DNA of 64,000 bases, from NCBI GenBank assembly GCA_031292625.1, contig JARLGU010000019.1, positions 1-64,000 of the forward strand, written 5' to 3'. The position numbers and the translations under genes are program-made. This DNA comes from Capsulimonadaceae bacterium. Lineage in GTDB: Bacteria; Armatimonadota; Armatimonadia; Armatimonadales; Capsulimonadaceae. Shown here piece by piece: positions 1 through 64,000 of this stretch (its first letter is position 1; each line of letters starts with the position of its first letter). The notes beneath the pieces are model-generated. The model saw only the letters and a program-made list of their open reading frames with translations, had not been told where the DNA came from and made no database searches.

Positions 1-139
1 ACTTCTTGGCCTGAGCCTGACCGGTCTTGGCCAGAACCGACGTAATCGCAGCCGTCAGGCTCGTCTTGCCGTGGTCCACATGGCCGATTGTGCCAATGTT
101 GACGTGAGGCTTGCTTCGATCAAACTTCGCTTTCGCCAT
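1..139 (-). CDS. tuf: Elongation factor Tu, N-terminal 46 residues (runs off the window)
   Basis: EF-Tu brings aminoacyl-tRNA to the ribosome as a GTPase in the cytoplasm. The minus strand from the ATG at 139 reads [20 protein letters not shown] and continues [26 protein letters not shown] is the G1 P-loop typical of EF-Tu, and the start [24 protein letters not shown] is nearly invariant in the family. The rest lies outside the window. A tRNA-Thr gene 98 bp upstream on the same strand fits the common tRNA-tufB arrangement and probably shares its transcript. I see no defect. Confidence 0.97.
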
Positions 140-237
140 TTGCGTTCGTTGCTCTCATGGTGTGCGCCCGGCTAACAAGCCGCCCCGGAACCAAGAGGCT
201 TACTCCTTTGTGGTCTATTTGGTCCTAGTTGCAATAC

Positions 238-312
238 TGGAGCCCACGAAGGGAATCGGACCCTTGACCTCTTCTTTACCAAAGAAGTGCTCTACCACTG
301 AGCTACGTGGGC
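238..312 (-). tRNA. tRNA-Thr (anticodon GGT)
   Basis: The minus strand folds as a full cloverleaf. The acceptor stem is GCCCACG/CGTGGGC, the D-stem GCTC/GAGC, the anticodon stem CTTCT/AGAAG around loop TTGGTAA (anticodon GGT), and the T-stem AAGGG/CCCTT. The discriminator is T and the CCA end is encoded. It lies directly upstream of tuf. One oddity: the T-loop reads TCCGATT, so position 55 is C where nearly all elongator tRNAs have U (pseudouridine). Confidence 0.95.
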
Positions 313-358
313 GGAAAACATCCTCAGCTTTGCCCCGAATCAGGTGCAAAAGCGCTGT

Positions 359-388
359 TTTATACCCTGAGTTGCTTCAGTAGGTCAA
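359..388 (-). promoter_or_regulatory. Sigma70-like promoter for tRNA-Thr-tuf
   Basis: On the minus strand TTGACC (388-383) is followed after 18 bp by TATAAA (364-359), about 50 bp upstream of the tRNA 5' end. The sequence further upstream (about 396-465) is strongly AT-rich and could act as an UP element, as expected for a stable-RNA/translation-factor promoter. The assignment is by motif only. Confidence 0.6.
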
Positions 389-655
389 GAGGTAAGAGTA
401 AAACTAAGCACGTTATTAGCATTTAAATTTATCTGTAAATATAAAATAGCATTAAATGACTTTACACTTGTGCCAAATTGTGTGCGGCGTCGCAATGCCG
501 CGACGCCGGCGTGTGTATAACGCCGCGCGGAGCAGGCCTGTCGCCGAACTCTTACTCTGCCTCGACACGCATCTAGAAGCCCATTCGTCCGCTTGCATGC
601 GGTCCAGAACTGGACCGAATCCCTGATCCGCTGGAGCGAACTCCTGATCGAACAC
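389..655. other. Intergenic, no gene supported; one perfect hairpin
   Basis: No convincing coding signal lies between the tRNA promoter and the SGNH terminator. The part at about 396-465 is AT-rich. A perfect 8-bp inverted repeat GGCGTCGC/GCGACGCC with a 6-nt loop lies at 486-507, without a U-tract on either side. Open frames crossing this stretch show no family resemblance. Confidence 0.5.
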
Positions 656-697
656 GGAAGCCAGAGCAGCCGCCTCGCGGCGGATACTCTGGCTTCC
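656..697. terminator. Strong hairpin downstream of the SGNH hydrolase gene
   Basis: A perfect 11-bp inverted repeat, GGAAGCCAGAG (656-666) and CTCTGGCTTCC (687-697), encloses a second small stem, CCGC/GCGG. It starts 8 bp beyond the stop of the minus-strand SGNH gene, so it probably ends that transcript. There is no clear U-tract, so the efficiency is uncertain. Confidence 0.6.
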
Positions 698-704
698 TGC
701 CGCA

Positions 705-1283
705 TCAGCCCCATTTAGAAATGCGCTTCGCCAGTTCGCTCGCGGTCATCGCGTGTCCGGCATCGTTGAAGTGAAGGCCGTCTGGCGCGTAATACCGCGC
801 CGGATCGCAATCGACCAATTCCCCGTACAGGTCCCAAGTCTCGTAGCCGGCATCCGCCGCGATGGACAGTGCGGCCGCCATGTACAAGGACAAGGTCTCC
901 TCCTGGACTCCCGTTCGCTCGCTTGAGACGGGAAAGGACGACGCAAAGAGCGAATGCTCGCCTTTGATCTGGCGCAGGATCCGCCGCAGATTGATCTCGT
1001 ACTCCGCAAGCGGAACACGCCGATCTTTACTATCGTCGCCCTTGCGCGGAACGTCGTTGCAGCCCAGCATAACGACTATGTCGCGCGGTACGAAGACGGC
1101 CGCGGTCTCGGCCCGCGCGAGCATATCGCGCGTCGTGTTGCCGCCGACGCCGAGGTTTACTCGCCGTTCATATCGGGCGATGGCGTCGCAACCCTCGAGG
1201 CGGTGAAAGAATCCTCCCGCCGAATCCCCCGCGCCTTCCATGGAAGACGCTCCAAACCCAACCAAAATCATACGATTCTCCAT
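705..1283 (-). CDS. SGNH/GDSL-family hydrolase
   Basis: A probable esterase/lipase-like hydrolase of the SGNH fold, 192 aa from the ATG at 1283. Block I is GFGASSMEG with the nucleophile serine at residue 13 or 14. Block II glycine lies in NLGVGGNTTRD, block III is GCND, and block V is DGLHFND with the catalytic Asp and His. No signal peptide is visible from this start, so it is probably cytoplasmic. The longer open frame (to 1385) overruns into the regulator's 3' region and looks unused. The gene follows the GntR/LacI regulator by 86 bp on the same strand and may be co-transcribed. Sugar de-esterification (deacetylation) is a plausible role in this glycan locus, but that is inference. Confidence 0.85.
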   Translation of the reverse strand: MENRMILVGFGASSMEGAGDSAGGFFHRLEGCDAIARYERRVNLGVGGNTTRDMLARAETAAVFVPRDIVVMLGCNDVPRKGDDSKDRRVPLAEYEINLRRILRQIKGEHSLFASSFPVSSERTGVQEETLSLYMAAALSIAADAGYETWDLYGELVDCDPARYYAPDGLHFNDAGHAMTASELAKRISKWG

Positions 1284-1369
1284 ATGGAATGATCCCTGAC
1301 GCTTTACGCCTTTAAGGCGCTTCGCGGCGCTCGGGATAGAGGCTTGCTCGTGATCGAGACGGCGCCCCG

Positions 1370-2476
1370 CTAGATCGCGCCGCACGTTTTGCGGACGATC
1401 AGGGGCATGGACAGGAGCACGTGCTGGTACGGCTGACGCCTTTTGCCAGCTTCCTCGATACGGCCCAGGGCGAGTTCCGCAGCCCTCTTGCCGATGAGTT
1501 CAAAAGGCTGGCGCATCGTGGTTAGAACCGGCGGGCGCGCGGAGTAGCGGTCGAGATCATCGAAGCCGACGACGCTCATGTCGCCAGGCACTGTCCGTCC
1601 CCTGGCCTCGAGCTCGCTGATGAAGAAATAGGCGAGCGGGTCGTTCATCGTCACCACTGCCGTCGGCGATTCGGGACACGCATCGAACTGGTCGATCGCC
1701 GGTGCGACCGCCGCGTAGTCGCGGTTTTGCGCCACGAAGAGCCAATCCTCGCTTGAAGGAAGGCTGCGGGCGGACAACGCCTCGAAATACGCTGCCTTTC
1801 TCTGGGTCGTCGGCATGTTGATTTCGTCGGTCGTTAGAAATCCGATCCTGCGATGGCCGAGCGAACTCAAATAGCCTACGGCCTCGTCGATCCCAGCCAT
1901 GTTGTCGCTGCCAACATAGTCGCACGAGAAGCCGTCGGGAATTCGGTCGACGAGGATTATCGCCTTCCCCTGCTCCTGCATGCGCCTTAGAAGCGGCACC
2001 GTTGCGCTTCCGCCCGATTGCCAGATGATCACCGCGACCAGGTCGTTTTGTCCAAGCGACTCGATCGCCTCCACTTCATGCTGCGTCGCGATCTCCGGCG
2101 ACGATCCATACGTATCGATGACTCGCAGAAAACAGGACGACTTCTTGGCCCTTAGCCCCATGTTGATCCCGTGGAGGATCGCCTGGGAAGCCGGGTAAAT
2201 CGGATGCTGCGGCATAATCGCCACAATCGTCGGAACGCTGGTCCGGCTCTCGGCGGTTGCAAGCGCGGCAATCGACGCCCCCGTCGTGTTGACCCAGGGT
2301 CTCGCTCCGCGCCGCCTGCTGATAATGCCTTCCGATTCGAGTTGGACGAACGCGCGGCGGACGGAAGAGCGATGCACATTGAATTCTTCCGCGAGCGCTC
2401 TTTCGGCCGGGAGCCACGCGCCAGGGGCATAGACCCCTTCGTCGATTCTTTTCTTAAGAATCAGGTAGAGCTCCAT
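1370..2476 (-). CDS. GntR-type HTH / LacI-type sensor transcriptional regulator (locus A)
   Basis: This is a 368-aa repressor/activator of the GntR-LacI hybrid type. Residues about 1-65 are a GntR winged helix (MELYLILKKRIDEGVYAPGAWLPAERALAEEF...VRRAFVQLESEGIISRRRG). The rest resembles LacI sugar-binding domains (VDRIPDGFSCDYVGSDNMAGIDEAVGYL, HRRIGFL, VVGFDDLDRYSARPPVLTTMRQP). I chose the ATG at 2476, with GACGAG upstream. The ATG at 2515 abuts the operator motif and lacks a ribosome-binding site. A consensus promoter and a TTGGTCC-N4-TGGTACA motif sit upstream, and the same motif follows the divergent promoter of the glycan operon. This suggests the protein represses itself and the operon until a sugar ligand binds. 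Confidence 0.88.
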   Translation of the reverse strand: MELYLILKKRIDEGVYAPGAWLPAERALAEEFNVHRSSVRRAFVQLESEGIISRRRGARPWVNTTGASIAALATAESRTSVPTIVAIMPQHPIYPASQAILHGINMGLRAKKSSCFLRVIDTYGSSPEIATQHEVEAIESLGQNDLVAVIIWQSGGSATVPLLRRMQEQGKAIILVDRIPDGFSCDYVGSDNMAGIDEAVGYLSSLGHRRIGFLTTDEINMPTTQRKAAYFEALSARSLPSSEDWLFVAQNRDYAAVAPAIDQFDACPESPTAVVTMNDPLAYFFISELEARGRTVPGDMSVVGFDDLDRYSARPPVLTTMRQPFELIGKRAAELALGRIEEAGKRRQPYQHVLLSMPLIVRKTCGAI

Positions 2477-2517
2477 CGGGCTCGTCTCAATTTGCTTAAC
2501 GAATGTTGTGATCATAA

Positions 2518-2536
2518 TGTACCAAACTGGACCAAC
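2518..2536 (-). promoter_or_regulatory. Putative operator of the locus A regulator (regulator side)
   Basis: The minus strand reads GTTGGTCC-AGTT-TGGTACA, two TGGTMC half-sites 11 bp apart in direct orientation. It lies just downstream of the -10 box of the regulator promoter. Fifteen of 19 positions match the element at 2691-2709 on the other side of the divergent region, with only the central 4 bp differing. Its position after the -10 suits repression. Confidence 0.6.
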
Positions 2537-2545
2537 GACAAGCTT

Positions 2546-2574
2546 ATTATCCCAGGCAGTCCGCCAAATGTCAA
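2546..2574 (-). promoter_or_regulatory. Sigma70 promoter of the locus A regulator
   Basis: TTGACA (2574-2569), a 17-bp spacer, then GATAAT (2551-2546) on the minus strand: close to the full consensus. The predicted start of transcription (about 2540) falls just before the operator motif. Confidence 0.75.
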
Positions 2575-2654
2575 GCAGTATTTTTCCGGCCAGTGATTGC
2601 CGCCGCACGATCACGACGCTCGAAAAATATTGGCGAGCTCCGTCTCAGCTCCTC

Positions 2655-2683
2655 TTGACAGAAAGCAGGGATGATGATACAAT
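2655..2683 (+). promoter_or_regulatory. Sigma70 promoter of the locus A glycan operon
   Basis: TTGACA (2655-2660), a 17-bp spacer and TACAAT (2678-2683). Transcription would begin near 2690. That rules out translation of the first pseudopilin from the upstream ATG at 2671 and supports the GTG at 2773. Confidence 0.75.
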
Positions 2684-2690
2684 GGCCACA

Positions 2691-2709
2691 GTTGGTCCCT
2701 AATGGTACA
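2691..2709 (+). promoter_or_regulatory. Putative operator of the locus A regulator (operon side)
   Basis: GTTGGTCC-CTAA-TGGTACA, the same 15 fixed positions as the element at 2518-2536. A third weaker half-site, TGGACA, follows 10 bp later (2713-2718). It lies directly behind the -10 of the operon promoter, at or just after the start of transcription. Confidence 0.6.
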
Positions 2710-2772
2710 GATTGGACAGTCAAGGATTGCTTTGTACTTTTCGACCAACAAACGATCTGGAGGGTTCCTTTT

Positions 2773-3663
2773 GTGAACGTCAGAAGATCCGCCAATACAG
2801 CCTTTACATTAATAGAACTCCTCGTTGTCATTGCAATAATTGCGATTCTTGCAGCAATTCTCTTCCCAGTGTTTGCGACTGCGCGGGAAAAGGCGCGGCA
2901 AAGCTCATGCGCCAGCAACGAAAAGCAGATCGCGCTGGCGATGGTTCAGTACGCGCAGGACTACGACGAAATGATGGTGCCCTATCGCCTCAGCTACACC
3001 GGCATCAACTCGTACAATTGTTGGACGGCGTGCGTCTATCCTTACGTAAAAAGCCTGAACGTGTTCATTTGCCCGAGCCAATCGTTTCAGGGAAGCCAGC
3101 TCGATTACACGTACAATGAAGCTGTCGGTTCGATTTGCAGCTCTAGTCAGGGCGGATGTGTTGGGAATCAGTCGATTACGCAAGTACAGTACCCAGCCAG
3201 CACGGTCACGATTACAGACGCCATGGGGGGAAGCGACAGCAGTGTCGCAAGCAACATCTCGTCCAGTACAAGCGGTGCGGCCTACTTTTTCGAGATTACG
3301 AGTTCCGTAAATGCTCAGTCTAATGCTTGGCCGTTTAGCGACGTGGGCGGAGGAGGCGGCGGATCCAACGTACTTGCCAACGCCTATGAATTAGGCAAGA
3401 TGGGCGGACCCAGTACAAACGGCAATACATGCGATGCAGAACCGTCCGCAACCCGCCACTCGGGCGGGGCAAACTACGCCTTTGTAGACGGCCACGTCAA
3501 GTGGTCCAGGGCCATTACATTCCCAAACGTCGCCGCGTTGAACAATACTTATCTCAATTGCACTCCGGCGCCCTGGCTTATGACCAATCAGGGGCCGCCT
3601 TCCAATGGCATGGTCTATCAATCGCAAGACGGCGCGATAGGCACGACTACTTACTACGAATAG
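2773..3663 (+). CDS. DUF1559-type pseudopilin A1
   Basis: A type IV pilin-like secreted/surface protein, 296 aa. The N-terminus has a short leader ending in Ala, then the class III signal [21 protein letters not shown], which is both prepilin cleavage site and membrane helix. [21 protein letters not shown] follows, and the C-terminus has [16 protein letters not shown], the H-X9-DG hallmark of the family. The GTG at 2773 has GGAGGG 8 nt upstream; an upstream ATG lies before the predicted transcription start. First gene of the locus A operon. The role of DUF1559 proteins is not established. Co-regulation with secreted glycosidases suggests glycan binding or surface display (inference). Residues 40-72 and the C-terminus are almost identical to A2. 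Confidence 0.9.
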
Positions 3664-3759
3664 CTAGCTTGCCGACGCGCCAGGGGTAGTTTCCGGCGAG
3701 GCGGCGGCAATACCAACTGCGGCAACAACTTTGCATTGCCTTATGGGAAGGTTTCCTTT

Positions 3760-4662
3760 ATGACTACCAAAATATCTCGAATGACAGCATTCACTTTGAT
3801 CGAATTGCTCGTAGTTATAGCGATTATTGCGATTTTAGCGGCAATTCTCTTTCCCGTGTTCGCGACTGCTCGCGAAAAGGCGCGGCAAAGCACATGCGCC
3901 AGCAACGAAAAGCAGATCGCGCTGGCGATGGTTCAGTACGCGCAGGACTACGACGAAATGATGGTGCCCTATCGCATTAACCAGTCCTTCAATTGTTGGC
4001 CGGCCTGCGTCTATCCCTACGTGAAGAGCTTGCAAGTGTTCACATGCCCAAGCCAATCGATTCAGGGTAGTCAGCTCGACTACACGTATAATTCAGCTGT
4101 AGCTTCGCTTTGCAGCTCTTATACTTACACGACTATTTCTGAAGGCTGTGTCGGAAATCAATCGATAACGCAAATACAATTCCCCGCCAACACGGTCACC
4201 GTTGCAGACGCCTTGAGCGGGACGAGCGTGACCGATTCGAGTGCCGCGGTAAGCATATCGTCGGCAACTAACGGGACGGCATACTATTTTGGCGTCAATA
4301 ATTCAGCAGGTGGTCAGCAACCTAATTTCGCGTCCAGCGATTTGGGGGCGGGAGGCGTCGGTTTGAACAGTGTCGGCACCGCCGGAGAAGTTGCCAAGGT
4401 GGCGGGTCCCGGTTCCAGCAATACACCATGCGAAGGTATTGTGGCGGCGATCCGGCACTCGGGAGGAGCTAACTACGCTTTTGTCGACGGTCATGTCAAG
4501 TGGTTTAGAGGCGCTACCTTCGCAGTATCTAATCCATGGAGCATTCAGAACACGAATTGCAACGGTGCGCCATTTAATGCGGCCAACCAGGCTCCGCCTT
4601 CCAGTGGCATGGTCTATCAATCGCAAGACAACGCGATAGGCACGACAACCTACTACGAATAG
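3760..4662 (+). CDS. DUF1559-type pseudopilin A2
   Basis: A 300-aa pseudopilin with leader [10 protein letters not shown], the [21 protein letters not shown] helix, and C-terminal [16 protein letters not shown], ending IGTTTYYE. The ATG at 3760 follows GGGAAGG by 8 nt; the upstream ATG at 3736 lacks a site. It is a recent duplicate of A1. About 100 bp behind the membrane helix (3880-3976 against 2890-2989) and the last 70 bp are nearly identical, while the middle has diverged strongly, as expected if only the assembly parts are under constraint or conversion. The middle part, rich in Ser/Thr/Asn/Gly, probably forms the exposed domain. Confidence 0.9.
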
Positions 4663-4764
4663 CCTGCATCTGGGTAACTATATGGATGTAGGTTCCGGCG
4701 CGGCGGTGAGCCGTATTTGGATGCGAGCTACCAGTTGCGATCCCCGATGAGGAGGGTTTCTTTT

Positions 4765-5583
4765 ATGACTACCAAAATATCTCGAAAGACAGCATTTACT
4801 CTTATAGAGCTTCTCGTTGTCATCGCCATTATTTCGATTCTTGCGGCTATTCTGTTTCCCGTTTTCGCGACGGCTCGCGAAAAGGCGCGCCAGACAACGT
4901 GCGCCAGCAACCTCAAGCAGATCGGACTCGCATTTGTGCAGTACTGTCAGGACAACGACGAAACATCGCTGCCGGTTCAATCTCCGGACACGGGGAACTC
5001 AGCGTGTACCAACCTGGTGTATTCGCCGGGAATGATACTCGCGCCTTACATAAAGTCGCCGAATGTTTGGATATGTCCGTCAGATACAATTGTGAGCCCC
5101 CTGTATTCCGCGAACTACTGCACTCTTATATCCAGCTCGGCGACATACAACTGCTACACGGAGGTCAGTTACGGATACAACGCCTACCTGATGGAGCAAT
5201 GGAAACTGGGAAATCCCAACGGGGTCACGACAGCCAATGCGCTTTGCGGCGCAATCACACCGGCCAAACTTTCACAGCTTACGACGCCTTCTCAGGACGG
5301 GCTGTTCTTTGCGGACCGTACCCAATGGGCAGGCTATCTGCTCGCCTGGGCCGCCAACTCATTTCTGATGGTGGAAGGTATCGACAACAACAACTATCAG
5401 AGCGAACAGCCGAATGGTCCGCAGCAGGGGCATAACGCAGGCGGGAACGTGGCGTATGCGGATGGCCATGTCAAGTGGCTGACCGGCAAGTTCCTTGGCG
5501 GCCAGCAGGTTATCGAGAACCAGAGCGGCAGCAACAGCGCGCGCGGCTTCGGAAGCACGACCCCCAACATTTACCACGAGTAG
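4765..5583 (+). CDS. DUF1559-type pseudopilin A3
   Basis: A 272-aa pseudopilin whose leader [10 protein letters not shown] is nearly the same as A2's. It continues [44 protein letters not shown] and has C-terminal [23 protein letters not shown] lies 9 nt before the ATG at 4765. The middle region ([16 protein letters not shown]...[14 protein letters not shown]) is shared with A4 but not with A1/A2, so the four genes form two pairs. Third gene of the operon. Confidence 0.9.
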
Positions 5584-5619
5584 GCAAGCCGGAGAAATAA
5601 GGATCTAAGGAGATTACAA

Positions 5620-6471
5620 ATGGCATCGAAGCCCTGCACCGAAAAGGCGTTCTCGCTCGGCGAGCTTCTCGTCGCGATCATGATTGTGGCGGTTCTGGCC
5701 GCTGCGCTCTTCCCGCTATTTGCACAAATTCGTGAGCGCGACAATCAGGCGACTTGCCAGAGCAACCTGAGCAAGATTAGCGCGGCGTTTGCGCAGTACA
5801 CGCAGGATTACGATCAAACGTCAGTCCTGGTTCTTAGCGGCGATAAGTGTACCAATTCCTTTGGCGCTGCAAAACTTACGCCGGGTATGGAGCTTGCTCC
5901 CTATCTTAAATCGACGAGCGTTTGGCGCTGTCCCGACGACACGGTTGCAAGCGATGACGATCCGAATACGGAAATCCCCGGCTCATACAATGGTTACAAC
6001 ATTATAAGCTATGGCTACAACGCTTACTTGATGCTGCAGTGGAAGTGCGGCGATCCGTGGGGCATGACGGACGCCAACCACGGAGATCATCCTTGCCATA
6101 ACACACTGGGCAAGACATCGCTCTGTGGCATGGTGACGCCAATCAAGATGTCGCAGCTCAAGACTCCTTCCAAGGACGGCATCTTCTTTGCGGATCGCGA
6201 TCAGTGGGGCGGATTTCTTCTTTCCGGGGCTCCCGAATCTCTAAAGAAGATCGAAGGCAACCCTCTAAACCCGTGGCCTAACGGAGTGCTCGGACACTCG
6301 AACGGCGGCTCGGTTGCCTATGCCGATGGACACGTTAAGTGGGTTTCCGGAAAGGATCTAGAAGATCAACGTCAAATCGAAATCGGCGTTGCCGGCAACT
6401 ACGCTGGATCCGGCGGTTACGATCCGAGTTTCCGGCCGTTCGGGGAGCACGCGACGATCTACCATGAGTAA
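5620..6471 (+). CDS. DUF1559-type pseudopilin A4 (divergent N-terminus)
   Basis: A 283-aa paralogue of A3, with a good site (TAAGGAG) before the ATG at 5620. The prepilin signal is degenerate: KAFSLGELLVAIMIVAVLAAALFPLF. The +5 Glu is kept, but the FTLIELL core is changed. The C-terminus has [16 protein letters not shown], and [19 protein letters not shown] matches A3. Extra Cys and His residues (KCTN, HGDHPCHNTLGKTSLCG) in the middle could bind a metal or form disulphides. Its stop codon supplies part of the ribosome-binding site of the next gene. Confidence 0.85.
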   Translation: MASKPCTEKAFSLGELLVAIMIVAVLAAALFPLFAQIRERDNQATCQSNLSKISAAFAQYTQDYDQTSVLVLSGDKCTNSFGAAKLTPGMELAPYLKSTSVWRCPDDTVASDDDPNTEIPGSYNGYNIISYGYNAYLMLQWKCGDPWGMTDANHGDHPCHNTLGKTSLCGMVTPIKMSQLKTPSKDGIFFADRDQWGGFLLSGAPESLKKIEGNPLNPWPNGVLGHSNGGSVAYADGHVKWVSGKDLEDQRQIEIGVAGNYAGSGGYDPSFRPFGEHATIYHE

Positions 6472-6481
6472 GGAACCTACA

Positions 6482-8146
6482 GTGACAAGCTACACTAGGC
6501 GACAGCTCTTTCGCACCGGCGTCGGAGCTTTGAGCGCGGCAGCTCTGATACATTTGTCTGGACAGGACGGCGAACAGCCAGCATTAGCGTCCACAACCAA
6601 AGGGACAGCGCTTCCGGCGGCAGGACCATCGGTCGCGCGTATCGAGCGTATCAACGGCATTCCGACCTTCATTGTCGATGGTCAGCCGTTTCTAATCAAC
6701 GGCTCCCATCTAAACACGTGGCAGGCGTACCATCAAGACAAGCCGGTGGTCGATTTCTTCGACTGGTGCCAGCGCGTCAACTGCACAGCCGTCGGGATGG
6801 AGCTGTACTGGTCGTTCATCGAAACTAGCGAAGGCGTCTACGACTTCTCGTCGCTCAATTGGATCATCAAGCAGTCCGAGGCGCATGGGCTCAAACTCGT
6901 CCTTCAGCTTTACAACAGCAACGTCTGCGGAACCATCGAGAACGGATCGGATGCGCATCCCGATCCCGTATGGGTGCCCAAGTACATTCGGGAGGCTCCC
7001 GATAAGTACCAGCGCATCGTCCTGCCGCCCGATTGCGAGAAGCTCTACGTGTCCAGCGGACCACCCATGTGTCCGAACGACCCGCGCACGCTCGAACGCG
7101 AGCGGAAGTACATGGTCCGGCTTGCGGACTATCTGCGGGAGCACGATCGGAACCGCACGGTTATCATGGCGCAAGTGAACAACGAATACGTATGTTGGGT
7201 CTACAAGGGCTCTCCGGAAGGCAATTTCGATTGGACAAGAGTGCCCGATGGCCGCGGGGTTCGCTGCATCTGCCCCTATTGCGACGCCAAGTGGAACGCG
7301 GGATACGGCGGGAACTGCTATGAGTTCATGTACGACAGCTTTGCGGATTATACGCGCGTCTTGAGCGATGCTTTTCGCGCGGACTATCCGCTGCCGCTCT
7401 ATCTCAACAGTCCCGGTATCCCGCCCGATCAGATCCGCGGCTATCTCGGCAAGTGTCCGAATATCGCAATCGTTGGCATCGACGAGGTCATCGACCCGCA
7501 CGAGCCCAACGAGCTGTGCGCCGGACAGGTCTGCCGCAACATTGCGTTTGCTGCAGAGGTTCCGACGCAGAGGCCCAAAACGCGCTTTTTCATCGATGTT
7601 CTGCCGTACTATTTTGTGATTGGTCTCCTTGGCATCGGTCACCTTCTCTGGGACGCGCCGCCGCCGGATCGCGCATCGGAGGATGAGGATGTCAGCCGCC
7701 GCTATGAGCAGGCGCTGTATCCGCTGAAATATGCCCAATCGCTGATTGCTCGCTATCGTGGAACGGCGCAGCTTTCCGCTTGGTATGCGCTGCGAGACTT
7801 CGAGAGCGACTATCCGCAAAGCACGTTCGTCCGCGAGGGGGCAATGACGAGGATCGAGAGCCTCTCGAACAGGGCCTATGTCCACGATATTCAGATTGGC
7901 AACCGCATGATCAGCGTCCGCGCCAGCGAGGCGGGCGTCGCGATCGCGCCGTCGGAGAATGTGCTGGTGATCGGAACGCCGCGTGCGAGCATCGATCTCA
8001 AGGGCGTTCGCGTCGCCAGCGTCGAGAACGGGCAGTATGTGGGCGATGCGTGGCATTCGATGGGGGCGTTTGCCTTCGAGAAGCGCGCCGACGGAGCACG
8101 CCTTCAGATTCGCGAGCCGAGTGTTTTGAGAATTCAGTTCGCATGA
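6482..8146 (+). CDS. Tat-exported GH35/GH42-like glycosidase, paralogue 1
   Basis: A probable exported beta-galactosidase-like hydrolase, 554 aa from the GTG at 6482 (TAAGGA 8 nt upstream, overlapping the stop of A4). The N-terminus carries a twin-arginine signal, YTRRQLFRTGVGALSAAALI. The TIM-barrel begins near PTFIVDGQPFLINGSHL; EGVYDF and LVLQLYNSNV follow. The likely acid/base is Glu235 in AQVNNEYV, which matches the NEY signature of GH35/GH42. A candidate nucleophile is Glu359 in AFAAEVP. The C-terminal part looks like a small beta domain. About three quarters identical to the next gene, with long identical stretches at the C-terminus. The exact GH family and substrate cannot be fixed from sequence alone. 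Confidence 0.8.
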   Translation: MTSYTRRQLFRTGVGALSAAALIHLSGQDGEQPALASTTKGTALPAAGPSVARIERINGIPTFIVDGQPFLINGSHLNTWQAYHQDKPVVDFFDWCQRVNCTAVGMELYWSFIETSEGVYDFSSLNWIIKQSEAHGLKLVLQLYNSNVCGTIENGSDAHPDPVWVPKYIREAPDKYQRIVLPPDCEKLYVSSGPPMCPNDPRTLERERKYMVRLADYLREHDRNRTVIMAQVNNEYVCWVYKGSPEGNFDWTRVPDGRGVRCICPYCDAKWNAGYGGNCYEFMYDSFADYTRVLSDAFRADYPLPLYLNSPGIPPDQIRGYLGKCPNIAIVGIDEVIDPHEPNELCAGQVCRNIAFAAEVPTQRPKTRFFIDVLPYYFVIGLLGIGHLLWDAPPPDRASEDEDVSRRYEQALYPLKYAQSLIARYRGTAQLSAWYALRDFESDYPQSTFVREGAMTRIESLSNRAYVHDIQIGNRMISVRASEAGVAIAPSENVLVIGTPRASIDLKGVRVASVENGQYVGDAWHSMGAFAFEKRADGARLQIREPSVLRIQFA

Positions 8147-8156
8147 GGGCAGAGTT

Positions 8157-9821
8157 ATGAGCGGCACGAAAATACAATCAGCACCGCGTTTGTCGCGGCG
8201 GGATCTTCTGGCTGCAGGGGCTGGCGCGATTGTCTTAGCCTCAACCAGAGCGTTTGCGGGTACGCCTCTGACGTCCGGCCCCTCCGTCGCGCGCATCGAG
8301 CGCATCAACGGCATTCCGACCTTCATTGTCGATGGTCAGCCGTTTCTAATCAACGGCTCGCACCTAAACTCGTGGCAAGCGTTCCGTCAAGATAGCACGA
8401 CGGTTGAGTTTTTCGACTGGTGCCAGCGAGTCAACTGTACAGCCGTCGGGATGGAGCTGTACTGGGGGATTGTGGAGCCAAGTGAGGGCGTCTACGATTT
8501 CACGTCGCTGGACTGGCTGATCAAGCAATCCGAAGCGCGAGATCTCAAGCTTGTTCTTCAGTTATACAACAGCAATGTGTGCGGCACACTGGGGAACAAT
8601 CCCGATCCGCCTGCGCATCCGGTTTCTGTTCCTAAGTACATCCTGGACGCTCCCGATAAATATCAGCGAATCGTTCTGCAGCCAGATTGCCAAAAGCTGT
8701 ACGTTGCAGGCGGACCGCCGATGTGTCCTAACGACCCGCGAACTCTTCAGCGAGAGCACTTGTATATGACGGCGCTTGCCCGCTACCTGCGCGAACACGA
8801 CAAGAACCGCACGGTTATTCTGGCTCAGGTAAACAACGAGTACATGTACCGTGTCTTCAAGGGTGAGAACGCCGCAGGATTCGATTGGACGAGAGTGCCG
8901 GATGCGCGCGGTGTTCGCTGCATCTGTCCCTATTGCAACGCCAAGTGGAACGCGGGATATGGCGGGAACTGCTACGAGTTCATGTATGACAGCTTTGCGG
9001 ACTATACGCGCGTCCTCAGCGACGTCTTTCGCGCCGTGTATCCGTTGCCGCTCTACCTTAACAGCCCGACCTTACAACCGGCTCAGGTTCGCACATTTCT
9101 CGATCGTTGCCCGAACATCGCGATCGTGGGGGCCGACGGCATCGACGATCCGCACGAACCCAACGATATGTCGGCGGCTCAGGTGGGGCGAAATATTGCG
9201 TTTGCGGCCGAGATGCCTACCGAGCATCCGCGCACGGATTTCTATATCGATGTCCTGCCGTATTACCTCGCGATCGGCCGCCTGGGAGTCGGACACTTGC
9301 TTTGGGACGCCCTGCCGCCCCATCGTGTAGCCGATGACGTAGACAAGAGCCGCCGCTACGAGCAGGCCCTGTATCCGCTCAAATATGCCCAATCGCTGAT
9401 CGCTCGCTATCGCGGGACGCCGCAGCTTTCCGCTTGGTATGCGCTGCGAGACTTCGAGAGCGACTATCCGCAAAGCACGTTCGTTCGCGAGGGGGCAATG
9501 ACGAGGATCGAGAGCCTTTCGAATAGGGCCTATGTCCACGATATTCAGATTGGCGGCCGAGTGATCAGCGTCCGCGCCAGCGAGGCGGGCGTCGCGATCG
9601 CGCCGTCGGAAAATGTGCTGGTGATCGGAACGCCGCGTGCGAGCATCGACCTCAAGGGCGTTCGCGTCGCCAGCGTCGAGAACGGGCAGTATATCGGCGA
9701 CGTGTGGCGTTCGATCGGATCGTATCCGTTTGAAGCGCGCGCCGACGGGATCAGGCTCGATATCCGTGAGCCAGGGGTCCTACGAGTGCTAATCCAAGGA
9801 GGCGGCGCCGCCGCTCGGTGA
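8157..9821 (+). CDS. Tat-exported GH35/GH42-like glycosidase, paralogue 2
   Basis: A 554-aa paralogue of the preceding gene, with Tat signal LSRRDLLAAGAGAIVLASTRAFA and probable cleavage after AFA. Likely acid/base is Glu228 (AQVNNEYM) and candidate nucleophile Glu352 (AFAAEMP). It starts 11 bp after the previous stop. The segment GPSVARIERINGIPTFIVDG and the C-terminal 130 residues are almost the same in both copies. That points to recent duplication or gene conversion, while the middle has drifted and may give a different specificity. Confidence 0.8.
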   Translation: MSGTKIQSAPRLSRRDLLAAGAGAIVLASTRAFAGTPLTSGPSVARIERINGIPTFIVDGQPFLINGSHLNSWQAFRQDSTTVEFFDWCQRVNCTAVGMELYWGIVEPSEGVYDFTSLDWLIKQSEARDLKLVLQLYNSNVCGTLGNNPDPPAHPVSVPKYILDAPDKYQRIVLQPDCQKLYVAGGPPMCPNDPRTLQREHLYMTALARYLREHDKNRTVILAQVNNEYMYRVFKGENAAGFDWTRVPDARGVRCICPYCNAKWNAGYGGNCYEFMYDSFADYTRVLSDVFRAVYPLPLYLNSPTLQPAQVRTFLDRCPNIAIVGADGIDDPHEPNDMSAAQVGRNIAFAAEMPTEHPRTDFYIDVLPYYLAIGRLGVGHLLWDALPPHRVADDVDKSRRYEQALYPLKYAQSLIARYRGTPQLSAWYALRDFESDYPQSTFVREGAMTRIESLSNRAYVHDIQIGGRVISVRASEAGVAIAPSENVLVIGTPRASIDLKGVRVASVENGQYIGDVWRSIGSYPFEARADGIRLDIREPGVLRVLIQGGGAAAR

Positions 9822-11440
9822 TATTTATGGACGAACAAATGAGAACGAAACTTGAGGCGCCTGGGATTACCCGGCGCGATCTTCTACGCGCCGCACTGGG
9901 CGCGGCCGCATTTGCCGGCATTGCGCAGTTTACGGGCAGGGACGCGATGGCGGATATTGACAGCGCCACGGCAGGCGCGCGCAGCCGGATCGCTGTTTTG
10001 AACGGCTGCCCGACACTTCTGGTCGACGACGTCCCGCTTCTAATCGCGGGCTCGCAGATCGATGGGCGCAGCGTTTATCACAATGACGATTGCATAACGT
10101 TCTTCGATGGTCTCGCGGAAATGAATGCGACCGTGATTGGGATCTCGATACCGTGGGACAGTGTCGAGGTTGCCGAAGGACGGTACGATTTTTCTACCGT
10201 CGATTGGTTCATCCGGCAGGCCGAGCAGCGCGGGCTGAAGGTGATCTTCAACCTTGCAAACACGAACATCTGCGGAAAGGTGCAGGAAGGATCCGATGCC
10301 CGTGCGATCTATCACTACGTTCCGGCTTACATCCGTTCCGCGCCCGATGATTATCAACGCGTCGTGTTCTCGCCTGGCCTGACGCCGCAGGGGGGAGCGC
10401 CGCCAATGTGTCCGAACGATCCGCGCACCCTCGAACGGGAGCGCCTTTATGTGGAGCGCTTGGCGAAATATCTGCAATCTCGCGATACCCATGCGACCGT
10501 CGTGATGCTGCAGCTCGAAAATTCGGCCAACTATACCGCTTGGGAGGCTCCCGGCCCGAATAGGCCCGCTGATGAGCGTTGCCGCTGCCGTTATTGCGAC
10601 GCCAAATGGGCGTCGGCGACGTATGCCAACGGCCAGGCGTTCATGACCAGGAGCTTTGCGGATTATGTCGAAGTGCTCGCAAAGGCGGTCACGGATAGTC
10701 ATCCGCTGCCGGTTTTCGTGAACAACTGGTCTGCGGAAGCGGCCCGGATTATCCTCGACGCCGCGCCGCATATCTCGCTTGTCTCTGGCCATCTGCTCGA
10801 TCCGCATGAGCCAAACGGCATTAGTACCCTCTCCGTAGGGCGCAACATGCTCTTCGCCTCAGAGGCTTGGACGCATATGCCGAGTGTTCGATTCTATCTC
10901 GACGCGTTGCCGTTCTATACCCTGGCCGCGCGCCCTGGCTTAGGGCTGACTCTCTGGGATCCGGGCGGCGAGAAGTCGATCGTCTATGACGGCGATTTGG
11001 TATCGAGGCTCTCTGACGCGCTCTATCCTGTCAAAAATGCCCAGTGTCTGATCGCCGCGCACAGAGGCACTAGCCGCCTTGCCGCCTGGAGCGTGCTTCG
11101 CGATCAAACCTGGCAGGTCGCGAGCCCTATGAACGTCGTCGAGAACGGCAATACGCGGACCGTGCGCAACGAAACCATTGAGGTTGCGCTTGGCGACGCC
11201 GTTCTACGCATTTCTGGGAGCGCGACCGGTTATGCCGTCCGCCCCACTGCCGGAGAGCTTTTCCTGTGTCTATCATCCGGGCATGTTGTCGTCCGAGGCA
11301 AGCCGGTCGCATCGGCTGCTAGAGGCAGCTTTGAGGGCAACAGGTGGATCGCAGGTTCTCCCATTTCCTTCGTGAAGCAAGGGGATGGATATGTGATCGA
11401 CACGCAGAGCCCAGCCGTGATCCGGATCGTTCTTTCGTAG
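9818..11440 (+). CDS. Tat-exported GH35/GH42-like protein, paralogue 3, acid/base residue lost
   Basis: A 540-aa diverged third copy with Tat signal ITRRDLLRAALGAAAFAG. The start is uncertain: GTG 9818 overlaps the previous stop by 4 nt, ATG 9827 follows in frame, and AAGGAGG lies 15 nt before the GTG. The barrel features are kept (EGRYDFSTVDWFIRQAEQRGLKVIFNLANTNICG), as is the candidate nucleophile (Glu349, LFASEAW). At the place of the acid/base NNEY, however, the sequence reads LENSAN, so Ser236 replaces the catalytic Glu. It may be a non-catalytic sugar-binding protein or use a different mechanism. Retention in the operon with an intact frame argues for a function. Confidence 0.78.
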   Translation: MIFMDEQMRTKLEAPGITRRDLLRAALGAAAFAGIAQFTGRDAMADIDSATAGARSRIAVLNGCPTLLVDDVPLLIAGSQIDGRSVYHNDDCITFFDGLAEMNATVIGISIPWDSVEVAEGRYDFSTVDWFIRQAEQRGLKVIFNLANTNICGKVQEGSDARAIYHYVPAYIRSAPDDYQRVVFSPGLTPQGGAPPMCPNDPRTLERERLYVERLAKYLQSRDTHATVVMLQLENSANYTAWEAPGPNRPADERCRCRYCDAKWASATYANGQAFMTRSFADYVEVLAKAVTDSHPLPVFVNNWSAEAARIILDAAPHISLVSGHLLDPHEPNGISTLSVGRNMLFASEAWTHMPSVRFYLDALPFYTLAARPGLGLTLWDPGGEKSIVYDGDLVSRLSDALYPVKNAQCLIAAHRGTSRLAAWSVLRDQTWQVASPMNVVENGNTRTVRNETIEVALGDAVLRISGSATGYAVRPTAGELFLCLSSGHVVVRGKPVASAARGSFEGNRWIAGSPISFVKQGDGYVIDTQSPAVIRIVLS

Positions 11441-11480
11441 GGGAATCAAGGGAATCGCGAGTGCGATCCCAACAGACAAG

Positions 11481-13472
11481 ATGGCGATAATATCTACCAA
11501 GACAACAAAAACAGACAATATCGGAAAGACAATCGAAAGCTTTCCCCGCACGAAGCTGGCTATTTGGCGATCGGTGTTGATCGGGGCGCTGCTTATACCG
11601 CTTAATGTCCTTTGGGTGACCATATCGGAAGTTCGCTGGTACAACCTGGACGGCACCTGTCTGCCGCTCTTCATCGAACCGGTCTTCTTCCTCTTCCTGC
11701 TCGTGCTGGCGAACATGGCGTACAAGCGCCTTGCAAAGCAGCCTGACGCTGGGTTGCGGCAGGAAGAGATGTTGATCGTCTACATCATGCTCGTCACATC
11801 GTGCGCCTTTTGCGGACACGACACCCTGCAGAACCTGTTCGGCTGCATCACGCATCCATTCTGGTTCGCCAACGCGAGCAATCGCTGGCAGCAGCTCTTT
11901 CTTCACTATCTGCCAAGCTGGCTCTACGTCAATGACAGCACCGCTCTCACCGGATGGTACAACGGCGGCGTCAACATCTATTCCGCCGATGCCCACCGCT
12001 ACTTGGCGCCGTGGATTGTGCCGCTGGCTGCGTGGGGAGTGCTGTTTCTGACGCTCTACGGGATGTACCTGTGCATCACGATACTCATTCGCCGGGCGTG
12101 GGTCGAAAGCGAGAAGCTCTCGTTCCCGATCGTTCAGCTCCCACTGGCGATGACGGCCGAGAATGCGCCGGCGGCCTTTTTCGGAAACCGCGTCATGTGG
12201 GCGGGGTTCCTCGTCGCGGCGACGATTTCAACGCTGAACGGCATTCACACATTGACCCCATCCGTGCCGCAGCTCAATGTCAAGCTATTCGACATACAGC
12301 CCTATTTCACGACGCCGCCATGGAACTCGATCGGAATGACGAATACGTCGTTCTATCCGTTTATGATCGGTCTAGCCTACTTCATGCCGCTGGATCTGTC
12401 GCTTTCGTGTTGGTCGTTCTATCTGTTCGCCAAGGCGTTTCGCATCTACGGCGCGGCAAACGGCTACTTCTCGGGAGCGCAAGGCTTTCCGTTCTTCGGC
12501 GAGCAGGCGACGGGAGCATGGCTCGGCATTGCGCTCATGCTGCTGTACTCAAGCCGGCACTACTGGAAGGGCGTTCTCATCAGCGCGTGGCAGGGGCTAA
12601 GCGCGGACGATCCGGCGGAGGCAGTGCGATACCGGTTTGCCATGGGCGGATTGGTCGCGGGGACGATTGTGCTGAGCGTGTTTACGGCCTTGATCGGAAT
12701 GAGCATTTGGGTCGGAGTCGGGCTCTTCGCGATCATATTTTTGCTCGGCTTTGTCATAACCCGTGTTCGCGCCGAGTTCGGCTGCCCGCATGAGATCTCC
12801 TGGTGCAATCCATGCCAGATCCTTGTCGGAGTGTTCGGAACGCAGGCAATCGGGCCGCAGAACCTGACGCTTCTTTCGGCGCTCTATTGGTTCAACCGGT
12901 GTTACCGCAACCACCCCATGCCGAATCAACTTGAAGCGTTTAAGATGCTGGACAACAAGCGCGTCACGTTCGGTTCGACAATCGCGGTTCTGGTCCTGTC
13001 CGCGTTCCTGGCGCTTGGAGTGACATACTGGGCCAATCTTCACGTAACTTACGCCGCAGGCGCCGCGGCGCAGGCGGTTGGCTATAAGGGCTTTGTCGGC
13101 AAGGAGACGTTCGACCGGCTGGGCAGTTGGCTCACGATGACCACGCCTCCCGCAAGCCGCGGCATGTACTATATGGTGGGCGGCTTCGTATTCGCGGTCG
13201 TTCTCCTCATCATGCGAAACACCCTGGAGTGGTGGCCGCTGCATCCAACGGGCTACGCGCTGGCGCTTTCGTTTGCGATGGAGTATTTCTGGCTCCCCGT
13301 CTTTATCGCGTGGTTCGTCAAGTTCGTCGTAATGCGTTACGGCGGTGCGAAGCTTTACCGCGCCACGATCCCCTTTTTCCTTGGCCTCATTTTGGGCGAC
13401 TACACGGTCGGTTCTCTCTGGTCGCTCACCGGATGCCTGGGAGGATTTCTCACTTACAAAATCTACATCTAA
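11481..13472 (+). CDS. Large polytopic membrane protein (DUF6785/DUF6784-like)
   Basis: A 663-aa integral membrane protein with roughly a dozen hydrophobic helices (for example LLIPLNVLWVTISEV, PVFFLFLLVLANMAY, WGVLFLTLYGMYLCITILI, FFLGLILGDYTVGSLWSL). Layout and motifs (EEMLIVYIMLVTSCAFCGHDTLQN, VESEKLSFPIVQLPLAMT, GLGDY-like GLILGDYTVGS) resemble DUF6785/DUF6784 proteins of Armatimonadota and Planctomycetota, which recall oligopeptide-transporter-like carriers. Its place between exported glycosidases and cytoplasmic sugar enzymes makes it the likely importer of the released oligosaccharide (inference). No strong ribosome-binding site precedes the ATG at 11481. Confidence 0.75.
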   Translation: MAIISTKTTKTDNIGKTIESFPRTKLAIWRSVLIGALLIPLNVLWVTISEVRWYNLDGTCLPLFIEPVFFLFLLVLANMAYKRLAKQPDAGLRQEEMLIVYIMLVTSCAFCGHDTLQNLFGCITHPFWFANASNRWQQLFLHYLPSWLYVNDSTALTGWYNGGVNIYSADAHRYLAPWIVPLAAWGVLFLTLYGMYLCITILIRRAWVESEKLSFPIVQLPLAMTAENAPAAFFGNRVMWAGFLVAATISTLNGIHTLTPSVPQLNVKLFDIQPYFTTPPWNSIGMTNTSFYPFMIGLAYFMPLDLSLSCWSFYLFAKAFRIYGAANGYFSGAQGFPFFGEQATGAWLGIALMLLYSSRHYWKGVLISAWQGLSADDPAEAVRYRFAMGGLVAGTIVLSVFTALIGMSIWVGVGLFAIIFLLGFVITRVRAEFGCPHEISWCNPCQILVGVFGTQAIGPQNLTLLSALYWFNRCYRNHPMPNQLEAFKMLDNKRVTFGSTIAVLVLSAFLALGVTYWANLHVTYAAGAAAQAVGYKGFVGKETFDRLGSWLTMTTPPASRGMYYMVGGFVFAVVLLIMRNTLEWWPLHPTGYALALSFAMEYFWLPVFIAWFVKFVVMRYGGAKLYRATIPFFLGLILGDYTVGSLWSLTGCLGGFLTYKIYI

Positions 13473-13502
13473 ACGCCATTTCGGCGGATGAAAGGAAACA
13501 CT

Positions 13503-14552
13503 ATGCCAAAGCATTTGGTAGCAGTTGCGCCCAGAACAACGGCGCTCAAGAATTATGAGGACCGCGAAATGCGCTCCGACGAGGTCAAGATCCAAATCGA
13601 ATACGCCTCGCCCAAACACGGAACGGAGCTTGCGGCCTTTCGAGGCGAGAGCCCCCATATCGCCGACCACTACGACGAGGAATGGCACGCATTTCTGCCC
13701 CGGGAAGACAAGGCGGGCGATCCGTTCGATGGGCACTGGGTTTTAGGCAATCAGTTCGTCGGCACGATCGTCGAGGCTGGTTCGGACGCGAAGGGCTTTT
13801 CGATCGGCGAGCGGGTGTGCGGCTACGGCGGAATCGCCGAGACTCATATCTCGTCGATCAATGACTTGCTAAAAATGCCTGAGTCCATGTCCTGGCAGAA
13901 CGCCGTCTGCTATGATCCTGCGCAATTCGCCCTCGGCGGCGTGCGCGACGGCGGGGTAAAGCTCGGCGACACCGTGGCCGTAATCGGCCTGGGCGCTATC
14001 GGGCAAGTGGCGGCTCAGTTTGCCCGTCTGGCCGGCGCCAGCTACGTCGCCGTCATCGACCCCATCGAGAAGCGGCGCGCGTGCGCTCTTGCGGCGGGAG
14101 CCAATGCGGCGTTCGATCCGACGGCGGTCGATGCGGGGCTCGAACTAAAAAAGGCGACGGGGAAGCGCGGAGTGGATGTCATTATCGAAACAAGCGCGAG
14201 CGAGGCGGCTCTTCAAGCGGCCCTTCGCGGCCTCATCTTTAGCGGCACGATCGCTTTTGTCGGCTGGGCCCGTCCCTTCCGCAGCGGTTTGGATTTGGGA
14301 CGCGAGGCGCATTTCAACAACGCCAATATCGTATTCACCCGCGCGGTAAGCACGCCGCTTCGAGAGCATCCGCGGTGGACGTTTGAGCGGATCTGCCAGA
14401 CATGCTGGCAAATCCTTTCGGACGGCAGAATCGACTGCAAAGATATTATCGATCCCGTGATCCCGTTTGCAAACGCGGCAGGAGCATACGAGGAGTATGT
14501 GGATCGGCATCCCGACCGAAGCATCAAGCTGGGGTTCTCGTTCGAAAAGTAG
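13503..14552 (+). CDS. MDR-family (alcohol dehydrogenase-like) oxidoreductase
   Basis: A 349-aa NAD(P)-dependent medium-chain dehydrogenase. The N-terminal GroES-like domain has GNQFVGTIVEAGSDAKGFSIGERVCGYGGIAETH. The Rossmann fold has AVIGLGAIGQVAAQFARLAGASYVAVIDP. The usual zinc-ligand set of alcohol dehydrogenases is not obvious, so it may be zinc-independent or act on a sugar/polyol. AAAGGA lies 6 nt before the ATG at 13503; an upstream in-frame ATG at 13488 has no site. Probably oxidises a sugar or sugar acid released by the operon's glycosidases. Confidence 0.82.
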   Translation: MPKHLVAVAPRTTALKNYEDREMRSDEVKIQIEYASPKHGTELAAFRGESPHIADHYDEEWHAFLPREDKAGDPFDGHWVLGNQFVGTIVEAGSDAKGFSIGERVCGYGGIAETHISSINDLLKMPESMSWQNAVCYDPAQFALGGVRDGGVKLGDTVAVIGLGAIGQVAAQFARLAGASYVAVIDPIEKRRACALAAGANAAFDPTAVDAGLELKKATGKRGVDVIIETSASEAALQAALRGLIFSGTIAFVGWARPFRSGLDLGREAHFNNANIVFTRAVSTPLREHPRWTFERICQTCWQILSDGRIDCKDIIDPVIPFANAAGAYEEYVDRHPDRSIKLGFSFEK

Positions 14553-14566
14553 ACTGGACAATACAT

Positions 14567-15355
14567 ATGAAACAATCATTCACCTGGTGGTCGTTCGCAG
14601 GCCGGGGCATCGGCGACGACGATTTGCTCGCGGGGGCTCGGAAGATCGGCTATGAAGGAGTCGAACTCCTTCCCCCTGCGCTCTTTGAACGGGCGCGCGA
14701 CTACGGTTTTACGATCGCCAGCCATGGCGGACACGAATCGATCGAGGCCGGGTTCAACAACCCGGCCGATCATGACCGGATCGTTCGCGAGATTGAGGCG
14801 AACCTTAAACTGGCTGTGAAATTCGGCATCCCGAACCTGATCGTCTTTAGCGGAAACCGGCGGATTGGGCAGAGCGATGCCGAGGGAGCGCGTGTTGTAG
14901 CCGAAGGCGTCCGCCGAATCGTCCGCGCCGCGGAAGAGGCTGGCGTGACGCTCGTCATGGAACTGCTCAATAGCAAGGTCGATCATCCGGGCTATCAGTG
15001 CGACCATTCGAGCTGGCTTATGCCCATCATCGACGAGATCGATTCGCCGAAGTTCAAGGCGCTCTACGATGTCTATCACATGCAGATCATGGAAGGCGAT
15101 CTGGTGCGCACATTTGAGGCCAACGTGGCCAGAATCGCGCATGTTCACACCGCGGGCAATCCGGGCAGGAACGAGCTGGTCGGGACAAAGCAGGAAATCT
15201 TCTATCCCGCCGTCTTTCGTGGAATAGCAACATCGGGCTACGACGGCTTCGTTTGCCACGAACTTATTCCCACCGGGAGTCCGCTGGACGCCTTGCGCGA
15301 GGCATATGAGCTGTGCCGTGAAGCCGCCAAGCAGGCCCTTGCATCGGGCGCCTGA
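14567..15355 (+). CDS. Hydroxypyruvate isomerase-like TIM-barrel protein
   Basis: 262 aa of the xylose isomerase-like/Hyi superfamily, which interconverts small keto- and aldo-sugars. Family marks are ASHGGHESIEAGFNNPADHDR, VTLVMELLNSKVDHPGYQCD (metal/catalytic Glu), YDVYHMQIMEGDL, HVHTAGNPGRNEL and GFVCHELIP (second Glu). The start at 14567 follows the dehydrogenase stop by 14 bp; the frame is open further upstream inside the dehydrogenase but that part is not coding-like. The pairing with an oxidoreductase suggests the pair handles one sugar derivative. Confidence 0.82.
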   Translation: MKQSFTWWSFAGRGIGDDDLLAGARKIGYEGVELLPPALFERARDYGFTIASHGGHESIEAGFNNPADHDRIVREIEANLKLAVKFGIPNLIVFSGNRRIGQSDAEGARVVAEGVRRIVRAAEEAGVTLVMELLNSKVDHPGYQCDHSSWLMPIIDEIDSPKFKALYDVYHMQIMEGDLVRTFEANVARIAHVHTAGNPGRNELVGTKQEIFYPAVFRGIATSGYDGFVCHELIPTGSPLDALREAYELCREAAKQALASGA

Positions 15356-15406
15356 GCGGGCGGATTCGTTTGCGATCAAATCCAATTTGTGAATGGACCG
15401 AGAAAT

Positions 15407-17518
15407 ATGACGGAAGTAAAAACAGTACACATCATCTTCAATGCTCATATCGACCCGATCTGGCTTTGGCCGTGGCAGAGCGGGCTCGACGAAACCTTGG
15501 CGACCTGCCGGAGCGCTTGTGACAGGCTGGATAGACACCCTGACCTGACGTTCAGCCGAGGAGAAGCATGGGTCTACCAGCAGGTCGAAAGGCTCGCCCC
15601 CGAGTTGTTCGCGCGAATCAAGAGCCATATCGAAGCGGGTCGCTGGGAGATCGTCGGGGGCTGGTGGATTCAGCCGGACTGCAATCAGCCGAGCGGATTT
15701 GCCCTCGAAAGGCAGATTTCGGTCGGGAAGGACTATTTCCAGAGCCGCTTCAACCTCTTCCCTCGAATTGCCTACAACGTAGATACGTTTGGACACTCCG
15801 CCGCCCTGCCTGGAATAATGCGCGAGGCCGGGCAGGACCAATACGTGATGATGCGGCCCGAGCAGCATGAGATGGCCTTGCCGTCGAATCTGTTCCGGTG
15901 GCGCGGCTACGAAGGCAGCCCGGAGGTCGTTACCTACAGAATTCCCGGCGGCTATGCAAACGGGCCGCACGATAATGTCGACCGGATTCAGCAAGTGGCC
16001 GACGCGATCGATCCGCGAATCGGCCACGGCATGCTCTTTACCGGCATAGGCGATCATGGCGGCGGCCCGACCGAAACGGCCATTGCCTGGTACCGCGAGC
16101 ACTGGAACGATTTTCCTGGCATTCGCCTGGAGTTCTCGACCCCGTCGCGATTCTTCGATGCCATATGGGCAAAAAAAGAGTCGCTGCCGCTGGTCACGGG
16201 CGAACTGCAGCAACACGCGATCGGCTGCTATAGCGTCCACCGTCCGATAAAGACGTCCTTGCGCCATGCCGAGCATCTCGTTGCTCAGGCGGACCTCGCC
16301 CTGCGCCGCGAGCAAGATCTTCTGCCCAAGGGCTCGGCGGCTTCTATCGAAGAGAGCTGGAAGAAGATCGCCTTCTGTCAGTTCCACGACACATTGGGCG
16401 GCACGTGCCTGCCGTCGGCTTATGCACAGCCGATCGCACAGCTCGGCTTCGCGGCAAGCGTCGCGGACGATCTGCTCCAGAACGCGCTTCGCCTCAAGAT
16501 GCGTGCGTTGCCCGACGATACGCACCAGCGGATCGTGCTCTACAATGCGTCGGATCGCCTCTTCGACGGCCCGGTTCAGCATTCGCCGTGGATGGATTGG
16601 AAACGGTGGCAACCTGGCTGGCGCCTGGTCGACGAGAGCGGGCATCGCGTCGCTGTGCAAACGATGGACAGCGAGGCTGTCGTCGACATATCGCCGCAGC
16701 TTCTATTTTGGGCAAAGGTCGAAGCCGGCAAAATGCAGGTGCTCCGCATCGTGGAGAGTGACGACGCTTCGCCGTCCAAGGACGCGACGGAACATCTCGC
16801 ATTTCCAGGAGATGGGATTGTCCTTCCCGGCGGGGTGCGCCTTGAAGCCCCGGCGCTCGAACTCATCGATGACCGCTCGGACACGTGGTCGCATGGTATC
16901 GACCGGTACAACGCCGCAATCGAAGCGACCGCATCGTGGTCGGACCCAGTAGGTGTCGACAATGGACCGCTCATGTCTTCGTGGACGCGGCGGGGGCAGA
17001 TCGGCAAGAGCGAGCTGACGGCGGAGTGGCGCACCTACAAGGGTCATTTCGAGGAACTCAGGCTCACTGTCGAGTGGGTTGAGCATCACAAGCTGCTCAA
17101 ATTAACCGTGCCGTTTCCCGCCGGAGTGACGAGGCGTACGGACGGGATCGTCACCGGCTGGCTGCATCGTCCGCTCGATGGGCGGGAATTGCCTGTGCGT
17201 GACGGGGTGATCTTTGAAGGGGCGGCTGGCAAACTCGGCATTGCGTGTCCGGATGTGTACGCTTTGGATGCGACTGCGGAGCGGGCTCGTTTCACGTTGC
17301 TTCGCTCGCCAATCCTTGCGCATCACGATCCGCACGGCGTCGAGGCGCCCAGAAGGACCTTCTCCGACCGCGGCGAGCATACATTCACGTTCCGCTTCTT
17401 CGGCGGCGGCAGCGTCACGTCGGATCTGATTGACGATCATGCCTATCAAATCCAGCGCCCGCTGATCGCTGCAGACCTCACGCGGGGAATGACCTTCCGG
17501 CGGGGAGAGATCGGCTGA
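15407..17518 (+). CDS. GH38 alpha-mannosidase-like hydrolase (703 aa)
   Basis: A GH38-type zinc glycosidase without a signal peptide. Zinc ligands His14 and Asp16 lie in NAHIDPIWLWPW. The nucleophile Asp126 lies in YNVDTFGHSAALPG. GIGDHGGGP and FCQFHDTLGGTC (His327/Asp328) complete the site. The C-terminal beta-sandwich is present but shorter than in typical GH38 proteins of 850-1050 aa. I chose the ATG at 15407 (in-frame GTG at 15389). It is followed by a second, full-length GH38 gene, so two cytoplasmic mannosidase-like enzymes of different size finish this operon. Imported oligosaccharides are the likely substrates. Confidence 0.85.
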   Translation: MTEVKTVHIIFNAHIDPIWLWPWQSGLDETLATCRSACDRLDRHPDLTFSRGEAWVYQQVERLAPELFARIKSHIEAGRWEIVGGWWIQPDCNQPSGFALERQISVGKDYFQSRFNLFPRIAYNVDTFGHSAALPGIMREAGQDQYVMMRPEQHEMALPSNLFRWRGYEGSPEVVTYRIPGGYANGPHDNVDRIQQVADAIDPRIGHGMLFTGIGDHGGGPTETAIAWYREHWNDFPGIRLEFSTPSRFFDAIWAKKESLPLVTGELQQHAIGCYSVHRPIKTSLRHAEHLVAQADLALRREQDLLPKGSAASIEESWKKIAFCQFHDTLGGTCLPSAYAQPIAQLGFAASVADDLLQNALRLKMRALPDDTHQRIVLYNASDRLFDGPVQHSPWMDWKRWQPGWRLVDESGHRVAVQTMDSEAVVDISPQLLFWAKVEAGKMQVLRIVESDDASPSKDATEHLAFPGDGIVLPGGVRLEAPALELIDDRSDTWSHGIDRYNAAIEATASWSDPVGVDNGPLMSSWTRRGQIGKSELTAEWRTYKGHFEELRLTVEWVEHHKLLKLTVPFPAGVTRRTDGIVTGWLHRPLDGRELPVRDGVIFEGAAGKLGIACPDVYALDATAERARFTLLRSPILAHHDPHGVEAPRRTFSDRGEHTFTFRFFGGGSVTSDLIDDHAYQIQRPLIAADLTRGMTFRRGEIG

Positions 17519-17567
17519 TAGAAGCTCAAGGTCCGCGCCGGCTAGAACATGTAGGAAAAACGAGAGT

Positions 17568-20500
17568 ATGAACCATAGAATAGTAGAGAACAAACTTGAA
17601 ATATTGCGATCGATGATCGCCGGAACAACGATCGGCATCTCGTCCTGGCAAGCGCGCAGCGCGGACTATGCCGCTCCTGCCGACTACCGCTATGACGGCG
17701 ATTGGGCGGATGCCAACTTGCCGTCCGAATATCCATCCGGAAAGACCGTCTTTTATCGAACATCGGTTGAGCTTGCCCCCGCCGATAAAGGACAAGAGCG
17801 ATACTTGACATTCGACTTCCAGAATATGGAGGGGCTGCTCAGGGTCAACGGCGAAGCTTTCGCGGGCATCGATGAGAATCACCGCCGCATACCCGCTCCG
17901 AACTCTGACCGTTTCGCCATCGAGATAGAGTTCTTTGTCACCCCCGGCCTCGATGGACTCTATCAGGGGCGCAACACTTCATCGCTCAAGGGAACGTTTT
18001 TTGGAGCCAGCGTCGAGCAGGGAGATCCTGAGCTCGAAGCATTTTATTTCGATGCCTGGTTTGCATTCGAGACCGTCAAAGCGATCTCCGATCGCCGGCG
18101 CAAGCAGCTCCTCGACGAAGCCCTCGGATCCGCCCTTCTTGCCATCGATCTGACCGTGCCTCGCGAGCGGCTGCTCAAGGATGCGGCGGCGGCGCGCCAG
18201 CTCCTCGCCGAAAAAGTGGCCGCAATTGCCCCTGACCCCGAGTCTGGCTCAATTTACGCGGTCGGGCATACCCATATCGATACCGCGTGGCTGTGGCCGA
18301 TCAAAGAGACTGTGCGCAAGTGCGGCCGTTCTTTCTCTACCGCATGCCGGCTGATGGAGCGCGATCCCGATTTCCATTTCGCCTGCAGCCAACCTCAGCT
18401 GTATGAATATACGAAGCAGTACTTTCCGGATGTCTACGCCCAAATCAAGAAGTGGGTCGCGGCTGGTCAGTGGGAGACGACCGGCGCGATGTGGGTAGAA
18501 GCCGACTGCAACATCACCAGCGGCGAATCGCTGATACGGCAAATCCTGCACGGGATCGAGTTTTTCAAACGCGAGTTCGGCACGCGGCCGCGAGTCTGCT
18601 GGTTACCCGACGTTTTTGGCTACCCAGCCTCGCTGCCCGAGATCCTGACCGGATGCGACATCCCGTATTTCTATACTTACAAACTGCACATGCTTGCCAC
18701 AAACCCGTTTCGCGACCACCTCTTCCGATGGCGCGGTCTGGACGGCTCTGAAGTGCTTGCGGCGGTCATCGATACGCCAGGAGCGTACAACGGCAGGCCC
18801 AAGCCATGGGATTTGAGGGAAGCATGGGAGAGATACGCCCAAAAGGGCGAGTATCCCGAGGTGCTGTTTCCCTACGGATTTGGCGACGGCGGCGGGGGAG
18901 CAACGATCGAGATGATCGAGTCTCGCCGGCGAGCCGAGCCGCACTACCCGGGCCTACCGGCCGTACGAACCGGATCGGCGGAGGGATTTTTCGATGCGCT
19001 CGCCCGCCAAAATCCGGACCTGCCGCGCTGGGACGGCGAGCTGTACTTGGAGATGCACCAGGGAACCTATACATCGCAGTCGGCGACCAAGAAAGCCAAC
19101 CGGGCCAACGAGCTTCTCTTGCGCGACGCCGAGATATGGGGCTCTCTTGCCCAGATAGGCGGCGGAAAGTACGATGCCGCTTCCATCCACGGCGCATGGC
19201 AAACCGTCCTGCTTCAGCAGTTTCACGATATTCTCCCAGGCAGCAGCATCGCGCCGGTCTACGTGGATGCGCTGACGGATCATGCCGCCGTGCGCGCGGC
19301 GGTCGAGCCGCATCTTGCCGGCTCGCTCAATCGGCTTGCCCCGCAAGGCGATCGAGCGAACAGCATTCGTCTGTTCAACTCGCTGTCGTGGGCTCGCCGC
19401 GATCCGGTTGCCTTCGATTTACCGCAAGGCTGCACGGACGCGACCGCGCTAGTCGCCAGCGATGGCCGAACCTTCCCGATCCAGCGCTTAGCAGGCACGA
19501 GTGCGATTGCGGACGGGGTCGATGTCCCGTCGATCGGCTATGCGGACTTCACGCTCGCCAAGACGCCATTGAACGATCTCAGTCCGATCACCGCGACTCC
19601 CGAGCAGATCGAAACGCCTCGCTATGTGATCTCGCTCACTCCTGAAGGAGCGCTCTCGAGCATCTTCGACAAGACCAACAGCCGCGAGATTATCGCCGAA
19701 GGGGCGCTAGGCAACGATCTGCAGCTCCTTCAGGACGGCCCGGAACACGAGGACGCCTGGAATGTCCACGCTCCTCTCGATGGGCGACGCTACGGCTTCG
19801 AAGGCGAAACCAGCGTTACCGTAAACGAGGTTGGTCCCGTTCGCGCGGTTGTCCATGTAGTTCGGCATCATCGCTCGACAACGATTGAGCAGGATATCAT
19901 TGCCTATGCGCATTCGGATAGAATCGATTTCGTCACGCGCGTCAATTGGAACGAGAGGCAAACGATGCTCAAGGTTGCCTTCCCGCTTGCGATCCGGACA
20001 ACGACGGCGGCCTACGAGGTCCAGTTCGGCGCTGTCGAGCGTCCGACTCATCAGAATACGTCGTGGGATCGAATGAAGTTCGAGGTGGCAGCCCAGCGCT
20101 GGGCGGATCTATCGGAGACGGGCTATGGGGTCAGCCTCGCCAATGACTGCCGGTACGGTTACGATGCCAGGGACAATGTGCTTCGACTGACGCTCCTTCG
20201 CGGCACAAGCTTCCCCGACCCGGATGCCGATCGCGGAGTGCATGAACTCACCTACTCCTTGATCCCGCACTCGGGCGGCTGGGCGCAGGGCGAGACAGTT
20301 CGTCGGGCCTGGGAGCTCAATGTTCCCATGAGAGTACAGCCGGTTTCTGGCTCGGCCGCTCCGTGCAGCTTCGTCAGCCTTTCCGGAACCGATGCCGTTG
20401 TGGAGACAATCAAACCGGCGGAGGACGGACGCGGATATATCCTGCGGATCTATGAACCGCACGGAGCTCGTGGACCCGTGAAAGTGCAACTCGGCGGCAG

Positions 20501-20636
20501 CTTCGATTCGGTTACCGAGTGTAACCTTATCGAAGAAGACCGGCAGCAAGTCCCAGTGCAAGCCAGCGGATGGGATTTTGCCATCCTCCCCTTCCAGATC
20601 CGCACATTCCGTGTACTGGGGTTGAAACTCGGCTGA
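17568..20636 (+). CDS. GH38 alpha-mannosidase (1022 aa)
   Basis: A full-length GH38 enzyme hydrolysing alpha-mannosides (or a related glycan). An N-terminal all-beta region (about 1-225) precedes the catalytic domain. Zinc ligands are His236 and Asp238 in VGHTHIDTAWLWPIKET, the nucleophile is Asp348 in WLPDVFGYPASLP, and His553/Asp554 lie in QQFHDILPGSS. The C-terminal domains follow (WNERQTMLKVAFPL, RPTHQNTSWDRMKFEV). No signal peptide, so cytoplasmic. Last gene of the locus A operon; the terminator begins 13 bp after the stop. Confidence 0.9.
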   Translation: MNHRIVENKLEILRSMIAGTTIGISSWQARSADYAAPADYRYDGDWADANLPSEYPSGKTVFYRTSVELAPADKGQERYLTFDFQNMEGLLRVNGEAFAGIDENHRRIPAPNSDRFAIEIEFFVTPGLDGLYQGRNTSSLKGTFFGASVEQGDPELEAFYFDAWFAFETVKAISDRRRKQLLDEALGSALLAIDLTVPRERLLKDAAAARQLLAEKVAAIAPDPESGSIYAVGHTHIDTAWLWPIKETVRKCGRSFSTACRLMERDPDFHFACSQPQLYEYTKQYFPDVYAQIKKWVAAGQWETTGAMWVEADCNITSGESLIRQILHGIEFFKREFGTRPRVCWLPDVFGYPASLPEILTGCDIPYFYTYKLHMLATNPFRDHLFRWRGLDGSEVLAAVIDTPGAYNGRPKPWDLREAWERYAQKGEYPEVLFPYGFGDGGGGATIEMIESRRRAEPHYPGLPAVRTGSAEGFFDALARQNPDLPRWDGELYLEMHQGTYTSQSATKKANRANELLLRDAEIWGSLAQIGGGKYDAASIHGAWQTVLLQQFHDILPGSSIAPVYVDALTDHAAVRAAVEPHLAGSLNRLAPQGDRANSIRLFNSLSWARRDPVAFDLPQGCTDATALVASDGRTFPIQRLAGTSAIADGVDVPSIGYADFTLAKTPLNDLSPITATPEQIETPRYVISLTPEGALSSIFDKTNSREIIAEGALGNDLQLLQDGPEHEDAWNVHAPLDGRRYGFEGETSVTVNEVGPVRAVVHVVRHHRSTTIEQDIIAYAHSDRIDFVTRVNWNERQTMLKVAFPLAIRTTTAAYEVQFGAVERPTHQNTSWDRMKFEVAAQRWADLSETGYGVSLANDCRYGYDARDNVLRLTLLRGTSFPDPDADRGVHELTYSLIPHSGGWAQGETVRRAWELNVPMRVQPVSGSAAPCSFVSLSGTDAVVETIKPAEDGRGYILRIYEPHGARGPVKVQLGGSFDSVTECNLIEEDRQQVPVQASGWDFAILPFQIRTFRVLGLKLG

Positions 20637-20649
20637 ACCTTTGCGAATA

Positions 20650-20695
20650 GCGGCATCGCGCGCAGGGAGTGACAAGCTCCCCAACGCGATGCCGC
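20650..20695 (+). terminator. Terminator of the locus A operon
   Basis: A perfect 11-bp stem, GCGGCATCGCG (20650-20660) with CGCGATGCCGC (20685-20695), encloses an inner stem GGGAG/CTCCC. It follows the last GH38 stop directly. No clear U-run. Confidence 0.7.
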
Positions 20696-20808
20696 CGCTA
20701 GAACAAATGCGGCCCTATTAGTAACACACGCTTTAATCCGTGCATCTCCCACGCCTCCCGAAAAGCCCGTCGATCCGCGGAGTAATGAAATTCGCCGATC
20801 ATGTTATA

Positions 20809-21324
20809 ATGTTAACAAGAACCGTGATCAACAAAGGGACGCTCAACCGAATACGCGCCGTTATCGCGCTGGTGCTCGTCTGCCAGATAGCGGTTCAAAG
20901 CGTCGCCACCGCGCGCACGTATATGAGGTGCGCGGGTGTCGCCATGACAGCTGCGGAATGCCGGCACTCCGCAATGCATTCGGCATCTTGTCCGTCTCCA
21001 GGACCGGCGTGCTGCTGCCATAATCACAGCGGCGCGCAAATGATGGACATGGCCGGCGCGGACATGCCGCCGTGGCGCGGGGCCGTTCTTGCAGCCCGCT
21101 GCGAGACGTTCACCCAGATCGCGTCCCGCGATCTCCCAGCTCTTGCCGCGTCGCAACGACAGTGGTTTCTCGGCGCGACCGCTTCCCAGGCGCCTCCTGC
21201 AGCCGTTTATCCGGTGGACGATTCCGCGGACGCTTCCCCCGCCTTCCTCCGGCCTGCATCGTTCGCGCTCGCTCAGCTTCACCAGACCGATTCGCACGGC
21301 CTACGTGCGCCTCCAATCGCCTAA
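20809..21324 (+). CDS. Secreted His/Met/Cys-rich protein, putative metal-binding
   Basis: About 171 aa; family not recognised. A hydrophobic N-terminal segment (AVIALVLVCQIAVQSVATA) suggests export. A cluster rich in Cys, His and Met follows: CAGVAMTAAECRHSAMHSAS, then CPSPGPACCCHNHSGAQMMDMAGADM. Such clusters fit binding of a soft metal such as copper. It lies just upstream of an RND efflux operon whose adaptor also carries metal-type modules, which supports that reading. The start is uncertain: 20740, 20785 and 20809 are all in frame, and a TATAAT at 20805-20810 could be a -10 box, in which case translation may begin even later (GTG 20824). Confidence 0.55.
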   Translation: MLTRTVINKGTLNRIRAVIALVLVCQIAVQSVATARTYMRCAGVAMTAAECRHSAMHSASCPSPGPACCCHNHSGAQMMDMAGADMPPWRGAVLAARCETFTQIASRDLPALAASQRQWFLGATASQAPPAAVYPVDDSADASPAFLRPASFALAQLHQTDSHGLRAPPIA

Positions 21325-21489
21325 CGTCCGCCTTTAGCCCCGTGGCTCACCCATCAGCGGACCGATATTCCGACCAAACTCAGCGTTATTTTAGCGTCCC
21401 CTTCTGAGCTTCGTGCTCACGGGCAGCTATCCAATTTAGGCCGTTTGTATTGTGCCTCCGAGGCGCGGCAGCCATACGAAAGAGAACCG

Positions 21490-23256
21490 ATGATACGCGT
21501 AATCGTACGAAACGTCGTCATTTTGGTGTTAACCGTCGCCGTCATCGTGACGGTCAGCATCGTTGTTCATAAGTTTAAGAGACCGGGACAGATGGACGTT
21601 GTCGCGGCGCAGTCAATGGACATGTCTTCGCTAAAACCCCCAACGGGAGTCGCTCATGTAGAGCTCTGGCCGGTACGCAAGGAAGCGCTTTCAAGCGTCG
21701 TCACGTACACCGGAACCGTAAAAGCGTACAACGAGCAGGAGATCGACGCCCGGATAACAGGACGCGTCGTCGAACTGCCCGTCTACCCGGGCGATACGGT
21801 CAAAGCGGGCCAAATCGTCGTCCGCCTCGATACCGCGGAGGTGGACGCCAAAGCCGACCAGGCAAGCGCCGAAGCGCTGCAGGCGGCCATCGCGGCACAC
21901 GCCGCGCACCTGACCGAACACATTCACCACATGGCGGCCTTCAAGCAAGCATCCGCGCAGCGCGATGCCGCCGTGCATGGCCTCGCGGACGCCGAATCCA
22001 GCGAACAGAACGCCAGGGATGCCATCGATGAGGCGAACGGCGCGGTATCGAGCGCGCGATCCTCCCGCGATTATTGGACCGCCGAGCTCGCACGCGAAAA
22101 GCGTCTAGCCGACGCCGGCGCGGTTTCGCTGCAAGAGTATCAAAGCGAGCTATCGCAGGCGCAAGCCGCGGACGCCCAATTTGTTCAGGCACAAGCGAAG
22201 GCCCGCGAGGCAGTCTCCGCCTCGAAGGCGGCCGGCGCGCGCGTCGCTCAGGCGCGCTCCGAAGTGAACGCCGCAAGCGCCGCCCAGCAGATGGCGGAGG
22301 CCGACACGATCATCGGCGATGCGCAGACACGACAGGCGCAGGCCGGAGCAGCCGCCAGCAACGCAGCCGCCCGCGAGGCCCGCGTCGTCGCCGGCTATTC
22401 GACGATCGCTGCCCCGCTCGCAGGCGCCGTCTCGGAAAGGCCAATCTCTCCTGGAACGCTCGTCCAACCCGGCGCCGTGCTGCTGAGGATCGCCCAGATC
22501 GATAAGGTGCGTGTCCAAGCGAATGTCGCTGTCGCGGACGTAAGCGGCATTGCCGTCGGCAGCCCCGTTACGATCGCCGTGCAGGGCGTCCCGGCGCTCC
22601 AAGCGCTTCCGGGCAACGTCACCAGCATCTTCCCGTCCGCGGATCCTAAAACCCATACGGATACCGTTGAGGCCGTTGTTGCAAATCCGTCTCACCACCT
22701 TTTTCCCGGCGCGTTCGTCAGCATGCGCATCGCCAAGCAACCTTCGGCACCGAGTTTGATCGTCCCGACTGAGGCCATTCGGACGCTCGGCGGCTCTCCG
22801 ACGATCTGGATTGCGCAACCTCGGACAGCCGCAGCGGACGCGTCGCAATATGAATGCGAAAAGTGCCACATGCGCTATAGCGCCGCCGATGCCAAGCGAT
22901 ACAACTACGTTCACCCAATGGATGGCGGAAGGCTGCTCCCTGTCGCCAGCGCCGCCCCCGCTCAGAAGGTCACCGCGTCCCAATACGAATGCGAGAAATG
23001 TCACATGCGATACAGCGCTGCCGACGCCAAGCGATATAACTTCGTCGATCCGATGGATGGCGGCAAGCTGCTGCCTGTCTCCGAGCCCGCTAGCCCTTCC
23101 CTGACGTACACTGCCCATCAAGTCACCGTAACGCCCGGGGCGAGCGACGGACCGCGAACGGCTGTGAGCAGCGATGATTTGCACCCTGGCGATCTCGTAA
23201 TCCGGCGTTTCGTAAGCGGGATCTATGAGGGGGCGACGGTAAGCGAAGGGCAGTGA
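21490..23256 (+). CDS. RND efflux periplasmic adaptor with two inserted CxxC metal-binding-type modules
   Basis: A 588-aa membrane-fusion (HlyD/CusB-like) protein linking an RND pump to an outer-membrane channel. The N-terminal anchor is VVILVLTVAVIVTVSIVV; the lipoyl/barrel part has YTGTVKAYNEQEIDARITGRVVELPVYPGDTVKAGQIVVRLD. A long Ala-rich coiled hairpin spans about 115-300, and TIAAPLAGAVSERPISPGTLV returns to the barrel. Near the C-terminus two tandem copies of YECEKCHMRYSAADAKRYN (each ending HPMDGG or DPMDGG) interrupt the membrane-proximal domain. The DNA copies lie at about 22846-22945 and 22978-23080. CxxCHM suggests a bound metal. Start ATG 21490 (AGAGAA upstream). Confidence 0.88.
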   Translation: MIRVIVRNVVILVLTVAVIVTVSIVVHKFKRPGQMDVVAAQSMDMSSLKPPTGVAHVELWPVRKEALSSVVTYTGTVKAYNEQEIDARITGRVVELPVYPGDTVKAGQIVVRLDTAEVDAKADQASAEALQAAIAAHAAHLTEHIHHMAAFKQASAQRDAAVHGLADAESSEQNARDAIDEANGAVSSARSSRDYWTAELAREKRLADAGAVSLQEYQSELSQAQAADAQFVQAQAKAREAVSASKAAGARVAQARSEVNAASAAQQMAEADTIIGDAQTRQAQAGAAASNAAAREARVVAGYSTIAAPLAGAVSERPISPGTLVQPGAVLLRIAQIDKVRVQANVAVADVSGIAVGSPVTIAVQGVPALQALPGNVTSIFPSADPKTHTDTVEAVVANPSHHLFPGAFVSMRIAKQPSAPSLIVPTEAIRTLGGSPTIWIAQPRTAAADASQYECEKCHMRYSAADAKRYNYVHPMDGGRLLPVASAAPAQKVTASQYECEKCHMRYSAADAKRYNFVDPMDGGKLLPVSEPASPSLTYTAHQVTVTPGASDGPRTAVSSDDLHPGDLVIRRFVSGIYEGATVSEGQ

Positions 23257-23338
23257 GGAAGACTCCCTTCCCCCTCCAGAACTCCTCCCGCTTCCATAAG
23301 GCTGGAGGAGAAGGTAGATTCCGGGAACTTAGAAATCA

Positions 23339-26300
23339 ATGCATACAAATAACGATCAAAATACACACGGACACGGGTTTAACGTCTCGGCCTGGTCGAT
23401 AGACCACCCTTGGGTGGTCATCGCGTTCTACGTCGCCCTCGTCGCGCTCGCCGGGATTGCGATCTTCGGCGGGCTGATGCCGCGTCGCATGATGCCCTAC
23501 GTCGAAAGCCCGATGGTCGGCATCGTCACCATGATGCCGGGGCTGTCGGCGCAGGAAATGGAAACGTATATTTCCAAGCCGATCGAAGAGCGCATGACAG
23601 ACATTCGCGGGGTCCGCTATATCCGATCGACGTCGCAAGACGGCCTATCGGTCGTGTCGCTGGAGTTTCCGTACGGCGCTGATATGAAGAAGGCGGTCAC
23701 GGACGTTCAGGCGCTGATGAACGCCGTGCAGGCGGACCTGCCGCAAACGGGCGCGAACCTCAAGCCGTCGTGGGTGCTGCCAATCGACCCACTGAACATA
23801 CCCGTGCTCGCCCTGTCGATCACGGGCGATCCGGCGCGGGGATGGACCCCTGCGGCGCTGCGGCAGTTCGCTGAAAACGAAATTGTTGCAGCCTTCAAGC
23901 AGGCTCCTGACGTGCAGTCCGTGCAAGTTTACGGCGGCGTAAAGCGCCAGCTGCGCGTGATCGTCGACCGCGACAAACTTGCCGCCTACGGGTATTCGAT
24001 CCTCGACGTACGCGACGCCATCGACCGCAACAGCGTCGCAAAGCCCGCCGGGATCATCACCGGCATCGGCGGCGAGAACATCGTCCGCATCGCGGATTCG
24101 GCGCAGGACGCAACCGCCGTCGGCGACTACCCGCTCGGAGCGCAGGACGGCAATGTCGTGTATCTGAAGGATATCGCGACGATCGCGGACGCAGACCGCG
24201 AGCAACGTAGCGGCTACCACTTCGTGTACAACGACGGTCATGCGCAACGGATTGAAGGCCTCTCGGGCGAGGCGGTCGAGGTGAACATTATCCAGCACCC
24301 CGCCGCGGGATCGCCTACCGTAATCGCGGGGGTGAACAAGCAGATCGCCCAGCTAGAGCGTGAACATCCCGGCCTGCATATCCACGTCGCCTACGACAAT
24401 GCGCATTTTGTCGGGATCTTGTTCCACAACATGCAGGAGGAGCTTATCGTTGCGATTATCCTCTGCGGGCTCGCAGTCGCGCTCTTCCTGGGCAACCGGC
24501 GCGGCACGCTCATCTCGATTATCACGATCCCGATCTCGATGGCGATGGCCATTCTGATGATGGCGCCGTTCGGCTTCAGTCTGAATTCGTCCACCCTGAT
24601 CGGTTTGCTACTGTCGATCGGGCGGCTGGTGGATGACTCGGTAATCGACATCCACGCGGTCGAGCGGCTGCTTAAGCTGGGCAAGGACGTGAGAACGGCG
24701 ACTGTCGAGGGAATCACGGAGGTGCGGCGAGCCGTCGCCGCATCGACTCTCATGCTCATACTGGCGCTGCTTCCGCTCGTGTTTTGCGGCGGCATCACGC
24801 AGCTCATGTTCGTCGGCCTGGTCTACCCGATTATCTTCGGATTGATCGCCTCCTTCCTCGTATCGCTGACGTTAACCGCCGTCCTCGCCGCGCACCTGCT
24901 GCGTCCGGCCAGCGACGCGCGCAAGGACTGGCTGGATGAGCGCCTACTGGCCCCCGTACAGCGCGTGTTGGAACGCATGGACGATCGCTATCAATCGCTC
25001 GTCGGCGCGCTGTTGCGCAACAAATTCACGGTCGTCGCCGCCGCGATCTGCACGATCGCGGTCGGCATGGGATTCTACAACTTTATCGGCAGTGAAATGA
25101 TGCCGCTCGCCGATGTCGGACAGGCTTACGGCGTCCTGGAAATGCAGCCGGGAGCAACGTACGCCCAAACAGAGGCAGCGACCACGCTGGTTGAGCGCAT
25201 CATTCTCGAGCACCCTGAGATCGAGAAGGTCTCCACTGAAATCGGAACCGAGCCAGGCGGCACGTATTTCACGGGCTACGCGATGAATCAGGTCAACAGC
25301 GCAACCATGATGATCACGCTCACCGACAAGGACACGCGTAAGAACAACGTTTGGCAGGTAATCGACGCCATTCAGAAAAAGGCAATTGCGACAATCCCTG
25401 GGATACGGCGACTGCAGATCAAGGAGATGGGCAGCGATGTGATGGCATCGTCCGCCGCTCCCGTACAGCTTCTGGTGACCGGCCCGGACCCCGTCGTGCT
25501 CTCCAAGCTGGCCAACCAGGTCGCCGCCATCGCAGGGCAGACGCCAGGGACGTATCAGGTCTCGACATCGTGGGGCGCGGAAAAACCGTCGTACCGGCTC
25601 GAAGTAGACCCACGCGCGGCCTCGCAGATCGGCGTCGCGCCCTCGGAGATCGCGGACCAGGCGTACTATGCGATGGGCGGCGGACTGGCCGACGAGTTCT
25701 ACAGGCTCCCGAACATTCGCCAGGACACCATCAACATACGATACCGGCAAGATCAGCGATCGACACTCGCGGACCTAATGCAAATGCCTATTACGGGCAA
25801 AGATGGGCAACAGCTCCCACTGAAATCCTTGGCGCGGGCCGTCAGCGAACTCGTTCCGACCGTTATTGAGCATGATGGTTTGCACAGAACGATATCGGTG
25901 CTCGCATACTACCGCAAGGACGGTCCGCCATCGATGGACCTCGCGATGCAGATCATTAGCAAGGCGTCGTCCAAAGTTAACTTCCCGCCCGGCTACGGTC
26001 TAGAGATCCGCGGCGACATGACGCAAATGATGGATAGCTTCGCGCGCCTTCTCAAAGGCCTCGAACTCGCGATCCTGCTGATCTTCCTGGTGCTTGTCGC
26101 GCAATTTGCGGGTCCGATAGCCCCGCTGCAAATGGTGCTCTCGATCCCGCTCGAACTCAGCGGCGTGTTTGCCGGGCTGTTCTTCGCGCATCAGGCATTT
26201 TCCAGCGTATCGATCATGGCGGTTATCGTTTTGACCGGCATGGACATCACAACGGCCATTCTGTTAATCGACCAGATCGGAAGACGGCGCGCGGAAGGGA

Positions 26301-26572
26301 TCCCGCGCAATCAAGCAATCGCACAGGCATGCCGCGACAGGCTCCGCCCGATCCTGATGACATCCGCGATCACGATCATTACCATGCTGCCCGTGGCCCT
26401 GTGGCCGCGTACGGGAATGGACGCCTATCAACCGCTCGGAACCGTGGTCGTCGCCGGTCTCACGGTTGGCACCCTACTCTCGCTGCTCGTAATTCCGGTC
26501 ATGCATGCGGTTGTGGATGATCTGACGCAAGCGCTTAAGGGACGCAAACCAGCAAAGGGAGAAGCGCAGTGA
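23339..26572 (+). CDS. RND-family efflux permease
   Basis: A 1077-aa inner-membrane proton/drug or metal antiporter. It has the RND layout: TM1 (HPWVVIAFYVALVALAGIAIF), a first periplasmic loop with PGLSAQEMETYISKPIEERMTDIRGVRYIRSTS, a TM2-6 block around 24430-24900, a second loop, and TM7-12 (LAILLIFLVLVAQFAGPIAPLQMVLSIPL, GTVVVAGLTVGTLLSLLVIPVMHA). The TM4 region reads SIGRLVDDSVIDIHAVERL with the paired Asp of proton-relay HAE-type pumps. The neighbours (metal-type adaptor and His/Met-rich protein) rather suggest metal export, so the substrate is open. It is followed by the TolC-like gene. Confidence 0.9.
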   Translation: MHTNNDQNTHGHGFNVSAWSIDHPWVVIAFYVALVALAGIAIFGGLMPRRMMPYVESPMVGIVTMMPGLSAQEMETYISKPIEERMTDIRGVRYIRSTSQDGLSVVSLEFPYGADMKKAVTDVQALMNAVQADLPQTGANLKPSWVLPIDPLNIPVLALSITGDPARGWTPAALRQFAENEIVAAFKQAPDVQSVQVYGGVKRQLRVIVDRDKLAAYGYSILDVRDAIDRNSVAKPAGIITGIGGENIVRIADSAQDATAVGDYPLGAQDGNVVYLKDIATIADADREQRSGYHFVYNDGHAQRIEGLSGEAVEVNIIQHPAAGSPTVIAGVNKQIAQLEREHPGLHIHVAYDNAHFVGILFHNMQEELIVAIILCGLAVALFLGNRRGTLISIITIPISMAMAILMMAPFGFSLNSSTLIGLLLSIGRLVDDSVIDIHAVERLLKLGKDVRTATVEGITEVRRAVAASTLMLILALLPLVFCGGITQLMFVGLVYPIIFGLIASFLVSLTLTAVLAAHLLRPASDARKDWLDERLLAPVQRVLERMDDRYQSLVGALLRNKFTVVAAAICTIAVGMGFYNFIGSEMMPLADVGQAYGVLEMQPGATYAQTEAATTLVERIILEHPEIEKVSTEIGTEPGGTYFTGYAMNQVNSATMMITLTDKDTRKNNVWQVIDAIQKKAIATIPGIRRLQIKEMGSDVMASSAAPVQLLVTGPDPVVLSKLANQVAAIAGQTPGTYQVSTSWGAEKPSYRLEVDPRAASQIGVAPSEIADQAYYAMGGGLADEFYRLPNIRQDTINIRYRQDQRSTLADLMQMPITGKDGQQLPLKSLARAVSELVPTVIEHDGLHRTISVLAYYRKDGPPSMDLAMQIISKASSKVNFPPGYGLEIRGDMTQMMDSFARLLKGLELAILLIFLVLVAQFAGPIAPLQMVLSIPLELSGVFAGLFFAHQAFSSVSIMAVIVLTGMDITTAILLIDQIGRRRAEGIPRNQAIAQACRDRLRPILMTSAITIITMLPVALWPRTGMDAYQPLGTVVVAGLTVGTLLSLLVIPVMHAVVDDLTQALKGRKPAKGEAQ

Positions 26573-26608
26573 GAAAATCGCTCTTTAGCCGCGCCGCTCG
26601 ACAGGCTC

Positions 26609-26746
26609 ATGAACGCGGCGCCGCTGATCTTCTTCAATTGTTGCGTCGTGGGCGAAACGACTACGTCCCGGTCTCAAGTCTCCCGATTCGGCGACTGGGC
26701 GGCGGCATGCAAGAAAGGCGCCCGGCAAGGGCCTACAAACCTATGA
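26609..26746 (+). CDS. Possible small protein, 45 aa, coupled to the TolC-like gene
   Basis: An ATG at 26609 opens a 45-codon frame (MNAAPLIFFNCCVVGETTTS...ending GARQGPTNL) that fills the gap between permease and TolC-like gene. It stops at TGA 26744-26746, overlapping the next ATG as ATGA, a typical coupling. No family is recognised and no strong ribosome-binding site is visible, so it may be only a leader frame. Confidence 0.25.
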   Translation: MNAAPLIFFNCCVVGETTTSRSQVSRFGDWAAACKKGARQGPTNL

Positions 26747-28074
26747 AACACATCTGTCTAATCGCACTCGCACTTCTCATTGCTTCCGCGACCGCGCGAG
26801 CACAGGATTTGCCCAACGTGCGGCGCAGCCTCTCGCTCGCCGATGCCGTAGCGCTGGGGCGGACGTACAACCTGGATCTGCGCGCCTCGCAGGCGGATCT
26901 GGCCATCGCTAATGGCATCGAGAGATCCGCGCGCGCCCAGGCGCAACCGTCGGCGTCCGCGACCACATACGGAACCGTTGGAGATTCGGCCAACATATTG
27001 TCGTCGGCCGCCGGCGTCGCTCCGCAGAACCTGATGACAAACGCGCCAAAGGGCTTCGCGGATCAGAACGTCACCGTGATGGTTCCGCTCAGTACGGGCG
27101 GACGGATCATGTCGGGAATTCGCGCCGCCATGCTGCGCGCGAAGGCCGCTGGCCTTAGTGAAGAATCCACGCGTATCGCGGTCGGATCGCTCATCGCACA
27201 ATCCTATATTCGCGCTCAACTCACCGAAGCCCTCGCCGATGTCGCCAGCGCACGGGTCAAGGAAGAAGACGAGCAGGTGAGGGAAACGACCGCAAAGGTG
27301 GAAACTGGCCGTCTCGCCCGGGTCGACCTATTGCGCGAGGAGGCTGCGTTGCAGGACGCCAAACGGGAAGAGCTTGCGGCGATCAACGATGCCGAGCAAG
27401 CTATCGTGGATCTCAAAACGGCGATCGGCATTGATCTATCGTCACAAATCGTACTGACGGATCCGCTCGACGCTCCGCAATCGAACAGCATCGCGCTTCC
27501 ATCCACGCTGGAAGAGGCGACACGCGTCGCGGAATCACAGCGGCCCGAGCTGGCATCTCAAGCAAGCGTCATAGAGGCGGCGCGGGCCGACGCGTCGGCC
27601 GTGAAGGCGGGTTATTCGCCGCAAGTTTATGCCTTCGGAATGGGCGATGCAACCTCGTCGCAAGGTGATGGCAGGACCGGATATACGGTCGGCCTGGCGG
27701 CAAGCATGCCGTTGTTCGACGGCGGTCAAAGGAAAGCGGATATCGCCGCGGCCGATAGCCGGACAACTCGGGCGCAAATCGACGCCCTCAAAATGCGCCA
27801 GCAAATTGCGCGCGAGGCGGCAAGCGCCTGGTTGTCGCTGCGGACGGCCGCCGCGCAGGCGGATGCCGCGCTCAAGGCGGTCGCCGCAGCCCAAGAGGGA
27901 TACGAACTGGCCAAGCTTCGCTACGACTCAGGGAAATCGACTCTTGCGGAGCGTCTCGACGCGCAAACCGCGCTTTCCCGTGCCCAGGGCGCAATGAGCG
28001 AGGCCCAAGCCGCGGTCGCGACCCAACGCACGGTCCTTTTGGCCGCAATCGGCGCCGATCCGTTCGCACGCTAA
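26743..28074 (+). CDS. TolC-like outer-membrane efflux protein
   Basis: 443 aa from the ATG at 26743, which starts a clean signal peptide (MKHICLIALALLIASATARA, cleavage before QD). The earlier in-frame ATG at 26569 would put 58 atypical residues in front. The mature part has the two-fold OEP repeat: SLADAVALGRTYNLDLRASQADL... and STLEEATRVAESQRPELASQA..., with long Ala-rich helices, and ends AIGADPFAR. It forms the outer-membrane exit duct of the RND system. Confidence 0.88.
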   Translation: MKHICLIALALLIASATARAQDLPNVRRSLSLADAVALGRTYNLDLRASQADLAIANGIERSARAQAQPSASATTYGTVGDSANILSSAAGVAPQNLMTNAPKGFADQNVTVMVPLSTGGRIMSGIRAAMLRAKAAGLSEESTRIAVGSLIAQSYIRAQLTEALADVASARVKEEDEQVRETTAKVETGRLARVDLLREEAALQDAKREELAAINDAEQAIVDLKTAIGIDLSSQIVLTDPLDAPQSNSIALPSTLEEATRVAESQRPELASQASVIEAARADASAVKAGYSPQVYAFGMGDATSSQGDGRTGYTVGLAASMPLFDGGQRKADIAAADSRTTRAQIDALKMRQQIAREAASAWLSLRTAAAQADAALKAVAAAQEGYELAKLRYDSGKSTLAERLDAQTALSRAQGAMSEAQAAVATQRTVLLAAIGADPFAR

Positions 28075-28114
28075 TGTGGCTCCTCAAATACCGAAATTGC
28101 GGCGCGCATCCTAT

Positions 28115-28139
28115 CCGGCGGCGCGCCGCCGGTATTTTT
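28115..28139 (+). terminator. Rho-independent terminator of the RND operon
   Basis: A perfect palindrome, CCGGCGGCGCGCCGCCGG (28115-28132), is followed at once by TATTTTT. The GC-rich stem and U-tract make a textbook terminator 40 bp beyond the TolC-like stop. Confidence 0.85.
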
Positions 28140-28534
28140 AGCGTCAGTCACACAATCGCCCCATAATGAAATCAACGCCATACTAAATCGTGTAAAGACT
28201 GAAATACTCCCGAAAAAAAACGATACGTAAAGCATTATATTTGTTTTCAATTTATTGAATAATAATGATTGTTTTTGAATTTTGTGTCTCAATATTGAGA
28301 TAATAACTGCCGAATATAGTGGAGGACGTCAGCGCGGCAAAAGCCGCGATTTCTCGCCCGGGAACGAGATCAATTCGTCTGTCCGCGGCCCCTTCCGCGA
28401 CGCGATTCAGTATCGGTGATTTAATAAAATGATATGGTTATCGCAATTATCGCGATTCTCTCAGCGCTGTAATGCAAAGATGCATATTGCCTGCGACGCG
28501 ACGCGACAACTCATTTAAAGGAGAACTTTCGATA
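28140..28534. other. Intergenic leader region before MCP1 with hairpins and a pseudopilin relic
   Basis: The first part (28180-28310) is AT-rich. Two consecutive hairpins follow at 28333-28371: CGCGGC-AAAA-GCCGCG, then TCTCG/CGAGA. At 28418-28472 the sequence GTTATCGCAATTATCGCG continues ATTCTC, encoding VIAIIAIL in one frame, the core of the DUF1559 membrane helix, and is then closed by a stop. This looks like a relic of a pseudopilin gene. No consensus sigma70 or sigma28 promoter could be fixed here. Confidence 0.4.
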
Positions 28535-30352
28535 ATGTCAATTCTTGATAACGTAAGGCTTTCTCACAAAATGGCGATTGGCTTTGGCGCATGTCTGCTT
28601 CTCGCCGCACTCACCGTGGCCATCGCCATCTCGCGCATGGCCGGCATCAACTCCGCCACGCGAACAATTGTGGAGCGGGGCATCGCCGAATCGGTCATCG
28701 CCGGTCGCCTGGGCGCGGACTTCCGGCAGTATCGAGTCAAGCAGGATCGATACATCCTGGCTCGCGACACACAAACCCAGGAGGGGCAACTGAATGCCAT
28801 GTATCAGATGCGAGACCAAGTCAACCAGGACTTTGACTCGTACGAAAAGCTCGCTACGTCTCAAGACGACCGCGCCAGCGTCGACAAGGCGCGTGAAGCC
28901 TGGCAGCAGTGTCTGTCATTCGAGCGGGAACTGGTCACCCAGGGGCAAGCAAAAAACTTCGCCGCCTGCGACGCGATCATCAATCATAAAGAAGAAGCGT
29001 GCACAGGAACCTTGCGCGATACGCTCAATGCAATGGTGGACTGGAACACCAAGCAGACAAAGCTACTTGCAGGAGAATCGGAGACGAGCTTTGAGAGTGC
29101 ACGCACGACCATGTTCATCTTGCTAGCCATATCGCTCGCACTTGGCATTTTCGTTTCCATACTCATAACGCGCTCAATATTGGGAGCAACCGAGACGTTG
29201 GGTGGCCGCATGGCCAACTTGAACGTCAGCCTTACCGACCTAGCCGCCAGCCTTGAGGCGATGGGCGAAGGCGATCTTACAACGCGTGAAGTCAGGCACA
29301 CGGAGTTCTTGCACTGGAAGCGCAACGACGAGTTCGGCGAGTTTGCCCGCCTGTTCGACGGTGTGCTCTCCAACGCGAAAGTGGCGCTCGATGGATCGCA
29401 GCACACGCGACAAGCGCTCAGCAAGGTCATCTCCCAGGCGATGATCACCGCCGAGCAGATCGCGGATGCATCAAACGAGCTTGCATCCGGCAATGAGGAA
29501 CTCTCCAGTCGCACCTCCGAACAGGCGTCCAGCCTCGAAGAAACAGCGGCGAGCATGGAGGAAATGACCAGCATCGTCAAACAAAGCGCCGAAGGCGCGA
29601 TGCACGCCAGCAGCGTGGCAAGCGAATCGAAGACGCTCGCGATCACGGGGGGAGAGGTCGTGCAAAACGCCGTCGAAGCCATGAGGGGCATCGACGAGTC
29701 CAGCAAGAAGATCGCCGATATCGTCACGGTCATCGACGAGATTGCCTTCCAGACCAACCTCTTGGCCCTGAACGCAGCCGTCGAAGCCGCCCGGGTCGGC
29801 GAACAGGGACGCGGCTTCGCGGTCGTCGCCGGCGAGGTCCGCAACCTCGCGGGACGCAGTTCCACGGCCGCCAAGGAGATCAAGGCTCTCGTGCACGACA
29901 GCCTGACGAAAGTGCAGTCTGGATCTGACCTGGTGAACGAGAGCGGAGAGCACCTGCGCAAAATCGTCGAGGCGGGCGAAAGCGTCGCCGAGCTCGTATC
30001 TTCGATCAGCGCCTCCGCTCAGGAACAGTCCGCTGGAATTGAGCAGGTCAACAAAGCCGTCGTTATGATGGACGAAATCACGCAGAAGAACGCCGCGCTC
30101 GTCGAGGAAGCTGCGGCCTCCAGCGAGGAGATGTCGCAACAGGCCAAGGAGTTGCGCGACCTGGTGCGCCGGTTCAAGCTCGACGAGAACCCGGCGATGC
30201 CTGCGAGCGTCATTCCCGCCGCGGTCGAAAAGCCCCAAGCGGCAACCGGGACGACCGGCTTGCCAGGCTGGTCTTCGCGAACATCAACCCAAAAGCCGTC
30301 CTTTAGGATCGTCAACGGTCGCGACAAGGTCGAGGAACTGGACGAATTTTAG
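28535..30352 (+). CDS. Methyl-accepting chemotaxis protein MCP1
   Basis: A 605-aa transmembrane chemoreceptor. TM1 is at about 13-33, followed by a periplasmic four-helix-bundle sensor ([20 protein letters not shown] is typical of 4HB_MCP), then TM2 at about 191-213 and an atypical HAMP-like stretch containing [20 protein letters not shown]. The signalling hairpin tip is [28 protein letters not shown] (about 400-428). It ends ELDEF, a CheR-docking-like tail in which the usual Trp is Leu. AAAGGAGAAC precedes the ATG at 28535. It would signal to CheA/CheW encoded elsewhere. First of four receptors in a row. Confidence 0.93.
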
Positions 30353-30369
30353 TGTGACAGACACTGTTA

Positions 30370-30405
30370 CGGGGGCGATCGCCAATGCGGTTGCCCCCGA
30401 TTTTT
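30370..30405 (+). terminator. Rho-independent terminator of MCP1
   Basis: CGGGGGC (30370-30376) pairs with GCCCCCG (30393-30399) and is followed by ATTTTTT, 17 bp after the MCP1 stop. Confidence 0.88.
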
Positions 30406-30856
30406 TGTGTCGTGCATGCATTCTCGCATTCCCTGCGCCAAATGATGCGGGAGCCTATTTGCGCCTTGAAGACCGCTCCGGTCTGAGGCTAACTTATCCA
30501 TGGTCACACGACTCAATCATACGAATGATTAAAGAGATTTCATTGGTTTTTCCGCCAATAATCATGATTTTCCCTATTAAGAATCGGCGTCGCAAGGCCG
30601 ACACTATCAATAGAAAACAGGACACGTAGCGAGCAGACATAAATCCGGTCGCGGAAACCTTTTGACTCCATTACCGATTCGACAGCGCGATGAGGCTTGC
30701 ACTATATTGTCAATCCATATTCGCCTGTACGCCAATTTGCTGCTTAAGCGAGATAAGACACAAGTCGCTTTGCCTTGCCGGCTGGGTTGCTTATCGACCA
30801 ACAGTGCGCGGCCATAGCCTCAACGCGCCCCAGTCTCGAAGAATGTGAGTGTACAT
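30406..30856. other. Intergenic region between MCP1 and MCP2, nothing firm
   Basis: 450 bp without a supported gene. The short frames here lack ribosome-binding sites and family features. The stretch around 30580-30660 is purine-rich with a short stem (CGGC/GCCG), but it does not match a riboswitch consensus I know. The MCP2 promoter is presumably in the last 150 bp but no clear motif is seen. Confidence 0.4.
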
Positions 30857-32674
30857 ATGTCCTCCATGAACAACTTGAAAATTCCATACAAACTCTTTCT
30901 CGGATTCGGGATTTGTATTGCCCTTGGCGTTCTTTCATCGATCGTCGCGCTCCACAGCATGGCATCGATGGGGGATCGTACGAACGAGATCGTCACGAAG
31001 GCCCATGCCGAGGCGGTCATCGCGGGCAACCTCGGCGCTGATTTCCGGCAATACCGCGTCAACCAGTTGCGCCTCATCATCGCAAGAGACCCAAACAAGA
31101 AGGCGCAACAAGCGGCCAAGGTGGCCACCCACAAAGCAGAGGTCGCTAAAGACCTGGACGCCTATAGCGCGCTCGCGACCGAACCAAGCGACCGTGCGCT
31201 GCTGCTCAAAATGCAACAGATTTGGCAGCAATGCCTCTCATACGACGCCGCGATCGACAAAGCCGGCCGCGCGAACGATCTCGCGACGTGCGATAAGATC
31301 ATCAACAGCGGCGCGGAGGCGGCTTTTGCGGACGCGAGAGAAACCTGCGTCGCGATGACGGACTGGAACAATAGGCACACTCAGCATCTGGCGGCGGCAG
31401 CTGCCGCGGATGCCGCGAGAGCGCGCCTCGTTATGTACTCCGTCCTCGGCATAGCCGTACTGATCGGCATTTTCATGGCCTTGATGATTACGAAAGCGAT
31501 CACGGACGGCGTAGAGCAGGTGCAAACGCGCCTCGTGTCGATGGATACCGTCTGCCTGAGCAACCTGCAAACGGCCGTCCAGGCTCTGGCACATGGAGAC
31601 TTGACGGTCCGCGTAGAAACAGGCACCGAGCCCATGGAAGTCAAGGGGACCGATGAGATCGCGATTCTTGCTGCGACGCTCAACAGCATGGTCGACAAAA
31701 TCGGGCAAACGGTGGCGTCGTTCCGAGAGGCGCAAAGCTCGTTGGGAAGCCTCATCGCGCAAGTCCGCATCGGAGCGGAAGAGATTGCCTCCGCATCCGG
31801 CCAGCTTGCATCCGGCAACGAAGATCTGGCCAGCCGAACAGTGGAACAAGCGGCGAGCCTTGAAGAGACCGCCGCCAGCATGGCGCAGATGACAAGCAGC
31901 GTCAAGAACAGCGCGGAGCATGCCTCTGAGGCAAATCGCGCGGCGATCGAATCCAAGGAGAGCGCCGGCTCAGGCGGAGAAATCGTCAAGGACGCAATCA
32001 CCGCCATGCGAGACATCGATGTTTCCAGCAAGCGAATTGTTGAGATTGTCTCGGTAATCGACGAAATCGCTTTCCAGACCAACTTACTTGCGCTTAACGC
32101 CTCGGTGGAAGCGGCTCGCGTCGGAGAGCACGGCAAAGGGTTCGCCGTTGTCGCCGCCGAAGTGCGGAATCTAGCGAGCCGAAGTTCGACGGCTGCCAAG
32201 GAAATTAAAACCCTCGTTAAGGCAAGCGTTGCCAGCGTAGAGCACGGCACCGTTCAGGTCAATAAGAGCGGCGAGCACCTCCGCGAGATCGTATCATCGG
32301 GAGAGCGAGTAGCGGCGATCGTCGAGGATATCACTACGGCCGCGCAAGAGCAGGCCGCCGGCATCGAAGAAGTCAACAAGGCGCTCTGCCAGATGGACGA
32401 GATCACCCAGCAAAACGCCGCGCTCGTTGAGGAAGCCGCCTCCGCAAGCGAAGAAATGTCTCAACAGGCGCGCGAACTCAGAGATACCGTCCGCCGCTTC
32501 AAAATCCAGGACGGCCTGATCGCTAATGCGCCGGACGAGGCCAGCCGCCCCCCGAAGTCGGCGAAATTGACCGGGACGCACGGAGCCGTGGCCCGATCAC
32601 CCAGGGCATCGCGGAAGCCGGTGCTCAGAGTAACAGGCGGCTACGCAGCGCATGACGATACGGAAGAGTTCTAG
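30857..32674 (+). CDS. Methyl-accepting chemotaxis protein MCP2
   Basis: A 605-aa chemoreceptor. TM1 is [21 protein letters not shown], the four-helix-bundle sensor has [20 protein letters not shown], and TM2 is [21 protein letters not shown] canonical HAMP follows ([15 protein letters not shown]...[16 protein letters not shown]), the only standard one among the four receptors. The signalling tip is [28 protein letters not shown]. The C-terminus is DTEEF. The start is uncertain among GTG 30845, ATG 30857 and ATG 30866; no strong ribosome-binding site is visible. Confidence 0.92.
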
Positions 32675-32954
32675 GCGGTGCGATCGGGTGACGCGAATTG
32701 GGCTCTTGAGACAGCGGCGCATCCTGAAAAAATCCCGCCGGGTTCTGTTATCGATCTAAATTGCGGCAAATCTCTCAGTGTAATTAGTTATACGCCGAGA
32801 GGAAACGCTCTAAATATTCGCCGCTAAGCATCCGAGCTTATATATACGAAATGACCTGACCGACAGACAAAGGATTGAATGCCAAGCGCTGAACCCAGGA
32901 GTCCCTAAATACTGACAGTAGTGACGTCCCTGTTCCGAAGGAGATACGATTTCC

Positions 32955-34805
32955 ATGTCAATACTCGACAACGTTAGAGTTGCTAAGAAGCTTGCGATCG
33001 GTTTCGGACTTTGCCTGGTTCTCTATGCAATATCCGCACTTGTTGCGATCTCAAGCATGCAGAACATGAACGCGCACATGAAGACTATTACGGACGTCGC
33101 TAACGTCGAGGCCGCTACGGCAAGCAAGTTTGTTGGCGATTTTCGCCAATACCGCCTCGACCAATTGCAAATCGTCGCCACCGGAAACTCGGCAATCGAA
33201 GATGGATTCAAGATGGATGTTACGAAACGTAAACAAGCCATCGACCAGGACATTGAGAACTACGACAAGTTGGCCGTCGAACCAACCGACCGTGCAAATC
33301 TTGATGTCGTAAAGACGAATTGGCAAAAAATCGTCCAATATCAAGATGCCATGCTTACGGCCGGCTACGGCGTCGACGAAACCACACAGACGACGGCCGG
33401 CTTCCAAAAGAGCATGGCGAACCTCCGAGTGATCGACAAGATACAGAATCAGGATCTCGCGGCGAGCTACTCTGCGCTTGCGGACACTGCCGACGCAATG
33501 GTCGATTGGAACGCCAAGAGAACGGCGCAACTGACTGCCCAGTCAACAGCGGCGTACCTCGCCGCACGAACGACGGTTATCGTGCTTCTCATGATCGCGC
33601 TATTCCTTTGCATCTCGACGGCAACCTTGATCACCACGACGATCACGGGCTCCATCACAACATTTTCCGGACGCATGGCGGATCTAAGCAACAGTTTCAC
33701 CGATCTCGCCGCGTATCTAACAGCCTTCAGCCAGAGCGACCTAACGCCCCGGCAGATCCGAACCGTCGAGCGCCTCAAATGGAACCGCAAAGACGAATTC
33801 GGCGACCTTGGCCGGGTCTTCGACTCAATGCTAGAACAAGGAGCGCAGGCGACGCAAGCGACGGTCAGCGCGCAGCAATCGCTCAGTCAAGTCATCTCCC
33901 GCACACGGACGGCCGCAATCGGCATTGCCGCGTCCGCTGACGAGCTGGCCTCCGGCAACGAAGACCTGTCAGGACGAACGGCTGAGCAGGCGTCAAGCCT
34001 TGAGGAAACCGCGGCAAGCATGGAAGAGATGACGAGCGTCGTCAAGCAGAGCGCGCAGAACGCCCAACACGCCAGCGAAGTCGCGAACCAATCCAAGGGA
34101 TTGGCCATTGCGGGCGGCGACGTCGTCAAGAGCGCCGTCGAAGCCATGGAAGGGATCGATCACTCCAGCAAGAAGATTGCCGAGATTGTCTCGGTCATTG
34201 ACGACATCGCCTTCCAAACCAATCTTCTCGCGCTAAACGCCGCCGTTGAAGCCGCACGCGTCGGGGAGCAAGGCCGCGGCTTCGCGGTCGTCGCCGCTGA
34301 AGTGCGCAACCTGGCAGGGCGAAGTTCGACTGCAGCCAAGGAGATTAAGGCGCTGGTGCAGGAAAGCGTCCAGAAGGTAGAGATTGGCGCGACCGAAGTC
34401 AACAAGAGCGGCGAACAGTTGCGCAAGATCGTAGAGGCAGGCGAACAGGTTGCCCAAATTGTCTCCTCGATCAGCTCAGGCGCACAAGAGCAGTCAGCGG
34501 GGATCGAGCAAGTGAACAAGGCGGTCATCCAGATGGATGAGATCACCCAAAAGAATGCGGCCCTTGTGGAAGAAGCAACTGCGGCGAGCGCCGAGATGTC
34601 CCATCGCGCGCACGAGCTCTCAGACCTCGTAAAGCAGTTCAAAATCGAAGACAGCCAGGCGGACGCGCTCCAGCTCGGTGCGCACCGCGCCGAGCGCTCC
34701 ACAGGGACGCACGGCGCCCCGGCGCGGCCCCGGCGAGCCGCGACCAAGCCAGCCCTCAGAGTCGTCGAGACCAGTATCGTTCACGATGACATGGAAGAGT
34801 TCTAA
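32955..34805 (+). CDS. Methyl-accepting chemotaxis protein MCP3
   Basis: A 616-aa chemoreceptor starting [18 protein letters not shown], much like MCP1, with AAGGAGATA before the ATG. The 4HB-type sensor has [21 protein letters not shown]2 is [19 protein letters not shown]. The stretch after TM2 ([20 protein letters not shown]) parallels the odd HAMP-like part of MCP1. The signalling tip is [28 protein letters not shown] and the tail is DMEEF. The 280 bp upstream have no supported gene and no clear promoter motif. MCP1 and MCP3 are the closest pair of the four. Confidence 0.93.
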
Positions 34806-34821
34806 CCGGCGCAGTTGCCCG

Positions 34822-34860
34822 GCGGGCGCGACCTGGTTCCAGGTTGCGCCCGCTTTGCTT
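34822..34860 (+). terminator. Terminator of MCP3
   Basis: GCGGGCGCGACCTGG (34822-34836) pairs with CCAGGTTGCGCCCGC (34839-34853), a 15-bp stem with one G-U pair and a 2-nt spacer, followed by TTTGCTT. It starts 16 bp after the MCP3 stop. Confidence 0.75.
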
Positions 34861-35186
34861 TCGGACGGAGACTAATAGCCAATACGGGAAAACTTTTTCA
34901 AAAATAACAGATATTTTAAAAACACAAGCATGAATACCTGTACATATCAGATACAAGATCGCCAAGATCTGAAGATAGCTCTTGCAGATTTCATGAAGCC
35001 TATAGCAGCACCGCGATCTCGCCGATAATGCAGTTTAATAGCAGTCTAACATTCACTCATCAGAGAATCCCCATGACAATAAACGACGTATCGTGAGGAT
35101 CGCTGAAATTCCCAGTAAAAATGACCTAGCACGGCAATTGAACTCCCTACGAGGATGTTCAAATTCAATGACGAAGGATGACGACG
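34861..35186. other. Intergenic region before MCP4 with a flagellar-type promoter candidate
   Basis: No gene is supported here. TATAGCAG (35001-35008), a 12-bp spacer and GCCGATAA (35021-35028) resemble a sigma28 promoter; the -10 matches consensus exactly, while the -35 is weak. AT-rich sequence lies at about 34890-34960. Confidence 0.35.
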
Positions 35187-36764
35187 ATGAACTGGTTCAA
35201 CAACCTCAAATTCGCTCACAAGTTAGCACTTTCGTTCGGCTTGTCTCTCTTCCTAGCCATGGTATCCGGAGCCGTGGCGCTCACAAAAATGGCAGCCGTC
35301 AACGCCAACAATAAGGAAATGGTAAGCGGCCCATTTGCTGAGCTCTCAACGATAAACGAAGCGCGCAACCAGATGAAGCAAGTTCGTCTCGGCCAGATGC
35401 GCGGCATGCTGAGCGCCGATCAAGCGGGCAAAGAAGCAGGGCGACAGATTAGCGCAAAGGCACAAGCGGAAGTGACGACTCTTCTTGCCGATTACGAGAA
35501 GAGCGCGACGCAGCCGGAAGACCGCCAAAACCTAAGCGAGCTTAAAGCGCGCTGGAGCGACTACCAGCTCCTCTCCGATCAGATCGATCGGCTGGCGTCC
35601 GGAAACGATTTTGGCGCAAGCGCAAAGTACATGAGCGTTGTCGCGTACCCCAAATTCACCGCTGTCGTCGAGCAGGTCGACAAGATGGTTGATTGGAACA
35701 AGGCCGCAGGAGCAAATCTGGCAGCACGCTCCGCCGAAGCTTATGCCAGCGCGCGCTCTCTCGTGCTTCTTATTCTCACCGTAGCGCTCGTGGTCGGCGT
35801 GCTCCTGGCAACATGGATCACTCGCATGATCATTACGTCCCTGCACGCGGTTTCCCGCGCCGCCGAGTCGATTGCGTCAGCGTCGAAGCAACTCGCGGCG
35901 GGCAACGAGGATCTCGCCAGCCGGACTTCGGAACAGGCGTCAAACCTCGAAGAGACCGCTGCCAGCATGGAGGAGATGACGAGCGTCGTCAAGCAGAGCG
36001 CCGATAACGCGATCCATGCGAACGACGTCGCAAACGAATCCAAGACCCTCGCCATTGCGGGCGGCGACGTTGTCCAGAATGCCATCGAAGCGATGCGCGG
36101 CATCGATGAGTCGAGCAAGAAGATCGCGGATATCGTGTCCGTAATCGACGAGATCGCCTTCCAGACCAATCTGCTCGCTCTCAACGCGGCCGTCGAAGCC
36201 GCCAGAGTCGGCGAACAGGGTCGCGGCTTTGCCGTAGTCGCGGCCGAGGTGCGCAACCTCGCGGGACGCAGTTCGACGGCGGCGAAGGAGATTAAGTCCC
36301 TCGTGCAAGACAGCGTACGCCGCGTCGAGCACGGCGCCGAGCAAGTCAACAAGAGCGGCGATCAACTCAGGCACATCGTCGCGAGCGGAGAAAAGGTCGC
36401 CGAGATCGTCGCCACGATCAGCGCGGCCGCGCAGGAGCAGTCCTCAGGCATCGAGCAGGTCAACACCGCGATCGCCCAAATGGACGAAATCACCCAGAAG
36501 AATGCGGCCCTTGTCGAAGAAGCGACCGCGGCCAGCGCCGAGATGTCCGAACAGGCCCAGGAACTTCGTGAGCTCGTCCGGAAGTTCAAAATCGAGGACG
36601 CCGAGATGGTCACGCCGCTCCTCGTGCCGCGACGCGCCGAGCGCACCGAACTGGCCAACGGCACGACCGGCAGCGCAGCCTGGCAGTCTCGTGCGCCTGC
36701 CAAGAAGGCTCCGCTAAAGATCGTCGGCGGACGCTCCCCTCGCGAAGACATGGAAGAGTTCTAG
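35187..36764 (+). CDS. Methyl-accepting chemotaxis protein MCP4, lacking HAMP
   Basis: A 525-aa chemoreceptor starting [18 protein letters not shown] (GAAGGA 8 nt upstream). The sensor is a 4HB type ([19 protein letters not shown]) and TM2 is [20 protein letters not shown] (about 190-211). Directly after TM2 comes [34 protein letters not shown], so the roughly 80 residues that hold HAMP in MCP1-3 are missing. The signalling domain with [28 protein letters not shown] is intact. The tail is DMEEF. HAMP-less receptors exist, so this is probably functional. Confidence 0.92.
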
Positions 36765-36818
36765 AAACCGCGCTTACGCCGATTGCCGCTTTGCCCGCAC
36801 CGCCTTGAGTGATCGAAT

Positions 36819-37220
36819 ATGGACACGATCATTGACGGCGGGCGACGCAAGCGGCTCGGCGCAAGCGGCGAATCGCTTGCGCTTGCACACATCGCACGAC
36901 ACGGCTATCACGTCGTTGCAACCAATTACAGATTGCCGCACCGAATGCACGCGGGCGAAATCGACATCGTGGCACTCGACGGCAACATCCTCTGCTTCAT
37001 CGAAGTGAAAACCCGCCGCTCGCAAACAGCCGATCCTACCGAGGCCGTTGGGCCGGCGAAACGGCGTCAACTCATCGCGCTCGCCGAGGCGTACCTCGCC
37101 CAGAACGCCTGCGACGACAACCTGGCATGCCGCTTCGATGTCATTGCCGTCGCCCTCCCGCCGGCTTGCCAGGGCGAACCGAGCGTCACGGTCTTCAAGA
37201 ACGCATTCTGGCCCGAATGA
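36819..37220 (+). CDS. yraN: YraN-family (UPF0102) endonuclease-like protein
   Basis: 133 aa with the restriction-endonuclease-like core of the YraN family: LGASGESLALAHIARHGYHVVATNYR, then AGEIDIVALDGNILCFIEVKTRRS, which holds the E...D...EVK active-site residues. FDVIAV and NAFW close the domain. Cytoplasmic; the role is poorly known. It starts 54 bp after MCP4, with no clear ribosome-binding site. Confidence 0.9.
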   Translation: MDTIIDGGRRKRLGASGESLALAHIARHGYHVVATNYRLPHRMHAGEIDIVALDGNILCFIEVKTRRSQTADPTEAVGPAKRRQLIALAEAYLAQNACDDNLACRFDVIAVALPPACQGEPSVTVFKNAFWPE

Positions 37221-37265
37221 CGAAGTCCCAATCTCCGGCGATCAATCCAATCCCGCTCTTCTTAC

Positions 37266-37295
37266 TTGACATACGCGTCTCGCGCCAAGCATAAT
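37266..37295 (+). promoter_or_regulatory. Sigma70 promoter in front of the uncharacterised membrane cluster
   Basis: TTGACA (37266-37271), an 18-bp spacer and CATAAT (37290-37295). The next gene's ATG is at 37301, where transcription would start, so the mRNA may be leaderless. Confidence 0.6.
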
Positions 37296-37300
37296 GAGCC

Positions 37301-37780
37301 ATGGCTGAGCCAGAGCAAGCGACCTCGAACAGGCGCGGCGATGTATCCGCGTCGCTGACGTGGGTTGCGCGGCCCGATCGCCTAACGCGGGCGCAGTTGG
37401 CGGCAGTGATTGCCGCATCCGTCGCGGTCCTGAGTTGCGCTCTCGCTCTGTTTCACTCACTCGTGTTCTCGCTGGTTTCCGCGTTGCTTGTGATTACCTC
37501 CATACTGGACAGGGTCGTTCCGATGACGTACCGGCTGGATCCCGCTGGCGCAAGCGTGCGCGTCGGCCCGTTAACGTGGCTGGAGATGCGCTGGTCCGAC
37601 GTACGTTCAGTCCTTTGCACGCCGCGAGGGCTCAAGCTGAGCGCATTCGACAACCCGGCGACGGCCATTCTTGAGTCGCGCCGCGGCATCGATCTGGTGT
37701 ACGAACCGGGCATGGCGGCACAGATCGAATCCCGCGTAAGCGAACTTCGGGAACTCGCAAGTCAGGAGAGCCGACGGTGA
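37301..37780 (+). CDS. Membrane protein with PH-like domain, unknown
   Basis: 159 aa. One or two helices (LAAVIAASVAVLSCALALFHSLVFSLVSALLVITSIL) are followed by a soluble part, TYRLDPAGASVRVGPLTWLEMRWSDVRSVLCTPRGLKLSAFD...GIDLVYEP. That pattern is typical of bacterial PH-like domains (short beta strands with W-DV and GL-LS). Function unknown. First gene of a tightly spaced set: the next gene overlaps it by 4 nt (GTGA). Possibly translated from a leaderless transcript. Confidence 0.7.
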   Translation: MAEPEQATSNRRGDVSASLTWVARPDRLTRAQLAAVIAASVAVLSCALALFHSLVFSLVSALLVITSILDRVVPMTYRLDPAGASVRVGPLTWLEMRWSDVRSVLCTPRGLKLSAFDNPATAILESRRGIDLVYEPGMAAQIESRVSELRELASQESRR

Positions 37781-38100
37781 TCAAGGACGTTCTCGCTTTC
37801 GACTGGGATGCTCCGCTTGCGCCGGCTGATCGTGCGAAAATGCTCGAGGAACTCGCGTCCAAGGTCGTTGCGCGAGGCTTGCAGACGCCCGTCATATGGA
37901 TGCTGGAAATCCATGGACCTCTCATGCCCCTCGTGGGACAGGCTACCATCGCATTTAGCCCGGCTTTCGCAACGCTGTTTGCGGGCGGAGCCGCCGAACT
38001 GCAAAAATACACGCGCCTGATGCGCGAGCCGGGTTCGACCGATGAGCTTGTTCGACTCATCGAGCGCAAAACCGAGGAGGGACAGCTTGGAGCACGCTAG
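37777..38100 (+). CDS. Conserved-looking hypothetical protein, 107 aa
   Basis: Begins with GTG 37777 overlapping the previous stop; AGGAGA lies 10 nt upstream. No signal peptide. A helix MLEELASKVVARGLQTPVIWMLEIHGPLMPLVGQATIAFSPAFATLFAGGAAELQKYTRLM precedes a charged C-terminus. I do not recognise a family. Overlap on both sides shows it belongs to the membrane cluster; it may be a peripheral partner. Confidence 0.65.
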   Translation: MIKDVLAFDWDAPLAPADRAKMLEELASKVVARGLQTPVIWMLEIHGPLMPLVGQATIAFSPAFATLFAGGAAELQKYTRLMREPGSTDELVRLIERKTEEGQLGAR

Positions 38101-38887
38101 CGACCACTGGAGCATTGGCATCTTCGTTGCGGTTCTGTCGATTATCATCCTCTACAAGATCGTGACCGCCCAGCGCGGAAAGCCGCCGACCATCCGGCGA
38201 ATCGCGGGATTGAACGCCATCGATGAGGCCGTTGGCCGTGCGACCGAGATGGGACGGCCGATCCTGATGGTTCCCGGCATCGGCGGACTGGACATCCCGG
38301 CGCTTCAGGCGCTTAACATTTTCGGATACATTGGCCGGTCGGTCGCGCGGTTCGGCAATCGTACGATTCTTGCTGTCGCCGACCCGCAGCTTGTCGGAGT
38401 TGGCGAAGAGGTCATCCGTGATGCCTACACGTCCGCGGGACGTCCAGAGTTGTTCAACGCGGAGGATGTTCGCTTCCTCTCGGACCGCCAATTTGCATTC
38501 GCCTCCGGCGTCGCAGGCGTCATCGAACGGGAGAAAGTGGCGGCCTCCTTCCTGATGGGCGCGTTTTTCGCCGAATCGCTGATCATTGCGGAAGTCGGCC
38601 AACGCGTGGGAGCCATTCAGGTTGCCGCCACCAACCAGTTCACGCAGCTGCCGTTCTTCATTGCAACCTGCGACTACGTCTTGCTTGGCGACGAGTTTTA
38701 CGCGGCAAGCGCCTACCTATCCAAGAACCCCACCCTACTCGGAAGCATCGTCGGTCAGGATTACGCGAAGCTGCTTATCCTCATCGTCGTGATACTCGGC
38801 ACGTTGAGCGCCTGCGGCGTATTAATGCTGCCGGCAGGACACGTTCACGATCTGTTGCAAAGGTTTATGGATCTTTTCAAGAGTTAA
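38087..38887 (+). CDS. Membrane protein with N- and C-terminal helices (DUF6754-like), unknown
   Basis: 266 aa from TTG 38087, which has GAGGAGG 7 nt upstream and overlaps the previous gene by 14 bp; an ATG at 38042 would overlap far more. The TM helices are IGIFVAVLSIIILYKIV near the start and LLILIVVILGTLSACGVLML near the end. Between them is a large domain with GRPILMVPGIGGLDIPALQALNIFGYIGRSVARFGNRTILAVADPQLVGVGEEVI and FASGVAGVIEREKVAASFLMGAFFAESLIIAEVGQR. It resembles what I recall as DUF6754, but that assignment is weak. Role unknown. Confidence 0.65.
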   Translation: MEHASDHWSIGIFVAVLSIIILYKIVTAQRGKPPTIRRIAGLNAIDEAVGRATEMGRPILMVPGIGGLDIPALQALNIFGYIGRSVARFGNRTILAVADPQLVGVGEEVIRDAYTSAGRPELFNAEDVRFLSDRQFAFASGVAGVIEREKVAASFLMGAFFAESLIIAEVGQRVGAIQVAATNQFTQLPFFIATCDYVLLGDEFYAASAYLSKNPTLLGSIVGQDYAKLLILIVVILGTLSACGVLMLPAGHVHDLLQRFMDLFKS

Positions 38888-39089
38888 GACAACGCATGGG
38901 AAATGCGAAGCGGTTCTACCGCTGCGTATGTGTCCGCCGCGACGCGCAAGAAAAGTCGTCCGGCATCGTTTATGATGCCTGTCTCTGATATTGAGCCAGT
39001 CGATGTACAACGGCCCGGCAACAGAGGGCATCTTATTCCTTACGAGGTTTCCGCGAGAGGCCAGCTTTTACTAACTGAGTCAACCATTT

Positions 39090-39941
39090 ATGCGCACGCT
39101 ATTTCATTCCATCCCGCATACGCATCCGCTCTATTACGTAGCCCTGTTGGCAACGGTCGCTGCCGGCATCGGCATTCTGGCGCTGTTGCAGGCGCTGCCG
39201 ACGCGCCTCCGGCGGCCCCTCATTGCGCTCGTGACATTCTTAGGCGGGTTATACTACGCGGCGGAGTTTTTCATCCCAACCGGTTGGGGCGTCCATAAAG
39301 GCGTCGACGGCAATTTTCTTTCTCCATACTTCGACAAGGTCGCGAATATTTCGTCGGTTCTTGGGTCGTTTTCAATCGGGCTTGGCGTCTTCAGCTTAAT
39401 CGGCATGCACCTTCGCATTGCATCCAGGCGGCGCGAAAGCTGGGGGTTCAGCCTGATGCTGCTGATTTCCTTCGTCGCGATGACGATTTTCACGCTGCTC
39501 AACGAGTACGCTGGCAAAAGCGTCGTCATCCCCTCCGTCGCCGGACATTCAAGCATAACGAACCACGACATCTATGTTGTGTTGTTCAACGGCGGGCTTG
39601 CAAGCTTGGACTCGGCGATGTTCGCGTTGATTGGCTTCTTCATTATCTCAGCGTCGTACCGCGCCTTCCGGATCCGATCCGTCGAGGCGACACTGCTCAT
39701 GGCGTCCGCGATCATCGTAATGCTCGGCCAGGTCACGCTCGGCTCCTGGCTTACGGGCGGATTGCCGTCCCACGGACCGCTCGCATTTTTCCGGTTCGAG
39801 AACATGTCCGAGTATATCCTGGTGCACCTCAATGCGCCGGCTCAGCGTGCGGTGACATTCGGTCTTGCGCTCGGCGTTCTGGCTACGTCGCTCCGCCTCT
39901 GGCTTAGCCTCGAACGCGGCCTTTACTTTGACCAGGAATAG
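39090..39941 (+). CDS. Seven-helix integral membrane protein, unknown
   Basis: 283 aa with about seven hydrophobic helices (YYVALLATVAAGIGILALLQAL, PLIALVTFLGGLYYAAEFFI, VLGSFSIGLGVFSLIGMHL, GFSLMLLISFVAMTIFTLL, MFALIGFFIISASYRAF, LLMASAIIVMLGQVTLGSWL, VTFGLALGVLATSLRLWL). The family is not recognised. 202 bp separate it from the previous gene and no ribosome-binding site precedes the ATG, so it may have its own promoter or a different start. The next gene starts 4 bp after its stop. Confidence 0.7.
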   Translation: MRTLFHSIPHTHPLYYVALLATVAAGIGILALLQALPTRLRRPLIALVTFLGGLYYAAEFFIPTGWGVHKGVDGNFLSPYFDKVANISSVLGSFSIGLGVFSLIGMHLRIASRRRESWGFSLMLLISFVAMTIFTLLNEYAGKSVVIPSVAGHSSITNHDIYVVLFNGGLASLDSAMFALIGFFIISASYRAFRIRSVEATLLMASAIIVMLGQVTLGSWLTGGLPSHGPLAFFRFENMSEYILVHLNAPAQRAVTFGLALGVLATSLRLWLSLERGLYFDQE

Positions 39942-39945
39942 GGAT

Positions 39946-40818
39946 ATGGATAACAACGTCTGGCAAAAACTGCAGTCAATCGACCCGAGGGCGCTCTATG
40001 TCGTCGTCCTCGTCATGATCTCAGCGTCGATTGTCTTGCCCGGATTGACGCTGCCGATCATTCCGGGGCAGCAAAGCAAGGATGCGTTCAACGCCGTCGT
40101 GAAAGCCGCCAATACGCCGGGATCGAAGTTTATGCTCGTGAGCGGTTGGTGGTCGGCCAGTACGCGCGGCGAGAACGACCCGCAAACGCGCGCGATACTG
40201 ACCCACCTGATGCGTCTGCATGTCCCGTTCGGCGTCCTCTCATTCGACCCGCAAAACCCGCAGCTCATGGACAATATCGAGACGTCGCTCGCCCAGAAAT
40301 ACGGCTACGTGTACGGTCGGGATTACATTAATTTCGGTTACCAGGTCGCCCCGGCGCAAACGCTTAAGGGGATCGTGACGAACATGAAGGGCACGCTCAA
40401 GACGGACTGGCACAGCAAACCTCTTGAAACATTCCCGGTCATGGCCAACGTCAACTCGATTAAGGATGTCGCCGCGGTGATCGACATCACGCCGGTTTCG
40501 TCGCTGGATGCCTGGCTCGGCCTGGTCGTCCAGAAATACCATACGCCCTTCATCTATGTCCCAACCGCCGTGATGGCGCCGGAAGGTTATCCGTACCGCG
40601 ACTCGGGGCAGGTCGCCGGAATCGTCATCGGCGTAAAGGGAGCTGGGGACTACGAAACGCTCCTGGGGGTAAAGATGCAAGGGACGCAGGTTTCGACGGC
40701 GCTTTCCATGGTCTACGCGCTGATCATCCTGCTCGTGATTGTCGGGAACATCGGCTATCACGGAGCAAGACGCGCGGCAGCGCTTCAGGCGGCGGGAGAA
40801 GGAAGGGGCCAATCATGA
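39946..40818 (+). CDS. Protein with two terminal helices and a central extracytoplasmic domain, unknown
   Basis: 290 aa from ATG 39946. TM1 is ALYVVVLVMISASIVLPGLTL; a C-terminal helix is LSMVYALIILLVIVGNIGYHG. The central domain begins PIIPGQQSKDAFNAVVKAANTPGSKFMLVSGWWSASTRGENDPQTRAILTHLMRLHVPFGVLSF and ends IYVPTAVMAPEGYPYRDSGQVAGIVIGVKGAGDYE. It reads like a Rossmann-type alpha/beta domain placed outside the cytoplasmic membrane. The family is not recognised. Overlaps the next gene by 4 nt (ATGA). Confidence 0.7.
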   Translation: MDNNVWQKLQSIDPRALYVVVLVMISASIVLPGLTLPIIPGQQSKDAFNAVVKAANTPGSKFMLVSGWWSASTRGENDPQTRAILTHLMRLHVPFGVLSFDPQNPQLMDNIETSLAQKYGYVYGRDYINFGYQVAPAQTLKGIVTNMKGTLKTDWHSKPLETFPVMANVNSIKDVAAVIDITPVSSLDAWLGLVVQKYHTPFIYVPTAVMAPEGYPYRDSGQVAGIVIGVKGAGDYETLLGVKMQGTQVSTALSMVYALIILLVIVGNIGYHGARRAAALQAAGEGRGQS

Positions 40819-41474
40819 GCGCGGACTACCTGCATCACTTGCTGCTGCCCAAACTGCTCCTCGGCGCGATCGGGACGATTGCGATTCTTTCGCTGGTGTT
40901 TCGCGAAAACAAGTTGTACCGCCTTTTCGAGCACGTCTTTCTGGGGCTTGCGACGGGCTACGGTCTCGCGACAACGTGGACACAAGTTTTACGCCCTAAA
41001 TGGTGGGATCCAATGGTGGGCGGCGGCGAGTGGATTTGGATCCTGGCGGCGCCGCTCGGTTTGATGTTCTACGGCGTCTACACGAAAAAGTTCGCGTGGA
41101 TGGCGCGTTTGATCTTCGGCCTTTACTTCGGTCTCGCGGCTGGAACCGTCTTCCAGGGTTTCGCGGAAGAATACGTTCCTCAGATCCGCGCGTCGTTCAA
41201 GCCTCTCATCGCCCACGGCGCGGTGACTGCCGCAATGGCGGTCAACAACTGGATTTTCGTGATTATCCTGATCTGCGTGCTGGTTTACTTCTTCTTCGCC
41301 TTCGAGCAGAACAGCGCTGTCATTAAGCGATCGGCATCCGCCGGACGCGTGATGCTGATGATCGCGTTCGGCGCGATTTTCGGCTCGACAATCATGATCC
41401 GCGAAGCCCTGCTGATCGACCGCATCCGCTTCCTGCTCATCGAATGGCTGCAATTAGGACATATTTTCCGGTAG
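40815..41474 (+). CDS. Six-helix integral membrane protein, unknown
   Basis: 219 aa with about six helices (LLLPKLLLGAIGTIAILSLVF, FEHVFLGLATGYGLATTW, WIWILAAPLGLMFYGVY, ARLIFGLYFGLAAGTVF, WIFVIILICVLVYFFFAF, VMLMIAFGAIFGSTIMI). Coupled by ATGA to the preceding gene, so the two probably form a complex. Last gene of the cluster. No family recognised. Confidence 0.7.
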   Translation: MSADYLHHLLLPKLLLGAIGTIAILSLVFRENKLYRLFEHVFLGLATGYGLATTWTQVLRPKWWDPMVGGGEWIWILAAPLGLMFYGVYTKKFAWMARLIFGLYFGLAAGTVFQGFAEEYVPQIRASFKPLIAHGAVTAAMAVNNWIFVIILICVLVYFFFAFEQNSAVIKRSASAGRVMLMIAFGAIFGSTIMIREALLIDRIRFLLIEWLQLGHIFR

Positions 41475-41532
41475 CCAGCGAAGCCTGTCCGCCAGCTCGC
41501 CAACTGCGAAGACGCATTATGGAAATGGAAGC

Positions 41533-41577
41533 GGACTGCTCGCTCTTCGGTCTATCCGGCCGATGAGTGAGCAGTCC
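41533..41577. terminator. Bidirectional terminator hairpin between convergent genes
   Basis: GGACTGCTCGCTC (41533-41545) pairs with GAGTGAGCAGTCC (41565-41577) with one G-U pair, between the plus-strand membrane cluster and minus-strand operon B. The loop GGTCTATCCGGCC resembles the loop of repeat copies R1 and R2. Confidence 0.65.
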
Positions 41578-41620
41578 ACTCGAAGGCGTGCTTAAGCACG
41601 TTCAACCTCGCCTCATCTCA
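41541..41620 (-). repeat. Dispersed repeat, copy R3 (partial)
   Basis: This copy aligns with the last 80 bp of copies R1 (48504-48583) and R2 (52951-53030). The best-kept block is CTCGAAGGCGTGCTTAAGCA followed by CGTTCA, containing the perfect palindrome CGTGCTTAAGCACG. It lies about 40 bp beyond the stop of the glycosidase of operon B. Only this 3' module of the repeat is recognisable here. Confidence 0.65.
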
Positions 41621-41655
41621 TATGCGCGTCAAAGCCATCCGCAACGGACTGGCAG

Positions 41656-44600
41656 CTACTGAGCCAAAGCATTTTTGTCATAGAAACCGATAAACGCCTC
41701 GTGAACATACCCCTCCATAGGTCCTCCGTAGACCATCGAGTGGATGAGCTGGATCTTATTGTCCGCGCCGTATTGCACAAACGGAGTCACGTCCAAGCTC
41801 CATCGGCTTCCCACCAGATGGTGATGCCGCCGAACGAGTTTACCGTTGATCAGCACGCCGATCAGCATGCGATCGCCATCAACCGTCACCACGGCCTTCT
41901 TCCCGGCAAGCTTCGAACCGATAAAGACCGAGCGCTTCATGATCTGGCCATGATACTTCCCAGGCAGCGTGGCCGGAATGTCGTAGCGCAGCGCATCGTT
42001 CGATGCCGTCCACGCGCCCGCCAGGTCGATCTTTTGCCCCGGCGCGGGTTCGTAAGCGAGCCAGCACTGACCGCCGAGCCCCACGAGCTGTCCTTTGCCC
42101 TGGACTTCGACCGCAAGGGTGTGCACGGTTCCCGCCTTCAAGCTAGCGATATTCGTGTCGATATATGGATCGCCGTTCATCGGCTTGACCTCCGCGCCGT
42201 CGAGCCATACTCGCCCGCGGTCGAAGAATGTGCCGCCGCCAGCGTACACCCATCCGGTCATCCAGATGCCAACGCGGCCATTCGTCCATTTCGCAGGCAC
42301 GATAAACGACTTGCGCAGCACGGCGTGCTTTTTGCCGTCGAGACTCGCGGTATTCCACAGCCATGACGGCCTGATGAGCCACGACGCATCGCTGACCTGA
42401 GCGCCAAGAAGCGGGGTCGCATCGTCGCCGCTGTCCAGCGTCTTGACTTTCCACTCCTCCGATAGATCCAGTGAGAGGGTCTGCCGCGGCGCCGGCAACG
42501 TCTTGCGCTCGGGCATGGTGGTCCCGCGCCACCACTTGCGCTGCAGGTCGAACCAAGCGGCCGGGGCCAGCGCGATCTCGTCGCGTGGGGTGAGGATCAC
42601 GCGCGTCTCTCGCGGCTGCAAAACGATGCCGTCGATCCGGTCGCCGCCGGCATCCTGCGTCACGGGCACGTTCGATCCGTCGCGCGCATCGAACGCAAAC
42701 GCCGGATGCTTGCCGGGATTGAGCGCGACACTGACAGTCTGCGTTTGCGTTTCCGACCAGTTCCACAGCGTCCAAACATCGTACAGGCCGTTATTGGTGA
42801 CGCGTGGGCGCAACCAGACCTGTTCGTTCTCCGGAGACAGGCGGGCGCTTTCATGCTTGATGCCTCGCCACTCAAGGATTGCCGAAATGAGCTTGCGGAG
42901 CGCGAGCGTCTCAGGATTGTTGCCGCCGGGCTCGACGCGGTCGAAGATCCGGTCGCCGGTGAACTTCGCGCCGAGCTGCACGATATAGCCCTTGCCGATC
43001 GGACGCACTCCGGCGGCGACCGTGCCATCGCTCCACAAAAGCAAGTCTTGCGCATCCGGAGCGGCTTTACGCAAGTGCAGACCGTTCGCGGGGCTTCCGC
43101 TCCAACTCGCATCGTACACGGATTGGCCGGGAGCAGGAGAGAGGCGTCCCTGCTCGCTGACGCTTCCGTCCGGGTTCAGGCGGTCGATATGCGTCACAGC
43201 GTATCCCGTCAGGCGCGCAATCGGCCATGCATCGGCGCGCTCTGGCGTGCTGCGGCCGGTCTGCGCAACCGTGACGAAAACGCCTCCGCCGCGAACATAG
43301 TTCTCGATCTCCGCAACCGTCTTCTCATCCATAATCGACGTGTTCGAGTCGACGATGACCTTGTACGCCTGCGCCTGTCCCCGCTCAAAGCAGCTGGCCG
43401 TCAAGCCATCGTAGGGATAGATCCCGCGCAGGACGCCAGCCGCGTTCCACCTCCAATAGCCGCCGGGAAGCCCCGTGTTGGGAGACGCGCCCCAAGGATA
43501 GCCGGTCAGTTCGGCAATGGTGTTCGAGTAAAGTACGGCAACTTCGGCTTTTTGGAAGTGGCTCTGGCCGATCAGCGAGATCTGCTTGCGATGCGCCTCG
43601 TAGTCGGCTTTGATCTCCGGCTGCCACAAAATACTGCCGATGTGGATGAAGTAGTCGACGGCATTGACGCCCTCGCACTGCCACCGTCCCCACTGCCGCT
43701 GCCAGTCCGCGAAGTCGACAGCGGGCGAGCCGGGTTCAACAGAGACCGGCAAATCCGAGCCCCGCGACACATCGGCGGGATAGTCGTCCCAAAACGAACC
43801 CATCGCGCCGGTATCGTGGAACTCGCCGCCGTACGCGAGCGCATCCCCCATGATGCCGTCCGCGAACTCCGTCGGCGACATCAGTACGATCTGCGGATCA
43901 GGAGCGTTGCGACGGATCATCGCCATTCCCTGCCGGACCGCATCCGCGCGATACCACTGCGTAAAGCCAGTAAAGTCGACCCACTGCGCATTCAAGCCCT
44001 GTCCCAGATTCGGATATTGCGCGGGTTCAACGGACGAAAGATACGTCTTGTACGCCACGTAGCCCTGCGGAACGCGAATCGCGAGCGTGTTCGATCCTGG
44101 ACGCAGTGCTCCGGTCGCCTCGAACGCTGACCAGTGCGGCTGGACGAAGAGGATCTTGCTTGAACCAATCTCCTGGCCGTTGAGCACGACCCTCACCACC
44201 TGATCCGTCGCCTCATTCAAGTCCCATTCGTACACCCAGACGCGTTTGTGAGCGCGGAACCAGCTTGCCGAAACGTCAAATTGGCAGCGAAAGACAGCCG
44301 GGCGCTTGGTCAAGAACATCTGGTCGTCGTTGCCGCCGCCTGGCACGTCCGGCCAGCTCGAGTCGTCGAAATCGGCGCTGAACCACTCGGCGGGAGCCGC
44401 CTTTGATGCCACTGCGGCACGTTCATCGTAATTGTCCGGATCGCCTGCCTTGCCGATCAAATCTTCGTAGCCGACGCGCCACGATTTGCCGATATCGATG
44501 GAATCGGGACGCAGACCGGCGAACTTCGCGATCTCCGGGACGTGCACATCGTCCCACGAACGCAGCAGCATTTGCCAACGGCTCGCGAGCGCCAGAGGCG

Positions 44601-45669
44601 TTGCGTATTTCCCCTTTAAGTACCGCCTGTAATTCTCGTCGGCAACTGGGCCGTATTCGAGAAAAATATCGTGCGCGCCATGCTTGAGCTCGTTGTGCGG
44701 CTCGAGGTAGGATGTCACATTGGGATCGTTCTTAAAGCGCTTGACGACGCCCTCGAACAGGCCCATGTAGGCATCCTGGCCGATTTGCGAATTCCAAGAA
44801 AGAACACCCTGCCCGCACATGAGGGACGTCATAATGCGGTGATTACCGCCGGTAAAGCCGGGCATGCGCATCTGCTGCTGATCGCGAAAGTCGTTGAGAA
44901 ACCAGGTCGGTTCGCTGCCGACGCCGCCATCGAGATGGAGTTCGACGGGCAGATTATGCTGACGCGCTTCGTCCGCGATCCATGCGTTCGTCGCTACGTT
45001 CATCATTCCTTCGGCGCTATCCGTGGCCAGCGGCGCTTTCGCAAGCAAGATCCCCGCATGATCCTCGGCCTGAGCCCAGTCGAACTCGTGGTTGTAATCG
45101 TATGTCGCAGCGGATTCGCCTTTAGGAAGTTGCAGCGCCCAATAGTAGTGGCGGAAGCTGTATTTGTCCCAGCGGTCCAGATACATCGGCACGGTCACCT
45201 CCGCCTTCCAGACGGCACCGGATATATCCGCGGTGTGATCGATCGTCCACGCGAGATCCCCTGCACTCGCGGCCGCAAAGATGCTGACGTCCGCGCCAAC
45301 GCGCCCTGCGGCGACGGCTCCCTGCCCCTCGGCGGCGTAGCCCGGCACGGCGCTGGAGCGGCACGCCGCGGTCATCGCCTGTCCGTGCGGCAAGAGGGCA
45401 ATGTCGGACAGATACTTCGCGGCCACGAGCTTCGCAGCCCCCGCATCGGCGCAGTGGATGCGCAGCAGCGATGCCGATCCCGACGGCGCCGCCGCCTGCC
45501 ACGATTCGCCGGATAGCCTCCCATATCCACGCAGCATCACGCTCGGGAATACGGCGCTTTCGGTTGCCTTAACGTCAGCGCTGAACGGCGACGCCAGCGC
45601 ACCGGCACAGGCGACGCTCACCGCCCCTGCAACGAATGTCAAAACACATACGAGACTTCTCGTTGTCAT
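41656..45669 (-). CDS. Secreted multidomain GH42/beta-galactosidase-like glycosidase (1337 aa)
   Basis: A very large exported glycosidase; the ATG at 45669 starts signal peptide MTTRSLVCVLTFVAGAVSVACAGALA. The catalytic TIM-barrel part has VELHLDGGVGSEPTWFLNDF, FKNDPNVTSYLEPHNELKHG (a probable acid/base Glu in PHNE) and a GH42-like trimerisation/flavodoxin-like section (AEVAVLYSNTIAELTGYPWG, VIVDSNTSIMDEKTVAEIENYVRGGGVFVTVAQTG). A jelly-roll insert near residues 430-560 and a C-terminal pair of sugar-binding-like beta domains (KRSVFIGSKLAGKKAVVTVDGDRMLIGVLINGKLV) follow. Much longer than ordinary GH42 enzymes (about 650-700 aa). Last gene of operon B. GH family membership is inferred from layout, not proved. 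Confidence 0.72.
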   Translation of the reverse strand: MTTRSLVCVLTFVAGAVSVACAGALASPFSADVKATESAVFPSVMLRGYGRLSGESWQAAAPSGSASLLRIHCADAGAAKLVAAKYLSDIALLPHGQAMTAACRSSAVPGYAAEGQGAVAAGRVGADVSIFAAASAGDLAWTIDHTADISGAVWKAEVTVPMYLDRWDKYSFRHYYWALQLPKGESAATYDYNHEFDWAQAEDHAGILLAKAPLATDSAEGMMNVATNAWIADEARQHNLPVELHLDGGVGSEPTWFLNDFRDQQQMRMPGFTGGNHRIMTSLMCGQGVLSWNSQIGQDAYMGLFEGVVKRFKNDPNVTSYLEPHNELKHGAHDIFLEYGPVADENYRRYLKGKYATPLALASRWQMLLRSWDDVHVPEIAKFAGLRPDSIDIGKSWRVGYEDLIGKAGDPDNYDERAAVASKAAPAEWFSADFDDSSWPDVPGGGNDDQMFLTKRPAVFRCQFDVSASWFRAHKRVWVYEWDLNEATDQVVRVVLNGQEIGSSKILFVQPHWSAFEATGALRPGSNTLAIRVPQGYVAYKTYLSSVEPAQYPNLGQGLNAQWVDFTGFTQWYRADAVRQGMAMIRRNAPDPQIVLMSPTEFADGIMGDALAYGGEFHDTGAMGSFWDDYPADVSRGSDLPVSVEPGSPAVDFADWQRQWGRWQCEGVNAVDYFIHIGSILWQPEIKADYEAHRKQISLIGQSHFQKAEVAVLYSNTIAELTGYPWGASPNTGLPGGYWRWNAAGVLRGIYPYDGLTASCFERGQAQAYKVIVDSNTSIMDEKTVAEIENYVRGGGVFVTVAQTGRSTPERADAWPIARLTGYAVTHIDRLNPDGSVSEQGRLSPAPGQSVYDASWSGSPANGLHLRKAAPDAQDLLLWSDGTVAAGVRPIGKGYIVQLGAKFTGDRIFDRVEPGGNNPETLALRKLISAILEWRGIKHESARLSPENEQVWLRPRVTNNGLYDVWTLWNWSETQTQTVSVALNPGKHPAFAFDARDGSNVPVTQDAGGDRIDGIVLQPRETRVILTPRDEIALAPAAWFDLQRKWWRGTTMPERKTLPAPRQTLSLDLSEEWKVKTLDSGDDATPLLGAQVSDASWLIRPSWLWNTASLDGKKHAVLRKSFIVPAKWTNGRVGIWMTGWVYAGGGTFFDRGRVWLDGAEVKPMNGDPYIDTNIASLKAGTVHTLAVEVQGKGQLVGLGGQCWLAYEPAPGQKIDLAGAWTASNDALRYDIPATLPGKYHGQIMKRSVFIGSKLAGKKAVVTVDGDRMLIGVLINGKLVRRHHHLVGSRWSLDVTPFVQYGADNKIQLIHSMVYGGPMEGYVHEAFIGFYDKNALAQ

Positions 45670-45694
45670 CGTCAATTTCGCCCCTTCACCGCAT

Positions 45695-45964
45695 TTATTG
45701 TCCGCTGGACACCGCGGCAATCTTTTTCTCGATCCCGTCAATCGCGTGCGCCTTTGCATCAGCCGGCATACGTGTATCGCTCTGAATATTGCTTTCCGTA
45801 TTGCGCAGGTTTGCGATAATACTCGCCCGCTGCGAAGCAGTAAGCTGCGCCGCCGCAGCGGGCGGAGGGGGCGGCGCCTCCGTACGAGAGCAACCGCCCA
45901 TCGCCAAAGACATCACAACCGCCGCCGCGAACAGCCGGATTGAGCGACCAATGACATCGAACAT
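45695..45964 (-). CDS. Small lipoprotein, 89 aa
   Basis: The ATG at 45964 follows AAGGAG. A signal peptide with lipobox LAMGGC gives a mature lipoprotein starting CSRTEAPPPPPAAAAQ. The remainder (LTASQRASIIANLRNTESNIQSDTRMPADAKAHAIDGIEKKIAAVS) is helical and hydrophilic. No family recognised. Placed between pseudopilin and glycosidase in operon B with gaps of 12 and 25 bp, so probably part of the same surface machinery. Confidence 0.78.
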   Translation of the reverse strand: MFDVIGRSIRLFAAAVVMSLAMGGCSRTEAPPPPPAAAAQLTASQRASIIANLRNTESNIQSDTRMPADAKAHAIDGIEKKIAAVSSGQ

Positions 45965-45976
45965 GACGCCAACTCC

Positions 45977-46813
45977 TTAGAAGATCTGCATCGTCGCGGC
46001 GTAAGTCGTGCCGAGACTGTTGATCGGATACGGGCACGGCCATCCGCCATGAAGCCCCGTGTTAACCTTCGACGGCATCAGCCACTTCACGTGTCCATCC
46101 ATTAGCAGGTAATTCGAGCCGCCAGAATGACGGGTCGCCGCATAGTTGGGCGATGCGTTTGAAGCTGCCAGGGAATCAATCAATCCCCACGAGTTCGTGG
46201 CCTGAACGCCAAGCGTATCCATCATGCTTGCCGGATAATCACTCTGCGAAGTGCTTACCAGACCGGTGGCCGTCGGAGAATCTGATTCCATATGCCCCGC
46301 ACCATACCACGCCTCGCAGCCGCTCACCTCCATGAAGCCGATCGTCACGGACGGCATCACAAGCTGCGAAATGCTGACAGTCTGCTCCCACGGCACGCCG
46401 CCGCCAGGATCGCACAGGCTGGAATTGTAGGCGTATGAAATGGGCCAAAGGGTTTGGGCGGTTCCGACCGTGGAATCGTCGGGACAAACGAACACCGCGG
46501 TCGTTTGTTTTAGATACGGATAAACCTGGCAGGCCCACCCGCGCCCAAGGCTTCCGGCGTTGGCCCCGCAAGGAACGTACTCATCGTAGTCCTGTGCGTA
46601 CATCAGCAAAGCGACTCCAAGCTGTTTGAGGTTGCTCGTACAGGATGACTGCCGCGCCTTCTCCCGCGCAGTCGCAAAAACGGGAAATAAAATCGCGGCC
46701 AATATCGCGATTATTGCAATGACAACGAGAAGCTCTATTAATGTAAAACCATGCGCCCGCTTTGCGTTTTTTGACGTTTCCGCGGAAACTAAGTTCGATG
46801 CATATCTCATCAT
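45977..46813 (-). CDS. DUF1559-type pseudopilin B
   Basis: 278 aa; AAAGGAGATT precedes the ATG at 46813. Leader of 21 residues ending HG, then [60 protein letters not shown]-terminal [16 protein letters not shown]. Here the residue before the cleavage point is Gly, as in standard prepilins, unlike Ala in the locus A copies. Second gene of operon B, 32 bp after the regulator. Confidence 0.9.
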
Positions 46814-46845
46814 AATCTCCTTTCGCGTTCTCTCCGAAAGTTCTG

Positions 46846-48075
46846 TTATTCGAGCGGCTGTGTCGACCTTCTCGAAACGAGCGACGGCGTCAGCACGATC
46901 TCATCGCATTGCCGCGCTTGCGGCGAGCTAAGACGGCGTTCGATCAAATGCGCCGCCGCTTCGCCCATCTCTTCGACTGGCGGATGGATCGTCGTCAACC
47001 CGGCGGCCGCCGCCATCATCCAATCATCGCAACCAACGAGTGAAAGCGTTTCAGGGATCGCCCTCCCCGCATCGCGGCACGCCTTGGCAAACGGCACGGC
47101 AATAAAGTCGTTCAATGCGATCACGGCGGTCGCTTTGTCCCAAGCCGGCGACTTACGAAACTCTGCCGCCACGACGGGGGCAATGCCATCCCACGAAAGA
47201 TCGTCCGAATTCGGCTTTCCGATCACCTCGCTGGGAATCGTCCAACCTTCCGTGATCCCAAACGCGCGCAATGTCGTCCAAAACAAGTCGACGCGCCGCT
47301 TCGCCCACGGCAATGCCAGATCGCCGACGAACGCTATTTTTCGATGCCCGAGCGACACCAGGTGATGAACCGCCAGACTTACGCCCCATTCATTGTCGTA
47401 GCGGACGGAATCGAACGGCCAACGAACCATGTCGCTAAAGTCGACTTTGACAACCGCAACCTTGCGCCGGCCTTCCAAGCGAGTGCGAATAAGGTCCTGT
47501 ACAAGGTCGCCTCGATTCGGATTGCGCTCCATCCCCTGGATCAGCGCAACGCTGTTGATTCCCGCATCGAGCGCCTCGTCGAGCGTCGCGTATGGGTGCA
47601 GCATTCGTCCAGGGCCGAAATCGATCAGGAGCGTCTGCCCACCGTTACCCTGGATCGCGCGTTCGAGGGCCGTCGCGCAGCGGTGAGTCCACTGTTCCGG
47701 CAAACGCTCATGCGCACGTTCGCTCAAATCCGTGACGATCCATGTATTCGCAGCTACGCTCTTACCCGGCCCAAATGACGGTAGGGAGGCCTGTACGACG
47801 CCCGGAAAAGCCCCCCAACCCTGACGCGAGATAAACGTCCCCTTGCCAGGAAGGCTCTCGACCAATCCCTCTTCGTGCAGCAGCTTGAGGGCGCGCGCGA
47901 TGGTTACCGCGGAGACGCCGTATTGGCGGGCGAGATCGCGTCCGGCTGGGAGACGCCCGCCGGGCTGTCCATGGGCGATCAGCGTTTCGTACATCTGGTC
48001 GCGCAGCCGTTCATGCACATGGCGGGGGACGGCATTCGAAGCAACGTGTCGATTGTCCAGCAGAAGATCAGGCAT
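46846..48075 (-). CDS. GntR-type HTH / LacI-type sensor regulator (operon B)
   Basis: 409 aa from ATG 48075. Residues about 20-82 form a GntR winged helix ([68 protein letters not shown]). The remainder is a LacI-type ligand domain ([81 protein letters not shown]). First gene of its operon, so presumably autoregulatory and controlling pseudopilin, lipoprotein and glycosidase according to a sugar signal. A TTG start at 48099 is possible but would be almost at the transcription start. Confidence 0.87.
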
Positions 48076-48111
48076 ACGATAACTATAGCGCCTCGTCAAG
48101 AATGTAGCACG

Positions 48112-48140
48112 ATTATATCACGGCGCATCAATTGTGTCAA
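48112..48140 (-). promoter_or_regulatory. Consensus sigma70 promoter of operon B
   Basis: TTGACA (48140-48135), exactly 17 bp, TATAAT (48117-48112): full consensus on the minus strand. A GTCAAGAA half-site (plus strand 48095-48102), identical to half of the operator seen at operons C and D, lies at the predicted transcription start. Confidence 0.85.
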
Positions 48141-48201
48141 GCGCTCTATTTTCGAGATAAAATTTTCGGATCCGCCACGCCTGAACGGCAATGTGGTATA
48201 G

Positions 48202-48583
48202 CCTCCAAAATGAAATTGTCCTATGAGCGCCCTTGGCTGGTATCGGTAAAGGAATGGGTGGAAGGTGCAGTGGAAGAGGTTGGTTGATGAGCCGAAAGGC
48301 GCGGCAGCGGTATCTGGCGCTGGAGCGCGTGCTCGAATTCAGGGTCAAAGGCTTCGGCGATTCAATGGGGGAACTCGCGAAGTTCCATTGAGTTAGGGCA
48401 TCGCAGTATTCCCGGTATGCGCCCAAGATTGTTTATTACTGCGAAGCCCAACAAATGAGCAGCAAACGACCGGGCAAATCGAAACAGACGAGGAGCTACC
48501 CGGCGCTCCCCTGTCTATTCGGCCACCGAGCGCGCATTCCGCTCGAAGGCGTGCTTAAGCACGTTCAGCCGCGCCTCATTTCG
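48202..48583 (-). repeat. Dispersed repeat, copy R1 (longest copy, about 380 bp)
   Basis: The copy shares its first 105 bp (48202-48306) and last 120 bp (48464-48583) with R2, while 157 bp in the middle are absent from R2. CAGC occurs at both ends of that middle part, which fits a deletion in R2. It contains the palindrome CGTGCTTAAGCACG, a hairpin GAACT-CGCGA-AGTTC (48371-48385) and, on the plus strand, a 34-codon frame starting MSRKARQRYLALERVLEF at 48288 with no known family. The stop codon of the GH51 gene lies inside its end. Possibly a remnant of a mobile element or a structured 3' RNA module. Confidence 0.65.
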
Positions 48584-50648
48584 TTTGAAACTCCAGCGCC
48601 GTCATCGAATGAGCGGGGAAGACAATCTCCATGGATTCGCGTGAACGGATTGCAACAACAGAAGCTGTATCGACTTGACGCACAGGCGGTTCGGACCAAC
48701 TGCCAGCCGTGAGCGACGGCCCGTTGATCGTCCATTTCCGCGCGGATTTCGGCTGAAATCCATGGATGACAACATGCGTGTCGATATCGTCGTTCGCGGT
48801 CTTATTGAAGACCATCACATAGAGCGTCTTGCCATCTTTGGATAAGCTTGCCGTCGACGTCAACGCGGCGTAGCGCGGAACGCGGGAACCACTGTCGATC
48901 AGCAGGCGCAGTCCGCGAATTTCCAATGTTCCAGACACGGCTTCGTTGCCCGGACCGATCTTCGCCCGAATATCGATGCCTTGCGCATCTGGGAGCGAAT
49001 TCAATGTAGCCTCGAAGAAATGCCAATCCCTTGCTCTGCCGGCATCTTCCAGCGCCACAGCAGAATGCGTAGAGGCCCAGCCCCGCGAGTCGCCCAAAAT
49101 TAGTGACATAGTGCCGTACGAACTTCCGGCATCGGGTATAAAGCGGGCTTCGCACGAGAGTCTCAGAGGAAGCGAGCCGTTGGCGGAATGGCTAGGCCGA
49201 GACACAGTCGTCAAGAGCGGAAACTCTTCTCCTACAGCATTGGCGATGTGCACTTTTAGCGTCGTCTGTACGCTGCCTTTTACCGACGCATATTTAGAGA
49301 TTGCGCCTTCGGGTACGGAAAGAGGCAAAGATAGCGGTTCCACGCCTTTCGATACTCCTTTGAGCGAGTCGTCCGTAGGCGCAACATGGGAAAATCCTGC
49401 AAATGACAGGCGAGGTCCGTCCGAGTTTGTCGAAACCAGCGTCGCGCCAAAATGATGCGCCCAAAGCCGGTAGAGCGGAAAGACGGGGTTCGTCTGGTAC
49501 TCGCCGGATGTACCGCTCTTGAAAGCAATACCCCAATAACCATTCCAGAGCTGCCAGTAATTCGCCATTGCGATATTTGATGCGGGTTTCAAGAGAATAC
49601 GCATATAGTCGGCGCAAAAGAGCGCCTCGGCGTATCCGAAGCGAAACGGATGTGGATTGTCTTGGACGACGCCAACGTTATATTCCGTTAATCCTATTGG
49701 CAAGTCTCGCCCAATGAGATTCTTGATCATGGCATGTTGCGACCAAAGCAGCGCTTCTTCCTGTTCTCCAGCGGCCATGCATGCCTGGGCCAGCATCATC
49801 TGATCGACGTCAGGGTTATTTCCTTCGTACTGAACTGGATAGCGATGGACGATAACAAAGTCGGCAATGCTCCCTGCCTTCGTGAAAACTGCCTCATTCC
49901 AAATGTCGTTTGCAGCCTGAATACCGATTTTGATCGTCGGATCTATCGCTCGCATTGCGTGGGCAGTGGCCATGGCATACGCGGCATACGTGTCGCCGTT
50001 GAACTGGCGGAAGGGGACGAGATTATGATTACCGTGATCTGATTCGTTCCCCATCTCGAACCAACGAACGCCGTACGGCCGAGGGTGTCCCCACGCGGCC
50101 CGTTTTTGCGCCCAAGGATGAGACGGTGTCGCTAGGGCGTTCAAGTATTCCACAAGATCGGCGGCATCTTGAGGCGTACCGCGGTAATCGCTTACGGTAA
50201 TGATCGGTTCGGCATTAAGTCCCCGGCAAACCTCCAAGTATTCGTCCAAGCCAAAGTGCCAATCCGGTCTCTGCGCAAGTGGTCCAACGGTTTTCTTCCA
50301 GTCGAAATTATGCGCCAAACAGCCCCCCGGGTACCTCAACATGCTCACGCCGATCTCCCTGGCAACCGCGAGCGCCGGCGAGCTTGGCTGGCGGATCTTG
50401 TCATTCCAACAGCCCTCTCCTTCCATTACTAAATAAGGCGAAGGTTGAGTGGTAAAAATTCCGGTCGGGTCGGCAGCCTCAAGATTGCTTCCAAAGATCA
50501 ACCGGTTAACGCCACCGAGTTTTTTTGTAGCGTCGATGGCGATTGTGCCCACTTCGGAGGCAGCCGCCAATTGGCTCAAAAGGAGGGCGAGTGTCAAGAA
50601 CAAGCCGATAGCATTCAGTCGCGGACGAAATATTGTTGTTTTTTGCAA
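48576..50648 (-). CDS. Secreted GH51-like alpha-L-arabinofuranosidase
   Basis: 690 aa, exported (RLNAIGLFLTLALLLSQLAAA signal). The TTG start at 50648 has GAGGA 9 nt upstream. The clan GH-A barrel starts RLIFGSNLEAAD. Acid/base is Glu202 in WFEMGNESDHGNH, nucleophile Glu322 in IGLTEYNVG; SMLRYPGGCLAHNFDWKKTVGP is typical of GH51. The C-terminal half has a beta-sandwich (about 450-600) that could be a carbohydrate-binding insert before the terminal beta domain. Releases arabinose side chains if true to family. Last gene of operon C; its stop codon lies in repeat R1. Confidence 0.83.
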   Translation of the reverse strand: MQKTTIFRPRLNAIGLFLTLALLLSQLAAASEVGTIAIDATKKLGGVNRLIFGSNLEAADPTGIFTTQPSPYLVMEGEGCWNDKIRQPSSPALAVAREIGVSMLRYPGGCLAHNFDWKKTVGPLAQRPDWHFGLDEYLEVCRGLNAEPIITVSDYRGTPQDAADLVEYLNALATPSHPWAQKRAAWGHPRPYGVRWFEMGNESDHGNHNLVPFRQFNGDTYAAYAMATAHAMRAIDPTIKIGIQAANDIWNEAVFTKAGSIADFVIVHRYPVQYEGNNPDVDQMMLAQACMAAGEQEEALLWSQHAMIKNLIGRDLPIGLTEYNVGVVQDNPHPFRFGYAEALFCADYMRILLKPASNIAMANYWQLWNGYWGIAFKSGTSGEYQTNPVFPLYRLWAHHFGATLVSTNSDGPRLSFAGFSHVAPTDDSLKGVSKGVEPLSLPLSVPEGAISKYASVKGSVQTTLKVHIANAVGEEFPLLTTVSRPSHSANGSLPLRLSCEARFIPDAGSSYGTMSLILGDSRGWASTHSAVALEDAGRARDWHFFEATLNSLPDAQGIDIRAKIGPGNEAVSGTLEIRGLRLLIDSGSRVPRYAALTSTASLSKDGKTLYVMVFNKTANDDIDTHVVIHGFQPKSARKWTINGPSLTAGSWSEPPVRQVDTASVVAIRSRESMEIVFPAHSMTALEFQTK

Positions 50649-50700
50649 ATCGCGAGATCCTCAATTTATTGTTTTCGCAAACGTCGCGTCCAATCCGAAA

Positions 50701-51501
50701 TTAGAGCGGTGAAAACGTCGCGGTGATTGTTGTGTCCGGACATGCCGTCCCCGCGGAGTAGTTCGACGCCGCGCTTCCACAAGCCGCCATCGAACTGGCC
50801 GTGTTGCCGGCGGCAACTGAGTTGGGCATTAGCCACTTGACGTGCCCATCGGCCAATATGAAATTTGAGCCGTTTGAATGCCGGCCGACGGTGTCCGTGA
50901 AGTACGTGGACGACTGAGTTGAATAGCGCAGATACCCGGTTGCATACTTGCCGAGAGTAGGCGTGTTCATGCAAAATGGATTATAAGACGCGCCAGCGCC
51001 GTCTCCGTCCGGTGAAGACCAGGTCGTCATATCGTTTGTGATATCAAACGGACCGCAGTTCGACACCTCTGTGAGAAGAACCGTCTTCGAACACGCGCTT
51101 AGCTGGGCCATTGAGAGCGCGATAAATCCCTTAGGGTTGCCTTGCGAGGCTGGTATGCTGAAGTTGTAATTGTAGGCATACGAGCAAACAGCGCCGTTGA
51201 ATGACGTGTCGCTTGGACACGCAAAGACTTTGGCGGCTTTCACATACGGATAGATCGTGCCTGCCCAACCTTCGCCGGAGCCATACGGATTGGTGCCCCC
51301 CGTGAAAAACTCGTCGTAATCCTGGGCGTATTGAATCATGGCCAGGCCAATCTGCTTTTCGTTGCTTAGGCAAGCCGTCTGCCTCGCCTTCTCCCGGGCG
51401 GTTGCGAATACCGGAAATAGAATCGCTGCTAGAATAGATATAATAGCGATTACAACTAGTAATTCTATAAGCGTAAACGCTTTTATCACATGTCTTTGCA
51501 T
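50701..51501 (-). CDS. DUF1559-type pseudopilin C
   Basis: 266 aa: leader MQRHVIKA, then [59 protein letters not shown]-terminal [22 protein letters not shown] lies before the ATG at 51501. Second gene of operon C, 23 bp after the regulator and 52 bp before the GH51 gene. Confidence 0.9.
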
Positions 51502-51524
51502 TGTCTTTGCCCCACTTCTTAGTT

Positions 51525-52706
51525 TTAGGATTTCGATCTACCACATACAATGTCAGGCAGATTGAGAAGACGATCTGCCTTGTAAGGCTTGCCTTCCATC
51601 ATCGTCGTCAATGTCCGGATAAGTTCGCCGGCCAGCACATCCATATCTACTTCCAGCAGAGTAAGGTCCCGTTGGAACCGGCTCAGAGCATCCGACCCCC
51701 TATTTGCGTGCGTGGCGATCTGAACGTCTCGCCCAATCTTGATCCCAAGAGCATACGCCGCAAACAGGCAGCCGCGCGTCATAAAATCGTCGGTCACGAC
51801 GATTCCCTCAATGTGTCTTCCCTGCGCATTGCGCCTCGCCCACAAGTCGGACAGCGCCTGGAAGCCTCTGGCTTCAAGGTCAGACACCGTGTAGGCGGTA
51901 GTTTCGGCTAAGTACGTGCTCCTGTCCCATACCCAGTCGGTCGAACACGTGAGAGCGTGGTCTTGCAGCGCCTCCAGGAAGTAACTAGCTTCCGGACACT
52001 CTTCGATGCCTTGCTCGCCGCTCGTGCAATAGTTGTTGATCAGTCCGATTTCGCGGCAGGATTGCCCGACAAGCGCGTCTACGCCTCTGCGAATCAGCTG
52101 CCTCCAATCTATACGGACGGACGCATAGTTGCCAGTTCGCAGCGCGGAAGGCAGTTCGTTCGCTGTGGCGACGACGACTCCCTGGGACGCGAGCCAGAGC
52201 AATTGCTCCTCGCTGCCGCCATGCGCGCAGTAGATAATGCCGTCGATTTCCTTCGCGCGAATCGCGTTTGCGAGGCTCCGCAGTTCCGGTTCGCTCTCCG
52301 CCTCTCCGTCGGAGCGCGGCACTCCGTAATAAATGAAAAGCCGATGACCTTTTTCCCGAGCGTACGCAGCGCAACTGTCGACAAGGACTTTGGGATACGT
52401 CGTGCTCATCACGCGGGTAATGGTGTCGCCAAATACCAACGCGATCGTCTTCTGTTTGGCGCGAGCCGATATGAAGATGCCCTTGCCATGGACACGGACA
52501 ATACGTTCCTCCGCCACCAGTTCCTGCAGAACGCGATCGGCTGTGTTGCGACGAACGTTATGGTCCTTGAGCAATTGCGAATAGCTAGGCAGCGGGTCGC
52601 CCGCATTCCCGTGCTCGATATGGTCATCTAGAAGAGAACGCAACTTTTCGTATTTGTACTTGCCCGTAGATTCCTGCGACCTTTTTTGAGCCGTTACACT
52701 CGCCAT
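51525..52706 (-). CDS. GntR-type HTH / LacI-type sensor regulator (operon C)
   Basis: 393 aa from ATG 52706 (AAGGCGAGAAGAT upstream). GntR winged helix at about 17-80 ([63 protein letters not shown]). A LacI-type ligand domain follows ([83 protein letters not shown]). The ligand domain is less canonical than in A, B and D. Operon-leading regulator that presumably controls pseudopilin C and the arabinofuranosidase. Confidence 0.85.
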
Positions 52707-52733
52707 ATCTTCTCGCCTTATCCAACAACCCTT

Positions 52734-52751
52734 AACTCTGCCCACAGAGTT
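52734..52751. promoter_or_regulatory. Inverted repeat in the 5' leader of operon C
   Basis: AACTCTG-CCCA-CAGAGTT, a perfect 7-bp inverted repeat about 30 bp upstream of the regulator start and just after the predicted transcription start. It could be an operator or a leader hairpin. Confidence 0.45.
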
Positions 52752-52762
52752 ACATTGAACGA

Positions 52763-52791
52763 ATTATACTGCGACGTGTCCGTTCTGTCAA
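52763..52791 (-). promoter_or_regulatory. Consensus sigma70 promoter of operon C
   Basis: TTGACA (52791-52786), 17 bp, TATAAT (52768-52763) on the minus strand: full consensus. Confidence 0.85.
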
Positions 52792-52807
52792 GAACCAAAA
52801 TCTTGAC
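52787..52807. promoter_or_regulatory. Putative operator shared by operons C and D (C copy)
   Basis: A perfect inverted repeat GTCAAGA-ACCAAAA-TCTTGAC covering the -35 box of operon C. It is identical at 19 of 21 positions to the element at 56794-56814. Confidence 0.65.
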
Positions 52808-52814
52808 CAGTGTG

Positions 52815-53030
52815 GCGCCAGAATGAAATTGACCTATGAGCCCCCTTGACTGGTATCGGTAAAGGAGTGGGAGGAGGGTGTCGCGGAGGAGATGTGATGA
52901 TGAGCCGAAAGGCGCGGCAAGCGACCGGACAAATCGAAAGAGGCGAGGAGCTACCCGGCGCTCCTCTGTCTATTCAGCCAACGGGCGCGCATTCCGCTCG
53001 AAGGCGTGCTTAAGCACGGTCAGCCGCGCC
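52815..53030 (-). repeat. Dispersed repeat, copy R2 (internally deleted)
   Basis: A 216-bp copy of R1 lacking the central 157 bp. The flanks, including GGTATCGGTAAAGGA, GATGAGCCGAAAGGCGCGGC and GGAGCTACCCGGCGCTCC, match R1 closely. Its end encodes the C-terminus of the GH5 gene, so the repeat reaches about 60 bp into the coding region. Confidence 0.7.
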
Positions 53031-54541
53031 GTCGGTTGAAGCGAAGGCGTTGTGACGTTCTTCTCCTCGCCGATTTCCGGATTCCAACCCTGCCACTCAC
53101 GAAACGCATGATATGTCCAATCGAAATGATCTTCCTCCATTACGTCGATCACGTCGTTGACATATCGATCGGCCCCTTTAGCCCACCGGACCGCGCTAAA
53201 CTCTCCGACATAGACGGCAACGTGGAAGGTTCTCGCGTAATCGGCGATCGGCTGAAATTCTTTCCTAATTTGATTCTTGTTCCATTCGACGCCGCCAACA
53301 TTCCCGGGATATACAGGGCCGATTAAGATGCCATCTTTTACGCCTTGATGGGTGTAATAGAACGGTTCGTACATATGGACACTGTAAACCACGCCCGAAA
53401 CATTGAGCGGCTTGAAGAAAGGAAGGCCGTCAAGAAGCGCGACGGGATCGGGTTCGACGATAATGGCATGGTCCGGGTCGATTGCCCGGACGCGCTGAGC
53501 GGTGACGCCAGCCAGTTCGCGCCAATCAAGAACGCCATTTGGAAGTTTAGCCACGACCGCTCCGGGCCCCTTGGCGGGCGTTGGTTCGTTGAGCAGGTCG
53601 TACCCCCAGATCTGCTTCTCCCCGCGATACTTCGCAGCCATGGTCGCCCAACATTCCGTAAAGTGGCGCTGAACGCTCGCGTCGTGAAAGAGCGCGTCTT
53701 TGCCAATCGCCCTATGCAAATCGAGCACAACAAGAATGCCAGCCTTCTTGAATACCGGCAGCATCTCGTCGAGGTGTTTCAGTTGCGCGTCGAGCGAACG
53801 GTCAAAGACTTCGAGACCGGCATTGCTTTCGGGCTTGAGCTGCCAGCGCACAACGTTCACGTGCCATTGCTTAAGCGTGTCGACATCTCCGGGCTTGATA
53901 AAGGGGTTTATCATTACCCCCCTGAGCATGCCAGGAGCATGTCCGGTGAAAACCGGGCCGGCTGGCGGGACTAAAGGCGCCATTGCGGCCGTCCGGAGGA
54001 TCGCCGCCGATACGCTTCGGAAGTCGACGGTACCGGTCGAATCCTGCAGTCCCAACGTCAACACGGCCTTAGCAGCGGTCGGAGGTATTCGAGCCTGGAA
54101 AGTCAAACGCTTCCAGTCGTAACTGACGGGATATACATCTCCATTTGCATCATAGGCCCGGGGAAAGGTGTCGAACTGAGCAGGATTGACCACATTTACC
54201 TGGGCTTTGACTCCGTTGTAATGGCTAAGCGGCTTGGATACATCCTTCGCCCGGGCCTCGATGGACACTTCGATAACCGTGCCTCTCACTTTATCGATAG
54301 GCAAATCGACCTGGGCGCCGGTCGTCGAATTGGACGCATCAAACGGCAAGCTTACTTCGACGAACTCCCCGTCTTCCGACGTATGAACGATCGAAACATG
54401 GCCAGGGTCCGTGAAGGTCCATCCAGACGGCTTGCCAGCGGAATCCCATCCGGGTATTGGAACCGGAAGCGGATCGGCAGCAACGGTTCGCAGCGAAACC
54501 GCGAATAACGTCATCAGGAATAACGTGAGAAGCGTCTTCAT
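52970..54541 (-). CDS. Secreted GH5-like endoglycanase (cellulase family)
   Basis: 523 aa from ATG 54541 (GGAGA 9 nt upstream), with signal peptide MKTLLTLFLMTLFAVSLRTVAA. Residues 23-195 form a beta-rich, CBM-like domain; the GH5 barrel follows from about 200 (MLRGVMINPFIKPGDVDTLKQWHVNVVRWQL). Acid/base is Glu319 in IWGYDLLNEPTP, nucleophile Glu447 in VYVGEFSAVRW, with HMYEPFYYTHQG between. It should cleave beta-linked glucans or mannans. The last 18 residues or so (LTVLKHAFERNARPLAE) are encoded by repeat R2, so the natural C-terminus seems to have been replaced by repeat sequence. Last gene of operon D. Confidence 0.87.
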   Translation of the reverse strand: MKTLLTLFLMTLFAVSLRTVAADPLPVPIPGWDSAGKPSGWTFTDPGHVSIVHTSEDGEFVEVSLPFDASNSTTGAQVDLPIDKVRGTVIEVSIEARAKDVSKPLSHYNGVKAQVNVVNPAQFDTFPRAYDANGDVYPVSYDWKRLTFQARIPPTAAKAVLTLGLQDSTGTVDFRSVSAAILRTAAMAPLVPPAGPVFTGHAPGMLRGVMINPFIKPGDVDTLKQWHVNVVRWQLKPESNAGLEVFDRSLDAQLKHLDEMLPVFKKAGILVVLDLHRAIGKDALFHDASVQRHFTECWATMAAKYRGEKQIWGYDLLNEPTPAKGPGAVVAKLPNGVLDWRELAGVTAQRVRAIDPDHAIIVEPDPVALLDGLPFFKPLNVSGVVYSVHMYEPFYYTHQGVKDGILIGPVYPGNVGGVEWNKNQIRKEFQPIADYARTFHVAVYVGEFSAVRWAKGADRYVNDVIDVMEEDHFDWTYHAFREWQGWNPEIGEEKNVTTPSLQPTARLTVLKHAFERNARPLAE

Positions 54542-54603
54542 TCCGTTGTCTCCGATTGGTGGAAAGCCTGCAGATCTATCGTGAAGAACCCGCCGTCGTA
54601 CGC

Positions 54604-55518
54604 CTAATGGATGGCGAAGGTCGCCGCAAACGTAAACGCAGAGCAGTCCGGCGAATAGGCCCAAGCATTGGACGTAGAGGAGCAATAACCAACCCCATGC
54701 TGCCGGCCGCCAACGACCTGTTCAGGCATGAGCCATTTGACGTGCCCGTCCGCCATAACGAAATTCGAGCCGAGTGAATGTCTTCCGGTCAATGACGAAA
54801 AAGCGCTCAAGGGGTTCGTGTTCGTCCAACCATCGGTCCGCATGAGGCCTGTCGCGTATTGGTCGCCAGTTGCGGCAGACTTATTCTCGTTCCAGCCCCA
54901 CGGATCCAATCCGCCAAGCCCAAGTCCCACCCCGACGGGAGAACCACCGAAATACACGGTTCCGCTTGAGTTCGGATAAATATCGGCGCCGGCGACGTAT
55001 TGCGTCCCGGTAATGTTATAGACGTTTGACGTTGTCGTGCTGCCATTATTCGTCACCTCGAAGATCATGACCGTCCGCACCGGCTGCGTAAACTGCGAGA
55101 GCGGCCAGCCGGCCGGCGCGCCAAGGGTTGCCTCGTTGGTAGTCTGGTAAAGCCCTGTTACGAATAAGGAACTGTAACCGTATGAGCAAACTGACAGCGC
55201 CTTTCCCGTATCGTCCGGACATAAGAACACGGCAGAGGTCTTCACATAAGGATAGATCTGCGCCGCCCAACCGCATCCGTTATCGTGCCAATCGCCGCCT
55301 GCAGGAGTCGTCTCGTCGTAATCCTGCTCGTATTGAACGATTGCAAGGCCAATCTGCTTCAGATTGCTCGCGCACGCCGTCTGTCGCGCCTTCTCACGAG
55401 CCGTCGCAAAGACCGGAAACAGTATTGCCGCAATAATTGCGATAATTGCGATAACTATTAACAATTCAATTAATGTAAAACCGAGGCGCTTGTAAAGCGT
55501 CTGTCTTGTGGTTGTCAC
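54604..55518 (-). CDS. DUF1559-type pseudopilin D
   Basis: 304 aa from GTG 55518 (GGAGG and AGAGGAAA upstream): leader [13 protein letters not shown], then [57 protein letters not shown]-terminal [16 protein letters not shown]. Follows the LacI regulator by 99 bp without a convincing promoter in the gap and precedes the GH5 gene by 62 bp. Confidence 0.9.
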
Positions 55519-55617
55519 TTTCCTCTGCCTCCCTCATAGTTGGTCAATACACAATATCTCTTAGGGCGTCCACCGGCCGGTCGAGCCTGCTGGAACCGAT
55601 CGCGCAGTTCAAGAGAT

Positions 55618-56658
55618 TCATAACGCACGCGGAGGGGCCGTCGAATGGCGAATCACCAGGTTGGGCTCGAATATGCGCGGAGTGGGTCCAGGATCTCTTC
55701 CTTCAAGCTGCGAAATCAGCATCTCCGCTCCTGTCGCGCCAATCTCCATCAGCGGTTGCCGCACCGTCGTCAATCCCGCCGAAAGGACGGCGGCTATCGG
55801 CCTATCATCGAAGCCGACCACGGAAAGGTCGCCCGGCACGCTTAAACCGAGGTCCTTCGCGGCCTCGATCGCTGCCAAAGCAAGCGTGTCATTCGCCGCG
55901 AAGATCGCCGTCGGCCTTGATGGCAGCGACAAAAGGCGACGAGCGTAGTCGTAGCCCGGCCCAGGCTCAAAGGATCCCGGCAAAGTGAATTCCGGCAGAT
56001 CAGGCAGCCCCGCCCGAATCAATTCCCTATGAAACACGACGCGCCGCTCAATCGCGCTCGACAAGTTGGGGCGACCGGCAAGATGCGCGATGCGCGTATG
56101 ACCGAGGCCGACGAGGTGCGTCATTGCGAGCTCAGTCCCTCGCACGTTATCAGTGTCCACGCTCAGCACGCCTCCTCCATGGACAGATCCAATAACGACA
56201 AGCGGGATACGGACTTCCACGAGGCTCGTCGCAATATCGGAATCCGTGGTGACTGCGATAGCGATGATGCCATCCGCGCGGCCATCCCGCAGCATCCCCG
56301 ACGAACGAGCCGCACCACGCCACATCTCGGTAAATACCGTCACATTGTAACCCGCTGCCTCGGCGCTGGCAATAATTCCTTGCCAGACGGTAAATACGTA
56401 CGAGTTCGCAACCGCTACCGTCGCCCCCTCGACACCGAACAGGACGCCAAGCGTTTTCGTCGGCTGGCCTTTCAAGGCCCGAGCGATCGCATTAGGCTGA
56501 TAGTCCATCTCCCTGGCGACTTCCAGCACTCTCGCCCGAGTCGCATCGGAAACCCGGATATTGCTCCTCGAGCCGTTAAGCACCGTCGACGCGGTTGCCA
56601 CTCCGATGCCTGCCCGCTCCGCGACATCTCGCAGGCTGACGGAACGGCTCTGCCGCAT
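55618..56658 (-). CDS. LacI-family transcriptional regulator (operon D)
   Basis: 346 aa from ATG 56658 (AAGGGC upstream; GTG 56727 gives a 23-residue extension). The LacI HTH and hinge are SVSLRDVAERAGIGVATASTVLNGSRSNIRVSDATRARVLEVAREMDYQPNAIARALKGQPTKTLGVLF. The ligand domain has VVIGSVHGGGVLSVDTDNVRGTELAMTHLVGLGHTRIAHLAG, AIFAANDTLALAAIEAAKDLGLSVPGDLSVVGFDDRPIAAVLSAGLTTVRQP. A classic LacI, unlike the GntR-headed regulators of A-C. First gene of operon D. Confidence 0.92.
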   Translation of the reverse strand: MRQSRSVSLRDVAERAGIGVATASTVLNGSRSNIRVSDATRARVLEVAREMDYQPNAIARALKGQPTKTLGVLFGVEGATVAVANSYVFTVWQGIIASAEAAGYNVTVFTEMWRGAARSSGMLRDGRADGIIAIAVTTDSDIATSLVEVRIPLVVIGSVHGGGVLSVDTDNVRGTELAMTHLVGLGHTRIAHLAGRPNLSSAIERRVVFHRELIRAGLPDLPEFTLPGSFEPGPGYDYARRLLSLPSRPTAIFAANDTLALAAIEAAKDLGLSVPGDLSVVGFDDRPIAAVLSAGLTTVRQPLMEIGATGAEMLISQLEGRDPGPTPRIFEPNLVIRHSTAPPRAL

Positions 56659-56769
56659 CACAACTGCCCTTTTCAATGTTTCTTGACTAAGGGTTTCGTC
56701 TAAACAAATGTCATCTGCAGAATCCACTTTGCGGCCGCCTCATATCGAATGAATCGTTTTATCACGCTG

Positions 56770-56798
56770 AGTATATCACGACAAAACCGGCTTGTCAA
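56770..56798 (-). promoter_or_regulatory. Sigma70 promoter of operon D
   Basis: TTGACA (56798-56793), 17 bp, TATACT (56775-56770) on the minus strand. Confidence 0.8.
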
Positions 56799-56814
56799 GA
56801 ACCAAATTCTTCAC
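56794..56814. promoter_or_regulatory. Putative operator shared by operons C and D (D copy)
   Basis: GTCAAGAA-CCAAA-TTCTTCAC, an inverted repeat with one mismatch overlapping the -35 box, differing from the operon C element at only two positions. Confidence 0.65.
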
Positions 56815-56935
56815 TTGCAGATGGCTGCCATACGCCAATATCCTTGCGACGGATTCTTCAAAGGATGCCATTGGATGACGCTGGCTTCGCAATTTTCGCG
56901 CGCCAGTTCAGGTATATTCCTCGTTCGGAGGGCGA

Positions 56936-57346
56936 ATGCGATTGGTTCGAGGCTGGAGGCGACTAGCAGCAGTTGCGGCGACCGTGCCGGCGTTGGCGGG
57001 ATGCTCGCCGGCGCCGCCGAGAATCGCGCCGAAAACGATCACGGTTGCCGATCTTCGCGCCGTGGTCGTGCCGGAGCTTAACCCGCCGCCGGTTGGCGAT
57101 AACACGCTCGATGTCACGCTTTCGGATGTAACCGGCAACGGCGTCCCCAGCGCTAACATTTCCGCCCTTGCGGCGACTCCGCTCACCGGAAACACCGGCG
57201 CGACGGAATCCGGACGATCCGCCGGCAACGGGAGCTACCGGATTCCAATCCACACGCCGCTTTCCGAGTTCTATATCGTCACGTTCACGATCCAGCGAAC
57301 CGGCAAACCCGACGTAGTAATGAAATACGGGATCAGGCCGAAGTAG
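56936..57346 (+). CDS. Small lipoprotein with YtkA/FixH-like beta domain
   Basis: 136 aa; GGAGGG precedes the ATG at 56936. Signal peptide with lipobox ALAGC. The mature part (LNPPPVGDNTLDVTLSDVTGNGVPSANISALAATP...GNGSYRIPIHTPLSEFYIVTFTIQRTGKPDVVMKYGIRPK) looks like an Ig-like beta fold of the YtkA/FixH type, sometimes found near copper or respiratory proteins. The assignment is weak. Faces OsmC downstream with a 29-bp gap. Confidence 0.65.
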   Translation: MRLVRGWRRLAAVAATVPALAGCSPAPPRIAPKTITVADLRAVVVPELNPPPVGDNTLDVTLSDVTGNGVPSANISALAATPLTGNTGATESGRSAGNGSYRIPIHTPLSEFYIVTFTIQRTGKPDVVMKYGIRPK

Positions 57347-57375
57347 GCCGATCGTTTCTCTGAAAGGACAACAGA

Positions 57376-57786
57376 ATGGTATCGATGCGCATTAAGTACG
57401 ACGGCAACAAGGGATGCACGCTCACCCATGAGGACTCGGGTGCGGTCATTCAGACATCCGCGCCGAAGGATATTGGCGGAGATGGGAACGCATTCAGCCC
57501 GACGGATCTGGTCGGAGCGGCCCTTGCAAGCTGCATTCTAACCACCATCGCCATGTTTGCGGAGCGGAACAATATCGACCTTGCCGGTTCATCGGCGCAC
57601 GTCACGAAAGAAATGACGACCGACGCCCCGCGCAGGATCGGCCGCCTCGTCTGCACGGTCACGGTCCCAGGCGACCGCGTGCCCGAAGGCATCCGCGAGC
57701 GCATCGAGAAGATCGCGCACACCTGCCCGGTGCACAAGAGCCTGCATCCGGAGATCGATGCGCCGATCACGTTTATCTACGAGTGA
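57376..57786 (+). CDS. OsmC/Ohr-family protein
   Basis: 136 aa with AAAGGA before the ATG. OsmC-type proteins reduce organic hydroperoxides through two reactive cysteines. Visible marks are FSPTDLVGAALASCILTTIAMFAERN (Cys53) and CPVHKSLHPE (Cys117). Subgroup resembles the general OsmC type (YhfA-like) more than Ohr. Cytoplasmic. Its end overlaps the convergent FHA gene by 10 bp. Confidence 0.9.
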   Translation: MVSMRIKYDGNKGCTLTHEDSGAVIQTSAPKDIGGDGNAFSPTDLVGAALASCILTTIAMFAERNNIDLAGSSAHVTKEMTTDAPRRIGRLVCTVTVPGDRVPEGIRERIEKIAHTCPVHKSLHPEIDAPITFIYE

Positions 57787-59216
57787 GTGTCGCCTACGAC
57801 GGTTGGGCTGTCCATTTCGTAAACCAGCTCCGTCTGGCCGATAGCGATGAAGTCGCCGGGGAAGACGCGACGTGGACGGTCGGTCACCTGATTGCCGTTC
57901 AGAAGCGTGCCGTTCGCGCTTCCGCTGTCGACAACGAAATGGCGGCCCTCCTCGAGGACAAGGCGTGCATGCGCGCGCGACGCCGACGTATCCTCTGGAA
58001 TGCTGATATCCTGATCCGTTCCGCGGCCAATCGTAATGCTTTGTGACGCCGGCAACTCAAACGTCTGGCCGGAGTGCGGCCCCGAAACGCAGACAAGCCG
58101 CGCGGGCGCTGCCGGACGCAACTCCGATGCCGCAAAGACGCCCCTCCGCTCGTCGTCGGGCTGCACGACCTGTACCGGGACCGCGGCTGCCCTGCTCGTA
58201 CTCGAGGATCGCGACGAGCGCGATCGTCTGGGCCGCTCTATTCTCGCATCCGACTTGACCGCATCGCGATCAAAACTCAAGCGCACGCGGCAGTCTCCAA
58301 TCTTCACGAGATCGCCGTCTAGGAGCGAAGAGCGTCCCAATGGATCGGCTCCTCGATCGAGGGCGTCCTTGACAGCCTCGGGAGTTGGGCTGAGGCAAAA
58401 CGAGTGTCCGCTGTCTTCCAGCACCGCAAGAACCGGGATCGCCGGCCGGTTGATCACAACGATATCCGCGTTCGCGGCGCTTCCAAGAGATGTTTGACGA
58501 CGGCAGATCAGGTATTCGCGCCCCTTTCCCGGGCCGTCGACAATGCTTAGCGTCGCACGGCGGAAGAAGTACGGAAGAAAGGCGCCGGCAAACACTGGCG
58601 CGGCGAGTCCTAGCGCATAAAGCGACGCAGGGACGGCAAGTCCCGCCAAGCCGTAGATCGGCGAAACGTCTTGCCGGCCGCTATGAATCAACGCGCCGCC
58701 AGGCATCCCTCCAATGACTGCCCCGAGTGCCCCCTGAAGCGCAACCCTTGGCGAGCGGCGAGCAACGCCAGGGATCGAGCCCAAAACACACCACAAAACG
58801 CTCCAGGCCAATGCGGGCGACAAGTTGCTCCAGATGCTCACCGCCAGATCGTATTGCGGGCGTGCGCTCTCAAATGTTGGTCCGGCGAGCTGCGGCTCCG
58901 GAGCGGACGGAAAAATAGGCGCAATCGACTCCGCCGCAACCGTCGCGATCACTCCCAAAATAAGAAACAAGAAAAAGGAACGGAGGCGCTTAGGCAAGCT
59001 GTCCTGAGTGAGCGCGTCCGCCACGCCAAGAAAGAGACCGACAATCGCCCCGGCGATCCCGCCGACGAGACGCGTCGAGGAGACGCTAGAGCTCTGCGAA
59101 AGGTAACGCGAAGCGAGCAAAAAAAGCAGAATCGATCGGTCCAGCGTATACCAGACCAGAAAGCCCGCAAGCGCCGCTGCCACTGAAAGCAGTATTATTC
59201 GTTGTGCTATGGACAT
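57777..59216 (-). CDS. Membrane protein with two FHA domains
   Basis: 479 aa. The N-terminal half has about six helices (IILLSVAAALAGFLVWYTL, LVGGIAGAIVGLFLGVADAL, FFLFLILGVIATVAAESIA, ALAWSVLWCVLGSIPGV, ALGAVIGGMPGGALI, LGLAAPVFAGAFLPYFF). A degenerate FHA-like domain follows (ATLSIVDGPGKGREYLICRRQTSLGSAANADIVV). After a Ser/Arg-rich linker a canonical FHA domain has FELPASQSITIGRGTDQDISIPEDTSASRAHARLVLE...DSGSANGTLLNGN, with the phosphothreonine-binding GR, SRxH and NG positions. It probably reads Ser/Thr-kinase signals at the membrane. Last gene of the steA group. Confidence 0.85.
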   Translation of the reverse strand: MSIAQRIILLSVAAALAGFLVWYTLDRSILLFLLASRYLSQSSSVSSTRLVGGIAGAIVGLFLGVADALTQDSLPKRLRSFFLFLILGVIATVAAESIAPIFPSAPEPQLAGPTFESARPQYDLAVSIWSNLSPALAWSVLWCVLGSIPGVARRSPRVALQGALGAVIGGMPGGALIHSGRQDVSPIYGLAGLAVPASLYALGLAAPVFAGAFLPYFFRRATLSIVDGPGKGREYLICRRQTSLGSAANADIVVINRPAIPVLAVLEDSGHSFCLSPTPEAVKDALDRGADPLGRSSLLDGDLVKIGDCRVRLSFDRDAVKSDARIERPRRSRSSRSSSTSRAAAVPVQVVQPDDERRGVFAASELRPAAPARLVCVSGPHSGQTFELPASQSITIGRGTDQDISIPEDTSASRAHARLVLEEGRHFVVDSGSANGTLLNGNQVTDRPRRVFPGDFIAIGQTELVYEMDSPTVVGDTHS

Positions 59217-59219
59217 TAG

Positions 59220-59906
59220 CTATCGAAGCAATACATGGACCACGTCGGCAAATTGACGTCCCCTGTGCAGGAGATCTGCCCACCCGTTTCCAGTTACACG
59301 GTGGCGAAACGCGGTTTCGACCTCTTTGATGCGAAATCCCGCCGAGACAACCGAGAGCGTCAGCGCGACCTCCACGCCAAAACCGCTGGCGAACTGACCG
59401 CCGATCTTCGCCAACACTTCTCGCTTCATCGCGCGCTGGCCTGAAAGGGGTTGCGCAAACTCGATCCCCGTCCGCCTGTATAGCCCGCCGCGCGCGAGAC
59501 GGACGACAACGCCGCTCCCGCCGCCGGTCCGGCCCGCCGCCAATAGCGCGGGGTCGGGCGGCAACATGCCGATGGTCATGTCGGCTTCATCGTCAGCCAC
59601 GGGGCCGAGGAGCTTGACGAATTCCGTCGCGCTGGATCCAAGGTCCGCGTCCAGCAGAAGAACAATGTCCGTCTCGCCGCCGATCAGCCGGGCGCCTTCC
59701 GTAAGCGCCGCCCCTTTGCCGCGGTTCCCCGCCAACGTTACGACTTCGTCCGCCCCTGCCTCGCGCGCTACATGGACGGTTCCATCTGTGGAACCGTCGT
59801 CGATGACAATCACGCGGCTCATCTCGGGGCGCGACCGTAAAGCCGCAAGAGTCAAGGGTAGCCACTTCTCTTCATTATAGGCGGGGATAAGCGCCGTCAC
59901 TTTCAT
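59220..59906 (-). CDS. Family 2 glycosyltransferase
   Basis: 228 aa GT-A fold: MKVTALIPAYNEEKWLPLTLAAL, VIVIDDGSTDGTVHVAREAGADEVVTLAGNRGKGAALTEGARL, LLLDADLGSS (DxD metal site), LSGQRAMKREVL. No helices, so cytoplasmic or peripheral. It starts 6 bp after the MctB-like gene and ends 3 bp before the FHA gene; the conserved set suggests a role in envelope polymer synthesis linked to division. Confidence 0.88.
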   Translation of the reverse strand: MKVTALIPAYNEEKWLPLTLAALRSRPEMSRVIVIDDGSTDGTVHVAREAGADEVVTLAGNRGKGAALTEGARLIGGETDIVLLLDADLGSSATEFVKLLGPVADDEADMTIGMLPPDPALLAAGRTGGGSGVVVRLARGGLYRRTGIEFAQPLSGQRAMKREVLAKIGGQFASGFGVEVALTLSVVSAGFRIKEVETAFRHRVTGNGWADLLHRGRQFADVVHVLLR

Positions 59907-59912
59907 ATAGGG

Positions 59913-60857
59913 CTACCTCGCACTGCTTGCCGCCGTCGCGCTCGCATCCGAAGAGTGCACATGCACGACTGTCAGGCCCGCCTCAACAGAAGAAGGCAAG
60001 AGCCGGTCAGCGGTCGTGCGCACCCCATAATTGGCCCGGTCGCCGCCAAGCGCGTATACGAGGTCCAGCTTACCGATCGAGCGATCAAGACAATCCACCG
60101 TCGCGATCCCCGCATTGCGGAATGTCGCAATCGAGGAGTTTACAACGCCCTGGGCTTCGCCGCCGACGACGGTCATGTGCGAACCATTGCCAGTTAGCAA
60201 GTTGATCAAAGTCGTCTCACGGTTCGCCATGCGCTCCGGGCTGAGGTCCGTATCGACGCGCGCGCCGCCGACGATAACGACCAGCGTCACCGGCCTTGTG
60301 TAGTCGCCCGCCATCGTGATCAGCCGCTCACGCCGCAGCACTGAAAGGTACGTATCCGTTTGCGCCCCATCGGGAGCCCCCTGCCGCAGGGCCGCCGCGA
60401 GCGGACGGATCAAATCAATGTCGCCATCGTCGGATGACGGCTGTTCGGGCATCTCCGCGCGGATCTGGTTGACATCCTCATCGGAGAGCTCATCGAATGC
60501 CGGAGTCAGGATTGTTGTAGAAAGCACCGTACCGCCGGCGGCGACAACGGCGTCCGCCGCCGCCTTCGCCGATTCCGGCTGGTCGCCAGTTTGTATGATT
60601 GCGACCCCATGGCCGTCCAAACGCCCTTGCATCAACGGGGGAATGATGGTCGACAGCGCCTGTTCAAGCCTCCCCAAGACCGCATGGTCCCGGTCATACT
60701 CGGCGAGCACCGCATCGACTCGTTCATTTTGATGCTTTACGGCATCCACAAGCTTCGACGATGTGCTGGGCGCCATCGATGAGCCGATCACAATGCCTAA
60801 AGCAAGTGCAAGAAAGACGGCCATCAGGCTGATAAAGTGGTAACGGATATCAATCAA
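59913..60857 (-). CDS. MctB/SteB-like membrane-anchored protein
   Basis: 314 aa from TTG 60857 (AGGA 10 nt upstream). One N-terminal helix (YHFISLMAVFLALALGIVIGSSM), a coiled coil (KLVDAVKHQNERVDAVLAEYDRDHAVLGRLEQAL), then a globular extracytoplasmic domain (GVAIIQTGDQPESAKAAADAVVAAGGTVLST). This is the layout of the MctB copper-transport-annotated family (PF11382), called SteB in Corynebacterium where it pairs with SteA in cell separation. Here too it directly follows a SteA-like gene, which favours the division role over copper transport. Confidence 0.8.
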   Translation of the reverse strand: MIDIRYHFISLMAVFLALALGIVIGSSMAPSTSSKLVDAVKHQNERVDAVLAEYDRDHAVLGRLEQALSTIIPPLMQGRLDGHGVAIIQTGDQPESAKAAADAVVAAGGTVLSTTILTPAFDELSDEDVNQIRAEMPEQPSSDDGDIDLIRPLAAALRQGAPDGAQTDTYLSVLRRERLITMAGDYTRPVTLVVIVGGARVDTDLSPERMANRETTLINLLTGNGSHMTVVGGEAQGVVNSSIATFRNAGIATVDCLDRSIGKLDLVYALGGDRANYGVRTTADRLLPSSVEAGLTVVHVHSSDASATAASSAR

Positions 60858-60992
60858 TACAGAAGTGTCCTACGCGAACGCAAGCGCCGCGTACATAGAT
60901 TACCCCAAGCACGTCATGCGCGAGACATGCTCATAAGAGTTCCCTCACCCGGAAGAATGTCAACCCGCGCGTTCGGTGCATCGCCGCGCTCG

Positions 60993-62171
60993 TCAGTGAA
61001 ATCGCAGCCGAAGCCAGGCGCGAAAAAACGAGATGAAGCTCTGCGCGAGCGGCGATTGGGAAATCAGAGCCGCCAAAACTGCGCCCGCCGAAAACAGAAG
61101 GCCAGCAACCTCGCCATATGTCGCCGAGCGGCGGTGAAGCTGCGACACCCCGCGCGCATCCACCAAACGCGATCCGACCTTCAAACGCACCAGGAAGGTA
61201 CTCGCCATGCCTGCACGGCCCTTGTCCAGAAAGTCCTCCAGATTCGAGTGCGTCCCGACCGCCACGATCAGTCGTGCGCCTTTTTCGTAAGCCAGGAGCA
61301 TTGCGGCATCCTCGCTCGTGCCCGAAACGGGAAACAGTTCCGACTCCACCCCAAGCGCGTCAACTCGGACGAGGCCCGGCGCGCGCTTATCCGACGCATA
61401 GGCGTGAACAACGACCTTCGCGCCGCACGTCAACGCTCCGTCGGAAACGCTGTCCATGTCGCCGAGGATAATATCGGGACGCAAGCCGTTTTCGATAAGC
61501 ACGTCCGCGCCGCCGTCGACGCCGATCAAGATCGGGCGGACATCGCGAATGTACGAGCGAATCGACTGAAGGTCTTCCTTGTATCCCTCGCCGCGTACAA
61601 CGACCACGACGTGCCTCCGGTTAAGCGAGCGAACTCCCGTAAGCGGAGGCGCATCGATCGGATCGATCAGAAGATGCTTCTCTTCGCGAACATAGCTCAG
61701 TGTATTGGCGGAAAACTCCTCGAGCGCGTGGCCAAGGTTCACCCGCGCAACGTCCATCTCCAGCGTTATGCGCGCCTTGGTCCACTGTTCCACGGCCGCA
61801 AGATGGCGTCTATCCAGCTGCATGACATTTCCATGCGCATCCACGGAGAGACGCTTGCTATCGACGATCTCCTCGAAGACCGCTGCGTCGAGAAGCTTGT
61901 AAAGCGGGATTCCTGCCGACACAAGCATCAGGGGACCGCGGTTGGGATACTTACCCGTAATCGGAGGCGAGCAGTCAATAACCGCCGCGACCCGAGCATC
62001 GACGATGTTTGACGCTGCAATCGGATCGATGTCGCTGTGATCGATCACGGCGATGTCACCGGGACGAAGGCGCTTAATGAGCTCCTTCGTACGCCGCCCT
62101 TTGCGCGCGACGCCGGAAATGGGCGTCAGCTGCGCCCCGGCATCCGTAGACGACGACAGAGGATTGATCAT
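60993..62171 (-). CDS. SteA-like putative cytokinetic ring protein
   Basis: 392 aa. The C-terminal half has a thiamin-pyrophosphokinase-like fold (RDVRPILIGVDGGADVLIENGLRPDIILGDMDSVSDGAL, GTSEDAAMLLAYEKGARLIVAVGTHSNLEDFLDKGRAGMASTFLVRLKVGSRLVDARGV), with a terminal helix (GLLFSAGAVLAALISQSPL). The N-terminal half is RPGDIAVIDHSDIDPIAASNIVDARVAAVIDCSPPITGKYPNRGPLMLVSAGIPL, as in SteA. ATG 62171 is preceded by TACACT (62184-62179), so the message may be leaderless. Followed by mctB/steB, GT2 and FHA genes. Confidence 0.85.
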   Translation of the reverse strand: MINPLSSSTDAGAQLTPISGVARKGRRTKELIKRLRPGDIAVIDHSDIDPIAASNIVDARVAAVIDCSPPITGKYPNRGPLMLVSAGIPLYKLLDAAVFEEIVDSKRLSVDAHGNVMQLDRRHLAAVEQWTKARITLEMDVARVNLGHALEEFSANTLSYVREEKHLLIDPIDAPPLTGVRSLNRRHVVVVVRGEGYKEDLQSIRSYIRDVRPILIGVDGGADVLIENGLRPDIILGDMDSVSDGALTCGAKVVVHAYASDKRAPGLVRVDALGVESELFPVSGTSEDAAMLLAYEKGARLIVAVGTHSNLEDFLDKGRAGMASTFLVRLKVGSRLVDARGVSQLHRRSATYGEVAGLLFSAGAVLAALISQSPLAQSFISFFRAWLRLRFH

Positions 62172-62178
62172 ATCTAAC

Positions 62179-62208
62179 AGTGTAGCATAGGGCGTTCGTT
62201 CGGCGCAA
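62179..62208 (-). promoter_or_regulatory. Candidate promoter of the steA group
   Basis: TTGCGC (62208-62203), 18 bp, TACACT (62184-62179). The -10 ends 7 nt before the steA ATG, so transcription would begin at or next to the start codon. Confidence 0.4.
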
Positions 62209-62242
62209 CAGACGAAGGACGGAAGCAGGACGATCAAATCTA

Positions 62243-64000
62243 CTATGTCGACGCAATGAGCCCCTGCATGCGCGCGCGCAGCCTGGTATGCCGTTCAGCC
62301 TGCTTATCGTTGCGAACGGCGATCGAAAGCGCACGCTTGTTGCCGACAACCACGGCATACCGTTTCGCGCGGGTAATTGCGGTATACAGCAAATTGCGCT
62401 GGAGAAGCGCATAGTGCTGAGTGTGCAGCACGATAACGGCGACGGAAAATTCGCTGCCCTGTGATTTATGAATCGTCAAGGCGTATGCCAGCGAGAGCTC
62501 GTCAAGATCCGAGAACTCGTAAACGACATCCTGCTCCGCCATGCGGACAAGCACCGTGGCCGCTTCCGCATCAATCCCGGCGATCACGCCGATCTCGCCG
62601 TTAAAAACGCCCTTGTCATAATTGTTGCGCATCTGGATAACGCGATCGCCAAGGCGGAAGATCCGGGCCGAGCGCGAAACTTCAGGCCTGCCGGGCAACG
62701 GCGGATTGAGCGTTTGTTGCAGAAGCGCGTTCAGATTAATCGCGCCCGCCGCGCCCTTTTGCATCGGAACGAGCACCTGAATGTCCGCTGGATCGTGGCC
62801 GCGACGAGGCAAGCTCCGCGCGACGACGGCGACGGCTTTCGCCGCCGCGTCCTCCGCCTCATCAGCCTGCACAAACACAAAGTCGCGATCGGGTTCCCTC
62901 GGCGACGGCAAGTCCGGCATCCGGCCCTGGTTCACCGCATGGGCATTCGTGATAATCGTACTCAGCGCCGCCTGACGAAATACCTGCGTGAGCCGGGCGA
63001 CCGGCGCTACGCCGCTGTCAATGATATCGCAAAGCACGTTGCCGGGACCTACGCTCGGAAGCTGGTCGACGTCGCCGACAAGGATAAGCTGCGTGTCTTC
63101 GGCCAGAGCGCGCACGACGGCGTTGGCAAGGACCATGTCGAGCATCGATGCCTCGTCGACAATCAGCACATCGCATTCGAGCGTGTTTTCCGCGCCAAAC
63201 CGAAACGCGCGCGAAGCCGGATCGTACACCAACATGCGGTGAATGGTCGTCGCGGGCGCACCCGCCGCTTCGGAAAGCCTCTTTGCGGCCCGGCCAGTCG
63301 GCGACGCCAGCAGAACACGCTTTTCGAGCGCGTGCAGCGCCGCGACCAGAATGCGGGTTGTTGTGGTTTTTCCCGTGCCGGGTCCGCCGGTCAACACGCT
63401 CACCCGCGACGTCACGCATTTGGAAACCGCGGCCGCCTGCTCGCCGGAGAGCGCGACGCCTTGCCGTGCAACAAGTTCGGCAATCCACTTGCTCAGTTCG
63501 ACATCGCTCATGCCGACGGATACGGGTCGAGCTGACATGCGCTTTAAGCGGCCTGCAAGGTGGGTCTCAATCGTGTGCAAGACAGGCGTATAGATCGCCT
63601 CTTCCTCGACGCCGAAAAGGGAAATCCGCTCGCTAACCAACTGTTCACGCTCGACGAGCTTGTCGAGACATTCGTCAATCGCGGTCGCACCGAGGATCTC
63701 GCCGGCAGCCGCCGCAAGCTCGTCGCGAGTAAGGAACGCATTTCCGCCGGTCTCGACGGTCTGGTTCATCACATAGATAAGCCCAGCCTCGATCCGGCGA
63801 GGATCGTCTTTCGCGAAACCGAGGTTGCCGGCAATTTGATCGGCGCTCTTGAAGCCGATCCCCCAAATGTCGGTAGCGAGTTGATAAGGGTTGCGCTCGA
63901 CAATGGCGATGGAGTCCGTGCCGTAGGTCTTGTAGATCTTCACTGCGTACGCAGGCGATACGCCGTGAGATTGCAGAAAGAGCATCACGTTGCGGATCTC
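62243..64000 (-). CDS. recD2: RecD2-type 5'-3' DNA helicase, N-terminus outside the window
   Basis: 585 residues of a RecD2/RecD-like SF1 helicase. The helix-hairpin-helix part MLFLQSHGVSPAYAVKIYKTYGTDSIAIVERNPYQLATDIWGIGFKSADQIA is typical of RecD2. Helicase motifs are Walker A VLTGGPGTGKTTTT, Walker B LIVDEASMLD, motif III ILVGDVDQLPSVGPGNVL, and YALTIHKSQGSEF with LLYTAITRAKR. Acts in recombination/repair without RecBC. The open frame continues past the window end. 71 bp separate its stop from the steA-like gene. Confidence 0.93.
   Translation of the reverse strand, partial: EIRNVMLFLQSHGVSPAYAVKIYKTYGTDSIAIVERNPYQLATDIWGIGFKSADQIAGNLGFAKDDPRRIEAGLIYVMNQTVETGGNAFLTRDELAAAAGEILGATAIDECLDKLVEREQLVSERISLFGVEEEAIYTPVLHTIETHLAGRLKRMSARPVSVGMSDVELSKWIAELVARQGVALSGEQAAAVSKCVTSRVSVLTGGPGTGKTTTTRILVAALHALEKRVLLASPTGRAAKRLSEAAGAPATTIHRMLVYDPASRAFRFGAENTLECDVLIVDEASMLDMVLANAVVRALAEDTQLILVGDVDQLPSVGPGNVLCDIIDSGVAPVARLTQVFRQAALSTIITNAHAVNQGRMPDLPSPREPDRDFVFVQADEAEDAAAKAVAVVARSLPRRGHDPADIQVLVPMQKGAAGAINLNALLQQTLNPPLPGRPEVSRSARIFRLGDRVIQMRNNYDKGVFNGEIGVIAGIDAEAATVLVRMAEQDVVYEFSDLDELSLAYALTIHKSQGSEFSVAVIVLHTQHYALLQRNLLYTAITRAKRYAVVVGNKRALSIAVRNDKQAERHTRLRARMQGLIAST

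Follow-up and report, generated by a model that had tools for sequence, protein, structure and literature searches.

Direct-repeat box arrays at one helical turn as predicted operators of an AraR-type GntR regulator in a Capsulimonadaceae bacterium

Operators built of direct repeats are known for a few GntR proteins, those on record being the sites of NanR, NagQ, FarR and the MocR proteins (PMC4494728, PMC5320631). In Escherichia coli, three NanR dimers bind cooperatively to three direct GGTATA repeats located downstream of the polymerase site (PMC8012715), and the site of GabR, ATACCA, is the complement of TGGTAT (PMC4494728). AraR-type chimeras, which join a GntR DNA-binding part to a LacI-like sensor, have been described with palindromes. 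For AraR, pairs of in-phase operators are known, and the helix-2 glutamate and recognition arginines are E30, R41 and R45 (PMC4218819). The open-licence literature that we searched yielded no direct-repeat array for AraR-type GntR-LacI chimeras.

We analyzed a stretch of 64,000 nucleotides (the window) from contig C46 of a Capsulimonadaceae genome (G000), in which a regulator gene faces a long run of genes on the opposite strand (Table 1). According to Pfam, the regulator combines an N-terminal GntR winged helix (PF00392, 1.3e-16) with a C-terminal GalR/LacI-type periplasmic-binding sensor (PF13377, 4e-28), and with both domains in place it belongs to the GntR family with AraR subfamily architecture. 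LacI-family structures are its best PDB matches; its HTH matches solved GntR-family structures including PdhR, YvoA, NanR and AraR, the match to the AraR DNA-binding-domain structure 4egy being weak (E 0.0025). The LacI-type HTH PF00356 is absent among its Pfam matches, GntR being found there instead. An earlier note on this DNA had called the protein LacI-type, which is true of the sensor alone and wrong for the DNA-binding part. A LacI-type operator is thereby ruled out, and any surprise at the arrangement of the sites has to be judged against GntR and AraR operators. The same note began the gene at 2476; the start is more probably ATG 2515-2513, because the reading frame extends without a stop beyond 2476 and the regulator, its paralogue and other homologues have in common an '(S)P' directly before the HTH. 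Residues E25, R36 and R40 of the 368-residue form probably correspond to E30, R41 and R45 of AraR.

Table 1. Predicted features around the two facing promoters of the window.
Feature	Position	Strand	Basis
-35 TTGACA, regulator promoter	2569..2574	-	promoter search
-10 GATAAT, extended (TG before), regulator promoter	2546..2551	-	promoter search
-35 TTGACA, operon promoter	2655..2660	+	promoter search
-10 TACAAT, extended (TG before), operon promoter	2678..2683	+	promoter search
Operator box 1, regulator side, TGGTCCAGTT	2525..2534	-	sequence, box scan
Operator box 2, regulator side, TGGTACATTA	2515..2524	-	sequence, box scan
Degenerate third box, regulator side, TGATCACAAC	2505..2514	-	box scan
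Operator box 1, operon side, TGGCCACAGT; first base is the last of the -10	2683..2692	+	
Operator box 2, operon side, TGGTCCCTAA	2693..2702	+	
Operator box 3, operon side, TGGTACAGAT	2703..2712	+	
Operator box 4, operon side, TGGACAGTCA	2713..2722	+	
Operator box 5, operon side, weak, in 10-bp register, AGGATTGCTT	2723..2732	+	
Regulator gene, 381 aa, GntR winged helix and LacI-like periplasmic-binding sensor	1370..2515	-	Pfam
GDSL esterase-like gene, overlaps end of regulator gene	705..1385	-	ORFs, Pfam
DUF1559 prepilin-like protein, first gene of facing operon	2773..3663	+	Pfam N_methyl + SBP_bac_10
Remaining facing gene run, putative operon	3736..20636	+	ORFs all on +, Pfam

The regulator promoter reads TTGACA-17-GATAAT on the minus strand (2574 to 2546) and that of the facing operon TTGACA-17-TACAAT on the plus strand (2655 to 2683). 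Both score 11/12 with the TG of an extended -10, and strong promoters of this type number two in the window against 0.3 in shuffles. Behind each -10 lies one copy of GTTGGTCC-N4-TGGTACA (2518-2536, minus; 2691-2709, plus), as the earlier note had it: GTTGGTCCNNNNTGGTACA has these two exact matches in the window and none in 100 shuffles. It was also right that 15 of the 19 positions are fixed, all variation falling on the four central bases, which differ at 4/4 positions (AGTT vs CTAA). With the leading G dropped, the remaining 18-base core has exact copies in the 5.77-Mb genome at these two places only, and its two-mismatch matches are at about background, which rules out a wider regulon reached through the exact motif.

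The half-sites repeat every 10 bp (TGGTCC at 2693, TGGTAC at 2703) and not every 11 bp as first stated, and the notion of direct repeats at one helical turn is well supported by the arrays. The description of the element as two half-sites was incomplete, since the site is an array of three to five boxes. On the operon side, five TGG/AGG boxes form a strict 10-bp chain that begins on the final base of the -10 and was reached in 0/2000 shuffles; the four-box pattern TGG-N7 x4 has one match in the window and none in 100 shuffles. On the regulator side, two strict boxes are followed by a weak third (TGATCA at 2514), and this array taken alone is weak (shuffle p 0.044). The third box may not be real, because it shares bases with the probable start codon; at regulator promoters, the place of a third box can be that of the start codon. 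No array was found upstream of the other DUF1559 prepilin-like genes of the window (minus strand, near 46759, 51489 and 55491).

The first facing gene likely starts at GTG 2773, behind GGAGGG. Judged by Pfam, the genes that follow it encode more prepilin-like proteins, GH42-like, DUF6785/DUF6784, Zn-dehydrogenase and xylose-isomerase-like products, and two GH38 alpha-mannosidases. The part at 15389-20636 (plus), with the two adjoining GH38 alpha-mannosidases, three GH42-like paralogues and DUF6785/DUF6784, is likely a mannoside or glycan degradation island. Behind the regulator gene, the GDSL esterase-like gene is probably co-transcribed with it, so that the predicted operator would probably control this gene too, given the overlap. 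More generally, very many core GntR-sensor regulators have a DUF1559 prepilin-like gene at a distance of at most a few kb, in divergent, upstream or downstream position (e.g., L039, L042-L045, L103, L111-L123), and the partnership between sugar regulator and prepilin is recurrent.

The earlier note had proposed a search for the motif in relatives with the orthologous regulator, its absence there being the refuting outcome; the motif proved not to be lacking, arrays being present at a paralogous locus and in another family. The closest homologue (60% identical) is encoded in the same genome, on contig C12, again at a divergent locus, where prepilin-like and GH42-like genes (the latter about 52% to the window's) face the regulator gene. 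The 280-bp intergenic region has three-box arrays behind both -10s with a box sequence of its own. The array of the regulator promoter reads TGGTTGATTA.AGGTTCATTA.TGG, that of the prepilin promoter TGGTTGCTAA.TGGTTGAACA.TGG. With up to two mismatches, the joint pattern of this locus occurs at these two places of the genome only, and the reversed control gave 0. In the other family, the regulator of genome G063 (43% identical) has five-box arrays at its own promoter (TATAATGGTGCAGTTTTGGTGAGATCTGGAGCAAATGAGGTGACATCTGG, boxes at 0, 11, 21, 32 and 42) and at the neighboring prepilin promoter 1.35 kb upstream (AGGTTAGATTTGGTAAAATCTGGAAAGATTGAGGTGAAAGCTGG, boxes at 0, 10, 20, 31 and 41). Three-box arrays are also found at TATACT for the G002 regulator (46%) and at TATAAT for the G025 regulator (35%), and a weaker likeness between regulator and target operators is seen in G002 (L044) and G068 (L224). 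Regulator and target operators are identical at 18, 18 and 23 of 31 positions within loci and at 11-15 between loci, which is what cognate sites would give. The arrays are conserved as matched pairs with locus-specific words, and their presence in relatives supports well the proposal that they are matched operators through which the adjacent regulator would control itself and the facing operon.

In the upstream regions of 35 non-redundant core regulators, direct TGG-TGG pairs at 10, 11, 20, 21 and 31 bp were observed 7, 6, 6, 6 and 6 times, with about 1.2-1.5 expected for each, and TGGT-TGGT at 10 bp was observed four times with 0.09 expected. No spacing of inverted TGG..CCA or TGGT..ACCA rose above the shuffle maxima across core regulators, and no enrichment of direct TGG-TGG was found upstream of 27 distant GntR-sensor regulators. 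A three-box scan (p<=0.05) called arrays for 20 of 61 core regulators, near-identical orthologues being among the 61, versus 0 of 28 distant ones, so that direct arrays are not general among GntR-sensor regulators. These statistics on regulator promoters include some of the sequences from which the hypothesis was formed; the tests on target promoters are free of this overlap. Among prepilin-gene promoters near core regulators, mostly outside the sequences that shaped the hypothesis, 9/43 reached p<=0.05; several of the array-negative genes immediately follow the regulator gene and may lack their own promoter.

The window regulator falls in a six-member clade (support 95/94) with arrays in 5/5 members having upstream sequence, and array labels change four times on the tree, none of 500 shuffles (average 6.7) being as low. 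Most core regulators outside this clade have no clear array, so the architecture is not universal in the subfamily. In the f24 genomes (L107, L108, L128), inverted TGGT-N3-ACCA palindromes lie behind the promoter; in the f5 genomes (L111-L117), a conserved TTTTGGTATATTTGGA is found within the -10 of orthologous regulator promoters, with TGG boxes 9 bp apart; several others show no clear array. Direct arrays throughout the core subfamily are thereby ruled out. L107 gave one array-like call, yet lies inside the inverted-repeat group. L108 has two such palindromes in head-to-tail order, and the 9-bp spacing of the f5 boxes is near that of NanR. A strict search for a -10 followed by four boxes in 291 genomes of the phylum returned the window site and three matches, about chance level; the exact four-box form is rare and therefore no general search key. 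At G288:C296:6904-6941 (L244), a site from the phylum-wide pattern search, the -10 precedes four TGG boxes, of which two read GTGG. A scan of genome contigs yielded mostly distant LacI-type matches and no further array.

We consider it probable that the regulator acts as an autorepressor and as a repressor of the local operon, binding one-turn direct-repeat arrays at both promoters, probably cooperatively, until a sugar releases it. It would recognize the repeated word (W)TGGT at its own promoter and at that of the facing glycan-degradation operon, in a row of boxes, one for each helical turn (10 bp), which extends from the end of the -10 across the transcript start; this phasing puts every box on one side of the helix. 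Regulator units would load side by side, probably cooperatively as in E. coli NanR, would block RNA polymerase at both promoters, and would be released by a sugar or oligosaccharide held in the sensor domain. One-turn phasing favors such side-by-side cooperative loading, as for NanR (PMC8012715). Repression by blocking polymerase is suggested by the boxes, which span the -10 to about +40, and for Caldicellulosiruptor, sites of AraR and of LacI-type proteins that overlie promoters or lie in leaders were likewise read as blocking (PMC8579813). The sensor fold, together with two GH38, GH42-like and sugar-isomerase-like genes, suggests a sugar as the inducer. More tentatively, as a view that we find possible without favoring it, a clade of GntR-LacI chimeras may have given up the palindrome for an open-ended row on three to five boxes, one unit per turn, the words of paralogues having diverged into a private array code for each sugar locus.

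The regulator could also bind in the usual GntR manner, as a symmetric dimer on a palindrome that is degenerate or hidden, in which case the additional direct boxes would be leftovers or weak half-sites. Characterized AraR, FadR and HutC proteins are indeed found mostly on palindromes (PMC4494728), the f24 relatives carry theirs within the same subfamily, and the box TGGTCCA is by itself nearly self-complementary. Nevertheless, the enrichment upstream of core regulators concerns direct spacings and no inverted one, which rules out hidden inverted repeats as far as they were sought, and the compared operators of the array clade show no recurring ACCA partner, making a palindrome-bound dimer unlikely. 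The sites might instead belong to MraZ, whose sites downstream of promoters are direct repeats with a period of about 10 bp; its ownership was considered because one of the genome's exact TGGT triple matches, on contig C28, proved to be the mraZ promoter. This promoter has an array of four TGG boxes from the -10 (L227:2330-2383; G000:C28, about 24329-24382), in the same 10-bp phase and with the same -10 placement, and mraZ arrays are a useful positive control showing that 10-bp arrays are used in these bacteria. However, the mraZ arrays of five relatives, also in 10-bp phase, mostly read RGTGG, whereas boxes of the array clade are ATGG, TTGG, CTGG, AAGG, TAGG or GAGG and never GTGG, and their words vary by locus yet agree inside each regulator/target pair. 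MraZ was rejected as owner on the box word, and we give this reading very little chance.

Even less credence is due to a function of the repeats in RNA, as a 5' leader element or in translational control. Most boxes are indeed located in the leader, past the predicted start site, but operon-side box 1 overlaps the -10 and is therefore outside the transcript, an Rfam search gave one chance-level match and none above chance, and a 10-bp helical phase is a property of DNA. Least credible of all is a paired motif due to chance or to a recent functionless duplication. Local inverted copying could yield two 19-base words; the four central bases and the flanks nonetheless differ between the copies, an argument against recent copying, and the same arrangement recurs at independent loci whose words are different, so that the comparative data contradict both.

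Provided that the predicted operators are genuine, what is new here is one whole AraR-type clade with one-turn arrays of up to five boxes. Relatives one step away, on palindromes or 9-bp pairs, would complete a natural series in which a dimeric regulator passes from inverted to direct sites. The window and its paralogue offer cognate regulator/box pairs for reading the recognition code, and the arrays could serve as a practical target-finding rule for many such regulators in Armatimonadota genomes.

The arrays resemble the MraZ sites of these genomes in their direct boxes, 10-bp phase and position downstream of the -10; they differ in box word, that of MraZ being RGTGG, and the MraZ fold is unrelated to that of the regulator. 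MocR proteins (GabR, TauR, PdxR) share with the regulator GntR winged helices and direct repeats on one helix face (PMC5320631), but their sensor is aminotransferase-like and their repeats are separated by two or three turns, in many cases accompanied by an inverted box. Bacillus subtilis AraR, a GntR-LacI chimera, is alike in domain architecture, in its carbohydrate locus and as a repressor. Its operators are palindromic with both monomers in contact, whereas those of the array clade are direct repeats only; the palindrome typical of characterized AraR, which is no part of the domain-based definition of the subfamily, is absent from this clade. Finally, NanR, a member of the FadR subfamily, likewise pairs a GntR winged helix with TGGT-type direct repeats just downstream of a promoter, and the window has at least three such boxes downstream of the -10. 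Nevertheless, the NanR repeats of the MG1655 nanA leader (TGGTATAACAGGTATAAAGGTATA) are spaced by 9 and 8 bp and number only three, against a full turn of 10 bp in the window array and five boxes on its operon side; the sensor of NanR is FadR-type and that of the window regulator LacI-like; and the cooperativity of NanR comes from an N-terminal extension of 32 residues, where the window regulator has about 13 extra residues before its HTH.
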